Shown: one piece after another, positions 1 to 64,000 of the stretch
How the letters are laid out: the number at the start of each line of letters is the position of its first letter
Numbering within the stretch: position 1 is the first letter of the stretch
Origin: Mesostigma viride
Lineage: Eukaryota; Streptophyta; Mesostigmatophyceae; Mesostigmatales; Mesostigmataceae
Length of the DNA: 64,000 nt
Direction: 5' to 3'
Assembly (NCBI GenBank): GCA_009746045.1
Contig: RPFO01000084.1
Location: 1,486,618-1,550,617 of the forward strand
Program-made: the position numbers and the translations under genes
The notes under the pieces: model-generated
What the model was told of the DNA's origin: nothing
What the model saw: only the letters and a program-made list of their open reading frames with translations
Databases searched by the model: none

Positions 1-277
1 AGCATTAGAAATCAGCTGTGGCGATGCCACCTTGTATTGGCCGTTGGGAGCGATGATGCGATGAAGTATGAGAGGTTAGAGTAGGCATTTCGAGACAGAT
101 TTGTGGAGGATGGGGGCGGTATTTATGTAGTATTGGAAACGTGGTGGTTGGGAGCGTGGGTATGCCGGTTTAATGCGTCGATAGTCTGATCTCACCACGA
201 CTAGGTTCTGAAGTTGATTGCGTCGTTTCCCTTGTTCTCGGAATATGTTTTTGGATTTTCGGGATTAACACGAGCAG
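1..277 (+). other. Probable upstream intron of RPL32
   Basis: There is no recognisable coding sequence here. The segment precedes the first visible RPL32 exon and ends in an acceptor-like AG, so it is best read as intron, possibly with an undetected short exon. Confidence 0.5.
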
Positions 278-780
278 GAGAGCTGGCGGAGGCCGAAGGG
301 TATTGATTCATGTGTCCGTCGTAAATACAAGGGCCGAATTCGCATGCCCAACATTGGGTATGGCTCCAACAAGAAGACCCGTCACGTGCTGCCGAACGGC
401 TTCAAGAAGTTTGTCGTTCACAACCCAGCGGATCTGGAGATGCTCATGATGCACAACCGGTGAGTCAGTGGGATGATTTTTGAGCGCTGGGTTCGATCAT
501 ATCTGGAAATGCTGGGAGTTCTCGACTTATTTCATGTGTGGTCGGTTCGTTTGGGCTCTTGGTCGCTTCGCTTTGTTACTTGTTTGCTGACGCGGCGTCT
601 TGCCGGTTACTCTGGCGTGGTGAACGTCGTGATATGCACCGCATCTGCAGTGTTTTCTGCGGGGAGATTGCGCACAACGTGTCCACCCTTAAGAGGAAGG
701 CCATTGTTGAGCGTGCTGCTCAGCTCAACATTGCCCTGACCAACGGCAACGCTCGCCTGCGCAGCCAGGAGGATGAGTAA
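278..780 (+). CDS. RPL32: Ribosomal protein L32 (eL32), 3' part, two exons
   Basis: Structural protein of the cytosolic large ribosomal subunit. Two exons are visible: 278-459 (acceptor AG at 276-277, donor GTGAGT at 460) and 651-780 (acceptor CTGCAG, stop TAA 778-780). The joined frame reads [11 protein letters not shown], then [26 protein letters not shown] and LMMHNR, and after the splice [21 protein letters not shown] and finally RLRSQEDE. These are the conserved blocks of eL32 in the usual order up to its natural C-terminus. The exon 1/exon 2 phase is consistent (two bases plus one). The N-terminal part (roughly the first 40 residues of the family) lies in exons before position 278 or outside the window, and I could not place it in 1-277. 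Identity is near certain; the 5' exon limit rests on the AG at 276-277. Confidence 0.95.
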
Positions 781-955
781 AGGGCTTACCATTATATCTA
801 GCCATGTTAGTGGAAATGGGCCTCCAACAGCTGTGAGTTATCAGGCAGTGGACGAGATTGGATGGGACTGTCTATTTTTAGTCAACAGTAACGCAAGGGC
901 GAGGCGTATTGCCCTCATGTGCTATGAGCCAAGGGGCTCTTGAGTCATTTGCAGC

Positions 956-960
956 TGTAA
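956..960 (+). promoter_or_regulatory. TGTAA polyadenylation signal of RPL32
   Basis: TGTAA lies 176 bp after the RPL32 stop codon. TGTAA is the usual poly(A) signal of chlorophyte nuclear genes, so the transcript probably ends some 10-20 bases further on. The motif is short, and the call rests on its position behind a sure gene. Confidence 0.6.
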
Positions 961-975
961 ACTTGTGAATAAACT

Positions 976-2739
976 TATTTACTGCCCATCCTGCAAAGAT
1001 TGCCCCCTTTTGTTCGAGGTGAGTGATTGGGCTGAATGGCCCTCCTTGGGATGTGTTTCTTCCCGCCTGGCCATGCGTTTCCATTTAATGAGACAACCAT
1101 ATACAAACTGTGTTCGAGCATGGAATCTCGCTGTTGTTGATCATTCACATACCCATGTTTGTGTTTGTGTGATGTCACCTCCGGGGATTGGGTGCCTTTC
1201 ATTATCTGTGGCTTTCTCGGTGTTAATTGTTTGTTTTAAAATTGCTACCCCCCCACACCCGCCAGCCCTTCCTCTCCCCCTTCTTGGCTTGTAAAGTTTG
1301 TACCAATAACCTTAGTGGTCCCAAGGAAACCTTCCTGGTCTTTTCTCGTTCCTACGAGTCCTTATTGGTGGCGTGCATGCTCACCCAGCAAGATGGCCAT
1401 GTAGGTGTATGAACCCCGTGCCAATCCGTATGAACCTGTGTTAGCGCTTGTGGCCGTGATCTTGCTCAGTGGTATTGTATTGTATCTGAGGCCATGTCGG
1501 GCAGGAGGAGGCCTTGGCACGCAACTGTCTTTGCCTGTGTGGCAGGGCAGGGCATGTGATTAGCTTGTACAAAGTATGCTAGGTGGCGCCTGGCACCCTG
1601 CCCAAACTTGACGGTTGACATGTCAGCACTGATTTTCAGTGAGGCGGTCTTATGGATGGGTGATATCAGCACAGGTGTGTGGAGTGGCTGCACCTTGGCG
1701 GGAAGTAACTTGTTAACTTAACGTAACAACTTAACGTAACGTGTTACTGTTACGGTGTGTAACAACAAACGCACCTTGGTGCAGTGTGCGCCTAGTGTCG
1801 TGCGCGTAGATCTGGGCCAGGCGCTGTTGCCCGCAGCATCTGCCCTGGCAGTGTTGGTGGTGGAGCATCTGCCCTGGTGTTTGGGTGGCAGCGTTCGTAT
1901 GTGCTGTTTAGGTGCTGTTTGTGTGTGTTTGTGTGTGTGTGTGTGTGTCCTGCGAGGGGGATGCGACCATGTTGTGGTGGACTGCCAGTACAATATGTAT
2001 GTACTAATGTGTCAACCCCGTGGATAGGTGTTTCGGTAGATGATATTATCACGGGCATGCACGAGATGGGCGTAAGAAGACGCACGTCGCTGGGCATGTT
2101 ACACCCACATGCCATTGCTGATGTCTGTAGCTGTCCTTGGCTAGAGTCAACTGAGGAGTTGCTAGGGTATCCGTTTTGTGGTCTCGTGTATTTTCCACAT
2201 GTTTTGTTGTCGGTGCATGTATTTCCTGTCCAGGGCATCTTGCTTGTCGCCAGGCTAGTTGCTTGACATGCAATGTTCTGCAGGTTAGTTGCCGCCAGTT
2301 GGTCACCAAGGTATCAGTGGGACAATACACAGATGTTCAGCATTGGTTGCCTCAGTTGGGCATTTGAGTGTCACAACTGTGCTGGAGATGACATGCTTCA
2401 TCGTTCATTGATCAACCCGTGTTTTTTTACAATGCGATGTATCGCGTTGCAGGGTTAGAACGCGATGTATCGCGTTGTAATCTGACACGTCGCAGACACA
2501 CTAGATATGAGATTTTCGGTCTGAAACTCGGTGGACGGCCTCCTTCCATCCCGTAGAACTCAAGAAAAAATTCTGGTATTTTGGGGACTATTTTTGTGCA
2601 AACAAATATTAAAAAAAAATAAAATTATAACATGCCTCCGTTGGGAGATCATTAATTAATTAATTAGGAACATAACTCCGTTGGGAGTATATGTAGCACA
2701 TATTCTGATCTATGATTTATGATATAGCACATAGCCCAG
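976..2739. other. Intergenic, no gene seen
   Basis: No convincing ORF occurs here. Minor features are a GT-rich run near 1920-1950, a short duplicated palindromic motif (GCGATGTATCGC) at about 2443 and 2462, and from about 2600 an AT-rich tail that includes TTAATTAATTAA next to ACTCCGTTGGGAG. The same tail recurs beside the LINE copies at 6.8-6.9, 12.5-12.6 and 30.1 kb. Confidence 0.6.
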
Positions 2740-3233
2740 AGAAGGGGCATATGGCCTATCATACATTCTAAGCTACTTCCTGCAAGGGTGGGAATGTATA
2801 CGACCCTTGCTCTAGGTGCACCAGGGCACTTGCAGCCCCATGATGTTCAAGCTATGCCCAGCTTAGGGGGGAGCCTGTCATGGGGGGGAAGATCAGCATA
2901 GCTATACAAAAGCTAGGGCATGGCGTCTCAGCAGAGAGTTACTCCCTGCATGGGCATGGCATAATTAAATAAAGCTAGGCATCATCGATGCCTAGCCTTA
3001 TTTAGTAATGTTGTGCCCATGCAGGGAGTCACTCTCTGCTGAGAAGCCATGCCATAGCTCTTGTATAGCCATGATGATCTTCCCCCTCACAGGCATGCTC
3101 CCCCCTTACCCGGGCATAGCGTGATAGACCATGAGGGTGCGGGTGCCCTGGTGCACCTAGAGCAAGTGTTGTTTACATTCCCACCCTTGCAGGAAGTAGC
3201 TTAGAATGTATTATAGGCTCATATGCCCCTTCT
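2740..3233. repeat. 494-bp near-palindromic foldback element
   Basis: The left arm (from AGAAGGGGCATAT at 2740) and right arm (ending ATATGCCCCTTCT at 3233) are imperfect reverse complements over almost their whole length, about 245 bp each. They meet at CTAGGCATC-ATC-GATGCCTAG (2975-2995). It has no coding capacity. It resembles a foldback/MITE-type element. One diverged arm recurs alone at 12325-12541, so this is a dispersed family and not a chance palindrome. No target duplication could be fixed. Confidence 0.8.
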
Positions 3234-3558
3234 AGTGCCCCTTCTAGGCTCATATGCCCCTTCTGTGCTAGGTTTACGTTGGTAAAAGGTTTACGGTGCG
3301 CCGAGCTATGGATGCCGAGAATGCTCATAACTTTTGATTCCGGGCATGAAATTTGGTCGGGTAAATTGCTACAGACTCGCTTTTTGATGACGAACACGCT
3401 GATCTAATTTTTGGCAGCCATCGCCAAGGATTTCGAAAGTTATCGCCGGCGGCCTGCCCAGCAGATATCGCTATTTTTCTGCACGTTATGGCGGCACCAC
3501 GCACGTGAGCCGTGCGCCTGCGCCCCCTGCCATCGTCTAGGTGCTATTAAACGTAGCC

Positions 3559-4734
3559 ATGGAGGCCCCCGCATCGTCTTCAGTTCTTGCTGCCGAGTCT
3601 CTCGAGGACAAACTTGCTGCAAACAAAATCGCCACCGACATTGCCGCGGCCAAGAAAGCCGCTAACAAGCGCACCAAGACTTCGGCAGCGACTTCGGAAG
3701 CAACGCCGATAGCGGTTGAAACCTCCTTGCCGGACTCCATTTCTTCCTCATTCTACATGCCAGACGCACGTTTGAGCCTGGACGACATCGCTGCCTTCCT
3801 TGGCTTCAGCGACGCCGAGGTGCGACGCGTGCTGCAGCTCCGCTACGAACACAACGCCCCGATTCGCCACCCTCGCACCGGCCAGGTTATGGACGCTCCT
3901 TCGGATACCATTGATGCTTTGGAGCCCAAGGATTGCCGTCTTGCATGTCTTATTTCGTGCTGCTCTGAACTTGTCGAGCTGCCGGCGACACCCATCGCCA
4001 GGCCAGCCCCCGCGACCGACACTACCGTGCCGCTGCAGGACCTCGCACAGTCTTTTACGACCGTGCAGGGCGACATTAAGGTCCTGAAGGAGACGATGCT
4101 GGAGCTGAAGAAAGCCATGGCAGCCCCTGCCAAAACTACCACGTTTGCCGATGTCACCGGCAAGCAATTGACCACCATCGTTCAACAGGCGGCCAAGTCT
4201 GCAGCTACCGCTGCGGTCACCCAGAATGAAGTGCAGCAACGCCAACGCAATATGGTAATCAAAGGCTTCCAGAAAGGCGCGGCAGCACAGGAGACAGCAC
4301 ACTCACTTGCCGAGGAGCTGCGCGGCCCAGCGTTTCTGGGGAAGCTGCAGCTCCAGAACCGTGTTGCCATTGAACGTGCCATTCGGCTGCCAGGCCCTCT
4401 GGGCCTGGTCGTCGTCACCATGGCCTCCATGCACGACAAACGCCTCGTGCTGGGAGCACGTCGTCTGCTCCAACGCGGTGACTTCAGCCTCGACGAGGAC
4501 TACACGACGGCTCAACTGAAGGCGAGGAGCGCGGTGTGGAACAGCACCATCGTCCAGGAGACCAAGAAGCAAGAGACCAAGGGTAAGCGCATTAAGTTGC
4601 GTCTGCTTCAGGATGGCTCCTTTGCAGCATTCTTTGATGGGCACAGGATTACAGGTGTTCCGATTAACACCCCCGGAGCGGAGTCTCGTCAGGCGTCTAG
4701 CCAGAAGGGTGCTGCCTCTGTTGGTAGACAGTAG
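3559..4734 (+). CDS. LINE ORF1 protein (RNA-binding chaperone-like)
   Basis: 391-codon ORF from ATG 3559. An upstream in-frame GTG at 3541 exists but is not a likely eukaryotic start. Residues ~60-120 form an unidentified globular segment, and ~150-185 are heptad-like and probably coiled coil (DIKVLKETMLELKKAM). Residues ~225-370 read QRNMVIKGF, then AIERAIRLPG, LGLVVVTMAS, DKRLVLGARR and FSLDEDYTTAQ. This matches the RRM plus C-terminal-domain organisation of L1-type ORF1 proteins, where it serves single-stranded nucleic-acid binding in the retrotransposon RNP. It lies 75 bp before ORF2. Related, damaged ORF1 copies are at 7026-7162, 8010-8290 and 10285-11456. This is the only intact LINE ORF in the window. 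Confidence 0.75.
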   Translation: MEAPASSSVLAAESLEDKLAANKIATDIAAAKKAANKRTKTSAATSEATPIAVETSLPDSISSSFYMPDARLSLDDIAAFLGFSDAEVRRVLQLRYEHNAPIRHPRTGQVMDAPSDTIDALEPKDCRLACLISCCSELVELPATPIARPAPATDTTVPLQDLAQSFTTVQGDIKVLKETMLELKKAMAAPAKTTTFADVTGKQLTTIVQQAAKSAATAAVTQNEVQQRQRNMVIKGFQKGAAAQETAHSLAEELRGPAFLGKLQLQNRVAIERAIRLPGPLGLVVVTMASMHDKRLVLGARRLLQRGDFSLDEDYTTAQLKARSAVWNSTIVQETKKQETKGKRIKLRLLQDGSFAAFFDGHRITGVPINTPGAESRQASSQKGAASVGRQ

Positions 4735-4808
4735 GTAGACAACCTTCCTCGTCGGCTCGCGGCTAACAGGCTTCGGGGACAGCCTCTAAATAGTCCCGTT
4801 CCACTACC

Positions 4809-6329
4809 ATGCATCGACCTAACAGTCGACTGAGACACATGGTGGTGCCGGTATCTCGGGCCAGAACGACAGCTCTCAGCAGCAAGATTAGCAACACCCA
4901 ACGCATGCTAGATTTCCTACGCCTCTGCGTTGCGCAAGCATCCCCGAATACCCAGAGCAGGCGGCAGGCTCGCATCCTACGCCTGCAGGACAAAATAAAT
5001 GCGATGAAAAGCACTATTTCCACCGCTTCCCTTCCCCCCTCCGTTCCACCCCCACCTCCATTCCCCGCCGCACCCACCCCCATCACCCATCGTCGTTCTC
5101 CCCTGGTGGGCCAGCAGGCATCCTTGGCCCTTGCCACTTTTAACACCCGCACATTGCTAGATGACGACCATAGCTGCCGGATCGAGGAGCTAGTCGCATT
5201 TTGCATTGAGCATCGTGTATCTATATTAGGCGTCCAGGAACACCGCCGCACGGTGCCACTTGGCCTGGTGAGCACTGCTCGCTTGGCGGGTGGCTGGCGG
5301 TTTTACTTCGCTGGCAGCGGTACGTCTGGCCAAGGTGGTGTTGGTCTTTTGTGTTCGCCGCTGGCAGTTGCTAGCCTCAGCACGCTTAAGTTTCTAACCC
5401 CACGCCTTATGGTAGCACATTTCACCTCTGTCGAGGGGCGGTCTAAACACCACCTCACGGTGGGGGTGGGCTACGCACCCCACAGTGGTCTACCTGATTC
5501 GGCCCGTGAGGAGTTCTTCGAATCTTTGCATGACCTTGAGAGGGTCACTCCGGCCCGCCACTTTTTGGTTATGCTGCTCGACGCCAATGCCACGCTCCCC
5601 GTGGGCACTGCTGGCAGTCGCTTTGCGCCTGCTGACACGGAAGCTAACGCCAATACTCCCCTTTTCTCTGCCTTTTTGCGGGATAGCGGGATGGTTGCTG
5701 TCAACTGTCAATTCCAACGTCCCTCACAGGACTTGGTCACTTTTCGTGGCCCTAACGGCCGTCAGGCCTGTCTGGACTATGTGGTGGTACGGCAGCCCAG
5801 GTGTACCTCGGTTCTGGACGCCCGAGTGTTTGACACGCCCACGGTGTGCTCTGACCACCGGTTGGTGCGCGCGACCCTTCGGCTCCGGTTCCACGTCCCC
5901 ACGCGCCGCGCCACAGTGGTCCGCCCTGACTGGTCTGCTCTACGTCCGGTCAAGGGAGATCCTGAGGACTGGACGGACGCCGAGCACGAGCGGAACTGGT
6001 GCCGACGGAAGTACCTGTCGGCACTGGACGCCCGGGCGGACGTCGACAAGCTGGACAATGGTGCCCCCAACGCAGCCGTTTTTGCGGGCTTTGCGGCCCG
6101 TGCCCCGTTGCTGGCGGCCCGGCACCTGCCGGTCATGCCCCGCCGCCGCCCCGGCCCGCTCTACCGCCAGGACCCCAAGGTCTTGGCCGCCCGGCACCGC
6201 CTCAAGCGTAACCGGGACCCGCTGCAGAAACCATCGCTCAAGGCCGCCCTTGTGGAGGCCTACGCGCACGCTCAGGACGCGGAGGCGGCCCAGTGCATCG
6301 CGGATGCCAAGGCCTGCCAGGCCCGCTAG
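4809..6329 (+). pseudogene. LINE ORF2, APE endonuclease half, truncated
   Basis: 506 codons from ATG 4809. Residues ~110-360 are an apurinic-type endonuclease (EEP superfamily). TFNTRTL (~111), the QEH glutamate (~142), LLDANATLP with the D-x-N pair (~257) and SDHR (~347) are the catalytic landmarks; this enzyme nicks target DNA for target-primed reverse transcription. The linker to RT follows (basic and proline-rich, ~390-500). The frame then stops at TAG 6327-6329, precisely where the sequence jumps to the far 3' part of ORF2. The RT palm is therefore absent and the protein cannot be an autonomous replicase. Confidence 0.85.
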
Positions 6330-6678
6330 GCAGCGTAGGATAGCATTTGTAGGACACCTTGCCCGCACTAGCCAGGTCGACACCACCCTTGGTCTGGCCG
6401 GCCCCCTGTGGCTTGGCCAGCCAGGGCGGCATATTCTGACCTGGCCTGGCCCCGCGGACATTCCCAAAAGGGTAGGGAAACCTGTCACCAACTACGTTCA
6501 GATGTTGCTGGACGACCTAGTGGTCCCAGCCCAGTTTGAGCACCGCATACACTCTCTCTCCCGTCTTTGGACTGTCATGCAGGACAAGACGCGGTGGAAG
6601 AAGATTGTCAAGGCGCACACGCCCGACCCTGTGGGCAAGCCACCTCCCCCCAAGCGGAGGAGGCGTTTTGATGAGTAG
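6330..6678 (+). pseudogene. LINE ORF2 C-terminal end, out of frame
   Basis: Reads QRRIAFVGHLARTSQVDT, then GRHILTWPGP and HTPDPVGKPPPPKRRRR, ending at TAG 6676-6678. Fragments of the same C-terminus occur at 8402-8760 (minus) and 13139-13365. The junction with the endonuclease part lies in TAGGCAGCGTAGG (about 6327), a stretch also present in the undeleted copy (minus strand near 8750), so the deletion breakpoint is well located. Confidence 0.85.
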
Positions 6679-6800
6679 TGTAGTTAGGATTTTCTAGATA
6701 GCCTAGCGTTAGTATAGTTCGACCACGCGGCTTCCTCCACCCCATCCATCATGGAATATGTGCTACATGACCTCCCCACGGAGGCATGTTATAATTTAAT

Positions 6801-7025
6801 TTAATTTAATTTTTAATGCCCCTTCTCAGGGCTATGTGCTACATATACTCCCAACGGAGTTATGTTCCTAATTAATTAATTAATTAATCATCGGGAGGGT
6901 GGCTCATCATAGGCACACATGTACATGACTAAAAATGCTAGGCCTCAGCTGGTATAGTGCCTGTAGTAGGCGGGCATGTACAAGGCCACTGTCTAACTAT
7001 TCTACACTACTGCTACTGTATTCCC
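6801..7025. repeat. LINE/foldback-type 3' tail with (AATT)n
   Basis: Contains GCCCCTTCTCAGGG, the ACTCCCAACGGAGT motif and a TTAATTAATTAA run. It is the reverse complement of the tail at 2640-2750. No coding sequence is seen. Confidence 0.5.
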
Positions 7026-7162
7026 CTAGGCTGGGGCTTCTGGGGTCGCTGGGGCCGCGGGGGTCGAGGGGGTCGCGTGCCAGGGCTTGTGGCCGACGTA
7101 GATGGCCGCCCCCTTCCAGTACACCGGCTGGCCCGCCTTGGTCTGCCGGAGCTGGAGGTCAA
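7026..7162 (-). pseudogene. LINE ORF1 C-terminal fragment
   Basis: The minus strand reads LQLRQTKAGQPVYWKGAAIY, then VGHKPWHATP, ending PEAPA and TAG. It aligns with the end of the ORF1 at 11340-11456 (LQLRQSARGKPVYWRGAVIH). Only the last ~45 codons remain. They are bounded by a TTAATTAA run at 7160 and a TAG at 7026-7028. Confidence 0.7.
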
Positions 7163-7337
7163 TTAATTAATTAATTAGACTCGTGCTCCCGTTGGGGAGT
7201 CACGGAGCATTAACCCCGATGGATGGATGGATGGGTGCAAACAGTCCTACCGGTCTAATCGATCTACATCAGCTACCTACTACATCTATCTAACAGCATT
7301 CTAACTACAACATCTATCTAGACAGCCTCACGCTGCC

Positions 7338-8290
7338 CTAGGGGAGCTGTCTGGCGTGCCTCCCACGGGATTGCACACGCGGGCGCTTCCCCACTGGGGG
7401 GGGCTCGTTGTCCTCTATGACCTGGGCCCACTTGGCCTTGTCCATCATCTTCTTCCAAATCACGGAGAGGCCTAGGCCCCCCATGTCCTCTACTAGCTGT
7501 TCTTTGAAGGTGCGGGCCTTGCGGCGTCTAACATCACTGGGCCCGGCCCACGTCAGGAGGTGCCGGCCAGGCTGGGCTGGTCGCAGTCCTGCGGGGGGGC
7601 CACGTGAGGTGTCTACCTGGTTGGTGCGAGCTAGGTGCCCTACTAGCTGCAGGCGTCGCTGCTTAATGGTGCTGGTGATATATGGCATGCCCTGGTACAG
7701 GTCCTCATTGCGGACATGAGCAGCATATCCTACTCTGAAAGTGGAACGCAGCATGTTGGTGACCGCGCCGTCCAGCTTGCGGGCCAGGTCGGCGGTGAGG
7801 GTCCACGTCTCGGCCCCATACGTGAGAACAGGAAGGACGAGGACCTTGAACAGGTCCTGTTTCTCGATCTTGCCCAGGGGCTTGCGCCACAGGGCCCGGT
7901 ACTGGCGTAAAGCGTGCCAGGCGAGGGAGATGCGATGGTCCACATCAACCTCGCAGCTGGGGAGCAGGCTGCCCAGCAGCTTGACGCGGTCCCGATACAG
8001 GACTTGAGAGCTGGAGGTAGGTCGGCCATAGCTCCCGTCGCCGTTGTTGCTGCGCCAGGGTCAAGTCGTCGTCCACGGTGAAGGGAGTCTTCTCGAGCCG
8101 CTTGCGGCGTCGGAGAAACGAAATCTTGTCCGCTGGGCTCTCAAAGATGAGAAGAAGCGGAGGCGCCCCTGCCTTACCCCGCGCGCGGGGGAGGCGGTGG
8201 GCGGTCAGCTTAATCTCACCAAGAAGGCCCATGCGTGCAAGGATTTTGCTCTCAAACGCACGTGCAAGCTTCTCGGAATTCTCACCTTCC
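7338..8290 (-). pseudogene. Family-B LINE remnant: ORF1 end fused to ORF2 end
   Basis: Reading on the minus strand, 8290-~8010 is ORF1 (LARAFESKILARMGLLGEIK, then LPRARGKAGAPP, DDDLTLAQQQRRRELWPTYL). At ~8010 it jumps into late ORF2 (RVKLLGSLLP, LPVLTYGAETWTLTADLA, QLVGHLARTNQVDT), ending at ~7338. Everything from the end of ORF1 through the endonuclease and RT is missing, and the two parts are in different frames. The 3' tail (7160-7330: GGATGGATGGATGGG, CTCCCGTTGGGGAG, TTAATTAATTAA) matches the tail of the LINE ending at ~30150. The 5' end abuts the 3' tail of the neighbouring family-A copy. The apparent N-terminus MCYMISQ is translated from that tail. Confidence 0.8.
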
Positions 8291-8401
8291 TCCTGGGAGA
8301 TCATGTAGCACATATTCCAGGATGGATGGGTGGGGTGGAGGAAGCCGCATAATCGAACTATCCTAACTCTAAGCTATCTAGTCTAGAAAATCCTAACTAC
8401 A

Positions 8402-9128
8402 CTACTCATCAAAACGCCTCCTCCTCTTGGGGGGAGGGGGCTTGCCCACAGGGTCGGGCGTGTGCGCCTTGACAATCTTCTGCCACCGCGTCTTGTCCTG
8501 CATGGCAGTCCAAAGACGGGAGAGAGAGTGGATGCGGTTCTCAAACTGGGCTGGGACCACTAGGTCGTCCAGCAACATCTGGATGTAGTTCGTGACAGGT
8601 TTCCCTACCCTTTTGGGAATGCCCTTGGGGCCAGGCCAGGTCAGAATGTGTCGCCCTTGCTTCGCCAAGCCGCTGGGGGCCGGCCAGACCAAGGGCGGTG
8701 TCGACCTGGCTGGTGCGAGCAAGGTGTCCTACAAATGCTATCCTACGCTGCCTAATCTCATCCGAAATACGAGGCATACCATGATACAAAGACTCTAATG
8801 ACGGGCGCTTGGAAAACCCTACGTTAAGGACCTGTCGGAGCATCCTGTAAACCGTGCCGTTGAGCCTAGCTGCCAGTTTGGGTGTGATGGTCCACGCCTC
8901 GGCGCCATACGTGAGCACCGTGAGGACGAGGACCTTGAAGAGCATGCGCTTGCGGTGCTCGCCCAGGCCCTTCGAGCGCCAGTAGGTGTTGAGCGAACGG
9001 AGCCTGGCCCAGGCCAGGCCGATGCGGGTGTCCACATCGTCTGCAGTGTCAGGAAGCCAGCTCCCCAACAGCTTGAAGCGATCGCGGAACGGGACCTCCG
9101 TCCCGTCGAGCAGGCGCGGCAGCGGGCC
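8402..9128 (-). pseudogene. LINE ORF2 post-RT region
   Basis: Continuation of the RT fragment after the inserted element: PLPRLLDGTEV, FRDRFKLLGSWLPDTADDVD, VLTVLTYGAEAWTITPKLA and RQRRIAFVGHLARTSQVDTA. A frameshift near 8700 then moves to the frame of GRHILTWPGPKGIPKRVGK, ending KRRRRFDE and stop. It is degenerate and non-functional. Confidence 0.85.
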
Positions 9129-9134
9129 GGGCCC

Positions 9135-9628
9135 GCTTCAAATGTTCCGCCGTCCAAGCCAAGTGTGTGACACTTTTTCGCTATTTTCGCAAAAAAAAAA
9201 GTAAAATTTCGCACGAGTTCGCGTGATTTTCGCGTGATTTTCGCAAAATTTTCACACATTTTCGCACGATTTCGCACGATTTCGCACAATTTTGCATGAT
9301 TTCGCACGATTTCGCATGGATTTCAACCAAGGGTCGTTTTGGGGAGTAACGTTTGACAAAATTTCGCATGAATTCACACACGTTGTGCACATCAAAATTT
9401 TTTACCGTCGACATTTTTCACATGAAATTTTGCACGATTTCAGCAAATTTCGCACAATTTCGCACGATTTCAGCAAATTTCACACAATTTCAGCAAATTT
9501 CGCACAATTTCAGCAAATTTCGCACAATTTCGCACGATTTCGCACGACGAATCACTCTGCAGAGTGACGATCGTCGAAAAAGTCCAAAAAACGACAAAAA
9601 GTGTCACACTTTTCGGAACATTTGAAGT
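9135..9628. mobile_element. 494-bp non-autonomous TIR element with 6-bp target duplication
   Basis: The ends are inverted repeats: GCTTCAAATGTTCCG at 9135 and CGGAACATTTGAAGT ending at 9628, with a second matched block (GTGTGACACTTTTT) just inside. GGGCCC lies directly on both sides (9129-9134, 9629-9634), as a target-site duplication would. The interior has no gene; it is a degenerate array of TTTCGCACGATTTCGCA-like units. Removing the element rejoins the LINE sequence on either side, which confirms it is an insertion. A relative with different outer arms is at 61108-61576. Confidence 0.8.
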
Positions 9629-9634
9629 GGGCCC

Positions 9635-10126
9635 GGCCAGCGGTGGTGTACTGGAGGCCCCAATCACCATCGCCTCAGTTTTGACACTAATCTCCAACCC
9701 CACCGCCCGCGCCTCCAGGCCCAGACACTGGTCCAGCCAGGTCTGAATGTGCTCGGGGCTCGCGATGAGGGTGGTGTCATCCGCATAAATCAGGTCGGCA
9801 AGGCGTTAACCAGGTCTAACCCCGCCGTGCTCTGTCTCGTTAAGGATGTCCAAGCCTGGCTCGAACCCCTTAAGAGCAGTAAAGTGCGCACGTGCCCGGC
9901 GCATGACGTGATCCACGACAATAATGAACAGGTATGGGGACAGGACACAACCTTGCCACACCCCGTGGTGAAGGGGGAATGGTGGGGTGGTGCCTTCCGC
10001 AGTCCGCACTACTGCCTGTGAGCCCTCATACAGTCGGCGAATGGCAGCAATAAACGCAGGTGGTACCCGATCCAGAGCTAGGATGGCCCAAAGAGCCTCC
10101 CAGAGAACCGTGTCAAAGGCCTGCAA
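9635..10126 (-). pseudogene. LINE reverse transcriptase fragment
   Basis: Reads AFDTVLWEALWAIL (palm motif A, with catalytic Asp), GVWQGCVLSPYLFIIVVDHV (motif B region) and LIYADDTTLI (motif C, YADD), with a frame break near 9800-9820. It then runs QTWLDQCLGLEARAVGLEIS and TPPLAGP up to the insertion point. It is homologous to the RT at 28500-29238. Confidence 0.85.
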
Positions 10127-10127
10127 A

Positions 10128-10284
10128 CAAATATGTACCGCTGAAATCAGGCATTTTCACGGGATGAAGGTGAAGACGGTGGCGATGGCGGCATGTAGAT
10201 CTCGCCAGTTTTCGCGTGAATTTTAGTGGCTGTTGGGTGGCACGACCATTAAATTAAATTAAGTTATAACTTGACTCCGTATAA
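10128..10284. other. Short spacer with a LINE-type tail
   Basis: Contains ATTAAATTAAATTAAG and TATAACTTGACTCCGT, the reverse complement of the family-A 3' tail. No gene. Confidence 0.4.
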
Positions 10285-11456
10285 CGTGACCCCAAGCGCA
10301 CCCGCCCAGCCGACGACACAGGAGGGTCTTCACGCCCAGAACCGAGCTTTCGGCCCCGGCCTTTCAAGGTCGCAGATTACGACTGGGCCACCATTTCTCC
10401 GACCGATGCTCTGCGCTGCATCTTCTTCGGGGATTACGCTTCGCTTTACGACCTGTGCCTCCATTTCCACTCCATCAATCGCCTCCTCGCCCCGGACGGC
10501 AGCCGCTGGGCCAACATCTACGGGCTGTCCGGCTGCGTCCGCCCCCATCTCCAGCACGCCATCCTCAACTCCCTTCTCCAGCGCTCTGACGGCGAGATCT
10601 GGGCTCCACCCCTTTCCGTCCCCACCCTCCGCTCCATCCTCACGGAAGCCTTTCAGCAGCACGTGACCCCCCTTGCTGCCGACATAGCAGCAATCGGCGG
10701 CACGCTGACTGCTGAACTTCCTCACATTTCCACCGCCGCCGCCTCCACCTCCACGGCCATTTCCGCCTCCACTGCCGACATCAAAGCCCAGCTCCTCGAC
10801 CTCGACCAACGCCTTCAAGCCACCGCCAACGCCCTTGAGAGCTTGCATGACACCGCCGGCCTCACCGCCCAGGCGGTGAAGGACATCGCCGCCCAGCCGG
10901 CGCCTGCTGGCTCGGCCGGCGATGCTCCCTCCACCTGGGCGGACTTGCTTAAGCAGCACACCACCTCCACCACCTCCACCATCTCGGCACAACTCAAGCA
11001 ACAAGCCCTCGACCTTCGCGAGGAAGCCGACATCGCCCGGCGCAGCCACAATGTCATCGTCAAGCACTTCGACCAGCAGGCAGGTGAGACCTCCACGAGC
11101 CTTCTTGAGGCATTTAAGCGCGCCATTCTTGCCCCCATGTTACTCACTGGTGAGCTGGACATGTCGGCTGTCCGCCTCCCCGCGCGCGGGGGAAGGCTGG
11201 CCCGGCCCCCGTGCTCCTCACCTTTAAGTACATGGCGGACAAGCTGGCGTTCCTTAAATGCCGCAAGAAGCTCTCGGAGACTCGCTTCACGCTGGACGAC
11301 GACTTGACCCTGGCCCAGCAACAACGGCGACGCGAGCTATGGCCGGCCTACCTTCAGCTCCGGCAGAGCGCAAGGGGGAAGCCGGTATACTGGAGGGGGG
11401 CGGTCATCCACGTTGACCACAAGCCCTGGCAGCCCCCTCCTGCCACCTCAGACTAG
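10285..11456 (+). pseudogene. LINE ORF1 with a one-base frameshift
   Basis: Open from 10285 with no usable ATG near the start (5' part lost or mutated). It reads FKVADYDWATISPTDALRC, YASLYDLCLHFHSINRLL and SGCVRPHLQHAILNSLL, then an Ala/Thr/Ser-rich probable coiled-coil stretch and RRSHNVIVKHFDQQAGE. Near 11172-11182 (CCTCCCCGCGCGCGGGGG) the frame must shift by one base. The next block, VLLTFKYMADKLAFLKCRK then DDDLTLAQQQRRRELWPAYL, is in the frame that ends at TAG 11454-11456. The copy at 8290-8010 reads LPRARGKAG through the same point without a shift, so this one has lost a base. Confidence 0.8.
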
Positions 11457-11466
11457 GAATATATAT

Positions 11467-12155
11467 TAAAAATATAATTACTTACAGCAGAGTGAAATCA
11501 CTCAAACCAAAGCAAACGCCCAGCTATGAACCTATATACAGAGCCATGTCAAAGCTCTATACTACGATAAGACCAATGGAAACGCCTAACGGGAGGAACC
11601 TAATAGCCCTGCTGCACCGCAAAATCAGCCCGCGTACGGCGGAGCATGATGTCAGCCATGGCCCGAGTCAGCGCCACCGACAAGCGCTGACGCCAATATG
11701 ACGTCCAGGTCCGCGCCGACCATGGGGCCCGCTGGCCCTCCAGGTCCAGCCGGTCCTCCCGGAGCCGGCAACACTCCTTGAAGAAGGCGGAGGTCAGGGG
11801 CCCCATGGCCCCAAACTCCTCCAGGACAAAGGGCACCACACGATGGTGCCCGACGTCGCCGTAGGCCAGGAGCTTGGCCCGCTCCGCCCGGTCCGCCGTG
11901 TAACCTGCCGTGAGGGAGGCCCCAGCCACGTGGCTAAGAGCCAAGGGCCGCGCCACCGAAACGTCAATAAGCAGATGCCGGCCACCCCCCTCAAAGTCCA
12001 GCACCACGATGTCAGGCCGGTGGTTGGGGGAATAGAAGGCAGCGCCATCCGCATCCTCGGACCGGATGTTCGCGTGGGGGAAAACCGACCGGATCATGGC
12101 GAGCACCACCGTCAGGAGGACAGTGTGCAAATACAAATACCAATTCTGATTCTGT
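11467..12155 (-). mobile_element. 5'-truncated retroelement flanked by a 15-bp target duplication
   Basis: ACTAGGAATATATAT occurs at 11452-11466 and again at 12156-12170. The 689 bp plus one repeat copy between them interrupt the region just at the stop codon of the LINE ORF1. This is the pattern of a retroelement inserted by target-primed reverse transcription: minus orientation, 3' end at 11467 (AT-rich), truncated 5' end at 12155. Confidence 0.75.
11600..12155 (-). pseudogene. C-terminal nuclease-like domain of a retroelement protein
   Basis: Open from the truncated 5' end to TAG 11600-11602; there is no ATG because the 5' part is lost. The core reads NHRPDIVVLDFEGGGRHLLI, then DVSVARPLALSHV. 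The PD...D...(hydrophobic) pattern is like the PD-(D/E)XK restriction-like nuclease domains at the C-terminus of some non-LTR retrotransposon polyproteins. The remainder ends in an Arg-rich tail (LTRAMADIMLRRTRADFAV). The family assignment is inference from this motif only. Confidence 0.5.
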
Positions 12156-12324
12156 ACTAGGAATATATATACCAGTAGTGTAGATTAGTAAGGCTTAGCC
12201 TAGCATGTGGCCCACGCGCATGTGCGCCCATAATGGCCCCCATGGATGATGCCTTCAACATTTAGCCATGCTTTGTCTATAATGGGACCCCCATGGATGT
12301 TGCATTAAGAACTTAGCCATGCTA

Positions 12325-12541
12325 TGCCATGCAGAGAGATGCTCTCTGTCGAGAAGCCATGCCCTAGCCCTTGCATAGCCATGATGATCTTCCTCCCCCG
12401 TGCCAGGATCCCCTTAGCTGGGTTGAACCTGAGACAGCATGGTGGTGCCGGTGCCCTTGCGGCACCTAGAGCAAGTGTTGCTTACATTCCCACCCTTGCA
12501 TGAAGTAGCCTAGGATGTATTTAAAGCCATATGCCCCTTCT
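12325..12541 (+). repeat. Solo arm of the foldback element
   Basis: From CCATGCAGAGAGATGCTCTC to ATATGCCCCTTCT it follows the right arm of the palindrome at 2740-3233 (shared blocks include GCATAGCCATGATGATCTTC and CACCTAGAGCAAGTGTTG). There is no inverted partner here. It ends at an ACTCCCAACGGAGT plus AATT-run tail (12560-12620). Confidence 0.7.
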
Positions 12542-12639
12542 CAGGGATATGTGCTACATTGACTCCCAACGGAGTGATGTTGATAATTAATTAATTAATT
12601 AATTGACTCCGTTGGGAGATCATGTAGCACATATTCCCT

Positions 12640-13365
12640 TGCCGACCCTGTGGGCAAACCACCTCCCCCCAAGCGGAGGAGGCGTTTTGATGAGTAGGGT
12701 AGTTAGGAATTTTCTAGACTAGCTAGATTAGAGTTAGGTTAGTTCGATTACGCGGCTCCTTCCACCCCACCCATCCATCAAGAAAGATGTGCTACATGAT
12801 CTCCCAACGGAGGCATGTTATAATTTAATTTTAATTTAATATTCCCTTGCTGGATGGATGGAGGTGGGCAAAGCCGCGAAACCGAGCTAATCTAACTCTA
12901 AGCTAATCTAATCTAGAAAACCCTAACTATGCTACTCAGCAAAGCGCCCCTTCCTCTTGGGGGGGGGGGGGCTTGCCCACAAGGGCTGGAGTATGAGCCT
13001 GGACAATCGTCTTCCACCTCTTCTTGTTCTGCATAGCAGTCCAAGCAAGAGAGAGGGAGCGAATGCGATGTTCAAACGGGGCTGGGACCACTAGGTCGGC
13101 CAACTGCTGTGGATAGGTACGTCATGGCATGTTTACCCAGCGTAGCCGATAGCATTTGTAGGACACCTTGCTCGCACTAGCCAGGTCGACACCGCCCTTG
13201 GTCTGGCAGGCCCCCAGCGGCTTGGCCAGCCAGGGCAGCACATTCTGACCTGGCCTGGCCCCAAGGACATTCCTAAAAGGGTAGGGATCAAACATGTCAC
13301 GAACTACGTACAGGTGTTGCTGGATGACCTACTGGTCCGGCCAGCCCAGTTTGAATACCGCATCC
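12640..13365. pseudogene. Three abutting family-A LINE 3'-end fragments
   Basis: 12640-12840 (plus): last codons (GKPPPPKRRRRFDE) plus 3' UTR and tail. 12850-13125 (minus): another C-terminus and 3' UTR (CTCAGCAAAGCGCCC, with a run of Gs at 12959-12971 inside the proline codons). 13139-13365 (plus): RRIAFVGHLARTSQVDT-like start through PAQFEYRIHS. All are short and broken. The last one is cut at ~13366 by the family-B LINE that follows. Confidence 0.75.
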
Positions 13366-13405
13366 ACTCTCAACAAGACCGCAAGGACTTCTTTGCAGCG
13401 CTGGA
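13366..13405 (+). pseudogene. 5' stub of the family-B LINE endonuclease, left of the 13.7-kb insertion
   Basis: Encodes QQDRKDFFAALE, which aligns with REEFFESLHD in the endonuclease of the 4809-6329 copy. It continues in frame, after skipping 13406-27136, with ENLANGIPGRNYLALLLDAN at 27137 onward. The last three bases (GGA, 13403-13405) are the target duplication. Confidence 0.85.
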
Positions 13406-13435
13406 GGGTGGTTTGTTTGGGTTAGGACAGATTTG
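13406..13435 (+). repeat. Left 30-bp terminal inverted repeat
   Basis: Starts GGGTGGTTTGTTTGGG and ends GACAGATTTG. It is followed by GGCTGCAGGTCTGTCCTAAA, which recurs in the same orientation just inside the right TIR (27081-27100, one base different). The repeated CTGTCCTAA motif is a candidate transposase-binding site. Confidence 0.85.
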
Positions 13436-14190
13436 GGAGGCTGCAGGTCTGTCCTAAATGAAAATTTGAAAAATGTGTTTTTTGGATGCTGTGGACTTCC
13501 CAAAATAGTTTGATAGAAGGTTTGGGCAAATTTTTGCATTGGTCGAGGAGTTTCAAGTCAATAATTGTGTTATATAATGACAAGTTGCCTTATATGCTGT
13601 AACCAAATGGGCATTCATGATTGTCAAGCTGGTATCTTATGATGAGTAGAGACAATTGCACTCACAGCTTGTAATTTTGCATACTTAAAAATTTAGTGAC
13701 GTGATTGTAATTGCAAAGGCTGGAATGTATCTACTACATGAGACATTATCAAGGAGGATTCTGCATATGTTCCATGTGGTTTTTGCCAGTTTCTGTCAGG
13801 GATTATATCGCGGCTTCGCGGAAAATGACTGACACTTGGGTCTCGTAAATCTCGGGCAAACCTTGAAATGCTCCATGACTGCGCAAATGGACATGGCAAA
13901 AAACTCACATGAGCACACTAGTAATGGTCATAGCAGCCGCAGCAGCGACAAACAACCTCAACAGACTCATGCAGGCCAGGAATATAATCAATCACATCAG
14001 AATCAGAACATGCATTGGTGTTGACAAGTTACATCATGACAATGGTGGCAGCACTATACTGGCATGCATGGCAGAGAGTGAATCAAAAGCACGGCATATC
14101 AGCGGAGAAGCAGCAAAGGAAGCAGCAATGTTGGCAGCCATGGTGCACACATAGAAATCATTGGTAGCAACAATGGTAGCAACCGCGACT
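13436..14190. other. Left subterminal region of the TIR element, no gene
   Basis: AT-richer than its surroundings with no convincing ORF. Only the subterminal CTGTCCTAA repeat is notable. Confidence 0.5.
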
Positions 14191-16512
14191 TCATGTTTCC
14201 ATAGCCTCCGGGGCTCCATCGCTATCGCTGTCCGGACACACTATGTAACGGTGTGCCCGGCGACGACGGGAATCAGACAACATATCTTCTTCAGCCGCGC
14301 CGGCTGCCGCGCGCGCAGGCGCAGGCGAGTCGGGAGGTGCAGCCGCGCAGGTGGCCGCGCGCGCAGGCGCAGGCGAGTTGGCAGGTGCTGCCGCGCGCGC
14401 AGGCGCAGGCGAGTTTGGCAGGTGCTGCCGCGCGCGCAGGCGCAAGCGAGTTGGCAGGTGCAGCCGCGCAGGTGGCCGCGCGCGCAGGCGCAGGCGAGTT
14501 GGCAGGTGCTGCCGCGCGCGCAGGCGCAAGCGAGTTGGCAGGTGCAGCCACGCCGGTGGCCGCAGGCGCGGGCGTAGGCAAGTTGGCAGGTGCTGCCGCG
14601 CGCGCAGGCGCAAGCGAGTTGGCAGGTGCTGCCGCGCGCGCAGGCGCAAGCGAGTACGTTGGCAGGTGCAGCCGCGCCGGTGGCCGCAGGCGCAGGCGCA
14701 GGCGAGTTTGGCAGGTGCTGCCGCGCGCGCAGGCGCAAGCGAGTTGGCAGGTGCAGCCACGCCGGTGGCCGCAGGCGCGGGCGTAGGCAAGTTGGCAGGT
14801 GCTGCCGCGCGCGCAGGCGCAAGCGAGTTGGCAGGTGCTGCCGCGCGCGCAGGCGCAGGCGAGTTGGCAGGTGCTGCCGCGCGCGCAGGCGCAAGCGAGT
14901 TGGCAGGTGCTGCCGCGCGCGCAGGCGCAAGCGAGTTGGCAGGTGCTGCCGCGCGCGCAGGCGCAAGCGAGTTGGCAGGTGCAGCCGCGCCGGTGGCCGC
15001 AGGCGCGGGCGTAGGCGACTTGCTAGGTGCAGCCGCGCCGGTGGTCGTGAGTGCAGGCGCAGGCGAGTTGGCAGGTGCTGCCGCGCGCGCAGGCGCAAGC
15101 GAGTTGGCAGGTGCAGCCGCGCAGGTGGCCGCGCGCGCAGGCGCAGGCGAGTTGGCAGGTGCTGCCGCGCGCGCAGGCGCAGGCGAGTTGGCAGGTGCAG
15201 CCGCGCCGGTGGCCGCAGGCGCGGGCGTAGGCGACTTGCTAGGTGCAGCCGCGCCGGTGGTCGTGAGTGCAGGCGCAGGCGAGTTGGCAGGTGCTGCCGC
15301 GCGCGCAGGCGCAAGCGAGTTGGCAGGTGCAGCCGCGCAGGTGGCCGCGCGCGCAGGCGCAAGCGAGTTGGCAGGTGCTGCCGCGCGCGCAGGCGCAAGC
15401 GAGTTGGCAGGTGCAGCCGCGCCGGTGGCCGCGCGCGCAGGCGCAGGCGAGTTGGCAGGTGCTGCCGCGCGCGCAGGCGCAGGCGAGTTGGCAGGTGCAG
15501 CCGCGCCGGTGGCCGCAGGCGCAGGCGCAGGCGAGTTGGCAGGTGCTGCCGCGCGCGCAGGCGCAGGCGAGTTGGCAGGTGCAGCCACGCCGGCTGCCGC
15601 GCGCGCGGGCGTAGGCGACTTGCTAGGTGCAGCCGCGCCGGTGGTCGTGAGTGCAGGCGCAGGCGAGTTGGCAGGTGCAGCCGCGCCGGTGGCCGCACGC
15701 GCGGGCGCACGCAAGTCACTTGCAGCCTTATCATTCAGGGCGCGCACTGCTGCGCGCAAGTTGGTCGCCACCGCACGTGGGTTGCGCGTGGCTGTGCTGG
15801 TTGCTGCAGGCGCAGGCGGCTTGCGCTTAGTTGTGTCGGCCGTGCCGCGCGCTGCCTCAGGCGAGCTGCGCGCAGTTGCGCTGGTCAGCGCAGCGTGCAC
15901 CTCCGCACGTAAGCGGGACTCGGCAACGGCGATCTCAGACGCTTGCAGAGGAGGGACGGACACACCGGGGCATCCACAGATTTTCTTCCCCAATTCTGGG
16001 AGGTCCACACACGTCACCGCCAGCTCTTCCCATTGAGCACCCCAAAACATAGCCACCTTGCCATGTTCCGTGTCCACAGCTGCCACTTGACCATGGAATC
16101 TTCTAGGACGGTTCACTGTGCGGCCGCCAACGGACTCGTGCACAATCTCATAGCTGCACACAAGTTGTCCTACCAGGCAGAGCTTGCCACCCATCACCTG
16201 CTCCAAGATCGTTTGCCAGCAACGTTCAGCCATGCGCACCACACCCTTGGGAGTTGAAGCTAGTTGCCAGTCAATCGTCGGGTGACCTGCGTCCCTTGGC
16301 ACCTGCTTGAGCGCGGCCAGGCACGCAGCAGACAGCTTTTTCTTGGCATCCAAAGACACCAAGTGGCGCGAGGTGGGCTTCTTCGCCGGGATCCAATAGG
16401 TGAGGATGACCTCGGATGCTGCGATGGTGACTGTGTGGGAGTTTGCGGACGACTTGCTCGGCAGAGGCCATGTGGCGCTGTTCGGGTCCCACTGATGCCA
16501 AGCATCGGTCAT
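14191..16512 (-). CDS. Gene A: unknown protein with Ala/Pro-rich repeats
   Basis: 773 codons, ATG 16512-16510 to TGA 14193-14191. Residues 1-~215 are a unique, probably globular part with beta-rich stretches (HTVTIAASEVILTYWIP, VGQLVCSYEIVHESV, GKVAMFWGAQWEELAVTC). A charged linker follows, then ~480 residues of repeats (12-residue APARAAAPANSP and a 16-residue variant with PAATG). The C-terminus is acidic (DSDSDGAPEAMET). Three one-base shifts within the repeats (near 14703, 14653 and 14412) cancel out, so the end is still reached in frame. There may be an exon upstream: an acceptor-like CCGTGCCAG precedes the ATG, and 16562-16757 is open. It diverges from gene B across a palindrome cluster, inside the 13.7-kb TIR element. 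I do not recognise the family. A role in transposition is inferred only from position. Confidence 0.6.
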   Translation of the reverse strand: MTDAWHQWDPNSATWPLPSKSSANSHTVTIAASEVILTYWIPAKKPTSRHLVSLDAKKKLSAACLAALKQVPRDAGHPTIDWQLASTPKGVVRMAERCWQTILEQVMGGKLCLVGQLVCSYEIVHESVGGRTVNRPRRFHGQVAAVDTEHGKVAMFWGAQWEELAVTCVDLPELGKKICGCPGVSVPPLQASEIAVAESRLRAEVHAALTSATARSSPEAARGTADTTKRKPPAPAATSTATRNPRAVATNLRAAVRALNDKAASDLRAPARAATGAAAPANSPAPALTTTGAAAPSKSPTPARAAAGVAAPANSPAPARAAAPANSPAPAPAATGAAAPANSPAPARAAAPANSPAPARAATGAAAPANSLAPARAAAPANSLAPARAATCAAAPANSLAPARAAAPANSPAPALTTTGAAAPSKSPTPAPAATGAAAPANSPAPARAAAPANSPAPARAATCAAAPANSLAPARAAAPANSPAPALTTTGAAAPSKSPTPAPAATGAAAPANSLAPARAAAPANSLAPARAAAPANSLAPARAAAPANSPAPARAAAPANSLAPARAAAPANLPTPAPAATGVAAPANSLAPARAAAPAKLACACACGHRRGCTCQRTRLRLRARQHLPTRLRLRARQHLPTCLRPRLRPPAWLHLPTRLRLRARQHLPTRLRLRARPPARLHLPTRLRLRARQHLPNSPAPARAAAPANSPAPARAATCAAAPPDSPAPARAAAGAAEEDMLSDSRRRRAHRYIVCPDSDSDGAPEAMET

Positions 16513-16561
16513 GCTCCTGGCACGGTATACAGAGAGGACCAGGTGAGGCTCGCTGCCCCCC

Positions 16562-16757
16562 TCATCGGCAGGCTGCTCTACCGACCTTCTTCACCACCCC
16601 CACCAACATGGGGGGCCAGGGGACGTCGGTGTTGCAGAGCATTTGGCACGTGGGATGCCAGTATAGCACGACCGAGCCCTCCGTCATGGTACGCAAAATC
16701 GTCATCGTCCTCCGAGTCGGAGACAATACCTCCGTCCCACTCGACATGTTCGGCCAT
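16562..16757 (-). other. Possible 5' exon of gene A
   Basis: On the minus strand ATG 16757 starts MAEHVEWDGGIVSDSEDDDD. A second open frame over the same DNA reads SVVLYWHPTCQMLCNTDVP, then WPPMLVGVVKK, before a GT. Either could be spliced to the acceptor before 16512. The splice pattern cannot be settled by eye. Confidence 0.3.
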
Positions 16758-17304
16758 TTTGCTATCCTAGCCTTTATCTCTAACATTTATAAAAGTTTCA
16801 ACCTAAACCAAAAGCAGGACTCCCCCGGCGCTGAATGGATGCCGGACCTCATAAGACGGAGTAAGCAGCTCAGCGCCTATTACTGTCCTGTGTAAACCTA
16901 ATCCCATTTTTGTCATCAATGCTAACAACTCGTCTCCAAATCAACTACGTCGGCTATTTTTCGGCTCCGTGCCTATTCATTTCGGCGTCACTTAATGTTA
17001 AACCACAAAATAATATCGTGCAGTCAGCCTTGTCTGCCATAAATCCAACTATAAACTGCTAAGGTACCGAAAGCTTCACGGCTATTTACGTAATAATGAT
17101 GTGCCGCCAGGGCACGCACTGAAGACTTGAACGCAGGCGCCCCTGTTGGCAGTCACGTGGCGAAGTCGTTGCAACAACTTGCCTAAAAGCACTAAGCAGC
17201 GAACAGCTGGGGAACTTGCCGCCAAAATGTACGCAGCCTGCCTCGGCAGCTGGGGAAGTAATTACTTGCGTCTTGCGGCCAAGATACGCAGCCTGCCTCG
17301 AGAG
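16758..17304. other. Intergenic region between genes A and B
   Basis: No gene. It is AT-richer than its flanks and probably holds the promoter of gene A. The first unpaired copies of the repeat used in the palindromes begin at ~17220. Confidence 0.4.
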
Positions 17305-17690
17305 GGCTGCGTATCTTTGCCGCAGCCTGCCTCACCAGCTAAAAACCTTGCGGCCAAGATACGCAGCCTGCCTCCTCGAGGATATCCTCGAGGAGGCAGG
17401 CTGCGTATCTTGGCCGCAAGGTTTTTAGCTGGTGAGACAGGCTGCGGCAAAGATACGCAGCCTGCCTCGGCAGCTGGGGAAGTAACTACTTGCGTCTTGC
17501 GGCCAAGATACGCAGCCTGCCTCGAGAGTCGAGGCAGGCTGCGTATCTTGGCCGCAAGACGCAAGTAGTTACCCTGGCAGCCAAATGACCAGCTAAAAAC
17601 CTTGCGGCCAAGATACGCAGCCTGCCTCCTCGAGGATATCCTCGAGGAGGCAGGCTGCGTATCTTGGCCGCAAGGTTTTTAGCTGGTGAG
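17305..17690. repeat. Cluster of three palindromes between genes A and B
   Basis: All are built from the same block (CTTGCGGCCAAGATACGCAG) in alternating orientation. Palindrome 1 is centred at 17383.5 (CTCGAGGATATCCTCGAG), arms ~77 bp, about 17305-17461. Palindrome 2 is centred at 17527, arms ~42 bp. Palindrome 3 is centred at 17637.5, arms ~50 bp and nearly perfect. Further single copies flank the cluster (17270-17300, 17730-17765). Such DNA can extrude as hairpins or cruciforms. Its place between two divergent genes of a transposon suggests a regulatory or replication role, but that is inference. Confidence 0.8.
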
Positions 17691-17906
17691 GCAGGCTGCG
17701 GCAAAGATACGCAGCCTGCCTCGAGAGGGCTGCGTATCTTGGCCGCAAGACGCAAGTAGTTACTACAGCTGCAGCCAAATGACGCCGCAGCCTCTTGCCT
17801 ATATTCTAAGTTCCAGATCCCGCGCACATTGACTCGATAGTCGATACATTGCAGCGTGCAGCGCCCAGCAAACGAAGGTTAAATCGCAGCCGGCATTATT
17901 GGAAGG

Positions 17907-20835
17907 TTGCGTGCAATCTTTGTCTATTTTCCGGTGGTTAAATCTGTAGCAAGCGAAGAATGCAGGGGTCAAGCGGCAGCCTGCTACGCAGGCGATAGAT
18001 GCAAGAAATTGCCCGGCGCTGATCATGCAACCGGATTTGATAGTGTAAATGAGCTGCTGGGCGGAGCCAACCATCCATGCTCAGGCCAGTGTGGCAAGCA
18101 CTTGCATGGGCTGTGCACCGGGATGTTTAGGGATGCATCGGCGGGTGAGGATGGCACAGAGTGGACCTGCCAGGAGTGTGGCGGCCCTTGGCCGCCTACC
18201 GCCATCAGCAAGGAGGCCTCGCCTGTCGATTTTAAGGAAAAGGTGGTCGACGCCCAACTGGCCGGCCTTGGTGCTCTTTATTCGCTGGGCGGCAAGGGCA
18301 AGGTCGTTAAGGTTCCATCACGGAAACTCGTTAAGCTAGCCAAAGTCGTGGATGGAAGGGTCGACGATGGTGAGCTGGGTTCTGGTGATAATATTGCATG
18401 ACGAGGGTCATGTCGATGATGATGCAACGGGTGGTGGCGTCGAGGAGAAGAACGGCCCAGGCGGTGTTGCGCTTGGTGGTGGCGTCGAGGAGGAGAGCGG
18501 CGCAGGCGGCAATGGTGCGATGGGTGATGGCGAGGAGGAAAAGAACGGCGCAGGCGGCAATGGTGCGATGGGTGATGGCGAGGAGGAAAAGAACGGCGCA
18601 GGCGGCAATGGTGCGATGGGTGATGGCGAGGAGGAAAAGAACGGCGCAGGCTATGGTGCGATGGGTGATGGCGAGGAGGAAAAGAACGGCGCAGGCAAGG
18701 GTGCGATGGGTGATGGCAATCAGGACAAGAGCGGCCAAGGTGATGCAGCTTTGCGTGCTGCGATGGGCCCCACGGTTGGCAAGCATGCTGTTGGCGGCGC
18801 GCACATTCCCGTGGTTGAGCGCGACGCCTCCAAGAAGGAGAACACCCCGGGCCCTGCAGCTGGTACCTTTCGGGCTTCGGCGTCGCGTCATTTCGATGTC
18901 GGCGACACAAGAAAAGAACTAGCTTTTTCTCCTCCACCGGCAGGGCCGGGGATGCACAAAACACCAGGCGGTGCTTCCACCAGCGACAGCGAGGATGATA
19001 TCGTGGCCCTTGCAATCCCCGAATGGCCTCATGTGGGGGTGGTAGTGGGGGCAATCACGAGCTCGTCAATCTGCGCGCATTTTGTGAGGCAGAGCCGCTA
19101 CAAGAAATTTAAAAACTTGCTCGACCGACTCAAAGGCAGCCCAACCAGGCGACCGTCCGCGATCGGATTTTTCGACGCAGTGGTCATCGTTGTCAACGAC
19201 AAGAATGCCACCACGTTTCCCACTACCCTGGGGTTGGAGCACAAGGGCGTTCTCCCATCATCCGCTTGGAATGAGGACATGCAGGCGGTGATGAGTTGGG
19301 CCATCAAGAACAAGGCGGACCTGCTGCCCCAGATATTGAGTGCTGGCCCACCGCCATTCATCTTGTCCGCTGAGCAGTTTCCAGGATCGGCCCTCTTGGC
19401 GAAATACCCGGCTACGCTGCCACGTCTGCCAGCTTGCATAACACAAGACTCTGACATGCCCGACCCACAAATTGCAGGGCTGCCCGCGTTGCAGGAGGTC
19501 ACCAACGTGCATGGGCGCGGCAAGCAGCCTGCCAAAGAAGCTGCGGCGACGAAACCAGTCAAGCGCCAGCGCCGCTCAGAAAGCGGCTCAGCGCCTGCCA
19601 AGCAGCCTGACGCCCCGGCTGAAAATTCGAAGGGGATGGCAGCGCTGCTGCAACAATTCGACAGCATGATGAAGCAGCAACAGCAACAGCAACAGCAGCA
19701 ATTTAATGCCATGATGACAAAGCTGCAGCAGCAGCAGCAGCAACGTCAGCAGCAGCAGCAGCGACTGCTGCAGAAGCATAAAGAGGCGGCGGCGGCAGTG
19801 GCAGCGGGGGCGGCAGCCGCCGCACCCACCAAAGCAGCGGTGGCGGCAGCCGGTGTGCCCACCACGGCAGCGGCGGCAGCGGCGGCAGCGGTGCCGGCAG
19901 CCAGTGCGCCCCCTGCGGCAACAGCGGCAGCGGTGCCGGCACCAGACTATGCGCCACGCGAGGCGCCGCGCATGTATGTGCCATACGAATCTGCGCCACG
20001 CGAGGCGCCGCGCATGTATGTGCCGTACGAATCTGAGCCACGCGAGGCGCCGCGCATGTATGTGCCATGTGAATCTGCGCCACGCGAGGCGCCGCACATG
20101 TATGTGCCATGCGAATCTGCGCCACGCGAGGCACCGCGCATGTATGTGCCGTACGAATCTGCGCCACGCGAGGCGCCGCGCATGTATGTGCCATGCGAAT
20201 CCGCGCCACGCGAGGCGCCGCGCATGTATGTGCCATACAAATCTGCGCCACGCGAGGCGCCGCGCATGTATGTGCCATGCGAATCTGCGCCGCGCATGTA
20301 TGTGCCATGCGAATCTGCGCCACGCGAGGCGCCGCGCATGTATGTGCCATGTGAATCTGCGCCACGCGAGGCGCCGCACATGTATGTGCCATGCGAATCT
20401 GCGCCACGCGAGGCACCGCGCATGTATGTGCCGTACGAATCTGCGCCACGCGAGGCGCCGCGCATGTATGTGCCATGTGAATCTGCGCCACGCGAGGCGC
20501 CGCACATGTATGTGCCATGCGAATCTGCGCCACGCGAGGCACCGCGCATGTATGTGCCGTACGAATCTGCGCCACGCGAGGCGCCGCGCATGTATGTGCC
20601 ATGCGAATTTGCGCCACGCGAGGCGCCGCGCATGTATGTGCCATACGAATCTGCGCCACGCGAGGCGCCGCGCATGTATGTGCCATGTGAATCTGCGCCA
20701 CGCGAGGCGCCGCGCATGTATGTGCCATGTGAATCTGCGCCACGCGAGGCGCCGCACATGTATGTGCCATGTGAATCTGCGCCACGCGAGGCGCCACGCA
20801 TGTATGTGCCATACGAATTTGCGCCACCGCGTTAG
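17907..20835 (+). CDS. Gene B: PHD-like finger, poly-Gln and 14-residue repeat protein (two frames)
   Basis: Two overlapping open frames look like one gene. Frame 1 (17907-18401, no ATG, so an upstream exon is likely) has a Cys/His cluster: CYAGDRCKKLPG, HPCSGQCGKHLHGLC, EWTCQECGG. That is the C..C-C..C-H..C-W.C..C order of a PHD finger. It stops at TGA 18399-18401. Frame 2 (to TAG 20833-20835) continues with DEGHVDDDATGGG; omitting the T at 18399 would join GDNIA to DEGHV smoothly. Then come acidic Gly-rich repeats (GNGAMGDGEEEKNGAG, 18430-18740), a unique central part (18980-19480, e.g. VGAITSSSICAHFVRQSRYK), a basic patch KPVKRQRRSE (NLS-like), poly-Gln (19670-19760), poly-Ala, and ~20 copies of a 14-residue unit (APREAPRMYVPCES, 19951-20829). 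A nuclear, chromatin-reading protein is plausible. The family is not recognised. Confidence 0.55.
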
Positions 20836-20928
20836 CGTCCCAACAGGACCTTGTGACTAATTATTACTAGAGTAACCCGCTGGCTCCGCCCAGCCCAAAG
20901 CAGGGTCCCTTTTTTTGGCAGTACTTTG

Positions 20929-21335
20929 CCCCGCTGCCCGCTGCCCGCTGCCCGCTGCCCGCTGCCCGCTGCCCGCTGCCCGCTGCCCGCTGCCCGCTGC
21001 CCGCTGCCCGCTGCCCGCTGCCCGCTGCCCGCTGCCCGCTGCCCGCTGCCCGCTACCCGCTGCCCGCTGCCCGCTGCCCGCTGCCCGCTGCCCGCTGCCC
21101 GCTGCCCGCTGCCCGCTGCCCGCAGCCCGCTGCCCGCTGCCCGCTGCCCGCTGCCCGCTGCCCGCTGCCCGATGCCCGATGCCCGATGCCCGCTGCCCGC
21201 TGCCCGCTGCCCGCTGCCCGCTGCCCGCTGCCCGCAGCCCGCTGCCCGCTGCCCGCTGCCCGCTGCGCGCTGCCCGCTGCCCGCTGCCCGCTGCCCGCTG
21301 CCCGCTGCGCGCTGCCCGCTGCCCGCTGCCCGCTG
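20929..21335. repeat. (CCCGCTG)n 7-bp tandem array, about 58 copies
   Basis: An almost pure 7-bp repeat with scattered variants (CCCGATG, CCCGCAG, GCGCGCTG, CCCGCTA). It starts about 95 bp after the gene B stop. Its open frames (Leu-Pro-Ala-Ala-Arg-Cys-Pro) follow from the sequence composition. Confidence 0.95.
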
Positions 21336-21545
21336 GAATAGGATGTTTTATGACATGCTTAGATCACCGCCCATTCATGCATTATAGGACATGGCATTAT
21401 TATTAAGAGCAACATCATGGGTATTGTGGTAGTGCAACATCTTGGCTAATCAGGACAACGATTTATTTCTCATACAACTAGTAACGGCTTGTACTTACAC
21501 GACGTTGGACCGCCTTGCGTCAAGGAATAGTTGTCTCACTTAATC
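21336..21545. other. Spacer between the 7-bp array and the Penelope-like element
   Basis: No gene. GTTGTCTC at 21530-21537 is the reverse complement of GAGACAAC at 21553-21560, just inside the retroelement repeat. Confidence 0.4.
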
Positions 21546-22299
21546 TATCAAAGAGACAACCAGCGCAGGCCAGAAATCGGGAGAATCCGGACCATGGTAG
21601 CTCGAGCCTGCCGTTATCTTTTCCGCGTTTTCGAGTCGTTCAGGATGATGAAGATGAATGGTGATGGAAATGTGTATCCTTGTGCATTGAAATTATGGCT
21701 GGCTTACGTGTGGAGCGACTAGATGACCTAGACGGTGGGGCCGGAAACAGCATGCTTGATCAGGGCGTGTGTTTCTAGCCTAACTGGCCGGGAGTGTCTA
21801 GTGGTGAGCACCATTGCTGCGATCGCTCTCCCACCATTTACGAGGAAATACCCGCAAATGGAAAACCACTGAAAAGGTCTAGCTAGTCAGTCATCACGTT
21901 AGCCATGCCATGATTCCAAACGTCCAAGAACTGCACACGGTGCAAAGGCAAAAAGCCGGAGGACAGCACTTTCAAATGTGCGGCGGGAACCAAAAGCCCG
22001 CGGATGCCAGAAAACATCGTGTTGCGGCAGCGACGCGACGATGTGGACAACGAATCCAGTGCCAAGCTCGGAACGGCCGCAAAGGAGATCTGGCATCACA
22101 GGGTTCAGATGTGCGGAGATACTATGCGATCCAGCCGGTCCACGACCTGTTTGTAGAGCTTGTGCCAAGGGGCAGCACCGAACAGATGTGGGTGACGTTG
22201 CAAAAAACATCGGACTTGACGGAGCATAATGGCTCGGTCATAGTCTTTGACCAATAAACGCTGCAAGAGTTCAACAAGAGTCGTGATGAAATCAACACG
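21546..22299 (-). repeat. 3' pseudo-LTR of the Penelope-like element
   Basis: 754 bp, identical by eye to 26098-26851. It contains the ORF 3' end (down to 22105) and the 3' UTR. Its outer edge carries GAGACAACCAGCGCAGGCCA, also found alone at 31139-31180. Confidence 0.85.
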
Positions 22300-25161
22300 A
22301 TAAGAACAAAGACGGGAAAAACGATGTAACTGAGAAAGAACAACACCATATTTTGCTGTGTGGGAAAGGAGACTGTGAATATCGGGGTAACGAATAAAAG
22401 GAATTTGCTGGTATTTAGGATCCTTGCGCTTATCATAGATAGCCGTACGCCAGCCCTTCTTGTTATGGGTAATGTTAAGATCGAGGTAATTGCAATGAGT
22501 ATCCTCCGACGTGAGCTTTAATGTGAGGGACGCTTGCGGGTAGATGCCAGGCAGACCAGCGGTGATATACAAATGGGTTGCGAAATCAGGGTTGTCGAAA
22601 GCGATGACATCATCAATGTATCGACATGTATGGATAAAACGCCTGATGAGAACATCATCGTTTGAGGCAATGAGATTCTCCATGAATGCAAGCTCATAAG
22701 TGTATAGATAGAGGTTTGCAAGGAGCCCGGCACAGTTAGTGCCCATAGGGATGCCGATAGCTTGTTGGTATACATTGCCCGCAAAACAGATGAAGGTGTT
22801 ATCAACAAGATAAGAGATCCAATGGACAAGGTCAGCCTTCGTGATAATATAATTATAACCATCCCGCACGATAGCACCTGCCGCGATCCCTGAGAGCCAC
22901 GTTGCCGTGGGCTTGGTCTGAGAAACACGCACGTGCAGGTGGTTGCGCCCGTGAGGCCTACGTGCATACAGACGAGTAAGGAGGCTATCTAAACGAGCTT
23001 TCAAATCGTGCAAATCTAGTGTGGTATATAGAGTGGTGAAATCATAGGTGGCTATGGGCATAGGTATACGTTTCTCTGCTGCTGTCTTAGAACGGCTAAG
23101 GGCGGCAAGGCGTAGGCGTACTTGGGCTGAGTCTATGACGATCCAACTACCAGCGCATTCATACCCGGCATTCGACAGCACCTCCACCCATAATGCATTG
23201 GCTTCGGGGAGAAGAGCATTCAAAGCATGGCAGATGAGTTTCGAGAGAGGCATCAGTGGGGCTGAATGCGACGCAGCAATGGTGCGCAAAGCAACAGGAG
23301 TTTTGTGCAGCTTAAGAGTGAGATACAGATATGGGAACGTAGTGGTGGTGGCGCGTCGCTGCCGCTTAAGGAATGCCCGAGCAAAAATGTTTTGGCTGTG
23401 CAGAAAAGCCCGATGAGCAGCGGTGATACTGGCGGTGGACTGTGCACGCTGAACATAGGTAGGGCTGGACGCCAACTCGTGTTGCAAAGTAGCAAGGTAG
23501 TGCTTCTTGCATATGAAAGCAAAGTTGTTGGCACTCTTGTCAACACACGTGATGATAAAGTCCTGCTTGAAGTGGTCAAGAAGTGCTTTATCTGTGGTGT
23601 TGAGCCAGGTGGTGCGGTGGACCTGCTGGAGACGGTAATCAAGCCTGGTGAGACGTGCATTGCATTCGTGAATGACGGCGCGAAACCACGGTTCCATGGC
23701 AAGGGGAGCAAGCTGTAGGTCCGTGCTCATGGCATTGCAAAATTTGCGCAGTGATGTGGAGAGCAGTGCATTCACCTCTTTGGCACACGTGCGCTGGACC
23801 CACGGCCGAAACTTGGTGCCTTTGGCAAAAAGGTCTACAAGCGTGTGGCTCGGCAGGATGCTGAGGTCAGCGGTCATGACGTGCTGTGAGGTGGGATCAA
23901 GGTACTTGAAATACCGTTGTTGTTGGCAGGGGCAGGGCCCTGCCAAGATGGTGGCCAGCTCGGTGGGCGTTGTATCGCGGCTGACCTTCCCGTTGCTGAA
24001 AACCATTTGTCCCAAGGTGGGAGAGTAATGCCAGGCGGCAATGGGAGTGCCGAAAGTGTTGCGCACCACGAGCGGCATCGCAGCCTGCACTTGCGGCAAA
24101 TGCAGAATGTGTGGCAAACACAGCTCATCCATCGCAGCATGAATGAAAGGTGAGATCAGCAAACGGCGCGGACGCAGTGCATCTGCATTCCCATTGACAC
24201 GGTGCCGAATGATACGTGAGAGAAGGCCTCGCAGACTAGTGGCATGGGAGCGGGGGACTTGCAGATCAGCTGGGGAGCACGACCCGACGGCAATGTGTAA
24301 GCTGGTAAGCTTCTTCAAGCTGCAGGCTTCGAGATAGGATGCATGAAAGTTGCCGCGTTGCATAAGCCGAGACATGTGACGTAAGCAGCGGAGACTGGTG
24401 GAGTAAAGGGAAGGATCGGTGGACACATGTGTGGAAGGTGGAGGGGCCGGGGTGACGCTGGGGGGATAGGGGCGATATGGGTGGAGATTGTGCTTCAGAC
24501 GCCAGGCACGGATGAACATAAGAGGGCGGGGACGGAGGGGAGGCGGGCGGCGGCGAGACCGAGCTTTGAAACTCTTGCCTTCAATGCAAAAACCGTGGGG
24601 CAGAAATGCATGTAACATTCGTTTCCAAAACGTTTCCCGATGCCCTGCGGCTTTGCGAAAAGCGGCGCCGGTAAAGGTGCCGGGGACATGTTCCAAGGGG
24701 ACGACTCGCCAATCCCACCACCCGTATTGGGCCATGGCGCCATGTAGGGGGGTGTCGTCGTTGGCGGCAGGGCGGCCAATATGAAGGCGGCGTGCCGCTC
24801 GGACATGTTCCTGAAAACGCGTCCAGGCATCCCGTTGCGTCTGGCCAACGTAGATACGCTGAGGGTACCTGCGGTTGTAAATGGCATAAATGACGCGATG
24901 GGTGCTTACGGGGTGTGGGCGAGTGGAGTTGGTAAGCGACAAATGCGTGCGCTGTAAGCGCCGGAGGCGACGTAGAGTATGGTCATCCTTGCAGTGATGG
25001 TTATGGCGCGTGTTGATGCGACAACGCTTCCGCCATGCCTGTGAGGAGATACGATAGGGGAACTGCCGAGAAATAGCAGTGTACTTCCGGTAATCAATGC
25101 CACTGGATTGCCGTATTCTGTGGAGGGTAAGAGCATGCCAGAAAGTCATAAGGTGTTTCAT
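22105..25161 (-). CDS. Penelope-like reverse transcriptase with N-terminal GIY-YIG endonuclease
   Basis: 1,018 codons, ATG 25161-25159, TGA 22107-22105, uninterrupted. Residues ~90-185 are a GIY-YIG nuclease: IYAIYNRRYPQRIYVGQTQR holds the paired IY/YVG strands, followed by R115, H119 and a Glu near 176 (HRETFWKRM). A long linker follows, with conserved-looking blocks (ITCVDKSANNFAFICKKHY, FPYLYLTLKLHKTP). The RT has motif A YDFTTLYTTLDL (706 on), GIPMGTNCAGLLANLYLYTY (803 on), the catalytic RYIDDVIAFD (YIDD 848-851) and NYLDLNITHNKKGW. This is a Penelope-like RT, related to telomerase. Most such elements carry GIY-YIG at the C-terminus; an N-terminal placement is, to my knowledge, typical of the Chlamys group of green algae. 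All catalytic landmarks are present, so it may be active. Confidence 0.9.
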   Translation of the reverse strand: MKHLMTFWHALTLHRIRQSSGIDYRKYTAISRQFPYRISSQAWRKRCRINTRHNHHCKDDHTLRRLRRLQRTHLSLTNSTRPHPVSTHRVIYAIYNRRYPQRIYVGQTQRDAWTRFQEHVRAARRLHIGRPAANDDTPLHGAMAQYGWWDWRVVPLEHVPGTFTGAAFRKAAGHRETFWKRMLHAFLPHGFCIEGKSFKARSRRRPPPLRPRPLMFIRAWRLKHNLHPYRPYPPSVTPAPPPSTHVSTDPSLYSTSLRCLRHMSRLMQRGNFHASYLEACSLKKLTSLHIAVGSCSPADLQVPRSHATSLRGLLSRIIRHRVNGNADALRPRRLLISPFIHAAMDELCLPHILHLPQVQAAMPLVVRNTFGTPIAAWHYSPTLGQMVFSNGKVSRDTTPTELATILAGPCPCQQQRYFKYLDPTSQHVMTADLSILPSHTLVDLFAKGTKFRPWVQRTCAKEVNALLSTSLRKFCNAMSTDLQLAPLAMEPWFRAVIHECNARLTRLDYRLQQVHRTTWLNTTDKALLDHFKQDFIITCVDKSANNFAFICKKHYLATLQHELASSPTYVQRAQSTASITAAHRAFLHSQNIFARAFLKRQRRATTTTFPYLYLTLKLHKTPVALRTIAASHSAPLMPLSKLICHALNALLPEANALWVEVLSNAGYECAGSWIVIDSAQVRLRLAALSRSKTAAEKRIPMPIATYDFTTLYTTLDLHDLKARLDSLLTRLYARRPHGRNHLHVRVSQTKPTATWLSGIAAGAIVRDGYNYIITKADLVHWISYLVDNTFICFAGNVYQQAIGIPMGTNCAGLLANLYLYTYELAFMENLIASNDDVLIRRFIHTCRYIDDVIAFDNPDFATHLYITAGLPGIYPQASLTLKLTSEDTHCNYLDLNITHNKKGWRTAIYDKRKDPKYQQIPFIRYPDIHSLLSHTAKYGVVLSQLHRFSRLCSYRVDFITTLVELLQRLLVKDYDRAIMLRQVRCFLQRHPHLFGAAPWHKLYKQVVDRLDRIVSPHI

Positions 25162-26097
25162 GATGATTCAGATGCACTGAGAGCTAAGACATCAAACAGA
25201 ACCAGAGCGGAGCATATTGAGGTAAGTCAATATTCACTGCGTAACACCCGTTACGCGATAGCGGTGGTCCATGATGCATCTCCCCGGGGCAGGATGTGGC
25301 TAACAACACAGCTGAATGGACTCGGAACATGTGGATTCCCAGTGGGGGGGCCTTCCAATTGTCATACTTGACACCTCTTTCCTGTAACGAAAAGATTTCC
25401 CTTCTTCATGTTCCAGATGAGTCACCGTGCTCCTGCCTTTGTGTTTTTTTGGCGTTTGTAAAGAGATATGGGAGGGTAAACAAAAGCAAAGGCTGATATT
25501 GCCGTGTGGGGGGCCCGATCCTTGGTTAGTCTCTCAAGTGCCCACAGAAAAACACGAGAGTAGCACACACAGCGCGCAGCCCAGCCTAGCTCCCTCAGTA
25601 AAAGTAAAAGAAAAAGGACAAGAACAGCAAAACAAACGAGAACAAGAAAAAGAACAAAACACAGACACGTAGTGCAATGTGAGCGGAATGATGGAGGAAG
25701 GTGAGAGGGGGACATCGTATTGAATGTGTAGGCATTGAGGCAGCCGAAGCGTCCCATCCCCGGGTACATTCGTGGCTTTCAAAAAAGCCACAACCTGCGT
25801 GGAAGAGGAAAATGCAGGAACGATGAGTATGATCCTGAAAACGAGGTTGAGGAAACGCGGAGAGGAAATGCCGGCCGCTGAAACGATTCCGATGGAACTA
25901 TGGGTTTCGCCGACATGAGGCGGTGCAGCTGACTATCTCTATGGTGTCGTGTGTGACCGGGAGTGCCGGTTCACGTGCGCACTCGTCGGACTAGCCCGAC
26001 GACATGTGTGCTTGGTTGCCCACGGCTGAAATCCTCTTGCCCGTCATGCAAAGGCCACGCCTCCTAGCCGAAAACGAACTATATTCAACCAATCTAA
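25162..26097 (-). other. 5' untranslated part of the Penelope-like element
   Basis: No ORF of note. It separates the 5' pseudo-LTR from the RT start codon and probably carries the internal leader. Confidence 0.5.
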
Positions 26098-26851
26098 TAT
26101 CAAAGAGACAACCAGCGCAGGCCAGAAATCGGGAGAATCCGGACCATGGTAGCTCGAGCCTGCCGTTATCTTTTCCGCGTTTTCGAGTCGTTCAGGATGA
26201 TGAAGATGAATGGTGATGGAAATGTGTATCCTTGTGCATTGAAATTATGGCTGGCTTACGTGTGGAGCGACTAGATGACCTAGACGGTGGGGCCGGAAAC
26301 AGCATGCTTGATCAGGGCGTGTGTTTCTAGCCTAACTGGCCGGGAGTGTCTAGTGGTGAGCACCATTGCTGCGATCGCTCTCCCACCATTTACGAGGAAA
26401 TACCCGCAAATGGAAAACCACTGAAAAGGTCTAGCTAGTCAGTCATCACGTTAGCCATGCCATGATTCCAAACGTCCAAGAACTGCACACGGTGCAAAGG
26501 CAAAAAGCCGGAGGACAGCACTTTCAAATGTGCGGCGGGAACCAAAAGCCCGCGGATGCCAGAAAACATCGTGTTGCGGCAGCGACGCGACGATGTGGAC
26601 AACGAATCCAGTGCCAAGCTCGGAACGGCCGCAAAGGAGATCTGGCATCACAGGGTTCAGATGTGCGGAGATACTATGCGATCCAGCCGGTCCACGACCT
26701 GTTTGTAGAGCTTGTGCCAAGGGGCAGCACCGAACAGATGTGGGTGACGTTGCAAAAAACATCGGACTTGACGGAGCATAATGGCTCGGTCATAGTCTTT
26801 GACCAATAAACGCTGCAAGAGTTCAACAAGAGTCGTGATGAAATCAACACG
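26098..26851 (-). repeat. 5' pseudo-LTR of the Penelope-like element
   Basis: Second 754-bp copy. It encodes a detached duplicate of the last 65 codons of the RT ORF (up to the same stop), as expected from a partial tandem arrangement. Confidence 0.85.
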
Positions 26852-27103
26852 TTCTATGCTCACGTGACGCAGTCTACATGATTACTAATTCCTTTAAACT
26901 AAATTAATTGATGTGCATTGTGCATAACTCAATGCTGAGAACATTTGTGTATTCACATACATACACGTGAAACAAGACGGCAGTTATATACACATAAAAA
27001 CAGTTGAATCCCATTCAAAAAATTATCATGCAGAAGCAAGCATGCGTAAGGCACCAATAAGCTAATGTTTTCACGCTTTGGCTGCAGGACTGTCCTAAAT
27101 GGA
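26852..27103. other. Right subterminal region of the TIR element
   Basis: AT-rich, no gene. It holds TATGCTCACGTGACGCAGTC at 26856-26875 (also at 30188) and the subterminal CTGTCCTAA motif at 27090-27098. Confidence 0.5.
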
Positions 27104-27133
27104 CAAATCTGTCCTAACCCAAACAAACCACCC
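27104..27133 (-). repeat. Right 30-bp terminal inverted repeat
   Basis: Exact reverse complement of 13406-13435 (ends CCCAAACAAACCACCC), directly followed by the GGA duplication at 27134-27136. Confidence 0.85.
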
Positions 27134-27900
27134 GGAGAACCTGGCGAACGGCATCCCTGGTCGCAACTACCTCGCTCTGCTGCTGGACGCCAACGCCACG
27201 CTACCACCGGGTACTGGCGGATGTCAGCACGCCCCCAACGGTACGGTCTCCAATGCCAACACTGAACTTTTTGCTGATTTGCTTACGACATGCGATTTGG
27301 TCACTGCCAACACCCGCTTTCCACATAGTCCAGATGCTTTGGTCACACACACCTCGCCAACTGGCACTGAACGCTGCATTGACTATGTTGTAATGCGCAA
27401 TTAAGCGTCATCAAGGATCTGTATTAGCTGCTCGCTCGCATGTGATCCCCCTGGTGCGCTCCGATCATCGCATCGTCACCGCCCGCATCCGCCTGCGATT
27501 CCCCTCGCCCTTTCGTAAGCACGTGGCACCACCTGATTTGCGCACACTTCAGTTGCTTGAGAAATCTGACGACGCTCTGGAGGACTTCCCTGAAAAACGC
27601 GCCCACAAGCGCGCGGCAGAGGCGTTCGTCGACGCGCTGGACACAGTCCCTGCCAGCCACGCGCAGCTGTTCGCTGCCGGCCCGGTACCGGCCCTTCGGC
27701 ACCTCGCTGACAAGCTGCCCGCGGCCGGGGCCCTGCTGCCCCCCCGCCGCCCGCCCCGCTTCACCAGCCTGCACCGGCTCCCCGCCGTCATCCGGCAGGC
27801 CAGGCAAGCCCTGCGCGACAACAGCGACCCCGCCCGCTACGCCCGCCTCAAAGCCGATTACCACTCGGCCATCCGGCAGGCGACCAACGGAGCAGGAGGA
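27134..27900 (+). pseudogene. LINE ORF2: endonuclease end and linker
   Basis: 27137-27404 reads ENLANGIPGRNYLALLLDAN, then ERCIDYVVMRN and a stop (TAA 27402-27404). After a shift, 27442 onward gives VRSDHRIVTARIRLRF (the SDH catalytic motif) and the linker to ~27900 (VPASHAQLFAAGPVPALRHL, SLHRLPAVIRQARQAL). At least one stop and two shifts make it non-coding. Confidence 0.8.
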
Positions 27901-29238
27901 CCTTCATGTCCGCGAGTACTTCGCCCACCTCAATTAAGGACCAGCACGGCAAGTACGCCTGGACCCGCCTGCGTCACGCCCAACGGCCCGCCGGCGGCGC
28001 GCAGCCGGCCGGCGCCGCGGACGCTCTCTGGCTCACCACCGCAGCAGCTCGACCAGTGGTATTCCTCCCAGTCCCGGCTGCTCGGCGCCCCCCCGCCGCC
28101 TCCGCCGCTTGGCCCTCTGGCGGCCGCACGCCTGGCAGTAGCCGGCCTGCGGACGTCCCTGCGCCGCCCAAGCCGCCCGCCGCTGATCGAGCAGGACTAC
28201 ACGTACCCAGCCCTGACGGAACCCCTGGCCGACCCCAACCAGCTCCCGCGCCCGTTCACCGAGCTCGAGCTGAGCACCGCCGCCAACTGAGCAACTCCGC
28301 TTCTATGCCGCCGTTGGACCTGACCAGCTCCCAGCCCCGGTGATTAAGCTGCATGACGGCGCTCACGGGGTTCCTGCTTGACGTCTGCAACCGGATCCTG
28401 CTTGCCGACGCGCCGCCGATTCCTGAGTGGCAGCACAGCTACCGTATTATGCTGTACAAAAACAAAGGTTCCCCTGACGACCCCGCCAACTACAGAGGAG
28501 TCTGCATCCACTGAGAGCGCCGCATTCAAGTTGTTCATGCGCATGATCCTCAACCGCCTTCGTTCTGCTCTCGACTGTCAGTTGGGGAAAGTCAAATGGG
28601 CTTCCGTCCTGGGCGCAATGTTCACCGTCATGGCCATCTTCGTCGCGCGTCGCCTCTTCGAGGAAATCGCTCTCCTGCAACCTGGTGAGATTGTCAAGTT
28701 TCCCGCCATCCTGATCTTCGTCGACTTCATCAAGGCTTTTGATTCTGTCCTCTGGGACGCTCTATGGGCTGTACTTGCTCGCGCTCGCGTCCCCACTCCC
28801 CTGATTACCGTCATCCGCACGCTGTATGAGGGGTCGACCACTTCGGTGCGCACTCAACACGGCATTACCCCGCCATGCCCACTGCAGACCGGCGTCTGGC
28901 AGGGTTGCGTCCTGTCGCCGTACCTGTTTATTATTGTAGTGGATTATGTTATGCGCCAGGCACGTGCTCGCTTTGCTAGCATTGCAGGCCGTGCCCCTGG
29001 CCTAGCGATCACGAACGAGCTTGGGGAAGGGGGGCCGACTAACAAGCAGAATTTACTAGCTGACCTCATTTATGCCGACGACATCACGCTCATCGAGAAG
29101 CCGGAGTCTGCCCAACTTTGGCTGGACTGCCTGGCGCTCGAGGCTCGGGCGGTTGGTCTAGAAATCAGCCCCAAACTAGGCACGGAGGCCCTGGCCCTCG
29201 GCATGGCAGGGCCCCCACCCACACTCCGCCTCTTATAG
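27901..29238 (+). pseudogene. LINE ORF2: reverse transcriptase region
   Basis: Pieces of pre-RT sequence (IEQDYTYPALTEPLADPNQL, 28187-28250; EWQHSYRIMLYKNKGSPDDP, 28424-28483) lie in different frames. From ~28523 a long frame reads LFMRMILNRLRSALDCQLG, FVDFIKAFDSVLWDALWAVL (motif A), GVWQGCVLSPYLFIIVVDYV (motif B region) and LIYADDITLIEKPE (motif C), ending at TAG 29236-29238. The palm motifs are intact but the surrounding frame is not. Confidence 0.85.
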
Positions 29239-29988
29239 CCGATGCCGAGGTCAACTACCCTCCTTCAGGCCGCTTCAAGCTGCTCGGCAGTTGGCTTCCC
29301 AACTGCGAGGACGACATGACGACACGGGCTAGGATCGGCATGGCGTGGGCGCACCTCCATGACCACCGCCGCTGGTGGAGCAACCCCGCCCTACCCCGGA
29401 TCGTCAAGCGTGACCTCTTCAAGGTCGTCATTCTGACGATCCTGACCTACGGCGCCGAGACGTGGGCACTGACGCAGGAGCTGGAGCAACGACTCGACGG
29501 CGCCGTCACCAAGATGCTGCGCAAGGCCCTCAACCTTTTTCTTTGGTTTGCACATTAGTAATGAGGATTTGTACGCTGATTTGCCCTATGTTTCCCACAT
29601 TATTAGGCACAGGCGCCTGGGCCTAGCCGGGCACCTGGCCCGCACAGATCAGGTAGATACCTCAGATAGACTAGCTGGCACCAAGCCCGCCCAGCCTGGG
29701 CGATATGTCCTATCCTGGCGTGCCCCCGGCCGCGCGCGGCAGGGCCACCACCCGTGGACATTTCGTGATAGACTTGGCATGGACATGTGCTACACTAGAC
29801 GTGACGGGCTCACCCCCGGGCAGCCTCCTGGTTTGTCTGTAATATGGAGGCAGATGGTGCGCAAGGATAGATGGCAAGTAGTGATGAAGGAGACCACCCC
29901 CAAGCCTGTGGGGGCTCCGCGTGTGACCAAGTATGGCATTCATAGCGATTCGGGCCGCGGTGCCCACACCCCTGTAACTAGGACCTAG
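29239..29988 (+). pseudogene. LINE ORF2: post-RT region
   Basis: After a frame change near 29230: FKLLGSWLPNCEDDMTTRA, LTILTYGAETWALTQELEQR and LDGAVTKMLRKALN. Another shift near 29545 leads to SNEDLYADLPYVSHIIRHRR, LGLAGHLARTDQVDTSDR and so on to the TAG 29986-29988. It aligns throughout with the minus-strand copy at 7338-7960. Confidence 0.85.
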
Positions 29989-30299
29989 ATAGCTTATACC
30001 ATCCATTCCATAGAATGTTGTTAGATAGATGTAGTATGTAACCGATGTAGATAGACTAGACCGGTAGGACTGTTTGCACCCATCCATCCATCCATCGAGG
30101 TTAATGCTCCGTGACTCCCCAACGGGAGCACGAGTCTAATTAATTAATTAATCCATTCCATCCCATGTTCCCCTCCCATTGAGGACTTATGCTCACGTGA
30201 CGCAGTCACGTGTCTATTAATGAATTATACCATTAACACAGGTGTTGGCGGCATTACCGTGAAAACCATTTGCGTTCAGTGCCGGTCCGCGGAAAACTC

Positions 30300-30400
30300 G
30301 GAAAACGCGATCTGCAAATGAATCCAGGCCGGTATCGAACTGGGGACCTCTCGCACCAACTTTCGCTGACTATAGGACGGACGTCTCCGGATCCTAGGGC
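30300..30400 (-). other. tRNA-like 3' half, possible SINE remnant
   Basis: The minus strand has GAGAGGTCCCCAGTTCGATA, whose AGTTCGATACC is close to the RNA polymerase III B box, with a TAGTCAGCG-like A box 32 bases earlier. There is no room for an anticodon arm and the T stem has mismatches, so it is not a tRNA gene. A degenerate tRNA-derived SINE is possible. Confidence 0.25.
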
Positions 30401-31746
30401 ATCGCCAACTTACACCTACAGTCATCCGCAAAAGTTCTCCTTTCCGGGGAGTGATGCAAGCCTTTCGGATTTGGTGCTAGATAAATCATTCGAGATCTGT
30501 GTGTGTAGGAGTACTACACACGTGTCTGCACTCGAGACTTGTTCAGTCTCGAAACGTGAGACGGGCTGAACACGGCTGGAACCTTCTTGAGAAGGGGGCG
30601 TAGCCGGTACTATCGAGATCAGCCAAGCGTATACATTCGTATTCAACCACAATAATGAACAGGTAGGGCGAGCATGCTGTGGCATGCCTCTGGCATGAAG
30701 GAGAAAGGGGGTCTCTGCCCTTTCTTCCTGTTGTGCACATACAGGGATTAAAAGCACTCCCGTGCTCCGTGACTCCCCAACAGGAGCACGAGTTTAATTA
30801 GTTAATTAATTAATGGAAGCCGAGGGGGTAGTGTAGGGGCTATCCTCAGGGGCAATGACCTCCACATGCGAACCATATTGATGACTTGTGATTGCAGGCC
30901 CCCTACAGCTAGGTTTGCAGCCCTCCCCGATCCATTCCATGGCAACTCTGTGACCCAGAACATGCATACACGAGTGCATCAAACAAATCAAGAAACAGCC
31001 AGGCACATACACACCTTTCTTAATCCAGGAAGTCCTGGGTGTTCAAGCGTCCCGCTCCATTCTCTGTCTTGGCTTATTCGTAGCCACCTGACCCGTCTGA
31101 CGAGGGGATGCCTTATGTACAAAGCCCTAGTCCGCAGGATCAATGAGACAACCAGCGCAGGCCAGATATCTGGAGAATCCCACACACCTCCCACATATTG
31201 CAGATGTGCAAGTAGGCCAGATCTAGAATGAATCAGTTCGATCCCCAGCCCTAGCTCGCAAAACCAACAACGAGCTTGGGACCGGCCGGTGCAGCACTGA
31301 AGCTTTTCCCCGGCACCTCTGGCATGGCGTTGGGATGCGTAAAGAGGCCGGCTGGTCGACCTGTCCAGGAGCTAGGATGCGCTGGAACCGTGGACTTAAC
31401 ACCAGAGCAACTGGTGTGAGCGTCCACTACCATTAAGGGCCGGGACCTAAAAAAGATGATATAAGGTCACAGTCAACTGTTTTGCGGGAGGGCAAAGTGA
31501 CCCCAAACCCTCACTAAAGGGAGGTCACCCTCACCAAAGCGTTGCTGACCCCTTCACATCAAACCAGGGCAGCAGCATCACGCGCTTTGGCTGTCTCACT
31601 GACCAGATAGCGGCTGGTTTCCTCATTGGATGGATCACAGTCCATATACTACAATAAACATTAGCAATCTCGGACCCCGGCTCGTTGCGACGCAAAAGTA
31701 GCACAGCAACTATATAACTTGGTGTGCAACTGCTTCTACATTCAGG
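30401..31746. other. Intergenic, repeat remnants only
   Basis: Contains another CTCCCCAACAGGAG plus TTAATTAATT tail (30770-30815) and the PLE-end motif at 31139-31180. No supportable gene. The membrane-protein gene ends at 31747. Confidence 0.5.
31139..31180 (+). repeat. Solo copy of the Penelope-like element terminal motif
   Basis: ATCAATGAGACAACCAGCGC and the following ~20 bp match the outer edge of the PLE repeat (21547-21589) with about five differences, then diverge. Confidence 0.6.
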
Positions 31747-34703
31747 TTAAACAGTTTCCTCGCTCGCCTTTGGCAAGAACTTGATCAGGATCGTGTTCGG
31801 CGTTATCTTGAACGGGTGCTTCTCCACGGCACGCCGCAGCGCGTCCGCCCCATCGGTGAACTCGGTGGGCTCATGGAACAGCAGCCAGAGCAGGTCGTTC
31901 CGGTTCAACTTGACGGGCGGCTGCAGTGATGCCTCCTCGAGCCCTGCTCGCTCCGTCATGGCGCGCAGCTGCGGCCGCCAGCATTCATCACGAGCACGAT
32001 CAAGCACATCAAGCCAGTCAAGCACGATAAGATTAAGCAGTGCCAAGCATGACCAAGCAAGGTAGATAAAGCCCGAATAAGCGTGATACACCCAGTTAGG
32101 CATGATTTAGCACTATCAAGCACGGTGACATTAGAAATGATAACACCGAGTGCAATAAGGGCAAGCACGCTACTAACAAGCACATTCAAGCAATACACAA
32201 TAAGGCAAAATGATCAAGCACGATGAGATCAAGTGCGGCCACAACGGCAACGCCACAAGGGACCCAACCAGGGTTACCATTCGGCATTTGGTACAACCGC
32301 AGGCACGAGCAGCGTTCATAAAAATGCTAACTTCTAGCTAACTACTTAGCTGTTGAGACAGCGGATACCATGCCAAGGGGAGCCTTGTCCGAGCGGCGCA
32401 TTACGCCGACACATTCGAATTGCCCACATCTCTGCCCCGGTGAACTCCAGGTCCGCAAGACCCAACCCGTCACGTGGGCAATGCCCTCACCTAACATGTG
32501 GAGTGTTCAGGGCACCCCCTTCGCAAACTTATCCCATGCGCGTCGCATTGGTAAAAACTTTTCGTCCCATGCGCGTCACATTAACATAAACTCTTTGTCA
32601 CATGAGTGTCACGGTGGTTTTACCTTAACCGTCCAGTTACAGTCTTACCCAATCGTCTTACCTTCCATGTGAAGTTTGCTTCGCTGTATATCCCTCAGGT
32701 GAACCACTACTGGTGCTTTCATGACATCTGTGAGGAGTCCCATTAGAAGTACCCGAGGGGCCACCCTCGCAAAACCTGGCAGTTTCCACGCTCCCAATCG
32801 GAGAATACCGTGCCCAGGAATGCCGAATGCCGTGCATTGAATTTAAACAGCTGTACAGAGCTAAGTGTTCTGATTGGACGGGATGCAGTCTACGTGCAAA
32901 TTATGACTGGACACCATTGAGATGGGTGCTGTTGCCATGCTGACCCACACCATCTTTTCGTGCAAGTGGCAGCATGAATGCGTGGTAGGCGTCCATTAAA
33001 ACAGCGAAAACTTTCATGTTCATAATAACCGATCATGTCACAGTAAAACCCACACACATATATATGTATATATACACGACAAAGTGAAGACCCCGATCTC
33101 ATATATATGCAGGCTAAGCGTGACGGGTAAAACGCGGTGACAAGGAACACCAGCACAAGCTTGCTTAGAACGGGCAGCGAGTGACCTTTGCATACATCCC
33201 GACAGAGCGCGCACGCGGCAGGTTAAGTGAGAGAAAGAAATAGCCCAAGTACCACATAAACCAAATATCTGATGCTGTGTTGACGTCACCGCATCACCTC
33301 CCACCGCCCTTTGCTACATGCACAGCCACAGCCTAGCCAGCCTCGCCAGCCACCTCGTCAACGTGTCCACCAATTGCCACGGCCATCCCCAAACGCCTAC
33401 CTTTCTCCTGCTCGAGGCTAGGGAAACCTGGCCGACGATGGCCAGCAGGACGGCGATGAGGATGAACACCCTGCAGGGCGTGTACAGTGCCACGTAAAGA
33501 CATGCGGATTGATGGTTGTAAGAGCGCTCCCTCATTATGCCCTCAATCACATGGAAGGTAGTGTCACACACAACATTTTCACAATCCACCGCCCTTGCCT
33601 TGCAAAGCCATAGCATGGTGGGCTGCGCCGCGCCTGGGGTAATCGCCTGGAGTGCAGGAAGATCTTGACAGTCATGAAACAAAACCCCACCACGTTAAAA
33701 CATAAGATCACCCCATGACATAACATCAACCCCGGAGTACAAAAATGTATCAAGAGGAAGAACCCACCAACAGGAAGAAGGAAGAACCCACCAACAGGAA
33801 GAACCCACCAACAGGAAGAACCCACCAACAGGAAGAAGGAAGAACCCACCAGTTGGAGTGCAGGAAGATCTTAATCGTGAACTGCGCGTCCGGTCCCCAC
33901 GCGCAGTACTCGTTCTCCACGCCGTCCAGGTTGACCTCGTTCTTGGTGAGGCGCAGGAACACCACCAAAAATAGATTCATCGATGGCACCGCGCTCGTGG
34001 CGAGCGGGCACGTGACAAACTGGCCATAGAACAGCCGCCGCAGCTTTGCGTACGAGAAGTTACCGTTGCGGATCTCATCGCCAAGGTCATAGATTCCCTT
34101 GAGCACGGCTTTCAGCGCGTAGACGGCGGCGGCGACTAAAAATAGCTCGAACGCGATCAGGTAGCCGAACAGGTAGTTTGTGTAGCGGCCGCACTCCTCG
34201 GAGAGCGTGTCGTAGATCGCCCGGGTTATTTTGAGACCGGACGCCTCCGCGATCAGGTCGTAGGGGGGCAGGTCAGAGCAGCGCATGTTCCATTGGGGAG
34301 AGAGGTCGCGCACGATGAGTCGCAGGTCGCAGTCGCCGTCGAACACGGAAGCGGCGGATAGCGTTATGTAGAGGAGGAGCGTGGTCGTGTAGACGAGCAG
34401 GATCTCAAGGCCAATCTCGTAGATGTGGAGCATGCCAGGGAACAGGAACCGGATCCGAAAGTTATAAATAGTGTCGCCCGAGAAGTATTCCTCGGAGGGC
34501 GCGCCGGCAGAATGGACAGTCCCCCGGTCGGGACCGGGGGATGCTGCACCGGCCAGGGACGGCCGGTCCATGGATATGTACATGGATTCCTTGGGCCGGG
34601 GCGTGGACGCAAAGAGGCCTATGTGGCGGTCCTTCGGGGGCACCGTCGGTACGATTCCCATGCTGAAGCCTACGTCGGAGCCGACCTTGTTAGAGCGGCC
34701 CAT
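31747..34703 (-). CDS. Unknown multi-pass membrane protein, spliced
   Basis: Minus-strand gene. The main exon runs from ATG 34703-34701 to ~33860 and codes for a polar N-terminus (~90 residues) and three hydrophobic helices: EILLVYTTTLLLYITLSAAS (~96-121), NYLFGYLIAFELFLVAAAVY (~176-201) and a third at ~229-251 (MNLFLVVFLRL), ending EYCAWGPDAQFTIKIFLHS. A likely further exon is ~33431-33474 (acceptor CGCCCTGCAG, coding VFILIAVLLAIVGQ, followed by GT). The last exon, ~31965-31747, has CGGCCGCAG before it and ends RAVEKHPFKITPNTILIKFL, KASEETV, TAA. Exon limits between 33860 and 33400 are unclear because a minisatellite has duplicated coding sequence there. It is head-to-head with GET1, ~1.3 kb apart. 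Channel or transporter are guesses; I do not recognise the family. Confidence 0.6.
33743..33855. repeat. Purine-rich minisatellite in the membrane-protein gene
   Basis: Tandem ACCCACCAACAGGAAGA-type units, 16-28 bp. GGAGTGCAGGAAGATCTT occurs on both sides (33650-33668 and 33857-33874), so the array sits inside a duplication of exon-edge sequence. Confidence 0.7.
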
Positions 34704-36006
34704 TAGTGCGCGGTCATGGGCGTGCCAGCCTGTTTGCGGGCAACGCGGCGGTGAGGCCTCGTCCAAAGGTATCAGGCCAGGCGAGCGACCAAGGGTTCAC
34801 GGAGGAGGCTTCCCTGCTTCTTCTTGTAGCCCCGTTAAGCCACGCCATGGGAATGACCGACCTCCCCTTTCAACCAAGTCAGCCAATCAAGCGTTAAATC
34901 AAGGCAAAAGTTTTAATCTGGTAAGGCTGCTTACTGGCAAGGCCTTCGTACTGTTAACTCTCCTGAACTATCTCGTATCATTAACCGCAGAATGCTCAGG
35001 ATATCCATGGGCTATTTGTTACCTGTCCACACTGCAAAGACTCGGTTCCTTATGATCGTGTGAATTTACCACGTCACGTCACGCCAGGCTAATAATATAG
35101 CCGGTAAACCATGACTGTAGCTAGTACTGCGATTAGGAAGGTTTCACGAGCAACGACGAAGAGCTAGGTGGTAGCAGCAGGGGAAGCGGACAAAGTTAAC
35201 TCCCGCGACGCTATTTGTCCATCTACAGAATGGGCACAGTTGCCCGGAGAGTAGAGGCTGTTATTTCCAGCATTTAGACACCATGCAAACGAGGCACATG
35301 CGGTCCTGCAGCCCGCCGTGCGTGCCCATTGAACTGCTTGGCAATGGCTGCCGATTGCAAACGACGCCTCAAGCGTTGACTAAGTGAACTAAAGCTCCGA
35401 TGTCACGATACATCGTGCTTCTAGAAATCAACCATAGTCGTCTCCCTTATAGTCGTGGTGGCAAATTTGCGTCCTACTGCATCCACGCCCCGGTGCCTGT
35501 CCGGTGTCTAAAAATTGGCATCACGTATCGCTCCAGGAACCAAACCAACGTTCCAGGAAACACCACTTCGCAACACGTGGACGACAATCTGCGCCACGTG
35601 TCGACATGCGGCAGTCGAGATGCTCGTCTAAGGTTCGAATGAGCGAGTGCCCTGCAGTCCGCTGCAAGTCTGCAGGCTGCACTCGCTGAACAATGAATGA
35701 AAACAACGATGCGATTAATACGATGATAATTTCATTAACTGAACAACATAAATGCCATCTTTGCCACGTTTATTAGAAAAAGAGTGGCAGGCCTTATCTA
35801 GTCAAAGTCAAAATCGTCGTTCCTAGTTGCATTTTTGTTCCTAGCTGCGTTTTCGTTGGCATCACGACAGGAAGTCTCGGGGACTGAGTTTGCATCACTA
35901 CCTGGTTGGAAACTAGACGTCGTTTTGGCTTTGTGCTAGCCAAGGACGACGACATGGGGGGCTTTATATTTGACTAAAGCATAAGACGCTTCTCTACTTA
36001 ACATAA
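34704..36006. other. Divergent intergenic region upstream of GET1
   Basis: No gene seen. It lies between two head-to-head starts and must contain both promoters. A stem-loop at 35642-35687 has GCGAGTGC pairing with GCACTCGC and CCTGCAG with CTGCAGG. Confidence 0.5.
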
Positions 36007-37330
36007 ATGGGGAAGATAATAAGTGGGTGTGAGGACGCGGTTACCGTGTTTATTGTCGTCATCGCCGTGGAATACCTGTCCCGTCTGGCAAGATGGTTTC
36101 TACAAAACATCTCGGTGAGTTGTTCCTTCCAGGGCGCTACTCCTTTTAGCGCCTTATGGTTCGGCACGATCATGCCACTGCTGAGACTGTTTTAGTTTTG
36201 GCCCGCTGGGCGAATAAATTGAGATGGATGACTATATTTGAATATCTACGATGCGCAGATGAGTTCGAGTTTATAAGTTTTGGCGGCGTGCGTGCACAAA
36301 GTTCAAGCCTGCGTTGATGGGATTGCGTACTTATCTGCGCGATTCGCCTTGTGGCTGGCCGCCGTGCGACTTTTTGGGACCAGGAGCGGAAGCCGAGCCG
36401 AAAGGAGAGGGAGCTTGCGCGCGAGCTTGCCAAGCTCCGGAGAGAAGCGGCCGCATGTAACAGGTAGGCCCTTGGGAGATCACTCTGCTTGGGGTTCGTT
36501 AGAAATTTTTAGGGAGGTCTGTGTCAACAACCTCTCGGTGCTGCCACTGCAACGGTTATTCATGCAGGGACAATTACAACCTACTTTGAAAACTTGGTTC
36601 TGCTGAAAGCACATGTATCTTCGGTGGAATGCCCTCTTTGATGACGCAGTCGGTGGTGGCGAGCCCAATACCAAGGGATGCGGGACTGCAAGGCCCTGCG
36701 TCCGATCCACGTAGACCTCTAGAAGAGCAGATCATGATATATAAATGCCTGCATGTTAAATAACTACATGCTTTATAATATACCCCACCCTCTGCATGAC
36801 ACATGCAAAAAAAAAAGACATAGCAAGCCATGGCGAGGCATGGCAGTGTGTCAGGAGAACGGCCATGCGAGCGGCCCTCCCTCGCTTAACGCATCATCAC
36901 GTAAGCGCGCATCGCCGTCACACCGGAATCATGGAAGGATCGGGTGGCGGCACATCAGATAGTCAGAATCGTGCACGTATTCGCATTTCAATGTCCATCC
37001 GTGGTCCACTTGAGCCTTTCATGCATACATAATAATGCATATGCAATGGGCGGGGCGGGGCGGGGCGGGGCGGGGCGGGGCGGGGCGGGGCGGGGCGGGG
37101 CGGGGCGGGGCGGGGTGGGGCAATGCACTTGCAATGACGCTGTTTTGCTCGTTTGATGCTCATTTGATGATAAATAAGGCTGTGCGAGTAAATATGGGAT
37201 GGCAGGGGCATTGGCTTGATCGTGGTGGTGTTGGGTTATTGGCCTCGTACCTCACTTCCCCCCTCACAGCCCAGACGCGTGTTGTGTGGTGGCACGTTGG
37301 CCTGCCATCTCCCCCCACCTTACAGCTCAG

Positions 37331-37393
<63 letters not shown>

Positions 37394-40300
37394 GGCTTGT
37401 TGGCCTTCCGTCCTCCCCCCCCGCCGTCACAGCCCTGACTTTTTCGTGCAGCACACAAAGCTTCAGCGCGCCGCCACGGCCAAAGAGAAAGAGTTGGAAG
37501 AAGGTACACTAGTGGCAATGGCCCTTGTTAAGAGGACCTGCCGATTTTAATTGCGGCGAAACACTATATTTTATACTATATACTAGGACATTTGTGCTGG
37601 ATCATGGCACCCTGGCACATCAAATCATAACACCCCCGGCCGCGGCCACATGATGGCCAATGGTTTGGCCGGGGCCCTGCCCCGTGTGTTGTTCGTCCGG
37701 TGGATGAGGGGCGCCCCTTGGTGTTGTCGCGGTAGCATCAAGCAGGAAACGCGAGGCATGCAGGGAAAGCGTATCCAGTGAGACAAGTAAATGTGCTGGT
37801 CGCCTCATGGGTATGTGCATGCTCATCGTGTCTGGCAAGCTGTTGCCTCATGGGTATGTGCATGCTCATCGTGTTTGGCAAGCTGTCCCTCATGGGTGTA
37901 TGCATGCTCATCGTGTTTGGCAAGCTGTTGCCTCATGGGTGTGTGCATGCTCATCGTGTTTGGCAAGCTGTTGCCTCATGGGTGTGTGCATGCTCATCAT
38001 GTTTGGCAAGCTGTTGCCTCATGGGTATGTGCATGCTCATCGTGTTTGGCAAGCTGTTGCCTCATGGGTGTGTGCATGCTCATCGTGTTTGGCAAGCTGT
38101 TGCCTCATGGGTGTGTGCATGCCCATCATGTTTGGCAAGCTGTTGCCTCATGGGTATGTGCATGCTCATCGTGTTTGGCAAGCTGTTCCTCATGGGTATG
38201 TGCACGCTCATCGTGTCTGGCAAGCTGTTGCCTCATGGGTATGTGCATGCTCATCGTGTTTGGCAAGCTGTCCCTCATGGGTGTATGCATGCTCATCGTG
38301 TTTGGCAAGCTGTTGCCTCATGGGTATGTGCACGCTCATCGTGTTTGGCAAGCTGTTGCCTCATGGGTGTGTGCATGCTCATCATGTTTGGCAAGCTGTT
38401 GCCTCATGGGTATGTGCATGCTCATCGTGTTTGGCAAGCTGTTCCTCATGGGTATGTGCACGCTCATCGTGTCTGGCAAGCTGTTGCCTCATGGGTATGT
38501 GCATGCTCATCGTGTTTGGCAAGCTGTCCTCATGGGTGTATGCATGCTCATCGTGTTTGGCAAGCTGTTGCCTCATGGGTATGTGCACGCTCATCGTGTT
38601 TGGCAAGCTGTTGCCTCATGGGTATGTGCATGCTCATCGTGTTTGGCAAGCTGCTGCCTCATGGGTGTATGCATGCTCATCGTGTTTGGCAAGCTGTTGC
38701 CTCATGGGTGTGTGCATGCTCATCGTGTTTGGCAAGCTGTTCCTCATGGGTGTGTGCATGCTCATCGTGTTTGGCAAGCTGTTGCCTCATGGGTATGTGC
38801 ACGCTCATCGTGTTTGGCAAGCTGTTGCCTCATGGGTGTGTGCATGCTCATCGTGTTTGGCAAGCTGTTGCCTCATGGGTATGTGCACGCTCATCGTGTT
38901 TGGCAAGCTGTTGCCTCATGGGTGTGTGCATGCTCATCGTGTTTGGCAAGCTGTTGCCTCATGGGTATGTGCATGCTCATCGTGTTTGGCAAGCTGTTCC
39001 TCATGGGTATGTGCACGCTCATCGTGTTTGGCAAGCTGTTGCCTCATGGGTATGTGCATGCTCATCGTGTTTGGCAAGCTGTTCCTCATGGGTGTATGCA
39101 TGCTCATCGTGTTTGGCAAGCTGTTGCCTCATGGGTATGTGCATGCTCATCGTGTTTGGCAAGCTGTTGCCTCATGGGTGTGTGCATGCTCATCGTGTTT
39201 GGCAAGCTGTTGCCTCATGGGTATGTGCATGCTCATCGTGTTTGGCAAGCTGTTCCTCATGGGTATGTGCACGCTCATCGTGTCTGGCAAGCTGTTGCCT
39301 CATGGGTATGTGCATGCTCATCGTGTTTGGCAAGCTGTTGCCTCATGGGTGTATGCATGCTCATCGTGTTTGGCAAGCTGTTGCCTCATGGGTATGTGCA
39401 CGCTCATCGTGTTTGGCAAGCTGTTGCCTCATGGGTGTGTGCATGCTCATCGTGTTTGGCAAGCTGTTGCCTCATGGGTATGTGCATGCTCATCGTGTTT
39501 GGCAAGCTGTTGCCTCATGGGTATGTGCATGCTCATCGTGTTTGGCAAGCTGTTCCTCATGGGTATGTGCACGCTCATCGTGTTTGGCAAGCTGTTGCCT
39601 CATGGGTATGTGCATGCTCATCGTGTTTGGCAAGCTGTTCCTCATGGGTGTATGCATGCTCATCGTGTTTGGCAAGCTGTTGCCTCATGGGTATGTGCAC
39701 GCTCATCGTGTTTGGCAAGCTGTTGCCTCATGGGTGTGTGCATGCTCATCGTGTTTGGCAAGCTGTTGCCTCATGGGTATGTGCATGCTCATCGTGTTTG
39801 GCAAGCTGTTCCTCATGGGTATGTGCACGCTCATCGTGTCTGGCAAGCTGTTGCCTCATGGGTATGTGCATGCTCATCGTGTTTGGCAAGCTGTCCCTCA
39901 TGGGTGTATGCATGCTCATCGTGTTTGGCAAGCTGTTGCCTCATGGGTGTGTGCACGCTCATCGTGTTTGGCAAGCTGTTGCCTCATGGGTATGTGCATG
40001 CTCATCGTGTTTGGCAAGCTGTTGCCTCATGGGTGTATGCATGCTCATCGTGTTTGGCAAGCTGTTGCCTCATGGGTGTGTGCACGCTCATCGTGTTTGG
40101 CAAGCAGTTCCTCATGGGTGTGTGCATGCTCATCGTGTTTGGCAAGCTGTTGCCTCATGGGTATGTGCACGCTTATCGTGTTTGGCAAGCTGTTGCCTCA
40201 TGGGTGTGTGCATGCTCATCGTGTTTGGCAAGCTGTTGCCTCATGGGTATGTGCACGCTCATCGTGTTTGGCAAGCTGTTGCCTCATGGGTGTATGCATG

Positions 40301-43300
40301 CTTATCGTGTTTGGCAAGCTGTTGCCTCATGGGTGTGTGCATGCTCATCGTGTTTGGCAAGCTGTTCCTCATGGGTATGTGCATGCTCATCGTGTTTGGC
40401 AAGCTGTTGCCTCATGGGTATGTGCATGCTCATCGTGTTTGGCAAGCTGTTCCTCATGGGTGTATGCATGCTCATCGTGTTTGGCAAGCTGTTGCCTCAT
40501 GGGTATGTGCATGCTCATCGTGTTTGGCAAGCTGTTGCCTCATGGGTGTGTGCATGCTCATCATGTTTGGCAAGCTGTTGCCTCATGGGTATGTGCATGC
40601 TCATCGTGTTTGGCAAGCTGTTCCTCATGGGTATGTGCATGCTCATCGTGTTTGGCAAGCTGTTGCCTCATGGGTATGTGCATGCTCATCGTGTTTGGCA
40701 AGCTGTTCCTCATGGGTATGTGCACGCTCATCGTGTTTGGCAAGCTGTTGCCTCATGGGTATGTGCATGCTCATCGTGTTTGGCAAGCTGTTGCCTCATG
40801 GGTGTATGCATGCTCATCGTGTTTGGCAAGCTGTTGCCTCATGGGTGTGTGCATGCTCATCGTGTTTGGCAAGCTGTTGCCTCATGGGTATGTGCATGCT
40901 CATCGTGTTTGGCAAGCTGTTGCCTCATGGGTGTATGCATGCTCATCGTGTTTGGCAAGCTGTTGCCTCATGGGTGTGTGCATGCTCATCGTGTTTGGCA
41001 AGCTGTTCCTCATGGGTGTGTGCATGCTCATCGTGTTTGGCAAGCTGTTGCCTCATGGGTATGTGCATGCTCATCGTGTTTGGCAAGCTGTTGCCTCATG
41101 GGTGTGTGCATGCTCATCGTGTTTGGCAAGCTGTTGCCTCATGGGTATGTGCATGCTCATCGTGTTTGGCAAGCTGTTGCCTCATGGGTGTGCATGCTCA
41201 TCGTGTTTGGCAAGCTGTTGCCTCATGGGTATGTGCATGCTCATCGTGTTTGGCAAGCTGTTCCTCATGGGTATGTGCATGCTCATCGTGTTTGGCAAGC
41301 TGTTGCCTCATGGGTGTGTGCATGCTCATCGTGTTTGGCAAGCTGTTGCCTCATGGGTGTGTGCATGCTCATCGTGTTTGGCAAGCTGTTCCTCATGGGT
41401 ATGTGCATGCTCATCGTGTTTGGCAAGCTGTTGCCTCATGGGTATGTGCATGCTCATCGTGTTTGGCAAGCTGTTGCCTCATGGGTGTATGCATGCTCAT
41501 CGTGTTTGGCAAGCTGTTGCCTCATGGGTATGTGCATGCTCATCGTGTTTGGCAAGCTGTTGCCTCATGGGTGTGTGCATGCTCATCGTGTTTGGCAAGC
41601 TGTTGCCTCATGGGTATGTGCATGCTCATCGTGTTTGGCAAGCTGTTGCCTCATGGGTATGTGCATGCTCATCGTGTTTGGCAAGCTGTTGCCTCATGGG
41701 TATGTGCATGCTCATCGTGTTTGGCAAGCTGTTCCTCATGGGTGTATGCATGCTCATCGTGTTTGGCAAGCTGTTGCCTCATGGGTATGTGCATGCTCAT
41801 CGTGTTTGGCAAGCTGTTGCCTCATGGGTATGTGCATGCTCATCGTGTTTGGCAAGCTGTTGCCTCATGGGTGTGCATGCTCATCGTGTTTGGCAAGCTG
41901 TTGCCTCATGGGTATGTGCATGCTCATCGTGTTTGGCAAGCTGTTGCCTCATGGGTGTGCATGCTCATCGTGTTTGGCAAGCTGTTGCCTCATGGGTATG
42001 TGCATGCTCATCGTGTTTGGCAAGCTGTTCCTCATGGGTATGTGCATGCTCATCGTGTTTGGCAAGCTGTTGCCTCATGGGTATGTGCATGCTCATCGTG
42101 TTTGGCAAGCTGTTGCCTCATGGGTATGTGCATGCTCATCGTGTTTGGCAAGCTGTTGCCTCATGGGTATGTGCATGCTCATCGTGTTTGGCAAGCTGTT
42201 GCCTCATGGGTATGTGCATGCTCATCGTGTTTGGCAAGCTGTTCCTCATGGGTGTGTGCATGCTCATCGTGTTTGGCAAGCTGTTCCTCATGGGTATGTG
42301 CATGCTCATCGTGTTTGGCAAGCTGTTCCTCATGGGTGTGTGCATGCTCATCGTGTTTGGCAAGCTGTTGCCTCATGGGTATGTGCATGCTCATCGTGTT
42401 TGGCAAGCTGTTGCCTCATGGGTGTATGTGCATGCTCATCGTGTTTGGCAAGCTGTTGCCTCATGGGTGTGTGCATGCTCATCGTGTTTGGCAAGCTGTT
42501 GCCTCATGGGTATGTGCATGCTCATCGTGTTTGGCAAGCTGTTGCCTCATGGGTATGTGCATGCTCATCGTGTTTGGCAAGCTGTTGCCTCATGGGTGTG
42601 TGCATGCTCATCGTGTTTGGCAAGCTGTTGCCTCATGGGTATGTGCATGCTCATCGTGTTTGGCAAGCTGTTGCCTCATGGGTGTGTGCATGCTCATCGT
42701 GTTTGGCAAGCTGTTGCCTCATGGGTATGTGCATGCTCATCGTGTTTGGCAAGCTGTTGCCTCATGGGTATGTGCATGCTCATCGTGTTTGGCAAGCTGT
42801 TGCCTCATGGGTATGTGCATGCTCATCGTGTTTGGCAAGCTGTTGCCTCATGGGTATGTGCATGCTCATCGTGTTTGGCAAGCTGTTGCCTCATGGGTAT
42901 GTGCATGCTCATCGTGTTTGGCAAGCTGTTGCCTCATGGGTATGTGCATGCTCATCGTGTTTGGCAAGCTGTTGCCTCATGGGTATGTGCATGCTCATCG
43001 TGTTTGGCAAGCTGTTGCCTCATGGGTGTGTGCATGCTCATCGTGTTTGGCAAGCTGTTGCCTCATGGGTATGTGCATGCTCATCGTGTTTGGCAAGCTG
43101 TTGCCTCATGGGTATGTGCATGCTCATCGTGTTTGGCAAGCTGTTGCCTCATGGGTATGTGCATGCTCATCGTGTTTGGCAAGCTGTTGCCTCATGGGTA
43201 TGTGCATGCTCATCGTGTTTGGCAAGCTGTTGCCTCATGGGTATGTGCATGCTCATCGTGTTTGGCAAGCTGTTGCCTCATGGGTATGTGCATGCTCATC

Positions 43301-46300
43301 GTGTTTGGCAAGCTGTTGCCTCATGGGTATGTGCATGCTCATCGTGTTTGGCAAGCTGTTGCCTCATGGGTATGTGCATGCTCATCGTGTTTGGCAAGCT
43401 GTTGCCTCATGGGTATGTGCATGCTCATCGTGTTTGGCAAGCTGTTGCCTCATGGGTATGTGCATGCTCATCGTGTTTGGCAAGCTGTTGCCTCATGGGT
43501 ATGCATGCTCATCGTGTTTGGCAAGCTGTTGCCTCATGGGTATGTGCATGCTCATCGTGTTTGGCAAGCTGTTGCCTCATGGGTATGTGCATGCTCATCG
43601 TGTTTGGCAAGCTGTTGCCTCATGGGTATGTGCATGCTCATCGTGTTTGGCAAGCTGTTGCCTCATGGGTATGTGCATGCTCATCGTGTTTGGCAAGCTG
43701 TTGCCTCATGGGTATGTGCATGCTCATCGTGTTTGGCAAGCTGTTGCCTCATGGGTGTATGTGCATGCTCATCGTGTTTGGCAAGCTGTTGCCTCATGGG
43801 TATGTGCATGCTCATCGTGTTTGGCAAGCTGTTGCCTCATGGGTATGTGCATGCTCATCGTGTTTGGCAAGCTGTTGCCTCATGGGTGTGTGCATGCTCA
43901 TCGTGTTTGGCAAGCTGTTGCCTCATGGGTATGTGCATGCTCATCGTGTTTGGCAAGCTGTTGCCTCATGGGTATGTGCATGCTCATCGTGTTTGGCAAG
44001 CTGTTGCCTCATGGGTATGTGCATGCTCATCGTGTTTGGCAAGCTGTTGCCTCATGGGTGTGTGCATGCTCATCGTGTTTGGCAAGCTGTTGCCTCATGG
44101 GTATGTGCATGCTCATCGTGTTTGGCAAGCTGTTGCCTCATGGGTATGTGCATGCTCATCGTGTTTGGCAAGCTGTTGCCTCATGGGTGTGTGCATGCTC
44201 ATCGTGTTTGGCAAGCTGTTGCCTCATGGGTATGTGCATGCTCATCGTGTTTGGCAAGCTGTTGCCTCATGGGTATGTGCATGCTCATCGTGTTTGGCAA
44301 GCTGTTGCCTCATGGGTATGTGCATGCTCATCGTGTTTGGCAAGCTGTTGCCTCATGGGTATGTGCATGCTCATCGTGTTTGGCAAGCTGTTGCCTCATG
44401 GGTATGTGCATGCTCATCGTGTTTGGCAAGCTGTTGCCTCATGGGTATGTGCATGCTCATCGTGTTTGGCAAGCTGTTGCCTCATGGGTATGTGCATGCT
44501 CATCGTGTTTGGCAAGCTGTTGCCTCATGGGTATGTGCATGCTCATCGTGTTTGGCAAGCTGTTGCCTCATGGGTATGTGCATGCTCATCGTGTTTGGCA
44601 AGCTGTTGCCTCATGGGTATGTGCATGCTCATCGTGTTTGGCAAGCTGTTGCCTCATGGGTATGTGCATGCTCATCGTGTTTGGCAAGCTGTTGCCTCAT
44701 GGGTATGTGCATGCTCATCGTGTTTGGCAAGCTGTTGCCTCATGGGTATGTGCATGCTCATCGTGTTTGGCAAGCTGTTGCCTCATGGGTATGTGCATGC
44801 TCATCGTGTTTGGCAAGCTGTTGCCTCATGGGTATGTGCATGCTCATCGTGTTTGGCAAGCTGTTGCCTCATGGGTGTGTGCATGCTCATCGTGTTTGGC
44901 AAGCTGTTGCCTCATGGGTATGTGCATGCTCATCGTGTTTGGCAAGCTGTTGCCTCATGGGTATGTGCATGCTCATCGTGTTTGGCAAGCTGTTGCCTCA
45001 TGGGTATGTGCATGCTCATCGTGTTTGGCAAGCTGTTGCCTCATGGGTATGTGCATGCTCATCGTGTTTGGCAAGCTGTTGCCTCATGGGTATGTGCATG
45101 CTCATCGTGTTTGGCAAGCTGTTGCCTCATGGGTATGTGCATGCTCATCGTGTTTGGCAAGCTGTTGCCTCATGGGTATGTGCATGCTCATCGTGTTTGG
45201 CAAGCTGTTGCCTCATGGGTGTGTGCATGCTCATCGTGTTTGGCAAGCTGTTGCCTCATGGGTATGTGCATGCTCATCGTGTTTGGCAAGCTGTTGCCTC
45301 ATGGGTATGTGCATGCTCATCGTGTTTGGCAAGCTGTTGCCTCATGGGTATGTGCATGCTCATCGTGTTTGGCAAGCTGTTGCCTCATGGGTGTGTGCAT
45401 GCTCATCGTGTTTGGCAAGCTGTTGCCTCATGGGTATGTGCATGCTCATCGTGTTTGGCAAGCTGTTGCCTCATGGGTATGTGCATGCTCATCGTGTTTG
45501 GCAAGCTGTTGCCTCATGGGTATGTGCATGCTCATCGTGTTTGGCAAGCTGTTGCCTCATGGGTGTGTGCATGCTCATCGTGTTTGGCAAGCTGTTGCCT
45601 CATGGGTATGTGCATGCTCATCGTGTTTGGCAAGCTGTTGCCTCATGGGTGTGTGCATGCTCATCGTGTTTGGCAAGCTGTTGCCTCATGGGTGTGTGCA
45701 TGCTCATCGTGTTTGGCAAGCTGTTGCCTCATGGGTGTGTGCATGCTCATCGTGTTTGGCAAGCTGTTGCCTCATGGGTATGTGCATGCTCATCGTGTTT
45801 GGCAAGCTGTTGCCTCATGGGTATGTGCATGCTCATCGTGTTTGGCAAGCTGTTGCCTCATGGGTATGTGCATGCTCATCGTGTTTGGCAAGCTGTTGCC
45901 TCATGGGTATGTGCATGCTCATCGTGTTTGGCAAGCTGTTGCCTCATGGGTATGTGCATGCTCATCGTGTTTGGCAAGCTGTTGCCTCATGGGTATGTGC
46001 ATGCTCATCGTGTTTGGCAAGCTGTTGCCTCATGGGTATGTGCATGCTCATCGTGTTTGGCAAGCTGTTGCCTCATGGGTATGTGCATGCTCATCGTGTT
46101 TGGCAAGCTGTTGCCTCATGGGTATGTGCATGCTCATCGTGTTTGGCAAGCTGTTGCCTCATGGGTATGTGCATGCTCATCGTGTTTGGCAAGCTGTTGC
46201 CTCATGGGTATGTGCATGCTCATCGTGTTTGGCAAGCTGTTGCCTCATGGGTGTGTGCATGCTCATCGTGTTTGGCAAGCTGTTGCCTCATGGGTGTGTG

Positions 46301-49300
46301 CATGCTCATCGTGTTTGGCAAGCTGTTGCCTCATGGGTGTGTGCATGCTCATCGTGTTTGGCAAGCTGTTGCCTCATGGGTATGTGCATGCTCATCGTGT
46401 TTGGCAAGCTGTTGCCTCATGGGTGTGCATGCTCATCGTGTTTGGCAAGCTGTTGCCTCATGGGTATGTGCATGCTCATCGTGTTTGGCAAGCTGTTGCC
46501 TCATGGGTGTGCATGCTCATCGTGTTTGGCAAGCTGTTGCCTCATGGGTATGTGCATGCTCATCGTGTTTGGCAAGCTGTTGCCTCATGGGTATGTGCAT
46601 GCTCATCGTGTTTGGCAAGCTGTTGCCTCATGGGTATGTGCATGCTCATCGTGTTTGGCAAGCTGTTGCCTCATGGGTGTGTGCATGCTCATCGTGTTTG
46701 GCAAGCTGTTGCCTCATGGGTATGTGCATGCTCATCGTGTTTGGCAAGCTGTTGCCTCATGGGTATGTGCATGCTCATCGTGTTTGGCAAGCTGTTGCCT
46801 CATGGGTGTGTGCATGCTCATCGTGTTTGGCAAGCTGTTGCCTCATGGGTGTGCATGCTCATCGTGTTTGGCAAGCTGTTGCCTCATGGGTATGTGCATG
46901 CTCATCGTGTTTGGCAAGCTGTTGCCTCATGGGTGTGTGCATGCTCATCGTGTTTGGCAAGCTGTTGCCTCATGGGTATGTGCATGCTCATCGTGTTTGG
47001 CAAGCTGTTGCCTCATGGGTATGTGCATGCTCATCGTGTTTGGCAAGCTGTTGCCTCATGGGTATGTGCATGCTCATCGTGTTTGGCAAGCTGTTGCCTC
47101 ATGGGTATGTGCATGCTCATCGTGTTTGGCAAGCTGTTGCCTCATGGGTATGTGCATGCTCATCGTGTTTGGCAAGCTGTTGCCTCATGGGTATGTGCAT
47201 GCTCATCGTGTTTGGCAAGCTGTTGCCTCATGGGTATGTGCATGCTCATCGTGTTTGGCAAGCTGTTGCCTCATGGGTATGTGCATGCTCATCGTGTTTG
47301 GCAAGCTGTTGCCTCATGGGTATGTGCATGCTCATCGTGTTTGGCAAGCTGTTGCCTCATGGGTATGTGCATGCTCATCGTGTTTGGCAAGCTGTTGCCT
47401 CATGGGTATGTGCATGCTCATCGTGTTTGGCAAGCTGTTGCCTCATGGGTATGTGCATGCTCATCGTGTTTGGCAAGCTGTTGCCTCATGGGTATGTGCA
47501 TGCTCATCGTGTTTGGCAAGCTGTTGCCTCATGGGTATGTGCATGCTCATCGTGTTTGGCAAGCTGTTGCCTCATGGGTATGTGCATGCTCATCGTGTTT
47601 GGCAAGCTGTTGCCTCATGGGTGTGTGCATGCTCATCGTGTTTGGCAAGCTGTTGCCTCATGGGTATGTGCATGCTCATCGTGTTTGGCAAGCTGTTGCC
47701 TCATGGGTATGTGCATGCTCATCGTGTTTGGCAAGCTGTTGCCTCATGGGTATGTGCATGCTCATCGTGTTTGGCAAGCTGTTGCCTCATGGGTATGTGC
47801 ATGCTCATCGTGTTTGGCAAGCTGTTGCCTCATGGGTGTGTGCATGCTCATCGTGTTTGGCAAGCTGTTGCCTCATGGGTATGTGCATGCTCATCGTGTT
47901 TGGCAAGCTGTTGCCTCATGGGTATGTGCATGCTCATCGTGTTTGGCAAGCTGTTGCCTCATGGGTATGTGCATGCTCATCGTGTTTGGCAAGCTGTTGC
48001 CTCATGGGTATGTGCATGCTCATCGTGTTTGGCAAGCTGTTGCCTCATGGGTGTGTGCATGCTCATCGTGTTTGGCAAGCTGTTGCCTCATGGGTATGTG
48101 CATGCTCATCGTGTTTGGCAAGCTGTTGCCTCATGGGTATGTGCATGCTCATCGTGTTTGGCAAGCTGTTGCCTCATGGGTATGTGCATGCTCATCGTGT
48201 TTGGCAAGCTGTTGCCTCATGGGTATGTGCATGCTCATCGTGTTTGGCAAGCTGTTGCCTCATGGGTATGTGCATGCTCATCGTGTTTGGCAAGCTGTTG
48301 CCTCATGGGTATGTGCATGCTCATCGTGTTTGGCAAGCTGTTGCCTCATGGGTATGTGCATGCTCATCGTGTTTGGCAAGCTGTTGCCTCATGGGTATGT
48401 GCATGCTCATCGTGTTTGGCAAGCTGTTGCCTCATGGGTATGTGCATGCTCATCGTGTTTGGCAAGCTGTTGCCTCATGGGTATGTGCATGCTCATCGTG
48501 TTTGGCAAGCTGTTGCCTCATGGGTGTGTGCATGCTCATCGTGTTTGGCAAGCTGTTGCCTCATGGGTATGTGCATGCTCATCGTGTTTGGCAAGCTGTT
48601 GCCTCATGGGTGTGTGCATGCTCATCGTGTTTGGCAAGCTGTTGCCTCATGGGTGTGTGCATGCTCATCGTGTTTGGCAAGCTGTTGCCTCATGGGTGTG
48701 TGCATGCTCATCGTGTTTGGCAAGCTGTTGCCTCATGGGTATGTGCATGCTCATCGTGTTTGGCAAGCTGTTGCCTCATGGGTGTGTGCATGCTCATCGT
48801 GTTTGGCAAGCTGTTGCCTCATGGGTATGTGCATGCTCATCGTGTTTGGCAAGCTGTTGCCTCATGGGTGTGTGCATGCTCATCGTGTTTGGCAAGCTGT
48901 TGCCTCATGGGTGTGTGCATGCTCATCGTGTTTGGCAAGCTGTTGCCTCATGGGTATGTGCATGCTCATCGTGTTTGGCAAGCTGTTGCCTCATGGGTAT
49001 GTGCATGCTCATCGTGTTTGGCAAGCTGTTGCCTCATGGGTGTGTGCATGCTCATCGTGTTTGGCAAGCTGTTGCCTCATGGGTATGTGCATGCTCATCG
49101 TGTTTGGCAAGCTGTTGCCTCATGGGTATGTGCATGCTCATCGTGTTTGGCAAGCTGTTGCCTCATGGGTATGTGCATGCTCATCGTGTTTGGCAAGCTG
49201 TTCCTCATGGGTGTGCATGCTCATCGTGTTTGGCAAGCTGTTGCCTCATGGGTGTGTGCATGCTCATCGTGTTTGGCAAGCTGTTGCCTCATGGGTGTGT

Positions 49301-52300
49301 GCATGCTCATCGTGTTTGGCAAGCTGTTGCCTCATGGGTGTGTGCATGCTCATCGTGTTTGGCAAGCTGTTGCCTCATGGGTGTGCATGCTCATCGTGTT
49401 TGGCAAGCTGTTGCCTCATGGGTATGTGCATGCTCATCGTGTTTGGCAAGCTGTTGCCTCATGGGTGTGTGCATGCTCATCGTGTTTGGCAAGCTGTTCC
49501 TCATGGGTGTGTGCATGCTCATCGTGTTTGGCAAGCTGTTGCCTCATGGGTATGTGCATGCTCATCGTGTTTGGCAAGCTGTTGCCTCATGGGTATGTGC
49601 ATGCTCATCGTGTTTGGCAAGCTGTTGCCTCATGGGTGTGTGCATGCTCATCGTGTTTGGCAAGCTGTTGCCTCATGGGTATGTGCATGCTCATCGTGTT
49701 TGGCAAGCTGTTGCCTCATGGGTATGTGCATGCTCATCGTGTTTGGCAAGCTGTTGCCTCATGGGTATGTGCATGCTCATCGTGTTTGGCAAGCTGTTGC
49801 CTCATGGGTGTGTGCATGCTCATCGTGTTTGGCAAGCTGTTGCCTCATGGGTATGTGCATGCTCATCGTGTTTGGCAAGCTGTTGCCTCATGGGTGTGTG
49901 CATGCTCATCGTGTTTGGCAAGCTGTTGCCTCATGGGTATGTGCATGCTCATCGTGTTTGGCAAGCTGTTGCCTCATGGGTGTGTGCATGCTCATCGTGT
50001 TTGGCAAGCTGTTGCCTCATGGGTATGTGCATGCTCATCGTGTTTGGCAAGCTGTTGCCTCATGGGTGTGCATGCTCATCGTGTTTGGCAAGCTGTTGCC
50101 TCATGGGTATGTGCATGCTCATCGTGTTTGGCAAGCTGTTGCCTCATGGGTATGTGCATGCTCATCGTGTTTGGCAAGCTGTTGCCTCATGGGTATGTGC
50201 ATGCTCATCGTGTTTGGCAAGCTGTTCCTCATGGGTATGTGCATGCTCATCGTGTTTGGCAAGCTGTTGCCTCATGGGTATGTGCATGCTCATCGTGTTT
50301 GGCAAGCTGTTGCCTCATGGGTATGTGCATGCTCATCGTGTTTGGCAAGCTGTTGCCTCATGGGTATGTGCATGCTCATCGTGTTTGGCAAGCTGTTGCC
50401 TCATGGGTATGTGCATGCTCATCGTGTTTGGCAAGCTGTTGCCTCATGGGTGTGCATGCTCATCGTGTTTGGCAAGCTGTTGCCTCATGGGTATGTGCAT
50501 GCTCATCGTGTTTGGCAAGCTGTTGCCTCATGGGTGTGTGCATGCTCATCGTGTTTGGCAAGCTGTTGCCTCATGGGTATGTGCATGCTCATCGTGTTTG
50601 GCAAGCTGTTGCCTCATGGGTATGTGCATGCTCATCGTGTTTGGCAAGCTGTTGCCTCATGGGTATGTGCATGCTCATCGTGTTTGGCAAGCTGTTGCCT
50701 CATGGGTGTGTGCATGCTCATCGTGTTTGGCAAGCTGTTGCCTCATGGGTGTGTGCATGCTCATCGTGTTTGGCAAGCTGTTCCTCATGGGTATGTGCAT
50801 GCTCATCGTGTTTGGCAAGCTGTTGCCTCATGGGTGTGTGCATGCTCATCGTGTTTGGCAAGCTGTTGCCTCATGGGTATGTGCATGCTCATCGTGTTTG
50901 GCAAGCTGTTGCCTCATGGGTATGTGCATGCTCATCGTGTTTGGCAAGCTGTTGCCTCATGGGTATGTGCATGCTCATCGTGTTTGGCAAGCTGTCCCTC
51001 ATGGGTGTATGCATGCTCATCGTGTTTGGCAAGCTGTTGCCTCATGGGTATGTGCATGCTCATCGTGTTTGGCAAGCTGTTCCTCATGGGTATGTGCATG
51101 CTCATCGTGTTTGGCAAGCTGTTGCCTCATGGGTGTGTGCATGCTCATCGTGTTTGGCAAGCTGTTGCCTCATGGGTGTGTGCATGCTCATCGTGTTTGG
51201 CAAGCTGTTGCCTCATGGGTGTGTGCATGCTCATCGTGTTTGGCAAGCTGTTGCCTCATGGGTGTGTGCATGCTCATCGTGTTTGGCAAGCTGTTCCTCA
51301 TGGGTGTGTGCTCATCGTGTTTGGCAAGCTGTTGCCTCATGGGTATGTGCATGCTCATCGTGTTTGGCAAGCTGTTCCTCATGGGTATGTGCATGCTCAT
51401 CGTGTTTGGCAAGCTGTTGCCTCATGGGTGTGTGCATGCTCATCGTGTTTGGCAAGCTGTTGCCTCATGGGTATGTGCATGCTCATCGTGTTTGGCAAGC
51501 TGTTGCCTCATGGGTGTGTGCATGCTCATCGTGTTTGGCAAGCTGTTGCCTCATGGGTATGTGCATGCTCATCGTGTTTGGCAAGCTGTTCCTCATGGGT
51601 ATGTGCATGCTCATCGTGTTTGGCAAGCTGTTGCCTCATGGGTATGTGCATGCTCATCGTGTTTGGCAAGCTGTTCCTCATGGGTGTGTGCATGCTCATC
51701 GTGTTTGGCAAGCTGTTGCCTCATGGGTATGTGCATGCTCATCGTGTTTGGCAAGCTGTTGCCTCATGGGTGTGCATGCTCATCGTGTTTGGCAAGCTGT
51801 TGCCTCATGGGTGTGTGCATGCTCATCGTGTTTGGCAAGCTGTTGCCTCATGGGTGTGTGCATGCTCATCGTGTTTGGCAAGCTGTTGCCTCATGGGTAT
51901 GTGCATGCTCATCGTGTTTGGCAAGCTGTTGCCTCATGGGTGTGTGCATGCTCATCGTGTTTGGCAAGCTGTTGCCTCATGGGTATGTGCATGCTCATCG
52001 TGTTTGGCAAGCTGTTCCTCATGGGTGTGTGCATGCTCATCGTGTTTGGCAAGCTGTTGCCTCATGGGTGTGTGCATGCTCATCGTGTTTGGCAAGCTGT
52101 TGCCTCATGGGTATGTGCATGCTCATCGTGTTTGGCAAGCTGTTCCTCATGGGTATGTGCATGCTCATCGTGTTTGGCAAGCTGTTCCTCATGGGTGTGT
52201 GCATGCTCATCGTGTTTGGCAAGCTGTTGCCTCATGGGTATGTGCATGCTCATCGTGTTTGGCAAGCTGTTGCCTCATGGGTATGTGCATGCTCATCGTG

Positions 52301-55300
52301 TTTGGCAAGCTGTTCCTCATGGGTATGTGCATGCTCATCGTGTTTGGCAAGCTGTTCCTCATGGGTGTGTGCATGCTCATCGTGTTTGGCAAGCTGTTGC
52401 CTCATGGGTGTGTGCATGCTCATCGTGTTTGGCAAGCTGTTGCCTCATGGGTGTGTGCATGCTCATCGTGTTTGGCAAGCTGTTGCCTCATGGGTGTGTG
52501 CATGCTCATCGTGTTTGGCAAGCTGTTCCTCATGGGTGTGTGCATGCTCATCGTGTTTGGCAAGCTGTTGCCTCATGGGTATGTGCATGCTCATCGTGTT
52601 TGGCAAGCTGTTGCCTCATGGGTGTGTGCATGCTCATCGTGTTTGGCAAGCTGTTCCTCATGGGTGTATGCATGCTCATCGTGTTTGGCAAGCTGTTGCC
52701 TCATGGGTATGTGCATGCTCATCATGTTTGGCAAGCTGTTGCCTCATGGGTATGTGCATGCTCATCGTGTTTGGCAAGCTGTTCCTCATGGGTGTGTGCA
52801 TGCTCATCGTGTTTGGCAAGCTGTTCCTCATGGGTATGTGCATGCTCATCGTGTTTGGCAAGCTGTTGCCTCATGGGTATGTGCATGCTCATCGTGTTTG
52901 GCAAGCTGTTCCTCATGGGTGTGTGCATGCTCATCGTGTTTGGCAAGCTGTTCCTCATGGGTGTGTGCATGCTCATCGTGTTTGGCAAGCTGTTGCCTCA
53001 TGGGTATGTGCATGCTCATCGTGTTTGGCAAGCTGTTGCCTCATGGGTGTGTGCATGCTCATCGTGTTTGGCAAGCTGTTGCCTCATGGGTATGTGCATG
53101 CTCATCGTGTTTGGCAAGCTGTTGCCTCATGGGTGTGTGCATGCTCATCGTGTTTGGCAAGCTGTTGCCTCATGGGTATGTGCATGCTCATCGTGTTTGG
53201 CAAGCTGTTGCCTCATGGGTGTGTGCATGCTCATCGTGTTTGGCAAGCTGTTGCCTCATGGGTATGTGCATGCTCATCGTGTTTGGCAAGCTGTTGCCTC
53301 ATGGGTATGTGCATGCTCATCGTGTTTGGCAAGCTGTTGCCTCATGGGTATGTGCATGCTCATCGTGTTTGGCAAGCTGTTCCTCATGGGTATGTGCATG
53401 CTCATCGTGTTTGGCAAGCTGTTGCCTCATGGGTATGTGCATGCTCATCGTGTTTGGCAAGCTGTTGCCTCATGGGTATGTGCATGCTCATCGTGTTTGG
53501 CAAGCTGTTCCTCATGGGTATGTGCATGCTCATCGTGTTTGGCAAGCTGTTGCCTCATGGGTATGTGCATGCTCATCGTGTTTGGCAAGCTGTTGCCTCA
53601 TGGGTGTGTGCATGCTCATCGTGTTTGGCAAGCTGTTGCCTCATGGGTGTGTGCATGCTCATCGTGTTTGGCAAGCTGTTGCCTCATGGGTGTGTGCATG
53701 CTCATCGTGTTTGGCAAGCTGTTGCCTCATGGGTATGTGCATGCTCATCGTGTTTGGCAAGCTGTTGCCTCATGGGTATGTGCATGCTCATCGTGTTTGG
53801 CAAGCTGTTGCCTCATGGGTATGTGCATGCTCATCGTGTTTGGCAAGCTGTTGCCTCATGGGTGTGTGCATGCTCATCGTGTTTGGCAAGCTGTTGCCTC
53901 ATGGGTGTGTGCATGCTCATCGTGTTTGGCAAGCTGTTCCTCATGGGTATGTGCACGCTCATCGTGTTTGGCAAGCTGTTGCCTCATGGGTGTGTGCATG
54001 CTCATCGTGTTTGGCAAGCTGTTGCCTCATGGGTATGTGCATGCTCATCGTGTTTGGCAAGCTGTTCCTCATGGGTATGTGCACGCTCATCGTGTCTGGC
54101 AAGCTGTTGCCTCATGGGTATGTGCACGCTCATCGTGTTTGGCAAGCTGTTCCTCATGGGTGTATGCATGCTCATCGTGTTTGGCAAGCTGTTGCCTCAT
54201 GGGTATGTGCACGCTCATCGTGTTTGGCAAGCTGTTCCTCATGGGTATGTGCACGCTCATCGTGTTTGGCAAGCTGTTCCTCATGGGTGTGTGCATGCTC
54301 ATCGTGTTTGGCAAGCTGTTGCCTCATGGGTGTGTGCATGCTCATCGTGTTTGGCAAGCTGTTGCCTCATGGGTGTGTGCATGCTCATCGTGTTTGGCAA
54401 GCTGTTGCCTCATGGGTGTGTGCATGCTCATCGTGTTTGGCAAGCTGTTCCTCATGGGTGTGTGCATGCTCATCGTGTTTGGCAAGCTGTTGCCTCATGG
54501 GTATGTGCACGCTCATCGTGTTTGGCAAGCTGTTGCCTTATGGGTGTGTGCACGCTCATCGTGTTTGGCAAGCTGTTCCTCATGGGTGTATGCATGCTCA
54601 TCGTGTTTGGCAAGCTGTTGCCTCATGGGTATGTGCATGCTCATCATGTTTGGCAAGCTGTTGCCTCATGGGTATGTGCATGCTCATCGTGTTTGGCAAG
54701 CTGTTCCTCATGGGTGTGTGCATGCTCATCGTGTTTGGCAAGCTGTTCCTCATGGGTATGTGCATGCTCATCGTGTTTGGCAAGCTGTTGCCTCATGGGT
54801 ATGTGCACGCTCATCGTGTTTGGCAAGCTGTTCCTCATGGGTGTGTGCATGCTCACCGTGTTTGGCAAGCTGTTCCTCATGGGTGTGTGCATGCTCATCG
54901 TGTTTGGCAAGCTGTTGCCTCATGGGTATGTGCATGCTCATCGTGTTTGGCAAGCTGTTGCCTCATGGGTGTGTGCATGCTCATCGTGTTTGGCAAGCTG
55001 TTGCCTCATGGGTATGTGCATGCTCATCGTGTTTGGCAAGCTGTTGCCTCATGGGTGTGTGCATGCTCATCATGTTTGGCAAGCTGTTCCTCATGGGTAT
55101 GTGCATGCTCATCGTGTTTGGCAAGCTGTTGCCTCATGGGTGTGTGCATGCTCATCGTGTTTGGCAAGCTGTTGCCTCATGGGTATGTGCATGCTCATCA
55201 TGTTTGGCAAGCTGTTGCCTCATGGGTATGTGCATGCTCATCATGTTTGGCAAGCTGTTGCCTCATGGGTATGTGCATGCTCATCGTGTTTGGCAAGCTG

Positions 55301-58300
55301 TTCCTCATGGGTATGTGCATGCTCATCGTGTTTGGCAAGCTGTTGCCTCATGGGTATGTGCACGCTCATCGTGTTTGGCAAGCTGTTGCCTCATGGGTAT
55401 GTGCATGCTCATCGTGTTTGGCAAGCTGTTCCTCATGGGTATGTGCACGCTCATCGTGTTTGGCAAGCTGTTGCCTCATGGGTATGTGCATGCTCATCGT
55501 GTTTGGCAAGCTGTTCCTCATGGGTGTGTGCATGCTCATCGTGTTTGGCAAGCTGTTGCCTCATGGGTGTGTGCATGCTCATCGTGTTTGGCAAGCTGTT
55601 CCTCATGGGTATGTGCACGCTCATCGTGTTTGGCAAGCTGTTGCCTCATGGGTGTGTGCATGCTCATCGTGTTTGGCAAGCTGTTCCTCATGGGTGTGTG
55701 CATGCTCATCATGTTTGGCAAGCTGTTGCCTCATGGGTATGTGCATGCTCATCGTGTTTGGCAAGCTGTTGCCTCATGGGTGTGTGCATGCTCATCGTGT
55801 TTGGCAAGCTGTTCCTCATGGGTATGTGCACGCTCATCGTGTTTGGCAAGCTGTTGCCTCATGGGTGTGTGCACGCTCATTGTGTTTGGCAATCTGTTCC
55901 TTATTGCGGTTCCTAATATCTGTGCCTGATCGCTCAGGCTGCTTTCTTTTCAGCGCTTCACTTATGTTGCAGGTCTCATAGCCGTATCGTATCTTTTAAA
56001 ATAAATGTACTATCACAACAGTATTCCAGCTTTCCCAGCACCGTTTTTGCGACCGTGAATCGGGAGCTCTGTGTTCAGGGTTGCAGCGGATGCTAGCTTC
56101 AGCGGCGTGGCAACGCGGTCGCTAGCTGATTACTAGCGCATTGCTCCCGTTGGCCGATGCTGTGGGCACAAGGGTGCTGCGGGAAGGGGGGTGGGCCTCG
56201 CGTCTTTGCCTTGGCTAATTATTCAGGATTTCGTGTTTGCGACAGGAACGTCCTTGGGCAGTCCATCTTTCGTTTCGCACGGATGCTAGTGCTGGGGGCT
56301 CCGCACAGGAGCTCCGCCTGCTGTCTGCAGAGGGTTTGGGGCTTGGCAGCCCCCCAACGCGCTGCCACTGTCGTCAGCATCCGTGCAACCTTTAGTTGGA
56401 GCCCTAAATCTGTGTCGCAAAAAATGATGCTGGAAAATTACTGTCGCCTGGCAAAGGTAAAACCGCGGGGCCCTCTAGTTTTCTGGCAGCCATGGCCGAC
56501 AGTAACAAGAACTAGTGCACTAGGAGCCAGCTAGTTACCGAATTGTCACGCCGCCGAAACAGCACCTATGCAACCCTTACAGTGCCCTATTTCACTGTCG
56601 TGAAAATGATGAAAAAAAACGGGAATATCAATGAACATATCTCATCGCTGAAAATCATTTGCAGGAAACAGATCAGGAACACGGTCAGAGTGTGAGAAAG
56701 GAATAACTGTGTAGCCGGAAGGAGCTAGGCATTACGACGAGCCACTCGAAGCAGACAACAGCTCTTCCGGCCCGCCGGAGGGCCTTCAAGGCACGTCTAA
56801 ACCGTCTGGGCCACGGGGAAGCGGGCCCAGATGCAGCGAAACAACAAATCCGTGACTGTGTGGGTGAGCACAACAGGCAGGCGCTGTTGCCAGTTCGATG
56901 ACCAGGGCAGACCCAACTAGGGGGCATTCTGACCAGTGAGGAGTGGGGAGTGGGGAGTGGGGAGTGGGGAGTGGGGAGTGGGGAGTGGGGAGTGGGGAGT
57001 GGGGAGTGGGGAGTGGGGAGTGGGGAGTGGGGAGTGGGGAGTGGGGAGTGGGGAGTGGGGAGTGGGGAGTGGGGAGTGGGGGCTGTGGGGTAAAATTATT
57101 TTCGGGGACAGGCCTGCTGTGCAAACGATGCTAACGGTGCAGATAATTCTGGCTCTTTTGTCCTCCCCTCATCCCTTTAGTTAGTAAACGTGTTATACAG
57201 GAGGGATTACTGGCTGAACCCCAGCAAACACACGTTCTTTAGTAATTTTACAAAATGAATATGATAGTGTTAGGCATCACCAGGGCTTGCCAGGTGTGCC
57301 GGCCTTGGCGCTGGCGGATGTGTGTGTACCACTCTTGCTTGTCCATGGAGATAGGCCTTCTACCACATTGTGTGCGATTACGATGACAGCGGTTACTAAG
57401 GCAATCTAATAAGATTGAGACGTCTGATAAGCCGTACAATAAGGTTTGGTGGTATGCGCTGTGCCCCTTGTTCTGGGTCGTGACGTGCCCCTATTCGCAA
57501 CGCCTGTTGTTTTGGGTTGTGCTGGGGCCGCGTCGGTTCCCCCGACGGGGTCCCCCTGTTTGGCGCCACCACCACCCAGTGCGTAGCGCCGCGGCACGCG
57601 AGTGGAGCGCATCCGGCTGGAGGCTGGTGCTGCCGCTGCTGCGACTGTGCGCACGCACCTGCATCAAGGTGAGGGTTTAGGGTTTAGGGTTTAGGGTCGG
57701 CATCAAGGTGAGGGTCGGCATCAAGGTGGGGGTCGAGAGGTCAGCCAGGGGTAGTAAGGGGGCAAGGGGTGAGGGGTGAGCTTGGGAAGCACAGGCATCA
57801 AGGTAAGGTTCGAGGGGTAGGGGCCAAGGAGTAAGGCACGAGGGGCAAGCGCAACCTTGCACGCATCTGCATCAACGTAAGGAGCAAAGGGGCAATATGG
57901 GCATGGTGCAAACTCACACGCACGTGCGTCAAGGGAAGGGGTGAGAGGTAGGAAGGGGTGAGGGGCGAGGGGCGAGGGGCAAGGGCAAGGGGCAAGGGGC
58001 AAGGGGCAAGGGGCAAGGGGCAAGGGGCAAGGGGCAAGGGGCAAGGGGCAAGGGGCACAGCCGCATGCACACGCATCAAGGGATGGGCATGCCTTCCTGT
58101 CCCAATGTGGCAACGCCCGCATCATGTGACAACCACAGGTAGTACAGCTATCGCTGTCTCTCGAGGGCCGTCTGCCTATGGAAACACTGGCTTCCTTCCT
58201 GGGGCCAATATGAGTTGATAGTACAGCTATCGCTGTCTCTCGAGGGCCGCCTGCCTATGGAATTACTGGCTTCCTTCCTGGGGTCAATATGCGTTGATAG

Positions 58301-61300
58301 TACAGCTATCGCTGTCTCTCGAGGGCCGCCTGCCTATGGAAACACTGGCTTCCTTGCTGGGGTCAACATGAGTTGATACGCTGTACTCATGCCGACGGCT
58401 TTGCAGGGCAGCACATGTTGGGGACCCAACGTGCTGGTTGGATTCCATTTTCCTGTCGTGGCGTTCCATCTGCAGACTGCATCGCAATTTGTGTCTTCCA
58501 GCGTGGGTTCTGCTTTCGCCCCTCGCCCTTTTCTCTCTTACCTCTTGCCGTGGCTTAATGGCGTCGAGGAGACCCCTGTCTGGAGCTGGTTTCTTTTTTG
58601 CCTTTTGTTTGGCTTGTGCTGGCTTGTGTTGTTGCCTTATGTTGGTTGGTGTTGCCACGTCACATCTTGTTGTTGTTGGCTTGTGTTACTTCTTGTCATG
58701 GCCCGTGTGATGGACGGTGCTGATATCTGCAGGGCGCCGCGTACAGCTGGCTGACGTCGACGCTGTGGGGCGTCCCTGTGGCATCCCTCCCCATCTGGAC
58801 CACCGCGCAGCCCTTGGGTGCGTTTGCAGCCCTTTGATTGTGGGGGTGATGTGAGAAGAAATTTGTTTGACGATAGATCTTGCACAGTGCACATTAGGAG
58901 CAACGCTGGGCATGGATGCCGTAGGTGGCATAGTGACGCGAGTGCTCCGGGAGAGATTTACATCCACAACATGCTGCTATAAAACACACCGGGCGGGGCA
59001 TAGATATTGTTAGAGCCGGAAATGAACGTGGATGCGGCCCCTTGTGCCCGCAGCAAGGAAGGGCACGGGGTGTTCTGCGCTTAAGGCATGGGGTGCTTTA
59101 AAGGCATGGCGTGCTCGAAAGTCATGGCGTGCTCTGAAGGCATGGCGTGCGCTAAAGGCCGTTGGCAAGTACGGTACATGGGTCAATGCGCGGGGCCTGA
59201 AAATACGAGTATATACGTTTGGGCTCCAAAATACGTGTCCCCAAAACGTGACTGTTTTTTAAGGGTTGCAGCGCACCCATATGGAAAAAACTTTACCAGC
59301 ATGGATTGTGATGAACAAAGCTTGTCATTTCTAACTTAATCACACAATATAGCACGCTCGTGTATGACGTTGATGCGTATTGGCTGAGAACATTTTGTGT
59401 GCTTATTGGTTCACAACATCTGTACGTGCCCTGCATTTAATCCTATCTTAGGAACTCGGCAACCAGCAGCCTGGCAGCCATCTCGTCAGTGGGAACCAGC
59501 CATTTGGCGATCTGAAGCTAGCCATTGTGAAGAGGAGTCGACGATGAGGCAGCCGCAGGAAAAGTTCTTGTTGCAAAATGCGAAGAAATACGTACGTACT
59601 TCGTCACGGAAACCGGTTCATATATTTAGATTTCTGACTTGTTCTTTCGTTTTCACCTCGTCATCCCACTCACGGCCTTGAATTGGCTCGCCTGCGTACT
59701 GAAAATTGCGACGCTGGCCTGACTGCACCTCGACTCGCTATTTTGCAGCATACACCCTCCGCAGTGTTAGTATTACTAATTAATTTTGATTCTGGACGTA
59801 CAGCACCTACAAACGCTCAATAAAATAAGAAAATGAATTCCCGAGTGTCTGGTTTTAGCTACCAAACAAGCAAAGAAAGTGTAACTAAATATGCTTTGAC
59901 CATCAAAAGTGCTTGTTTCGAGGTAAAAAACAAAGAAAAATATAATATCTGGCTGACAAATGTGCTTTACTGGCGGTAACAACAGTGCTGCCGGCTGGGT
60001 TATACCAAACGAACAAAAATATTAAATCTCACAGCCAGTTCAACGGTTGTTCGGCAAACAAACAAACAAACCAGATATTAATTCACTGGATGGGCCATGT
60101 AGAACTTCCAACCAATAGAACGCTATTATCTGATTCCGAAGAGCCTTTCTGCTGAACTGAACAAAAAGTAACAATGTGGATGTGTAACAGCTAACATCAC
60201 ACCTTCACTACGTTGAATCGGTGACCTTGCGCGTCTAGTCTTGCACATGCTGACATAGTATGATAATAATGCATCACTGTTGGCTTTCGCACCAACCTAC
60301 GACCAATGTCTCTAATTATTCCTAGGCCCTGCCGAGCATTTTGTAAGGCTTGTGCTTGATGGAAAGAACTGTTCGCATCTAGTTCTAGTAAAAATTTCGA
60401 ACGGGGAGTGAACGCCGCGCCAAGACACCTGTCAGGACTTACAGGCACCACGCTGCCCGCTGGTACCCCCGCAAAATTTTTAAGTCCACTTTGCGTACCG
60501 TAAAAAATACGCGTTTTTTTCGTCGCGGCGTTTGGTACGCGTATTCCCGTACTTTTGCGGCTCTGTGCGGCGTATTTGCCATCCCGATGACTGAAGGCAT
60601 GGCGTGCCCGAAAGGCATGCCTTGCTCGAACGGCATGGTGTGCTCAAAAGGCATGGCGTGCTCAAAAGGCATGGCGTGCTCGAAAGGCATGGCGTGCTCG
60701 AATGGCATGGGGTGCTTTAAAGGCATGGCGTGCGCCAAAGGCATGGCGTGCTTGAAAGGCATGGCGGCACTGCTCGAAAGGCATGAAGTGCTCTACGCTG
60801 ATCATGTCTTGGACCTGGTTGTCATGCCTGTCACGGGGCATGCCTTCATGGGGTGGGCTTCCACCGCCCCCATCTTGGGGCCCTGGACAATTGTGCGTCC
60901 CCCGGGTACTGGCAGGGACCTTGCGCCCACGTCCACTGTGCCGGTCCTTGCTTGCGGCGGGTGCTTGCGGTGGGTGCATTGGTTTGGAGCATGCTTGTGG
61001 GCTCTCTAGCGCCCTGGCATCTGGAAAGGGAAGGGAAGGCAGTCTCCGCGTCGTTCAGTCGGTTAATGTGACCCTAAGTTGCGACCCCATTTTGTTTCCC
61101 AAATTGGGTGCCATGCTGCTGGGTGGTCCCACGGAGAATGGGGTAGTTTTTCGCAGAATTTGTGACAAAAAAAAAGCTGTTTTCGACTTTTTTCCGATTT
61201 TTTTTCCTGGCGATTTGAGAACGCCCACAAAATTTCGCACAATTTCGTGTGTTTTTCGCATGGTTTTCACACAATTTCACACGATTTTCCCCACAAGATT

Positions 61301-62727
61301 TTGCATAATTTTACACGAAGGGTCTAGCTGTAGAGAGACCCTTGAAAGTTTTCTCATGAATTCACGCATTTTTTACACGTCGTAATTTTTTACCATCGAT
61401 TTTTTTTGCATGAATTCACACTTTTTGGCCCGTTTTTGGTAAATTTCAGCAAGTTTTGCGCGATTTCGCACGATTGCCAATGGGTTTGCACGGTTGGCCA
61501 AAGAAAAGTTAAAAAGGCTTAAGTTCAGGTTTTTTTGTCACAAAAATCTACCCCATTCTTCGCGGTACCACCCTGCATCTATGTGGCTGCCGCGTCTCGG
61601 TGGCCGTGGCTCTTGTGCCTATGCCACCCGATGCACAGATGGCCTTGATGTGCATTTGTTTGTCAGGCGTTGGAACTCAAAGTGTGCATTACTTGCCATG
61701 TCCCCGGACTCGTGTGTGTGAACTCCTGTGGTTTTAATGTGCAGGCACCATCCTGGCATTTCCCCACGGGGCCGCGTGGCATGGAGGAGGCGCGGTGAGT
61801 GGCCGAGCATGTTAGTCATACAGGCATGGGGTCGGTCATTCAGTTCATAAGAATGTCTGGTTGTATATCAATGAGACAACCAGACCAATATACATAGATG
61901 TTGTATTGATCGCTGGTTGTCTCGTTGATATTGCAATTTACCGGGTGTTAGCGGAATGGTTGCTTACCATGGCTCGTCCCAGCGGTTTCCCACAGAGGGC
62001 CTCTGGAGAGCTTTCTGACAGCCTGGTCAAAAGTTGTCGTGGCCGTATCCTTGGGGCACAAGCAAATAGCCGCAGCATTGCAAAGCCCCCCCCCCCCCCC
62101 CCCCAAGTGGCCAGGGTCCAGCTCTAAGCTCTATGTAGTTATTTCCATCACGACATGCATGCTGAAGGCAGGAGGGGCTTCAAATATGGAGTGGGGGGTC
62201 ATGCCATTTTTATTTAGTAGGATCACCCACTGCTAGAAAACAGGTGGTTTGCGGGGGCTTGGGATGCACGTGGAAGAAGCTGCGCACCCATTAAATTACA
62301 TGAAGAGCAAGAAGACCCATTGGCTAGGCAAATATGCGCTCGTTTTACGAGCGGTTGATTGTCTCTATTTGCGCACTTGTCAGCATTAAGATACAGTGAT
62401 TGCATTGTAGGCAGCATCCTTGATTGATTGCCTTGCTAAATGTCGACTGGCACACTTAGACGAAGAATTTGTCCGATACAATGATAGGACTTCTCTTTGA
62501 TGTTTCTTGACGTTCGAGACGATGAGCTCAATCTTTTTTCGTTTCAAACGTAAATCACTGTTTTCTTGCCTGCCTGTAAATGTTTATATTACCTGCCTAT
62601 AATATGAACATTTTGTCCCCGGCACTGCGCTGGTTGTTTCCTTGATTTTGTCCCATGCATGCCACAGGTGGCCATTTTGCCGTGGCTGATGATGGTATCT
62701 TCTGTAGGCGCCATGCTGGTTGGATAA
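36007..62727 (+). CDS. GET1: GET1/WRB-type subunit of the tail-anchored protein insertase, seven exons
   Basis: ER receptor subunit for the GET3/TRC40 chaperone that inserts tail-anchored proteins. Exons: 36007-36114, 36384-36463, 37433-37503, 57580-57668, 58733-58817, 61745-61794, 62668-62727 (TAA). All six introns are GT-AG, all phases agree, and the total is 543 nt = 180 aa, the usual GET1/WRB size. Residues ~11-33 form TM1 (VFIVVIAVEYLSRLARWFL). Residues 37-90 are the cytosolic coiled coil that binds GET3 (RKERELARELAKLRREAA, then TKLQRAATAKEKELEE). TM2 is ~99-118 (WRLVLPLLRLCARTCIK). The family-like stretch TLWGVPVASLPIWTTAQPLG, then LAFP, leads to TM3 VAILPWLMMVSSVGAMLVG. The order and spacing fit animal WRB and plant GET1 as I know them. 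Intron 3 is 20,076 bp, almost all of it a 43-bp satellite. Confidence 0.88.
37048..37120. repeat. (GGGGC)n in GET1 intron 2
   Basis: About 14 copies of the 5-bp unit, G-rich on the transcribed sense strand. G-quadruplex formation is likely in RNA or in the non-template strand. Confidence 0.95.
37332..37392. repeat. (GT)n microsatellite in GET1 intron 2
   Basis: About 30 uninterrupted GT units, 40 bp before the acceptor of exon 3 (AG 37431-37432). Confidence 0.95.
37797..55903. repeat. 18.1-kb tandem array of a 43-bp unit in GET1 intron 3
   Basis: About 420 head-to-tail copies of a 43-bp unit that includes GCATGCTCATCGTGTTTGGC and GCCTCATGGG. Common variants are a 42-bp form with TTCCTCAT in place of TTGCCTCAT, GTGTGC/GTATGC alternation, and GCACGC for GCATGC. 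No unit has a stop codon in any forward frame and 43 is not a multiple of 3, so all three forward frames stay open for over 6,000 codons. These are not proteins. The middle (~42.4-49 kb) is nearly free of the 42-bp form, whereas both flanks are rich in it. There are no spacers, so it is not a CRISPR. Confidence 0.97.
55904..57579 (+). other. Rest of GET1 intron 3
   Basis: Unique sequence with no supportable gene, plus the GGGGAGT array. It ends with the CACCACCCAG acceptor of exon 4. Confidence 0.6.
56937..57082. repeat. (GGGGAGT)n 7-bp array, about 21 copies
   Basis: A nearly perfect 7-bp repeat, G-rich on the sense strand of GET1, within intron 3. Confidence 0.95.
57672..57697 (+). repeat. 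Interstitial TTTAGGG telomere-type repeat
   Basis: Three TTTAGGG units preceded by AGGG. They begin directly after the splice donor of exon 4 (AAG|GTGAGGGTTTAGGG). TTTAGGG is the telomere unit of land plants and many green algae. Confidence 0.9.
57957..58057. repeat. (GGGGCAA)n 7-bp array
   Basis: About 12 copies of the 7-bp unit, with GGGGCGA variants at the left end, in GET1 intron 4. Confidence 0.9.
58141..58378. repeat. Three direct copies of a 79-bp unit
   Basis: Copies start at 58141, 58220 and 58299 (AGTACAGCTATCGCTGTCTC) and differ at only a few positions. They lie in GET1 intron 4. Confidence 0.95.
59083..59160. repeat. 18-bp repeat array, first block
   Basis: Four to five degenerate copies of GGCATGGCGTGCTCGAAA in GET1 intron 5. 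The same family recurs at 60590-60790. Confidence 0.85.
60590..60790. repeat. 18-bp repeat array, second block
   Basis: About ten copies of GGCATGGCGTGCTCGAAA with variants (GGGGTGC, TTTAAA). Open frames here (Lys-Gly-Met-Ala-Cys-Ser) are repeat artefacts. Confidence 0.9.
61108..61576. mobile_element. Foldback/TIR element in GET1 intron 5, related to the one at 9135-9628
   Basis: The outer arms are imperfect inverted repeats: GGGTGGTCCCACGGAGAATG at the left, and a right arm whose complement begins GGGTGGTACCGCGAAGAATG. Both continue with GGGGTAG, a T run and TGTGACA. The interior shares the TTTCGCACAATTTCG units, GAATTCAC and TTTTTTACC(A/G)TCGA blocks with 9135-9628. No gene. A target duplication could not be fixed. 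Confidence 0.7.
61865..61931. repeat. 19-bp inverted repeat in GET1 intron 6
   Basis: ATATCAATGAGACAACCAG (61865-61883) and CTGGTTGTCTCGTTGATAT (61913-61931) pair at 18 of 19 positions with a 29-base loop. The arm matches the terminal motif of the Penelope-like element. Confidence 0.85.
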
Positions 62728-62985
62728 GCTTATAAGTGAGAAAGGCCCCAACTCTCAATCAGCAGTATTCAGAGCAGTAGATATGGCTGGCAATAATGGA
62801 AATCCCATGGACTACGTTCCATTATAAGTCATAAAATGTGCCATTGGTTTGCTTCATGTTTACATTCCAAAGCTACTTTATCACGCACAGAGCATGAAAC
62901 AAATTTGTCTGTGTTTGCGGAGGTCATCCAAGCCTGCCTAGCTGTTATGAAGGATACCGACCCCACTTCCATCTCCATCAGGGGT

Positions 62986-62990
62986 TGTAA
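62986..62990 (+). promoter_or_regulatory. Candidate TGTAA poly(A) signal of GET1
   Basis: First TGTAA after the GET1 stop, 259 bp downstream. The position fits a chlorophyte 3' UTR, but the motif is short. Confidence 0.4.
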
Positions 62991-64000
62991 CGGTGACGTG
63001 GGCACAAGACGTAGGCTAAGGCTGATGGCCACCATGAGCCATGGCTGAATCATCTAATGCCATCACGTGCATACTAGCTTGCCAATCTAAATAGCTGTCA
63101 CGGTGGAGCTATGTCGTCCGCACGCGAGAGTTGGGTACTGGCAGTCGGAAAGTGTCAGTAGGTTAGTCGCAAGCTCCATGGGGAGTTGCGACCGGGGCCG
63201 GGTTTCGACAACGTCTGCGCGAGGTACGCCGGTGGATGTCAGAATTTCTTCGGTAGTTCACGAGCACCGGGCGGCGTGAGCTACACCAGCAAAGGTCAGT
63301 ATTGCTGCGGCGGTACACTTGGTGACGGATGTTGGCATGTTGAATTGCTGCGGCAATTCACTTGCGTCTGCGTGAGTTACGCCGGCGAATGTCAGCATTG
63401 CTACGGCAGTACACCCGCTTGCGTTTTCAAGTTCAGATCCATAAGTGACACAGTCATTCGGTGACCGACCGTGAACTTGAACCTCGGAGGCTGGTACGCT
63501 GCATACCTGCCCGCTGTCGAGCTGGAGCTGGAGCTGGAGCTGGAGCTGGAAAACGGGATTTGCAGGACTTCAATGCGACGCTGATTGTGCCAGACCATGT
63601 GTCACATCCTGGTGCAGGCTTATTGCACGTGCCTTCAGTGTGTTGTCTGTTTTATGCCACACGTCGAAGTTGATGTTAGCAGTCCTGTGTGTTGATGTTA
63701 GCAATTGGGAAAAGCAATGATTGCAACGGGTGCGTGCCAGGCATGATTAGCAGTTGGCCGCCAATTCTAGACACTGCATTACCAGCAGTGGCGCGGGCAT
63801 GGCCTGCAGGACTACGGGTGGTTGAAATATTGTGGCTGCGGATGTTCCGCAGGTTAGAGCAGTTATGGCGCGCAAGCGTGTTGCGCAGGCCAGGTTAGCA
63901 GATATCGAACAGTCGGACAGCACATGCATGGCTTGTGAAAATGCCGACCTACGATATATGCGAGAGAGAGAGAGAGACACGGATAGCGTGTAGTCTCTCT
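62991..64000. other. Downstream region, no confident gene
   Basis: 63195-63430 has three diverged copies of a ~70-90 bp segment (GAGTTACGCCGGCGAATGTC-like) that would encode a Cys-rich unit (SYAGECQHCYGST). 63522-63551 is a (GAGCTG)n hexamer run. A (GA)n run is at 63961-63976. A partial gene could begin here but cannot be supported. Confidence 0.4.

Follow-up and report, generated by a model that had tools for sequence, protein, structure and literature searches.

A probable internally deleted member of a DUF7869-encoding family of cut-and-paste DNA transposons in Mesostigma viride

CACTA/EnSpm elements carry two genes, TnpD and TnpA, and their terminal inverted repeats (TIRs) start with CACTA or CACTG. 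In PIF/Harbinger elements the second protein is Myb-like, KDZ/Zisupton elements produce 8-bp target site duplications (TSDs), and Academ elements encode a transposase with accessory nuclease or helicase domains. Derivatives of the Ac/Ds and P types have lost the transposase core by internal deletion, kept their ends and been amplified in trans. In the literature, the CxxC and Hx3-4H motifs of the CMC group, which includes CACTA/EnSpm, are described as following the second Asp and preceding the last acidic residue (PMC12730594); PIF/Harbinger elements show a 3-bp TSD (PMC2213677) and need two element proteins for movement (PMC2836001); KDZ elements are large with very long transposases (PMC12477816); and Zisupton and Kyakuja are reported from Chlamydomonas species (PMC8226300).

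The locus compared with these groups lies in a stretch of 64,000 nucleotides of contig RPFO01000084.1, the whole of which is called the window. It contains a 13.7-kb insert, which is read here, at a probability of about 0.86, as a non-autonomous member, carrying an internal deletion, of a DUF7869 cut-and-paste DNA transposon family named F1.

The insert, its ends and the interrupted LINE

The insert is bounded by 30-nt inverted repeats at 13406-13435 (plus strand) and 27104-27133 (minus strand), which are 100% complementary, lie 13,668 nt apart and were identified as TIRs by the inverted-repeat match and by genome-wide counts. Flank comparison places GGA on both sides, at 13403-13405 on the left and at 27134-27136 on the right, so that the element proper runs from 13406 to 27133 (13,728 bp). 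The perfect TIRs and the GGA duplication described by a sequence-only reading of this DNA were thus borne out. Near the left end the motif TTAGGACA (13422-13429) is followed by its inverse TGTCCTAA (13450-13457), the pair spanning 13422-13457, while at the right end, within 27091-27117, TGTCCTAA occurs at 27091-27098 and again inside the TIR at 27110-27117. These sites, a pair of which is also present at the transposase-side end of a second family, F2, are candidate transposase-binding sites.

Joined across the insert, the flanks read ...RKDFFAALENLANGIPGRNYLALLLDANATLPPGTGG... and keep the spacing of a LINE endonuclease, for which the reference is the sequence ...REEFFESLHDLERVTPARHFLVMLLDANATLPVGTAG... 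at window positions 5001-6200, a LINE frame with a Pfam Exo_endo_phos match (E 3.2e-6). The joined 231-nt LINE query gave a single uninterrupted match (query 84-231, 98% identity) in all 40 places scored of 2,444 candidates, and every one of these matches spans the junction at 125/126. The empty sites are paralogous LINE copies, none identified as allelic. Together with the joined flanks, they uphold the earlier claim that removal of the insert rejoins a LINE frame with the spacing of the intact endonuclease.

A nested Penelope-like retroelement of 5,304 bp, delimited by copy alignment and flanked by a TCTAT duplication, occupies 21549-26852 on the minus strand and confirms the nested retroelement seen at first. 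It contains identical 754-bp direct repeats (21546-22299 and 26098-26851) and one ORF of 1020 aa (22105-25167), which from its motifs we take to encode a reverse transcriptase of Penelope-like type, headed at the N terminus by a GIY-YIG-like stretch; the ORF gave no Pfam match up to E 10. The size of 13.7 kb is due to this nested element of 5.3 kb. Of the suggestion that the insert represents a large new family, the part on size did not hold, the median length of 34 TIR pairs being 9.05 kb; as to novelty, the family matched no named transposase model in Pfam.

Copies, target duplications and age of the family

The assembly searched comprises 440 Mb in 2,243 contigs. The left 130 bp of the insert was found at 100% identity in 33 of 40 scored places (101 candidates), and the 30-bp F1 TIR, allowing up to 2 mismatches, occurs at 99 or more genome sites, of which at least 82 are exact. 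Since the same TIR read backward as a control has 0 sites in the 440-Mb genome, these occurrences are not chance. Inverted TIRs within 20 kb of one another form 34 adjacent pairs spanning 8.1-18.9 kb, and the empty sites found are the paralogous ones described above. The refuting condition set by the sequence-only reading, TIRs missing elsewhere and no empty sites, was thus checked with an outcome in its favour.

Target duplications were assessed in these 34 pairs and in two wider ones, C446 (34 kb) and "C347 outer". An exact 3-bp TSD was observed in 31 of the 36 pairs (30 of 34 when the two wider pairs are set aside), as against 28 of 1,260 mispaired flanks (2.2%); the number of pairs matching at 4 bp was 0, and at 8 bp 0 of 36. 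This establishes the insert as a member of a mobile DNA element family with TIRs and a 3-bp TSD, as had been proposed. The five mismatching pairs are L009, L018, L021, C932, which is among the copies with an open gene A described below, and "C347 outer", the last of which is probably not a true TIR pair. The 3-bp match of C921 is ambiguous because this copy sits in a short tandem repeat, where its flanks match at 7 bp too. The duplications vary in sequence, with GGA, TGC, GCG, CCC and CTG among them.

Copies could also multiply as segmental duplications or assembly artefacts without transposition, and C627 and C2167, which have common flanks, are evidently one insertion counted twice, so that at least one copy is duplicated or a haplotype copy. 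Nevertheless, the remaining flanks compared for TSDs differ from one another, the 3-bp duplications are of varied sequence, and all 40 scored paralogs carry the LINE site without interruption, which leaves an origin of the copies without transposition a negligible probability.

The copy L026 matches the window insert at 100% identity over element positions 1-4057. When 21 copies, 20 loci plus the window insert, were compared over 530 bp of gene B, one of the two genes of the element, 19 agreed with L026 to at least 99.6%, and the other two, L012 and L022, had no match there. F1 is a young family, and the window insert moved recently.

Gene A, gene B and the DUF7869 core

Pfam found no transposase in four ORFs of the window copy, the window genes A and B matched nothing above cut-off in Pfam or among PDB sequences, and Rfam gave no match across the window. 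The earlier statement that the insert has no recognisable transposase is true of the window copy, and the reason is that this copy has lost the core of gene A. The remnant of gene A comprises, on the minus strand, an ORF at 14194-16590 for the C-terminal part of a DUF7869 protein followed by Ala/Pro-rich repeats, with the core absent (ORF and copy comparison), and an N-terminal ORF (MAEHVEWDGGIVSDSED...) at 16581-16766, read in L026. Copy comparison places the deletion junction at 16679-16682, a 4-bp CTCC microhomology where about 2.4 kb of gene A is gone and ...GACCGAGCCCTCC abuts GTCATGG... in the window. With up to 2 substitutions allowed in 25 nt, the same junction was found in 16 of the 20 copies fetched, while L019 and L022 have about 2.4 kb between GACCGAGCCCTCC and GTCATGG. 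L012 and L014 have neither the standard deletion nor the 2.4-kb form and were left out of both counts: L014 has a different deletion, and the homology of L012 to L026 covers only its first 261 bp. The recurrence of the junction points to the amplification of a single crippled lineage, presumably by enzyme acting in trans.

The gene A frame stays open across the extra 2.4 kb, for 1466 aa in L019 and 1367 aa in L022. A later insertion of the 2.4 kb was considered and rejected, since it extends the gene A frame and the core is also found in two other families, F2 and F3. In L019, gene A matches Pfam DUF7869 (PF25273) with E 3.5e-14 and 53.3 bits against a cut-off of 26, the match spanning only model positions 36-118 of 192; the window copy itself is without this domain in Pfam. 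When the 892-aa core was used in tblastn, the F1 copies on C932, C1646, C1713, C2122 and C1624 spanned all of it (1-892), free of stops and with an identity of about 100%, and further F1 places were interrupted or partial. Four open copies measure 10,110, 10,200, 10,364 and 10,447 bp from TIR to TIR, and C2122 measures 18,929 bp. Open copies have TSDs of their own: GCA (C1713, the same as L019), ATG (C1646, the same as L022), TTG (C1624) and TTA (C2122).

Gene B is divergent from gene A and is broken as well. Its first part (17883-18401, plus strand) is an ORF with a PHD-finger-like stretch below the Pfam PHD threshold (E 0.0086; 16.5 bits, cut-off 24), and its second part (18340-20835, plus strand) is an ORF with acidic, Gln-rich and APREAPRMYVPYES repeats. 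A 4-bp insertion relative to the full-length L019, placed by alignment at 18395-18398, frameshifts the gene; the deletion copies listed have gene B broken into two frames at residue 155, and in 8 of 8 deletion copies compared with L019, the window included, the split is caused by this insertion at an identical position. The two "unknown cargo genes" of the sequence-only reading are accordingly replaced by a transposase-like gene remnant and a frameshifted second gene, and its suspicion that the insert is non-autonomous fits the window copy, in which the core of A is deleted and B frameshifted. With both genes broken in the amplified lineage, the enzyme would have been needed from elsewhere.

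In other copies gene B lies in one frame, of 900 aa in C932 and C1713, of 846 aa in C1690 and, with a longer repeat, of 922 aa in C2122, C1824:700 and C1106:10.86 Mb. In C1624 it is spread over two frames. C1646 has an open gene A and an unrecognisable gene B, its element positions 6083-9800 being without match to L026 through either replacement or a nested insertion. B may therefore be dispensable in some copies. Between the divergent genes, at 17225-17776, lie clustered compound inverted repeats with arms up to 129 nt, a region that varies in length between copies and is rearranged in many of those fetched. Directly past gene B, at 20930-21335, are 58 copies of the 7-bp unit CCCGCTG, a stretch that is variable between copies of the element.

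Relatives of the core were found by tblastn of the 892-aa F1 core in F2 (55-56% identical, at least 12 places) and in F3 (50% identical, at least 27 places), and all three cores match DUF7869 above the Pfam cut-off. Aligned with one core per family, they share invariant MD, CxxC, SxxxDKxDHAKT, DGGSENRN and GHTHADxDQKFGVL blocks. A candidate triad in F1 is D371, D463 and D502, spaced D-x91-D-x38-D, with D504 as an alternative third residue; CETC (313-316) and HLIQLH (337-342) precede D371, an order that depends on the triad chosen. Read by eye, the succession of hydrophobic strands and helices would fit an RNase H fold. The Nei-Gojobori dN/dS is 0.373/1.359 between F1 and F2 and 0.450/2.301 between F1 and F3, a comparison close to saturation, and the core is under purifying selection. 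In this genome 150 of 150 scored places exceeded the DUF7869 cut-off (275 candidates), and the profile had a match in 0 of 14 control genomes.

F2 has TIRs of its own, found at 46 or more genome sites against 0 for the control, and an exact 3-bp TSD was found in 11 of 12 chosen pairs, C1502 being the exception; at least four more pairs (C1591, C335 and two on C1690) lie outside this sample. The F2 ends align by eye with those of F1, including TTAGGACA and its inverse. A homolog of the first part of gene B, 53% identical over residues 7-126, occurs at seven F2-type places; in all six elements for which both are listed, this homolog and the core are on opposite strands. That F1 and F2 keep the divergent gene pair at 54% core identity is the best evidence that both genes belong to the machinery. 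For F3 and for a further DUF7869 family with a 753-aa ORF, a comparison of two copies of each beyond the gene did not reveal the ends, so the 3-bp TSD rule covers two families. The latter, shorter family (L103, L104) has many copies and a C-terminal part that is F1-like by eye; the mutual identity of L103 and L104 stops near a tandem repeat. Two elements of 4.1-4.2 kb (G000:C1835:268677-272912 and G000:C1921:41089-45236), with GAGGTGTT ends related to those of F2 and with 3-bp duplications, are likely non-autonomous relatives.

The DUF7869 protein of about 1,460 aa encoded by gene A is likely the transposase of F1, and its pattern of conserved residues would be consistent with catalysis. A different reading is that DUF7869 is a passenger and that F1 and F2 are moved by a transposase of a named superfamily, such as CACTA/EnSpm, encoded elsewhere. 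Such a source would suit the 3-bp TSD, which is common to CACTA/EnSpm, and the loss of the core from 16 of the 20 fetched copies. A mere passenger, however, would hardly be expected to be paired with B in one and the same divergent arrangement in two families whose TIRs differ, to remain under purifying selection, to be multi-copy with all 150 scored places above cut-off, or to show the three-Asp pattern expected for a DDE/D enzyme, and the ends read GRGKKGTT... rather than CACTA. The passenger role is therefore improbable, and gene A itself is kept as the likely source of the transposase.

Searches outside the genome gave the core no relatives. It had no match in a sequence search of the PDB and no significant solved structure, and none in phages, IMG/VR or GTDB genomes; a scan of viral contigs with a degenerate core motif gave 0 matches. 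A pollen allergen in a PDB profile search (E 0.63) and an NCBIfam anti-sigma family (E 0.025) were taken as chance, as were five bacterial-contig matches of the degenerate motif, whose translations were without the other conserved blocks.

Comparison with named groups and a proposed history

Named superfamilies were compared by Pfam profiles and by several general criteria, and on the defining features compared F1 and F2 do not correspond to CACTA/EnSpm, PIF/Harbinger or KDZ/Zisupton. F1 resembles CACTA/EnSpm in its 3-bp TSD, TIRs, large elements and a transposase gene with a second gene, but the F1 and F2 ends, GGGTGGTT and GAGTGGTT (GRGKKGTT...), are not CACTA; the TIRs start with GGGTGG in F1 and with GAGTGG, GAGTTG or GAGGTG in F2. 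No Transposase_21 or other CMC profile matched the cores in Pfam. With PIF/Harbinger, F1 has in common the 3-bp TSD and two element proteins, whereas the second protein of F1 is PHD-like, its TSDs do not follow the TWA/TNA target preference, and DDE_Tnp_4 had no Pfam match in the cores. In Pfam the cores had no match to a KDZ transposase profile, nor, among its general models, to an Academ transposase or its nuclease or helicase domains. From Ac/Ds- and P-type derivatives, which the window lineage resembles in its deleted core, retained ends and the trans-amplification proposed here, it differs in being frameshifted in the second gene also. The window copy is itself an ordinary defective derivative, like many known ones with internal deletions.

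F1 may nonetheless fall within one of the known superfamilies, CMC/CACTA, KDZ, Academ or PIF/Harbinger, as a divergent member whose catalytic domain Pfam files under another name. The 3-bp TSD with two genes recalls CACTA and PIF/Harbinger, and the very long transposase and large elements recall KDZ/Zisupton (PMC12477816). On the other hand, apart from DUF7869 no transposase model in Pfam reached E 1 with the three cores; the CxxC and Hx4H of F1 precede the first of the candidate catalytic Asp residues, unlike the CMC arrangement given in PMC12730594; and the TSDs are neither TWA nor, as in KDZ/Zisupton, 8 bp but 3 bp. Membership in a known superfamily thus appears unlikely, at perhaps one chance in a handful. 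Tentatively, and at somewhat less than even odds, the DUF7869 proteins may instead be transposases of an unrecognised superfamily, characterised by GRGKKGTT ends, subterminal TTAGGACA sites, 3-bp duplications free of sequence constraint and a partner gene in divergent orientation, whose PHD-like finger might steer insertion through recognition of chromatin.

A course of events can be proposed for the insert as a deleted member of F1. The autonomous form would be about 10.1-10.4 kb long, with the two divergent genes A and B, B being a protein of about 900 aa with a PHD-like stretch. Protein A would presumably bind the TTAGGACA motifs at the element ends, cut the TIR tips (GGGTGG...) and join them to target DNA at positions staggered by 3 bp, which would leave 3-bp duplications whose sequence is not fixed. 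A single ancestor may then have lost the core of A and acquired the frameshift in B, and this crippled lineage may have multiplied with enzyme from intact copies; one member would have inserted into the LINE in the window, where the Penelope-like element arrived afterwards.

In Pfam, DUF7869 is a domain of unknown function, and it was named in no paper found by a full-text literature search; the mobile-element context is an addition made here. The intact F1 relatives suggest its likely job, which is testable because the domain occurs in recently moved elements with defined ends and a shared partner gene, and the open F1 copies are material for a transposition assay. If the assignment is true, annotators could reclassify "unknown" repeats wherever DUF7869 is multi-copy. 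With at least 150 DUF7869 places, the host devotes to such elements a sizeable part of its mobilome.

Two further repeats were observed in the window. An 18-kb tandem array at 37802-55898, with 423 copies of a 43-bp unit at 97% matches and a strong AT skew, is possibly a centromeric or other satellite. A short run of units of AGGGTTT, the plant-type telomere repeat, lies internally at 57672-57697.
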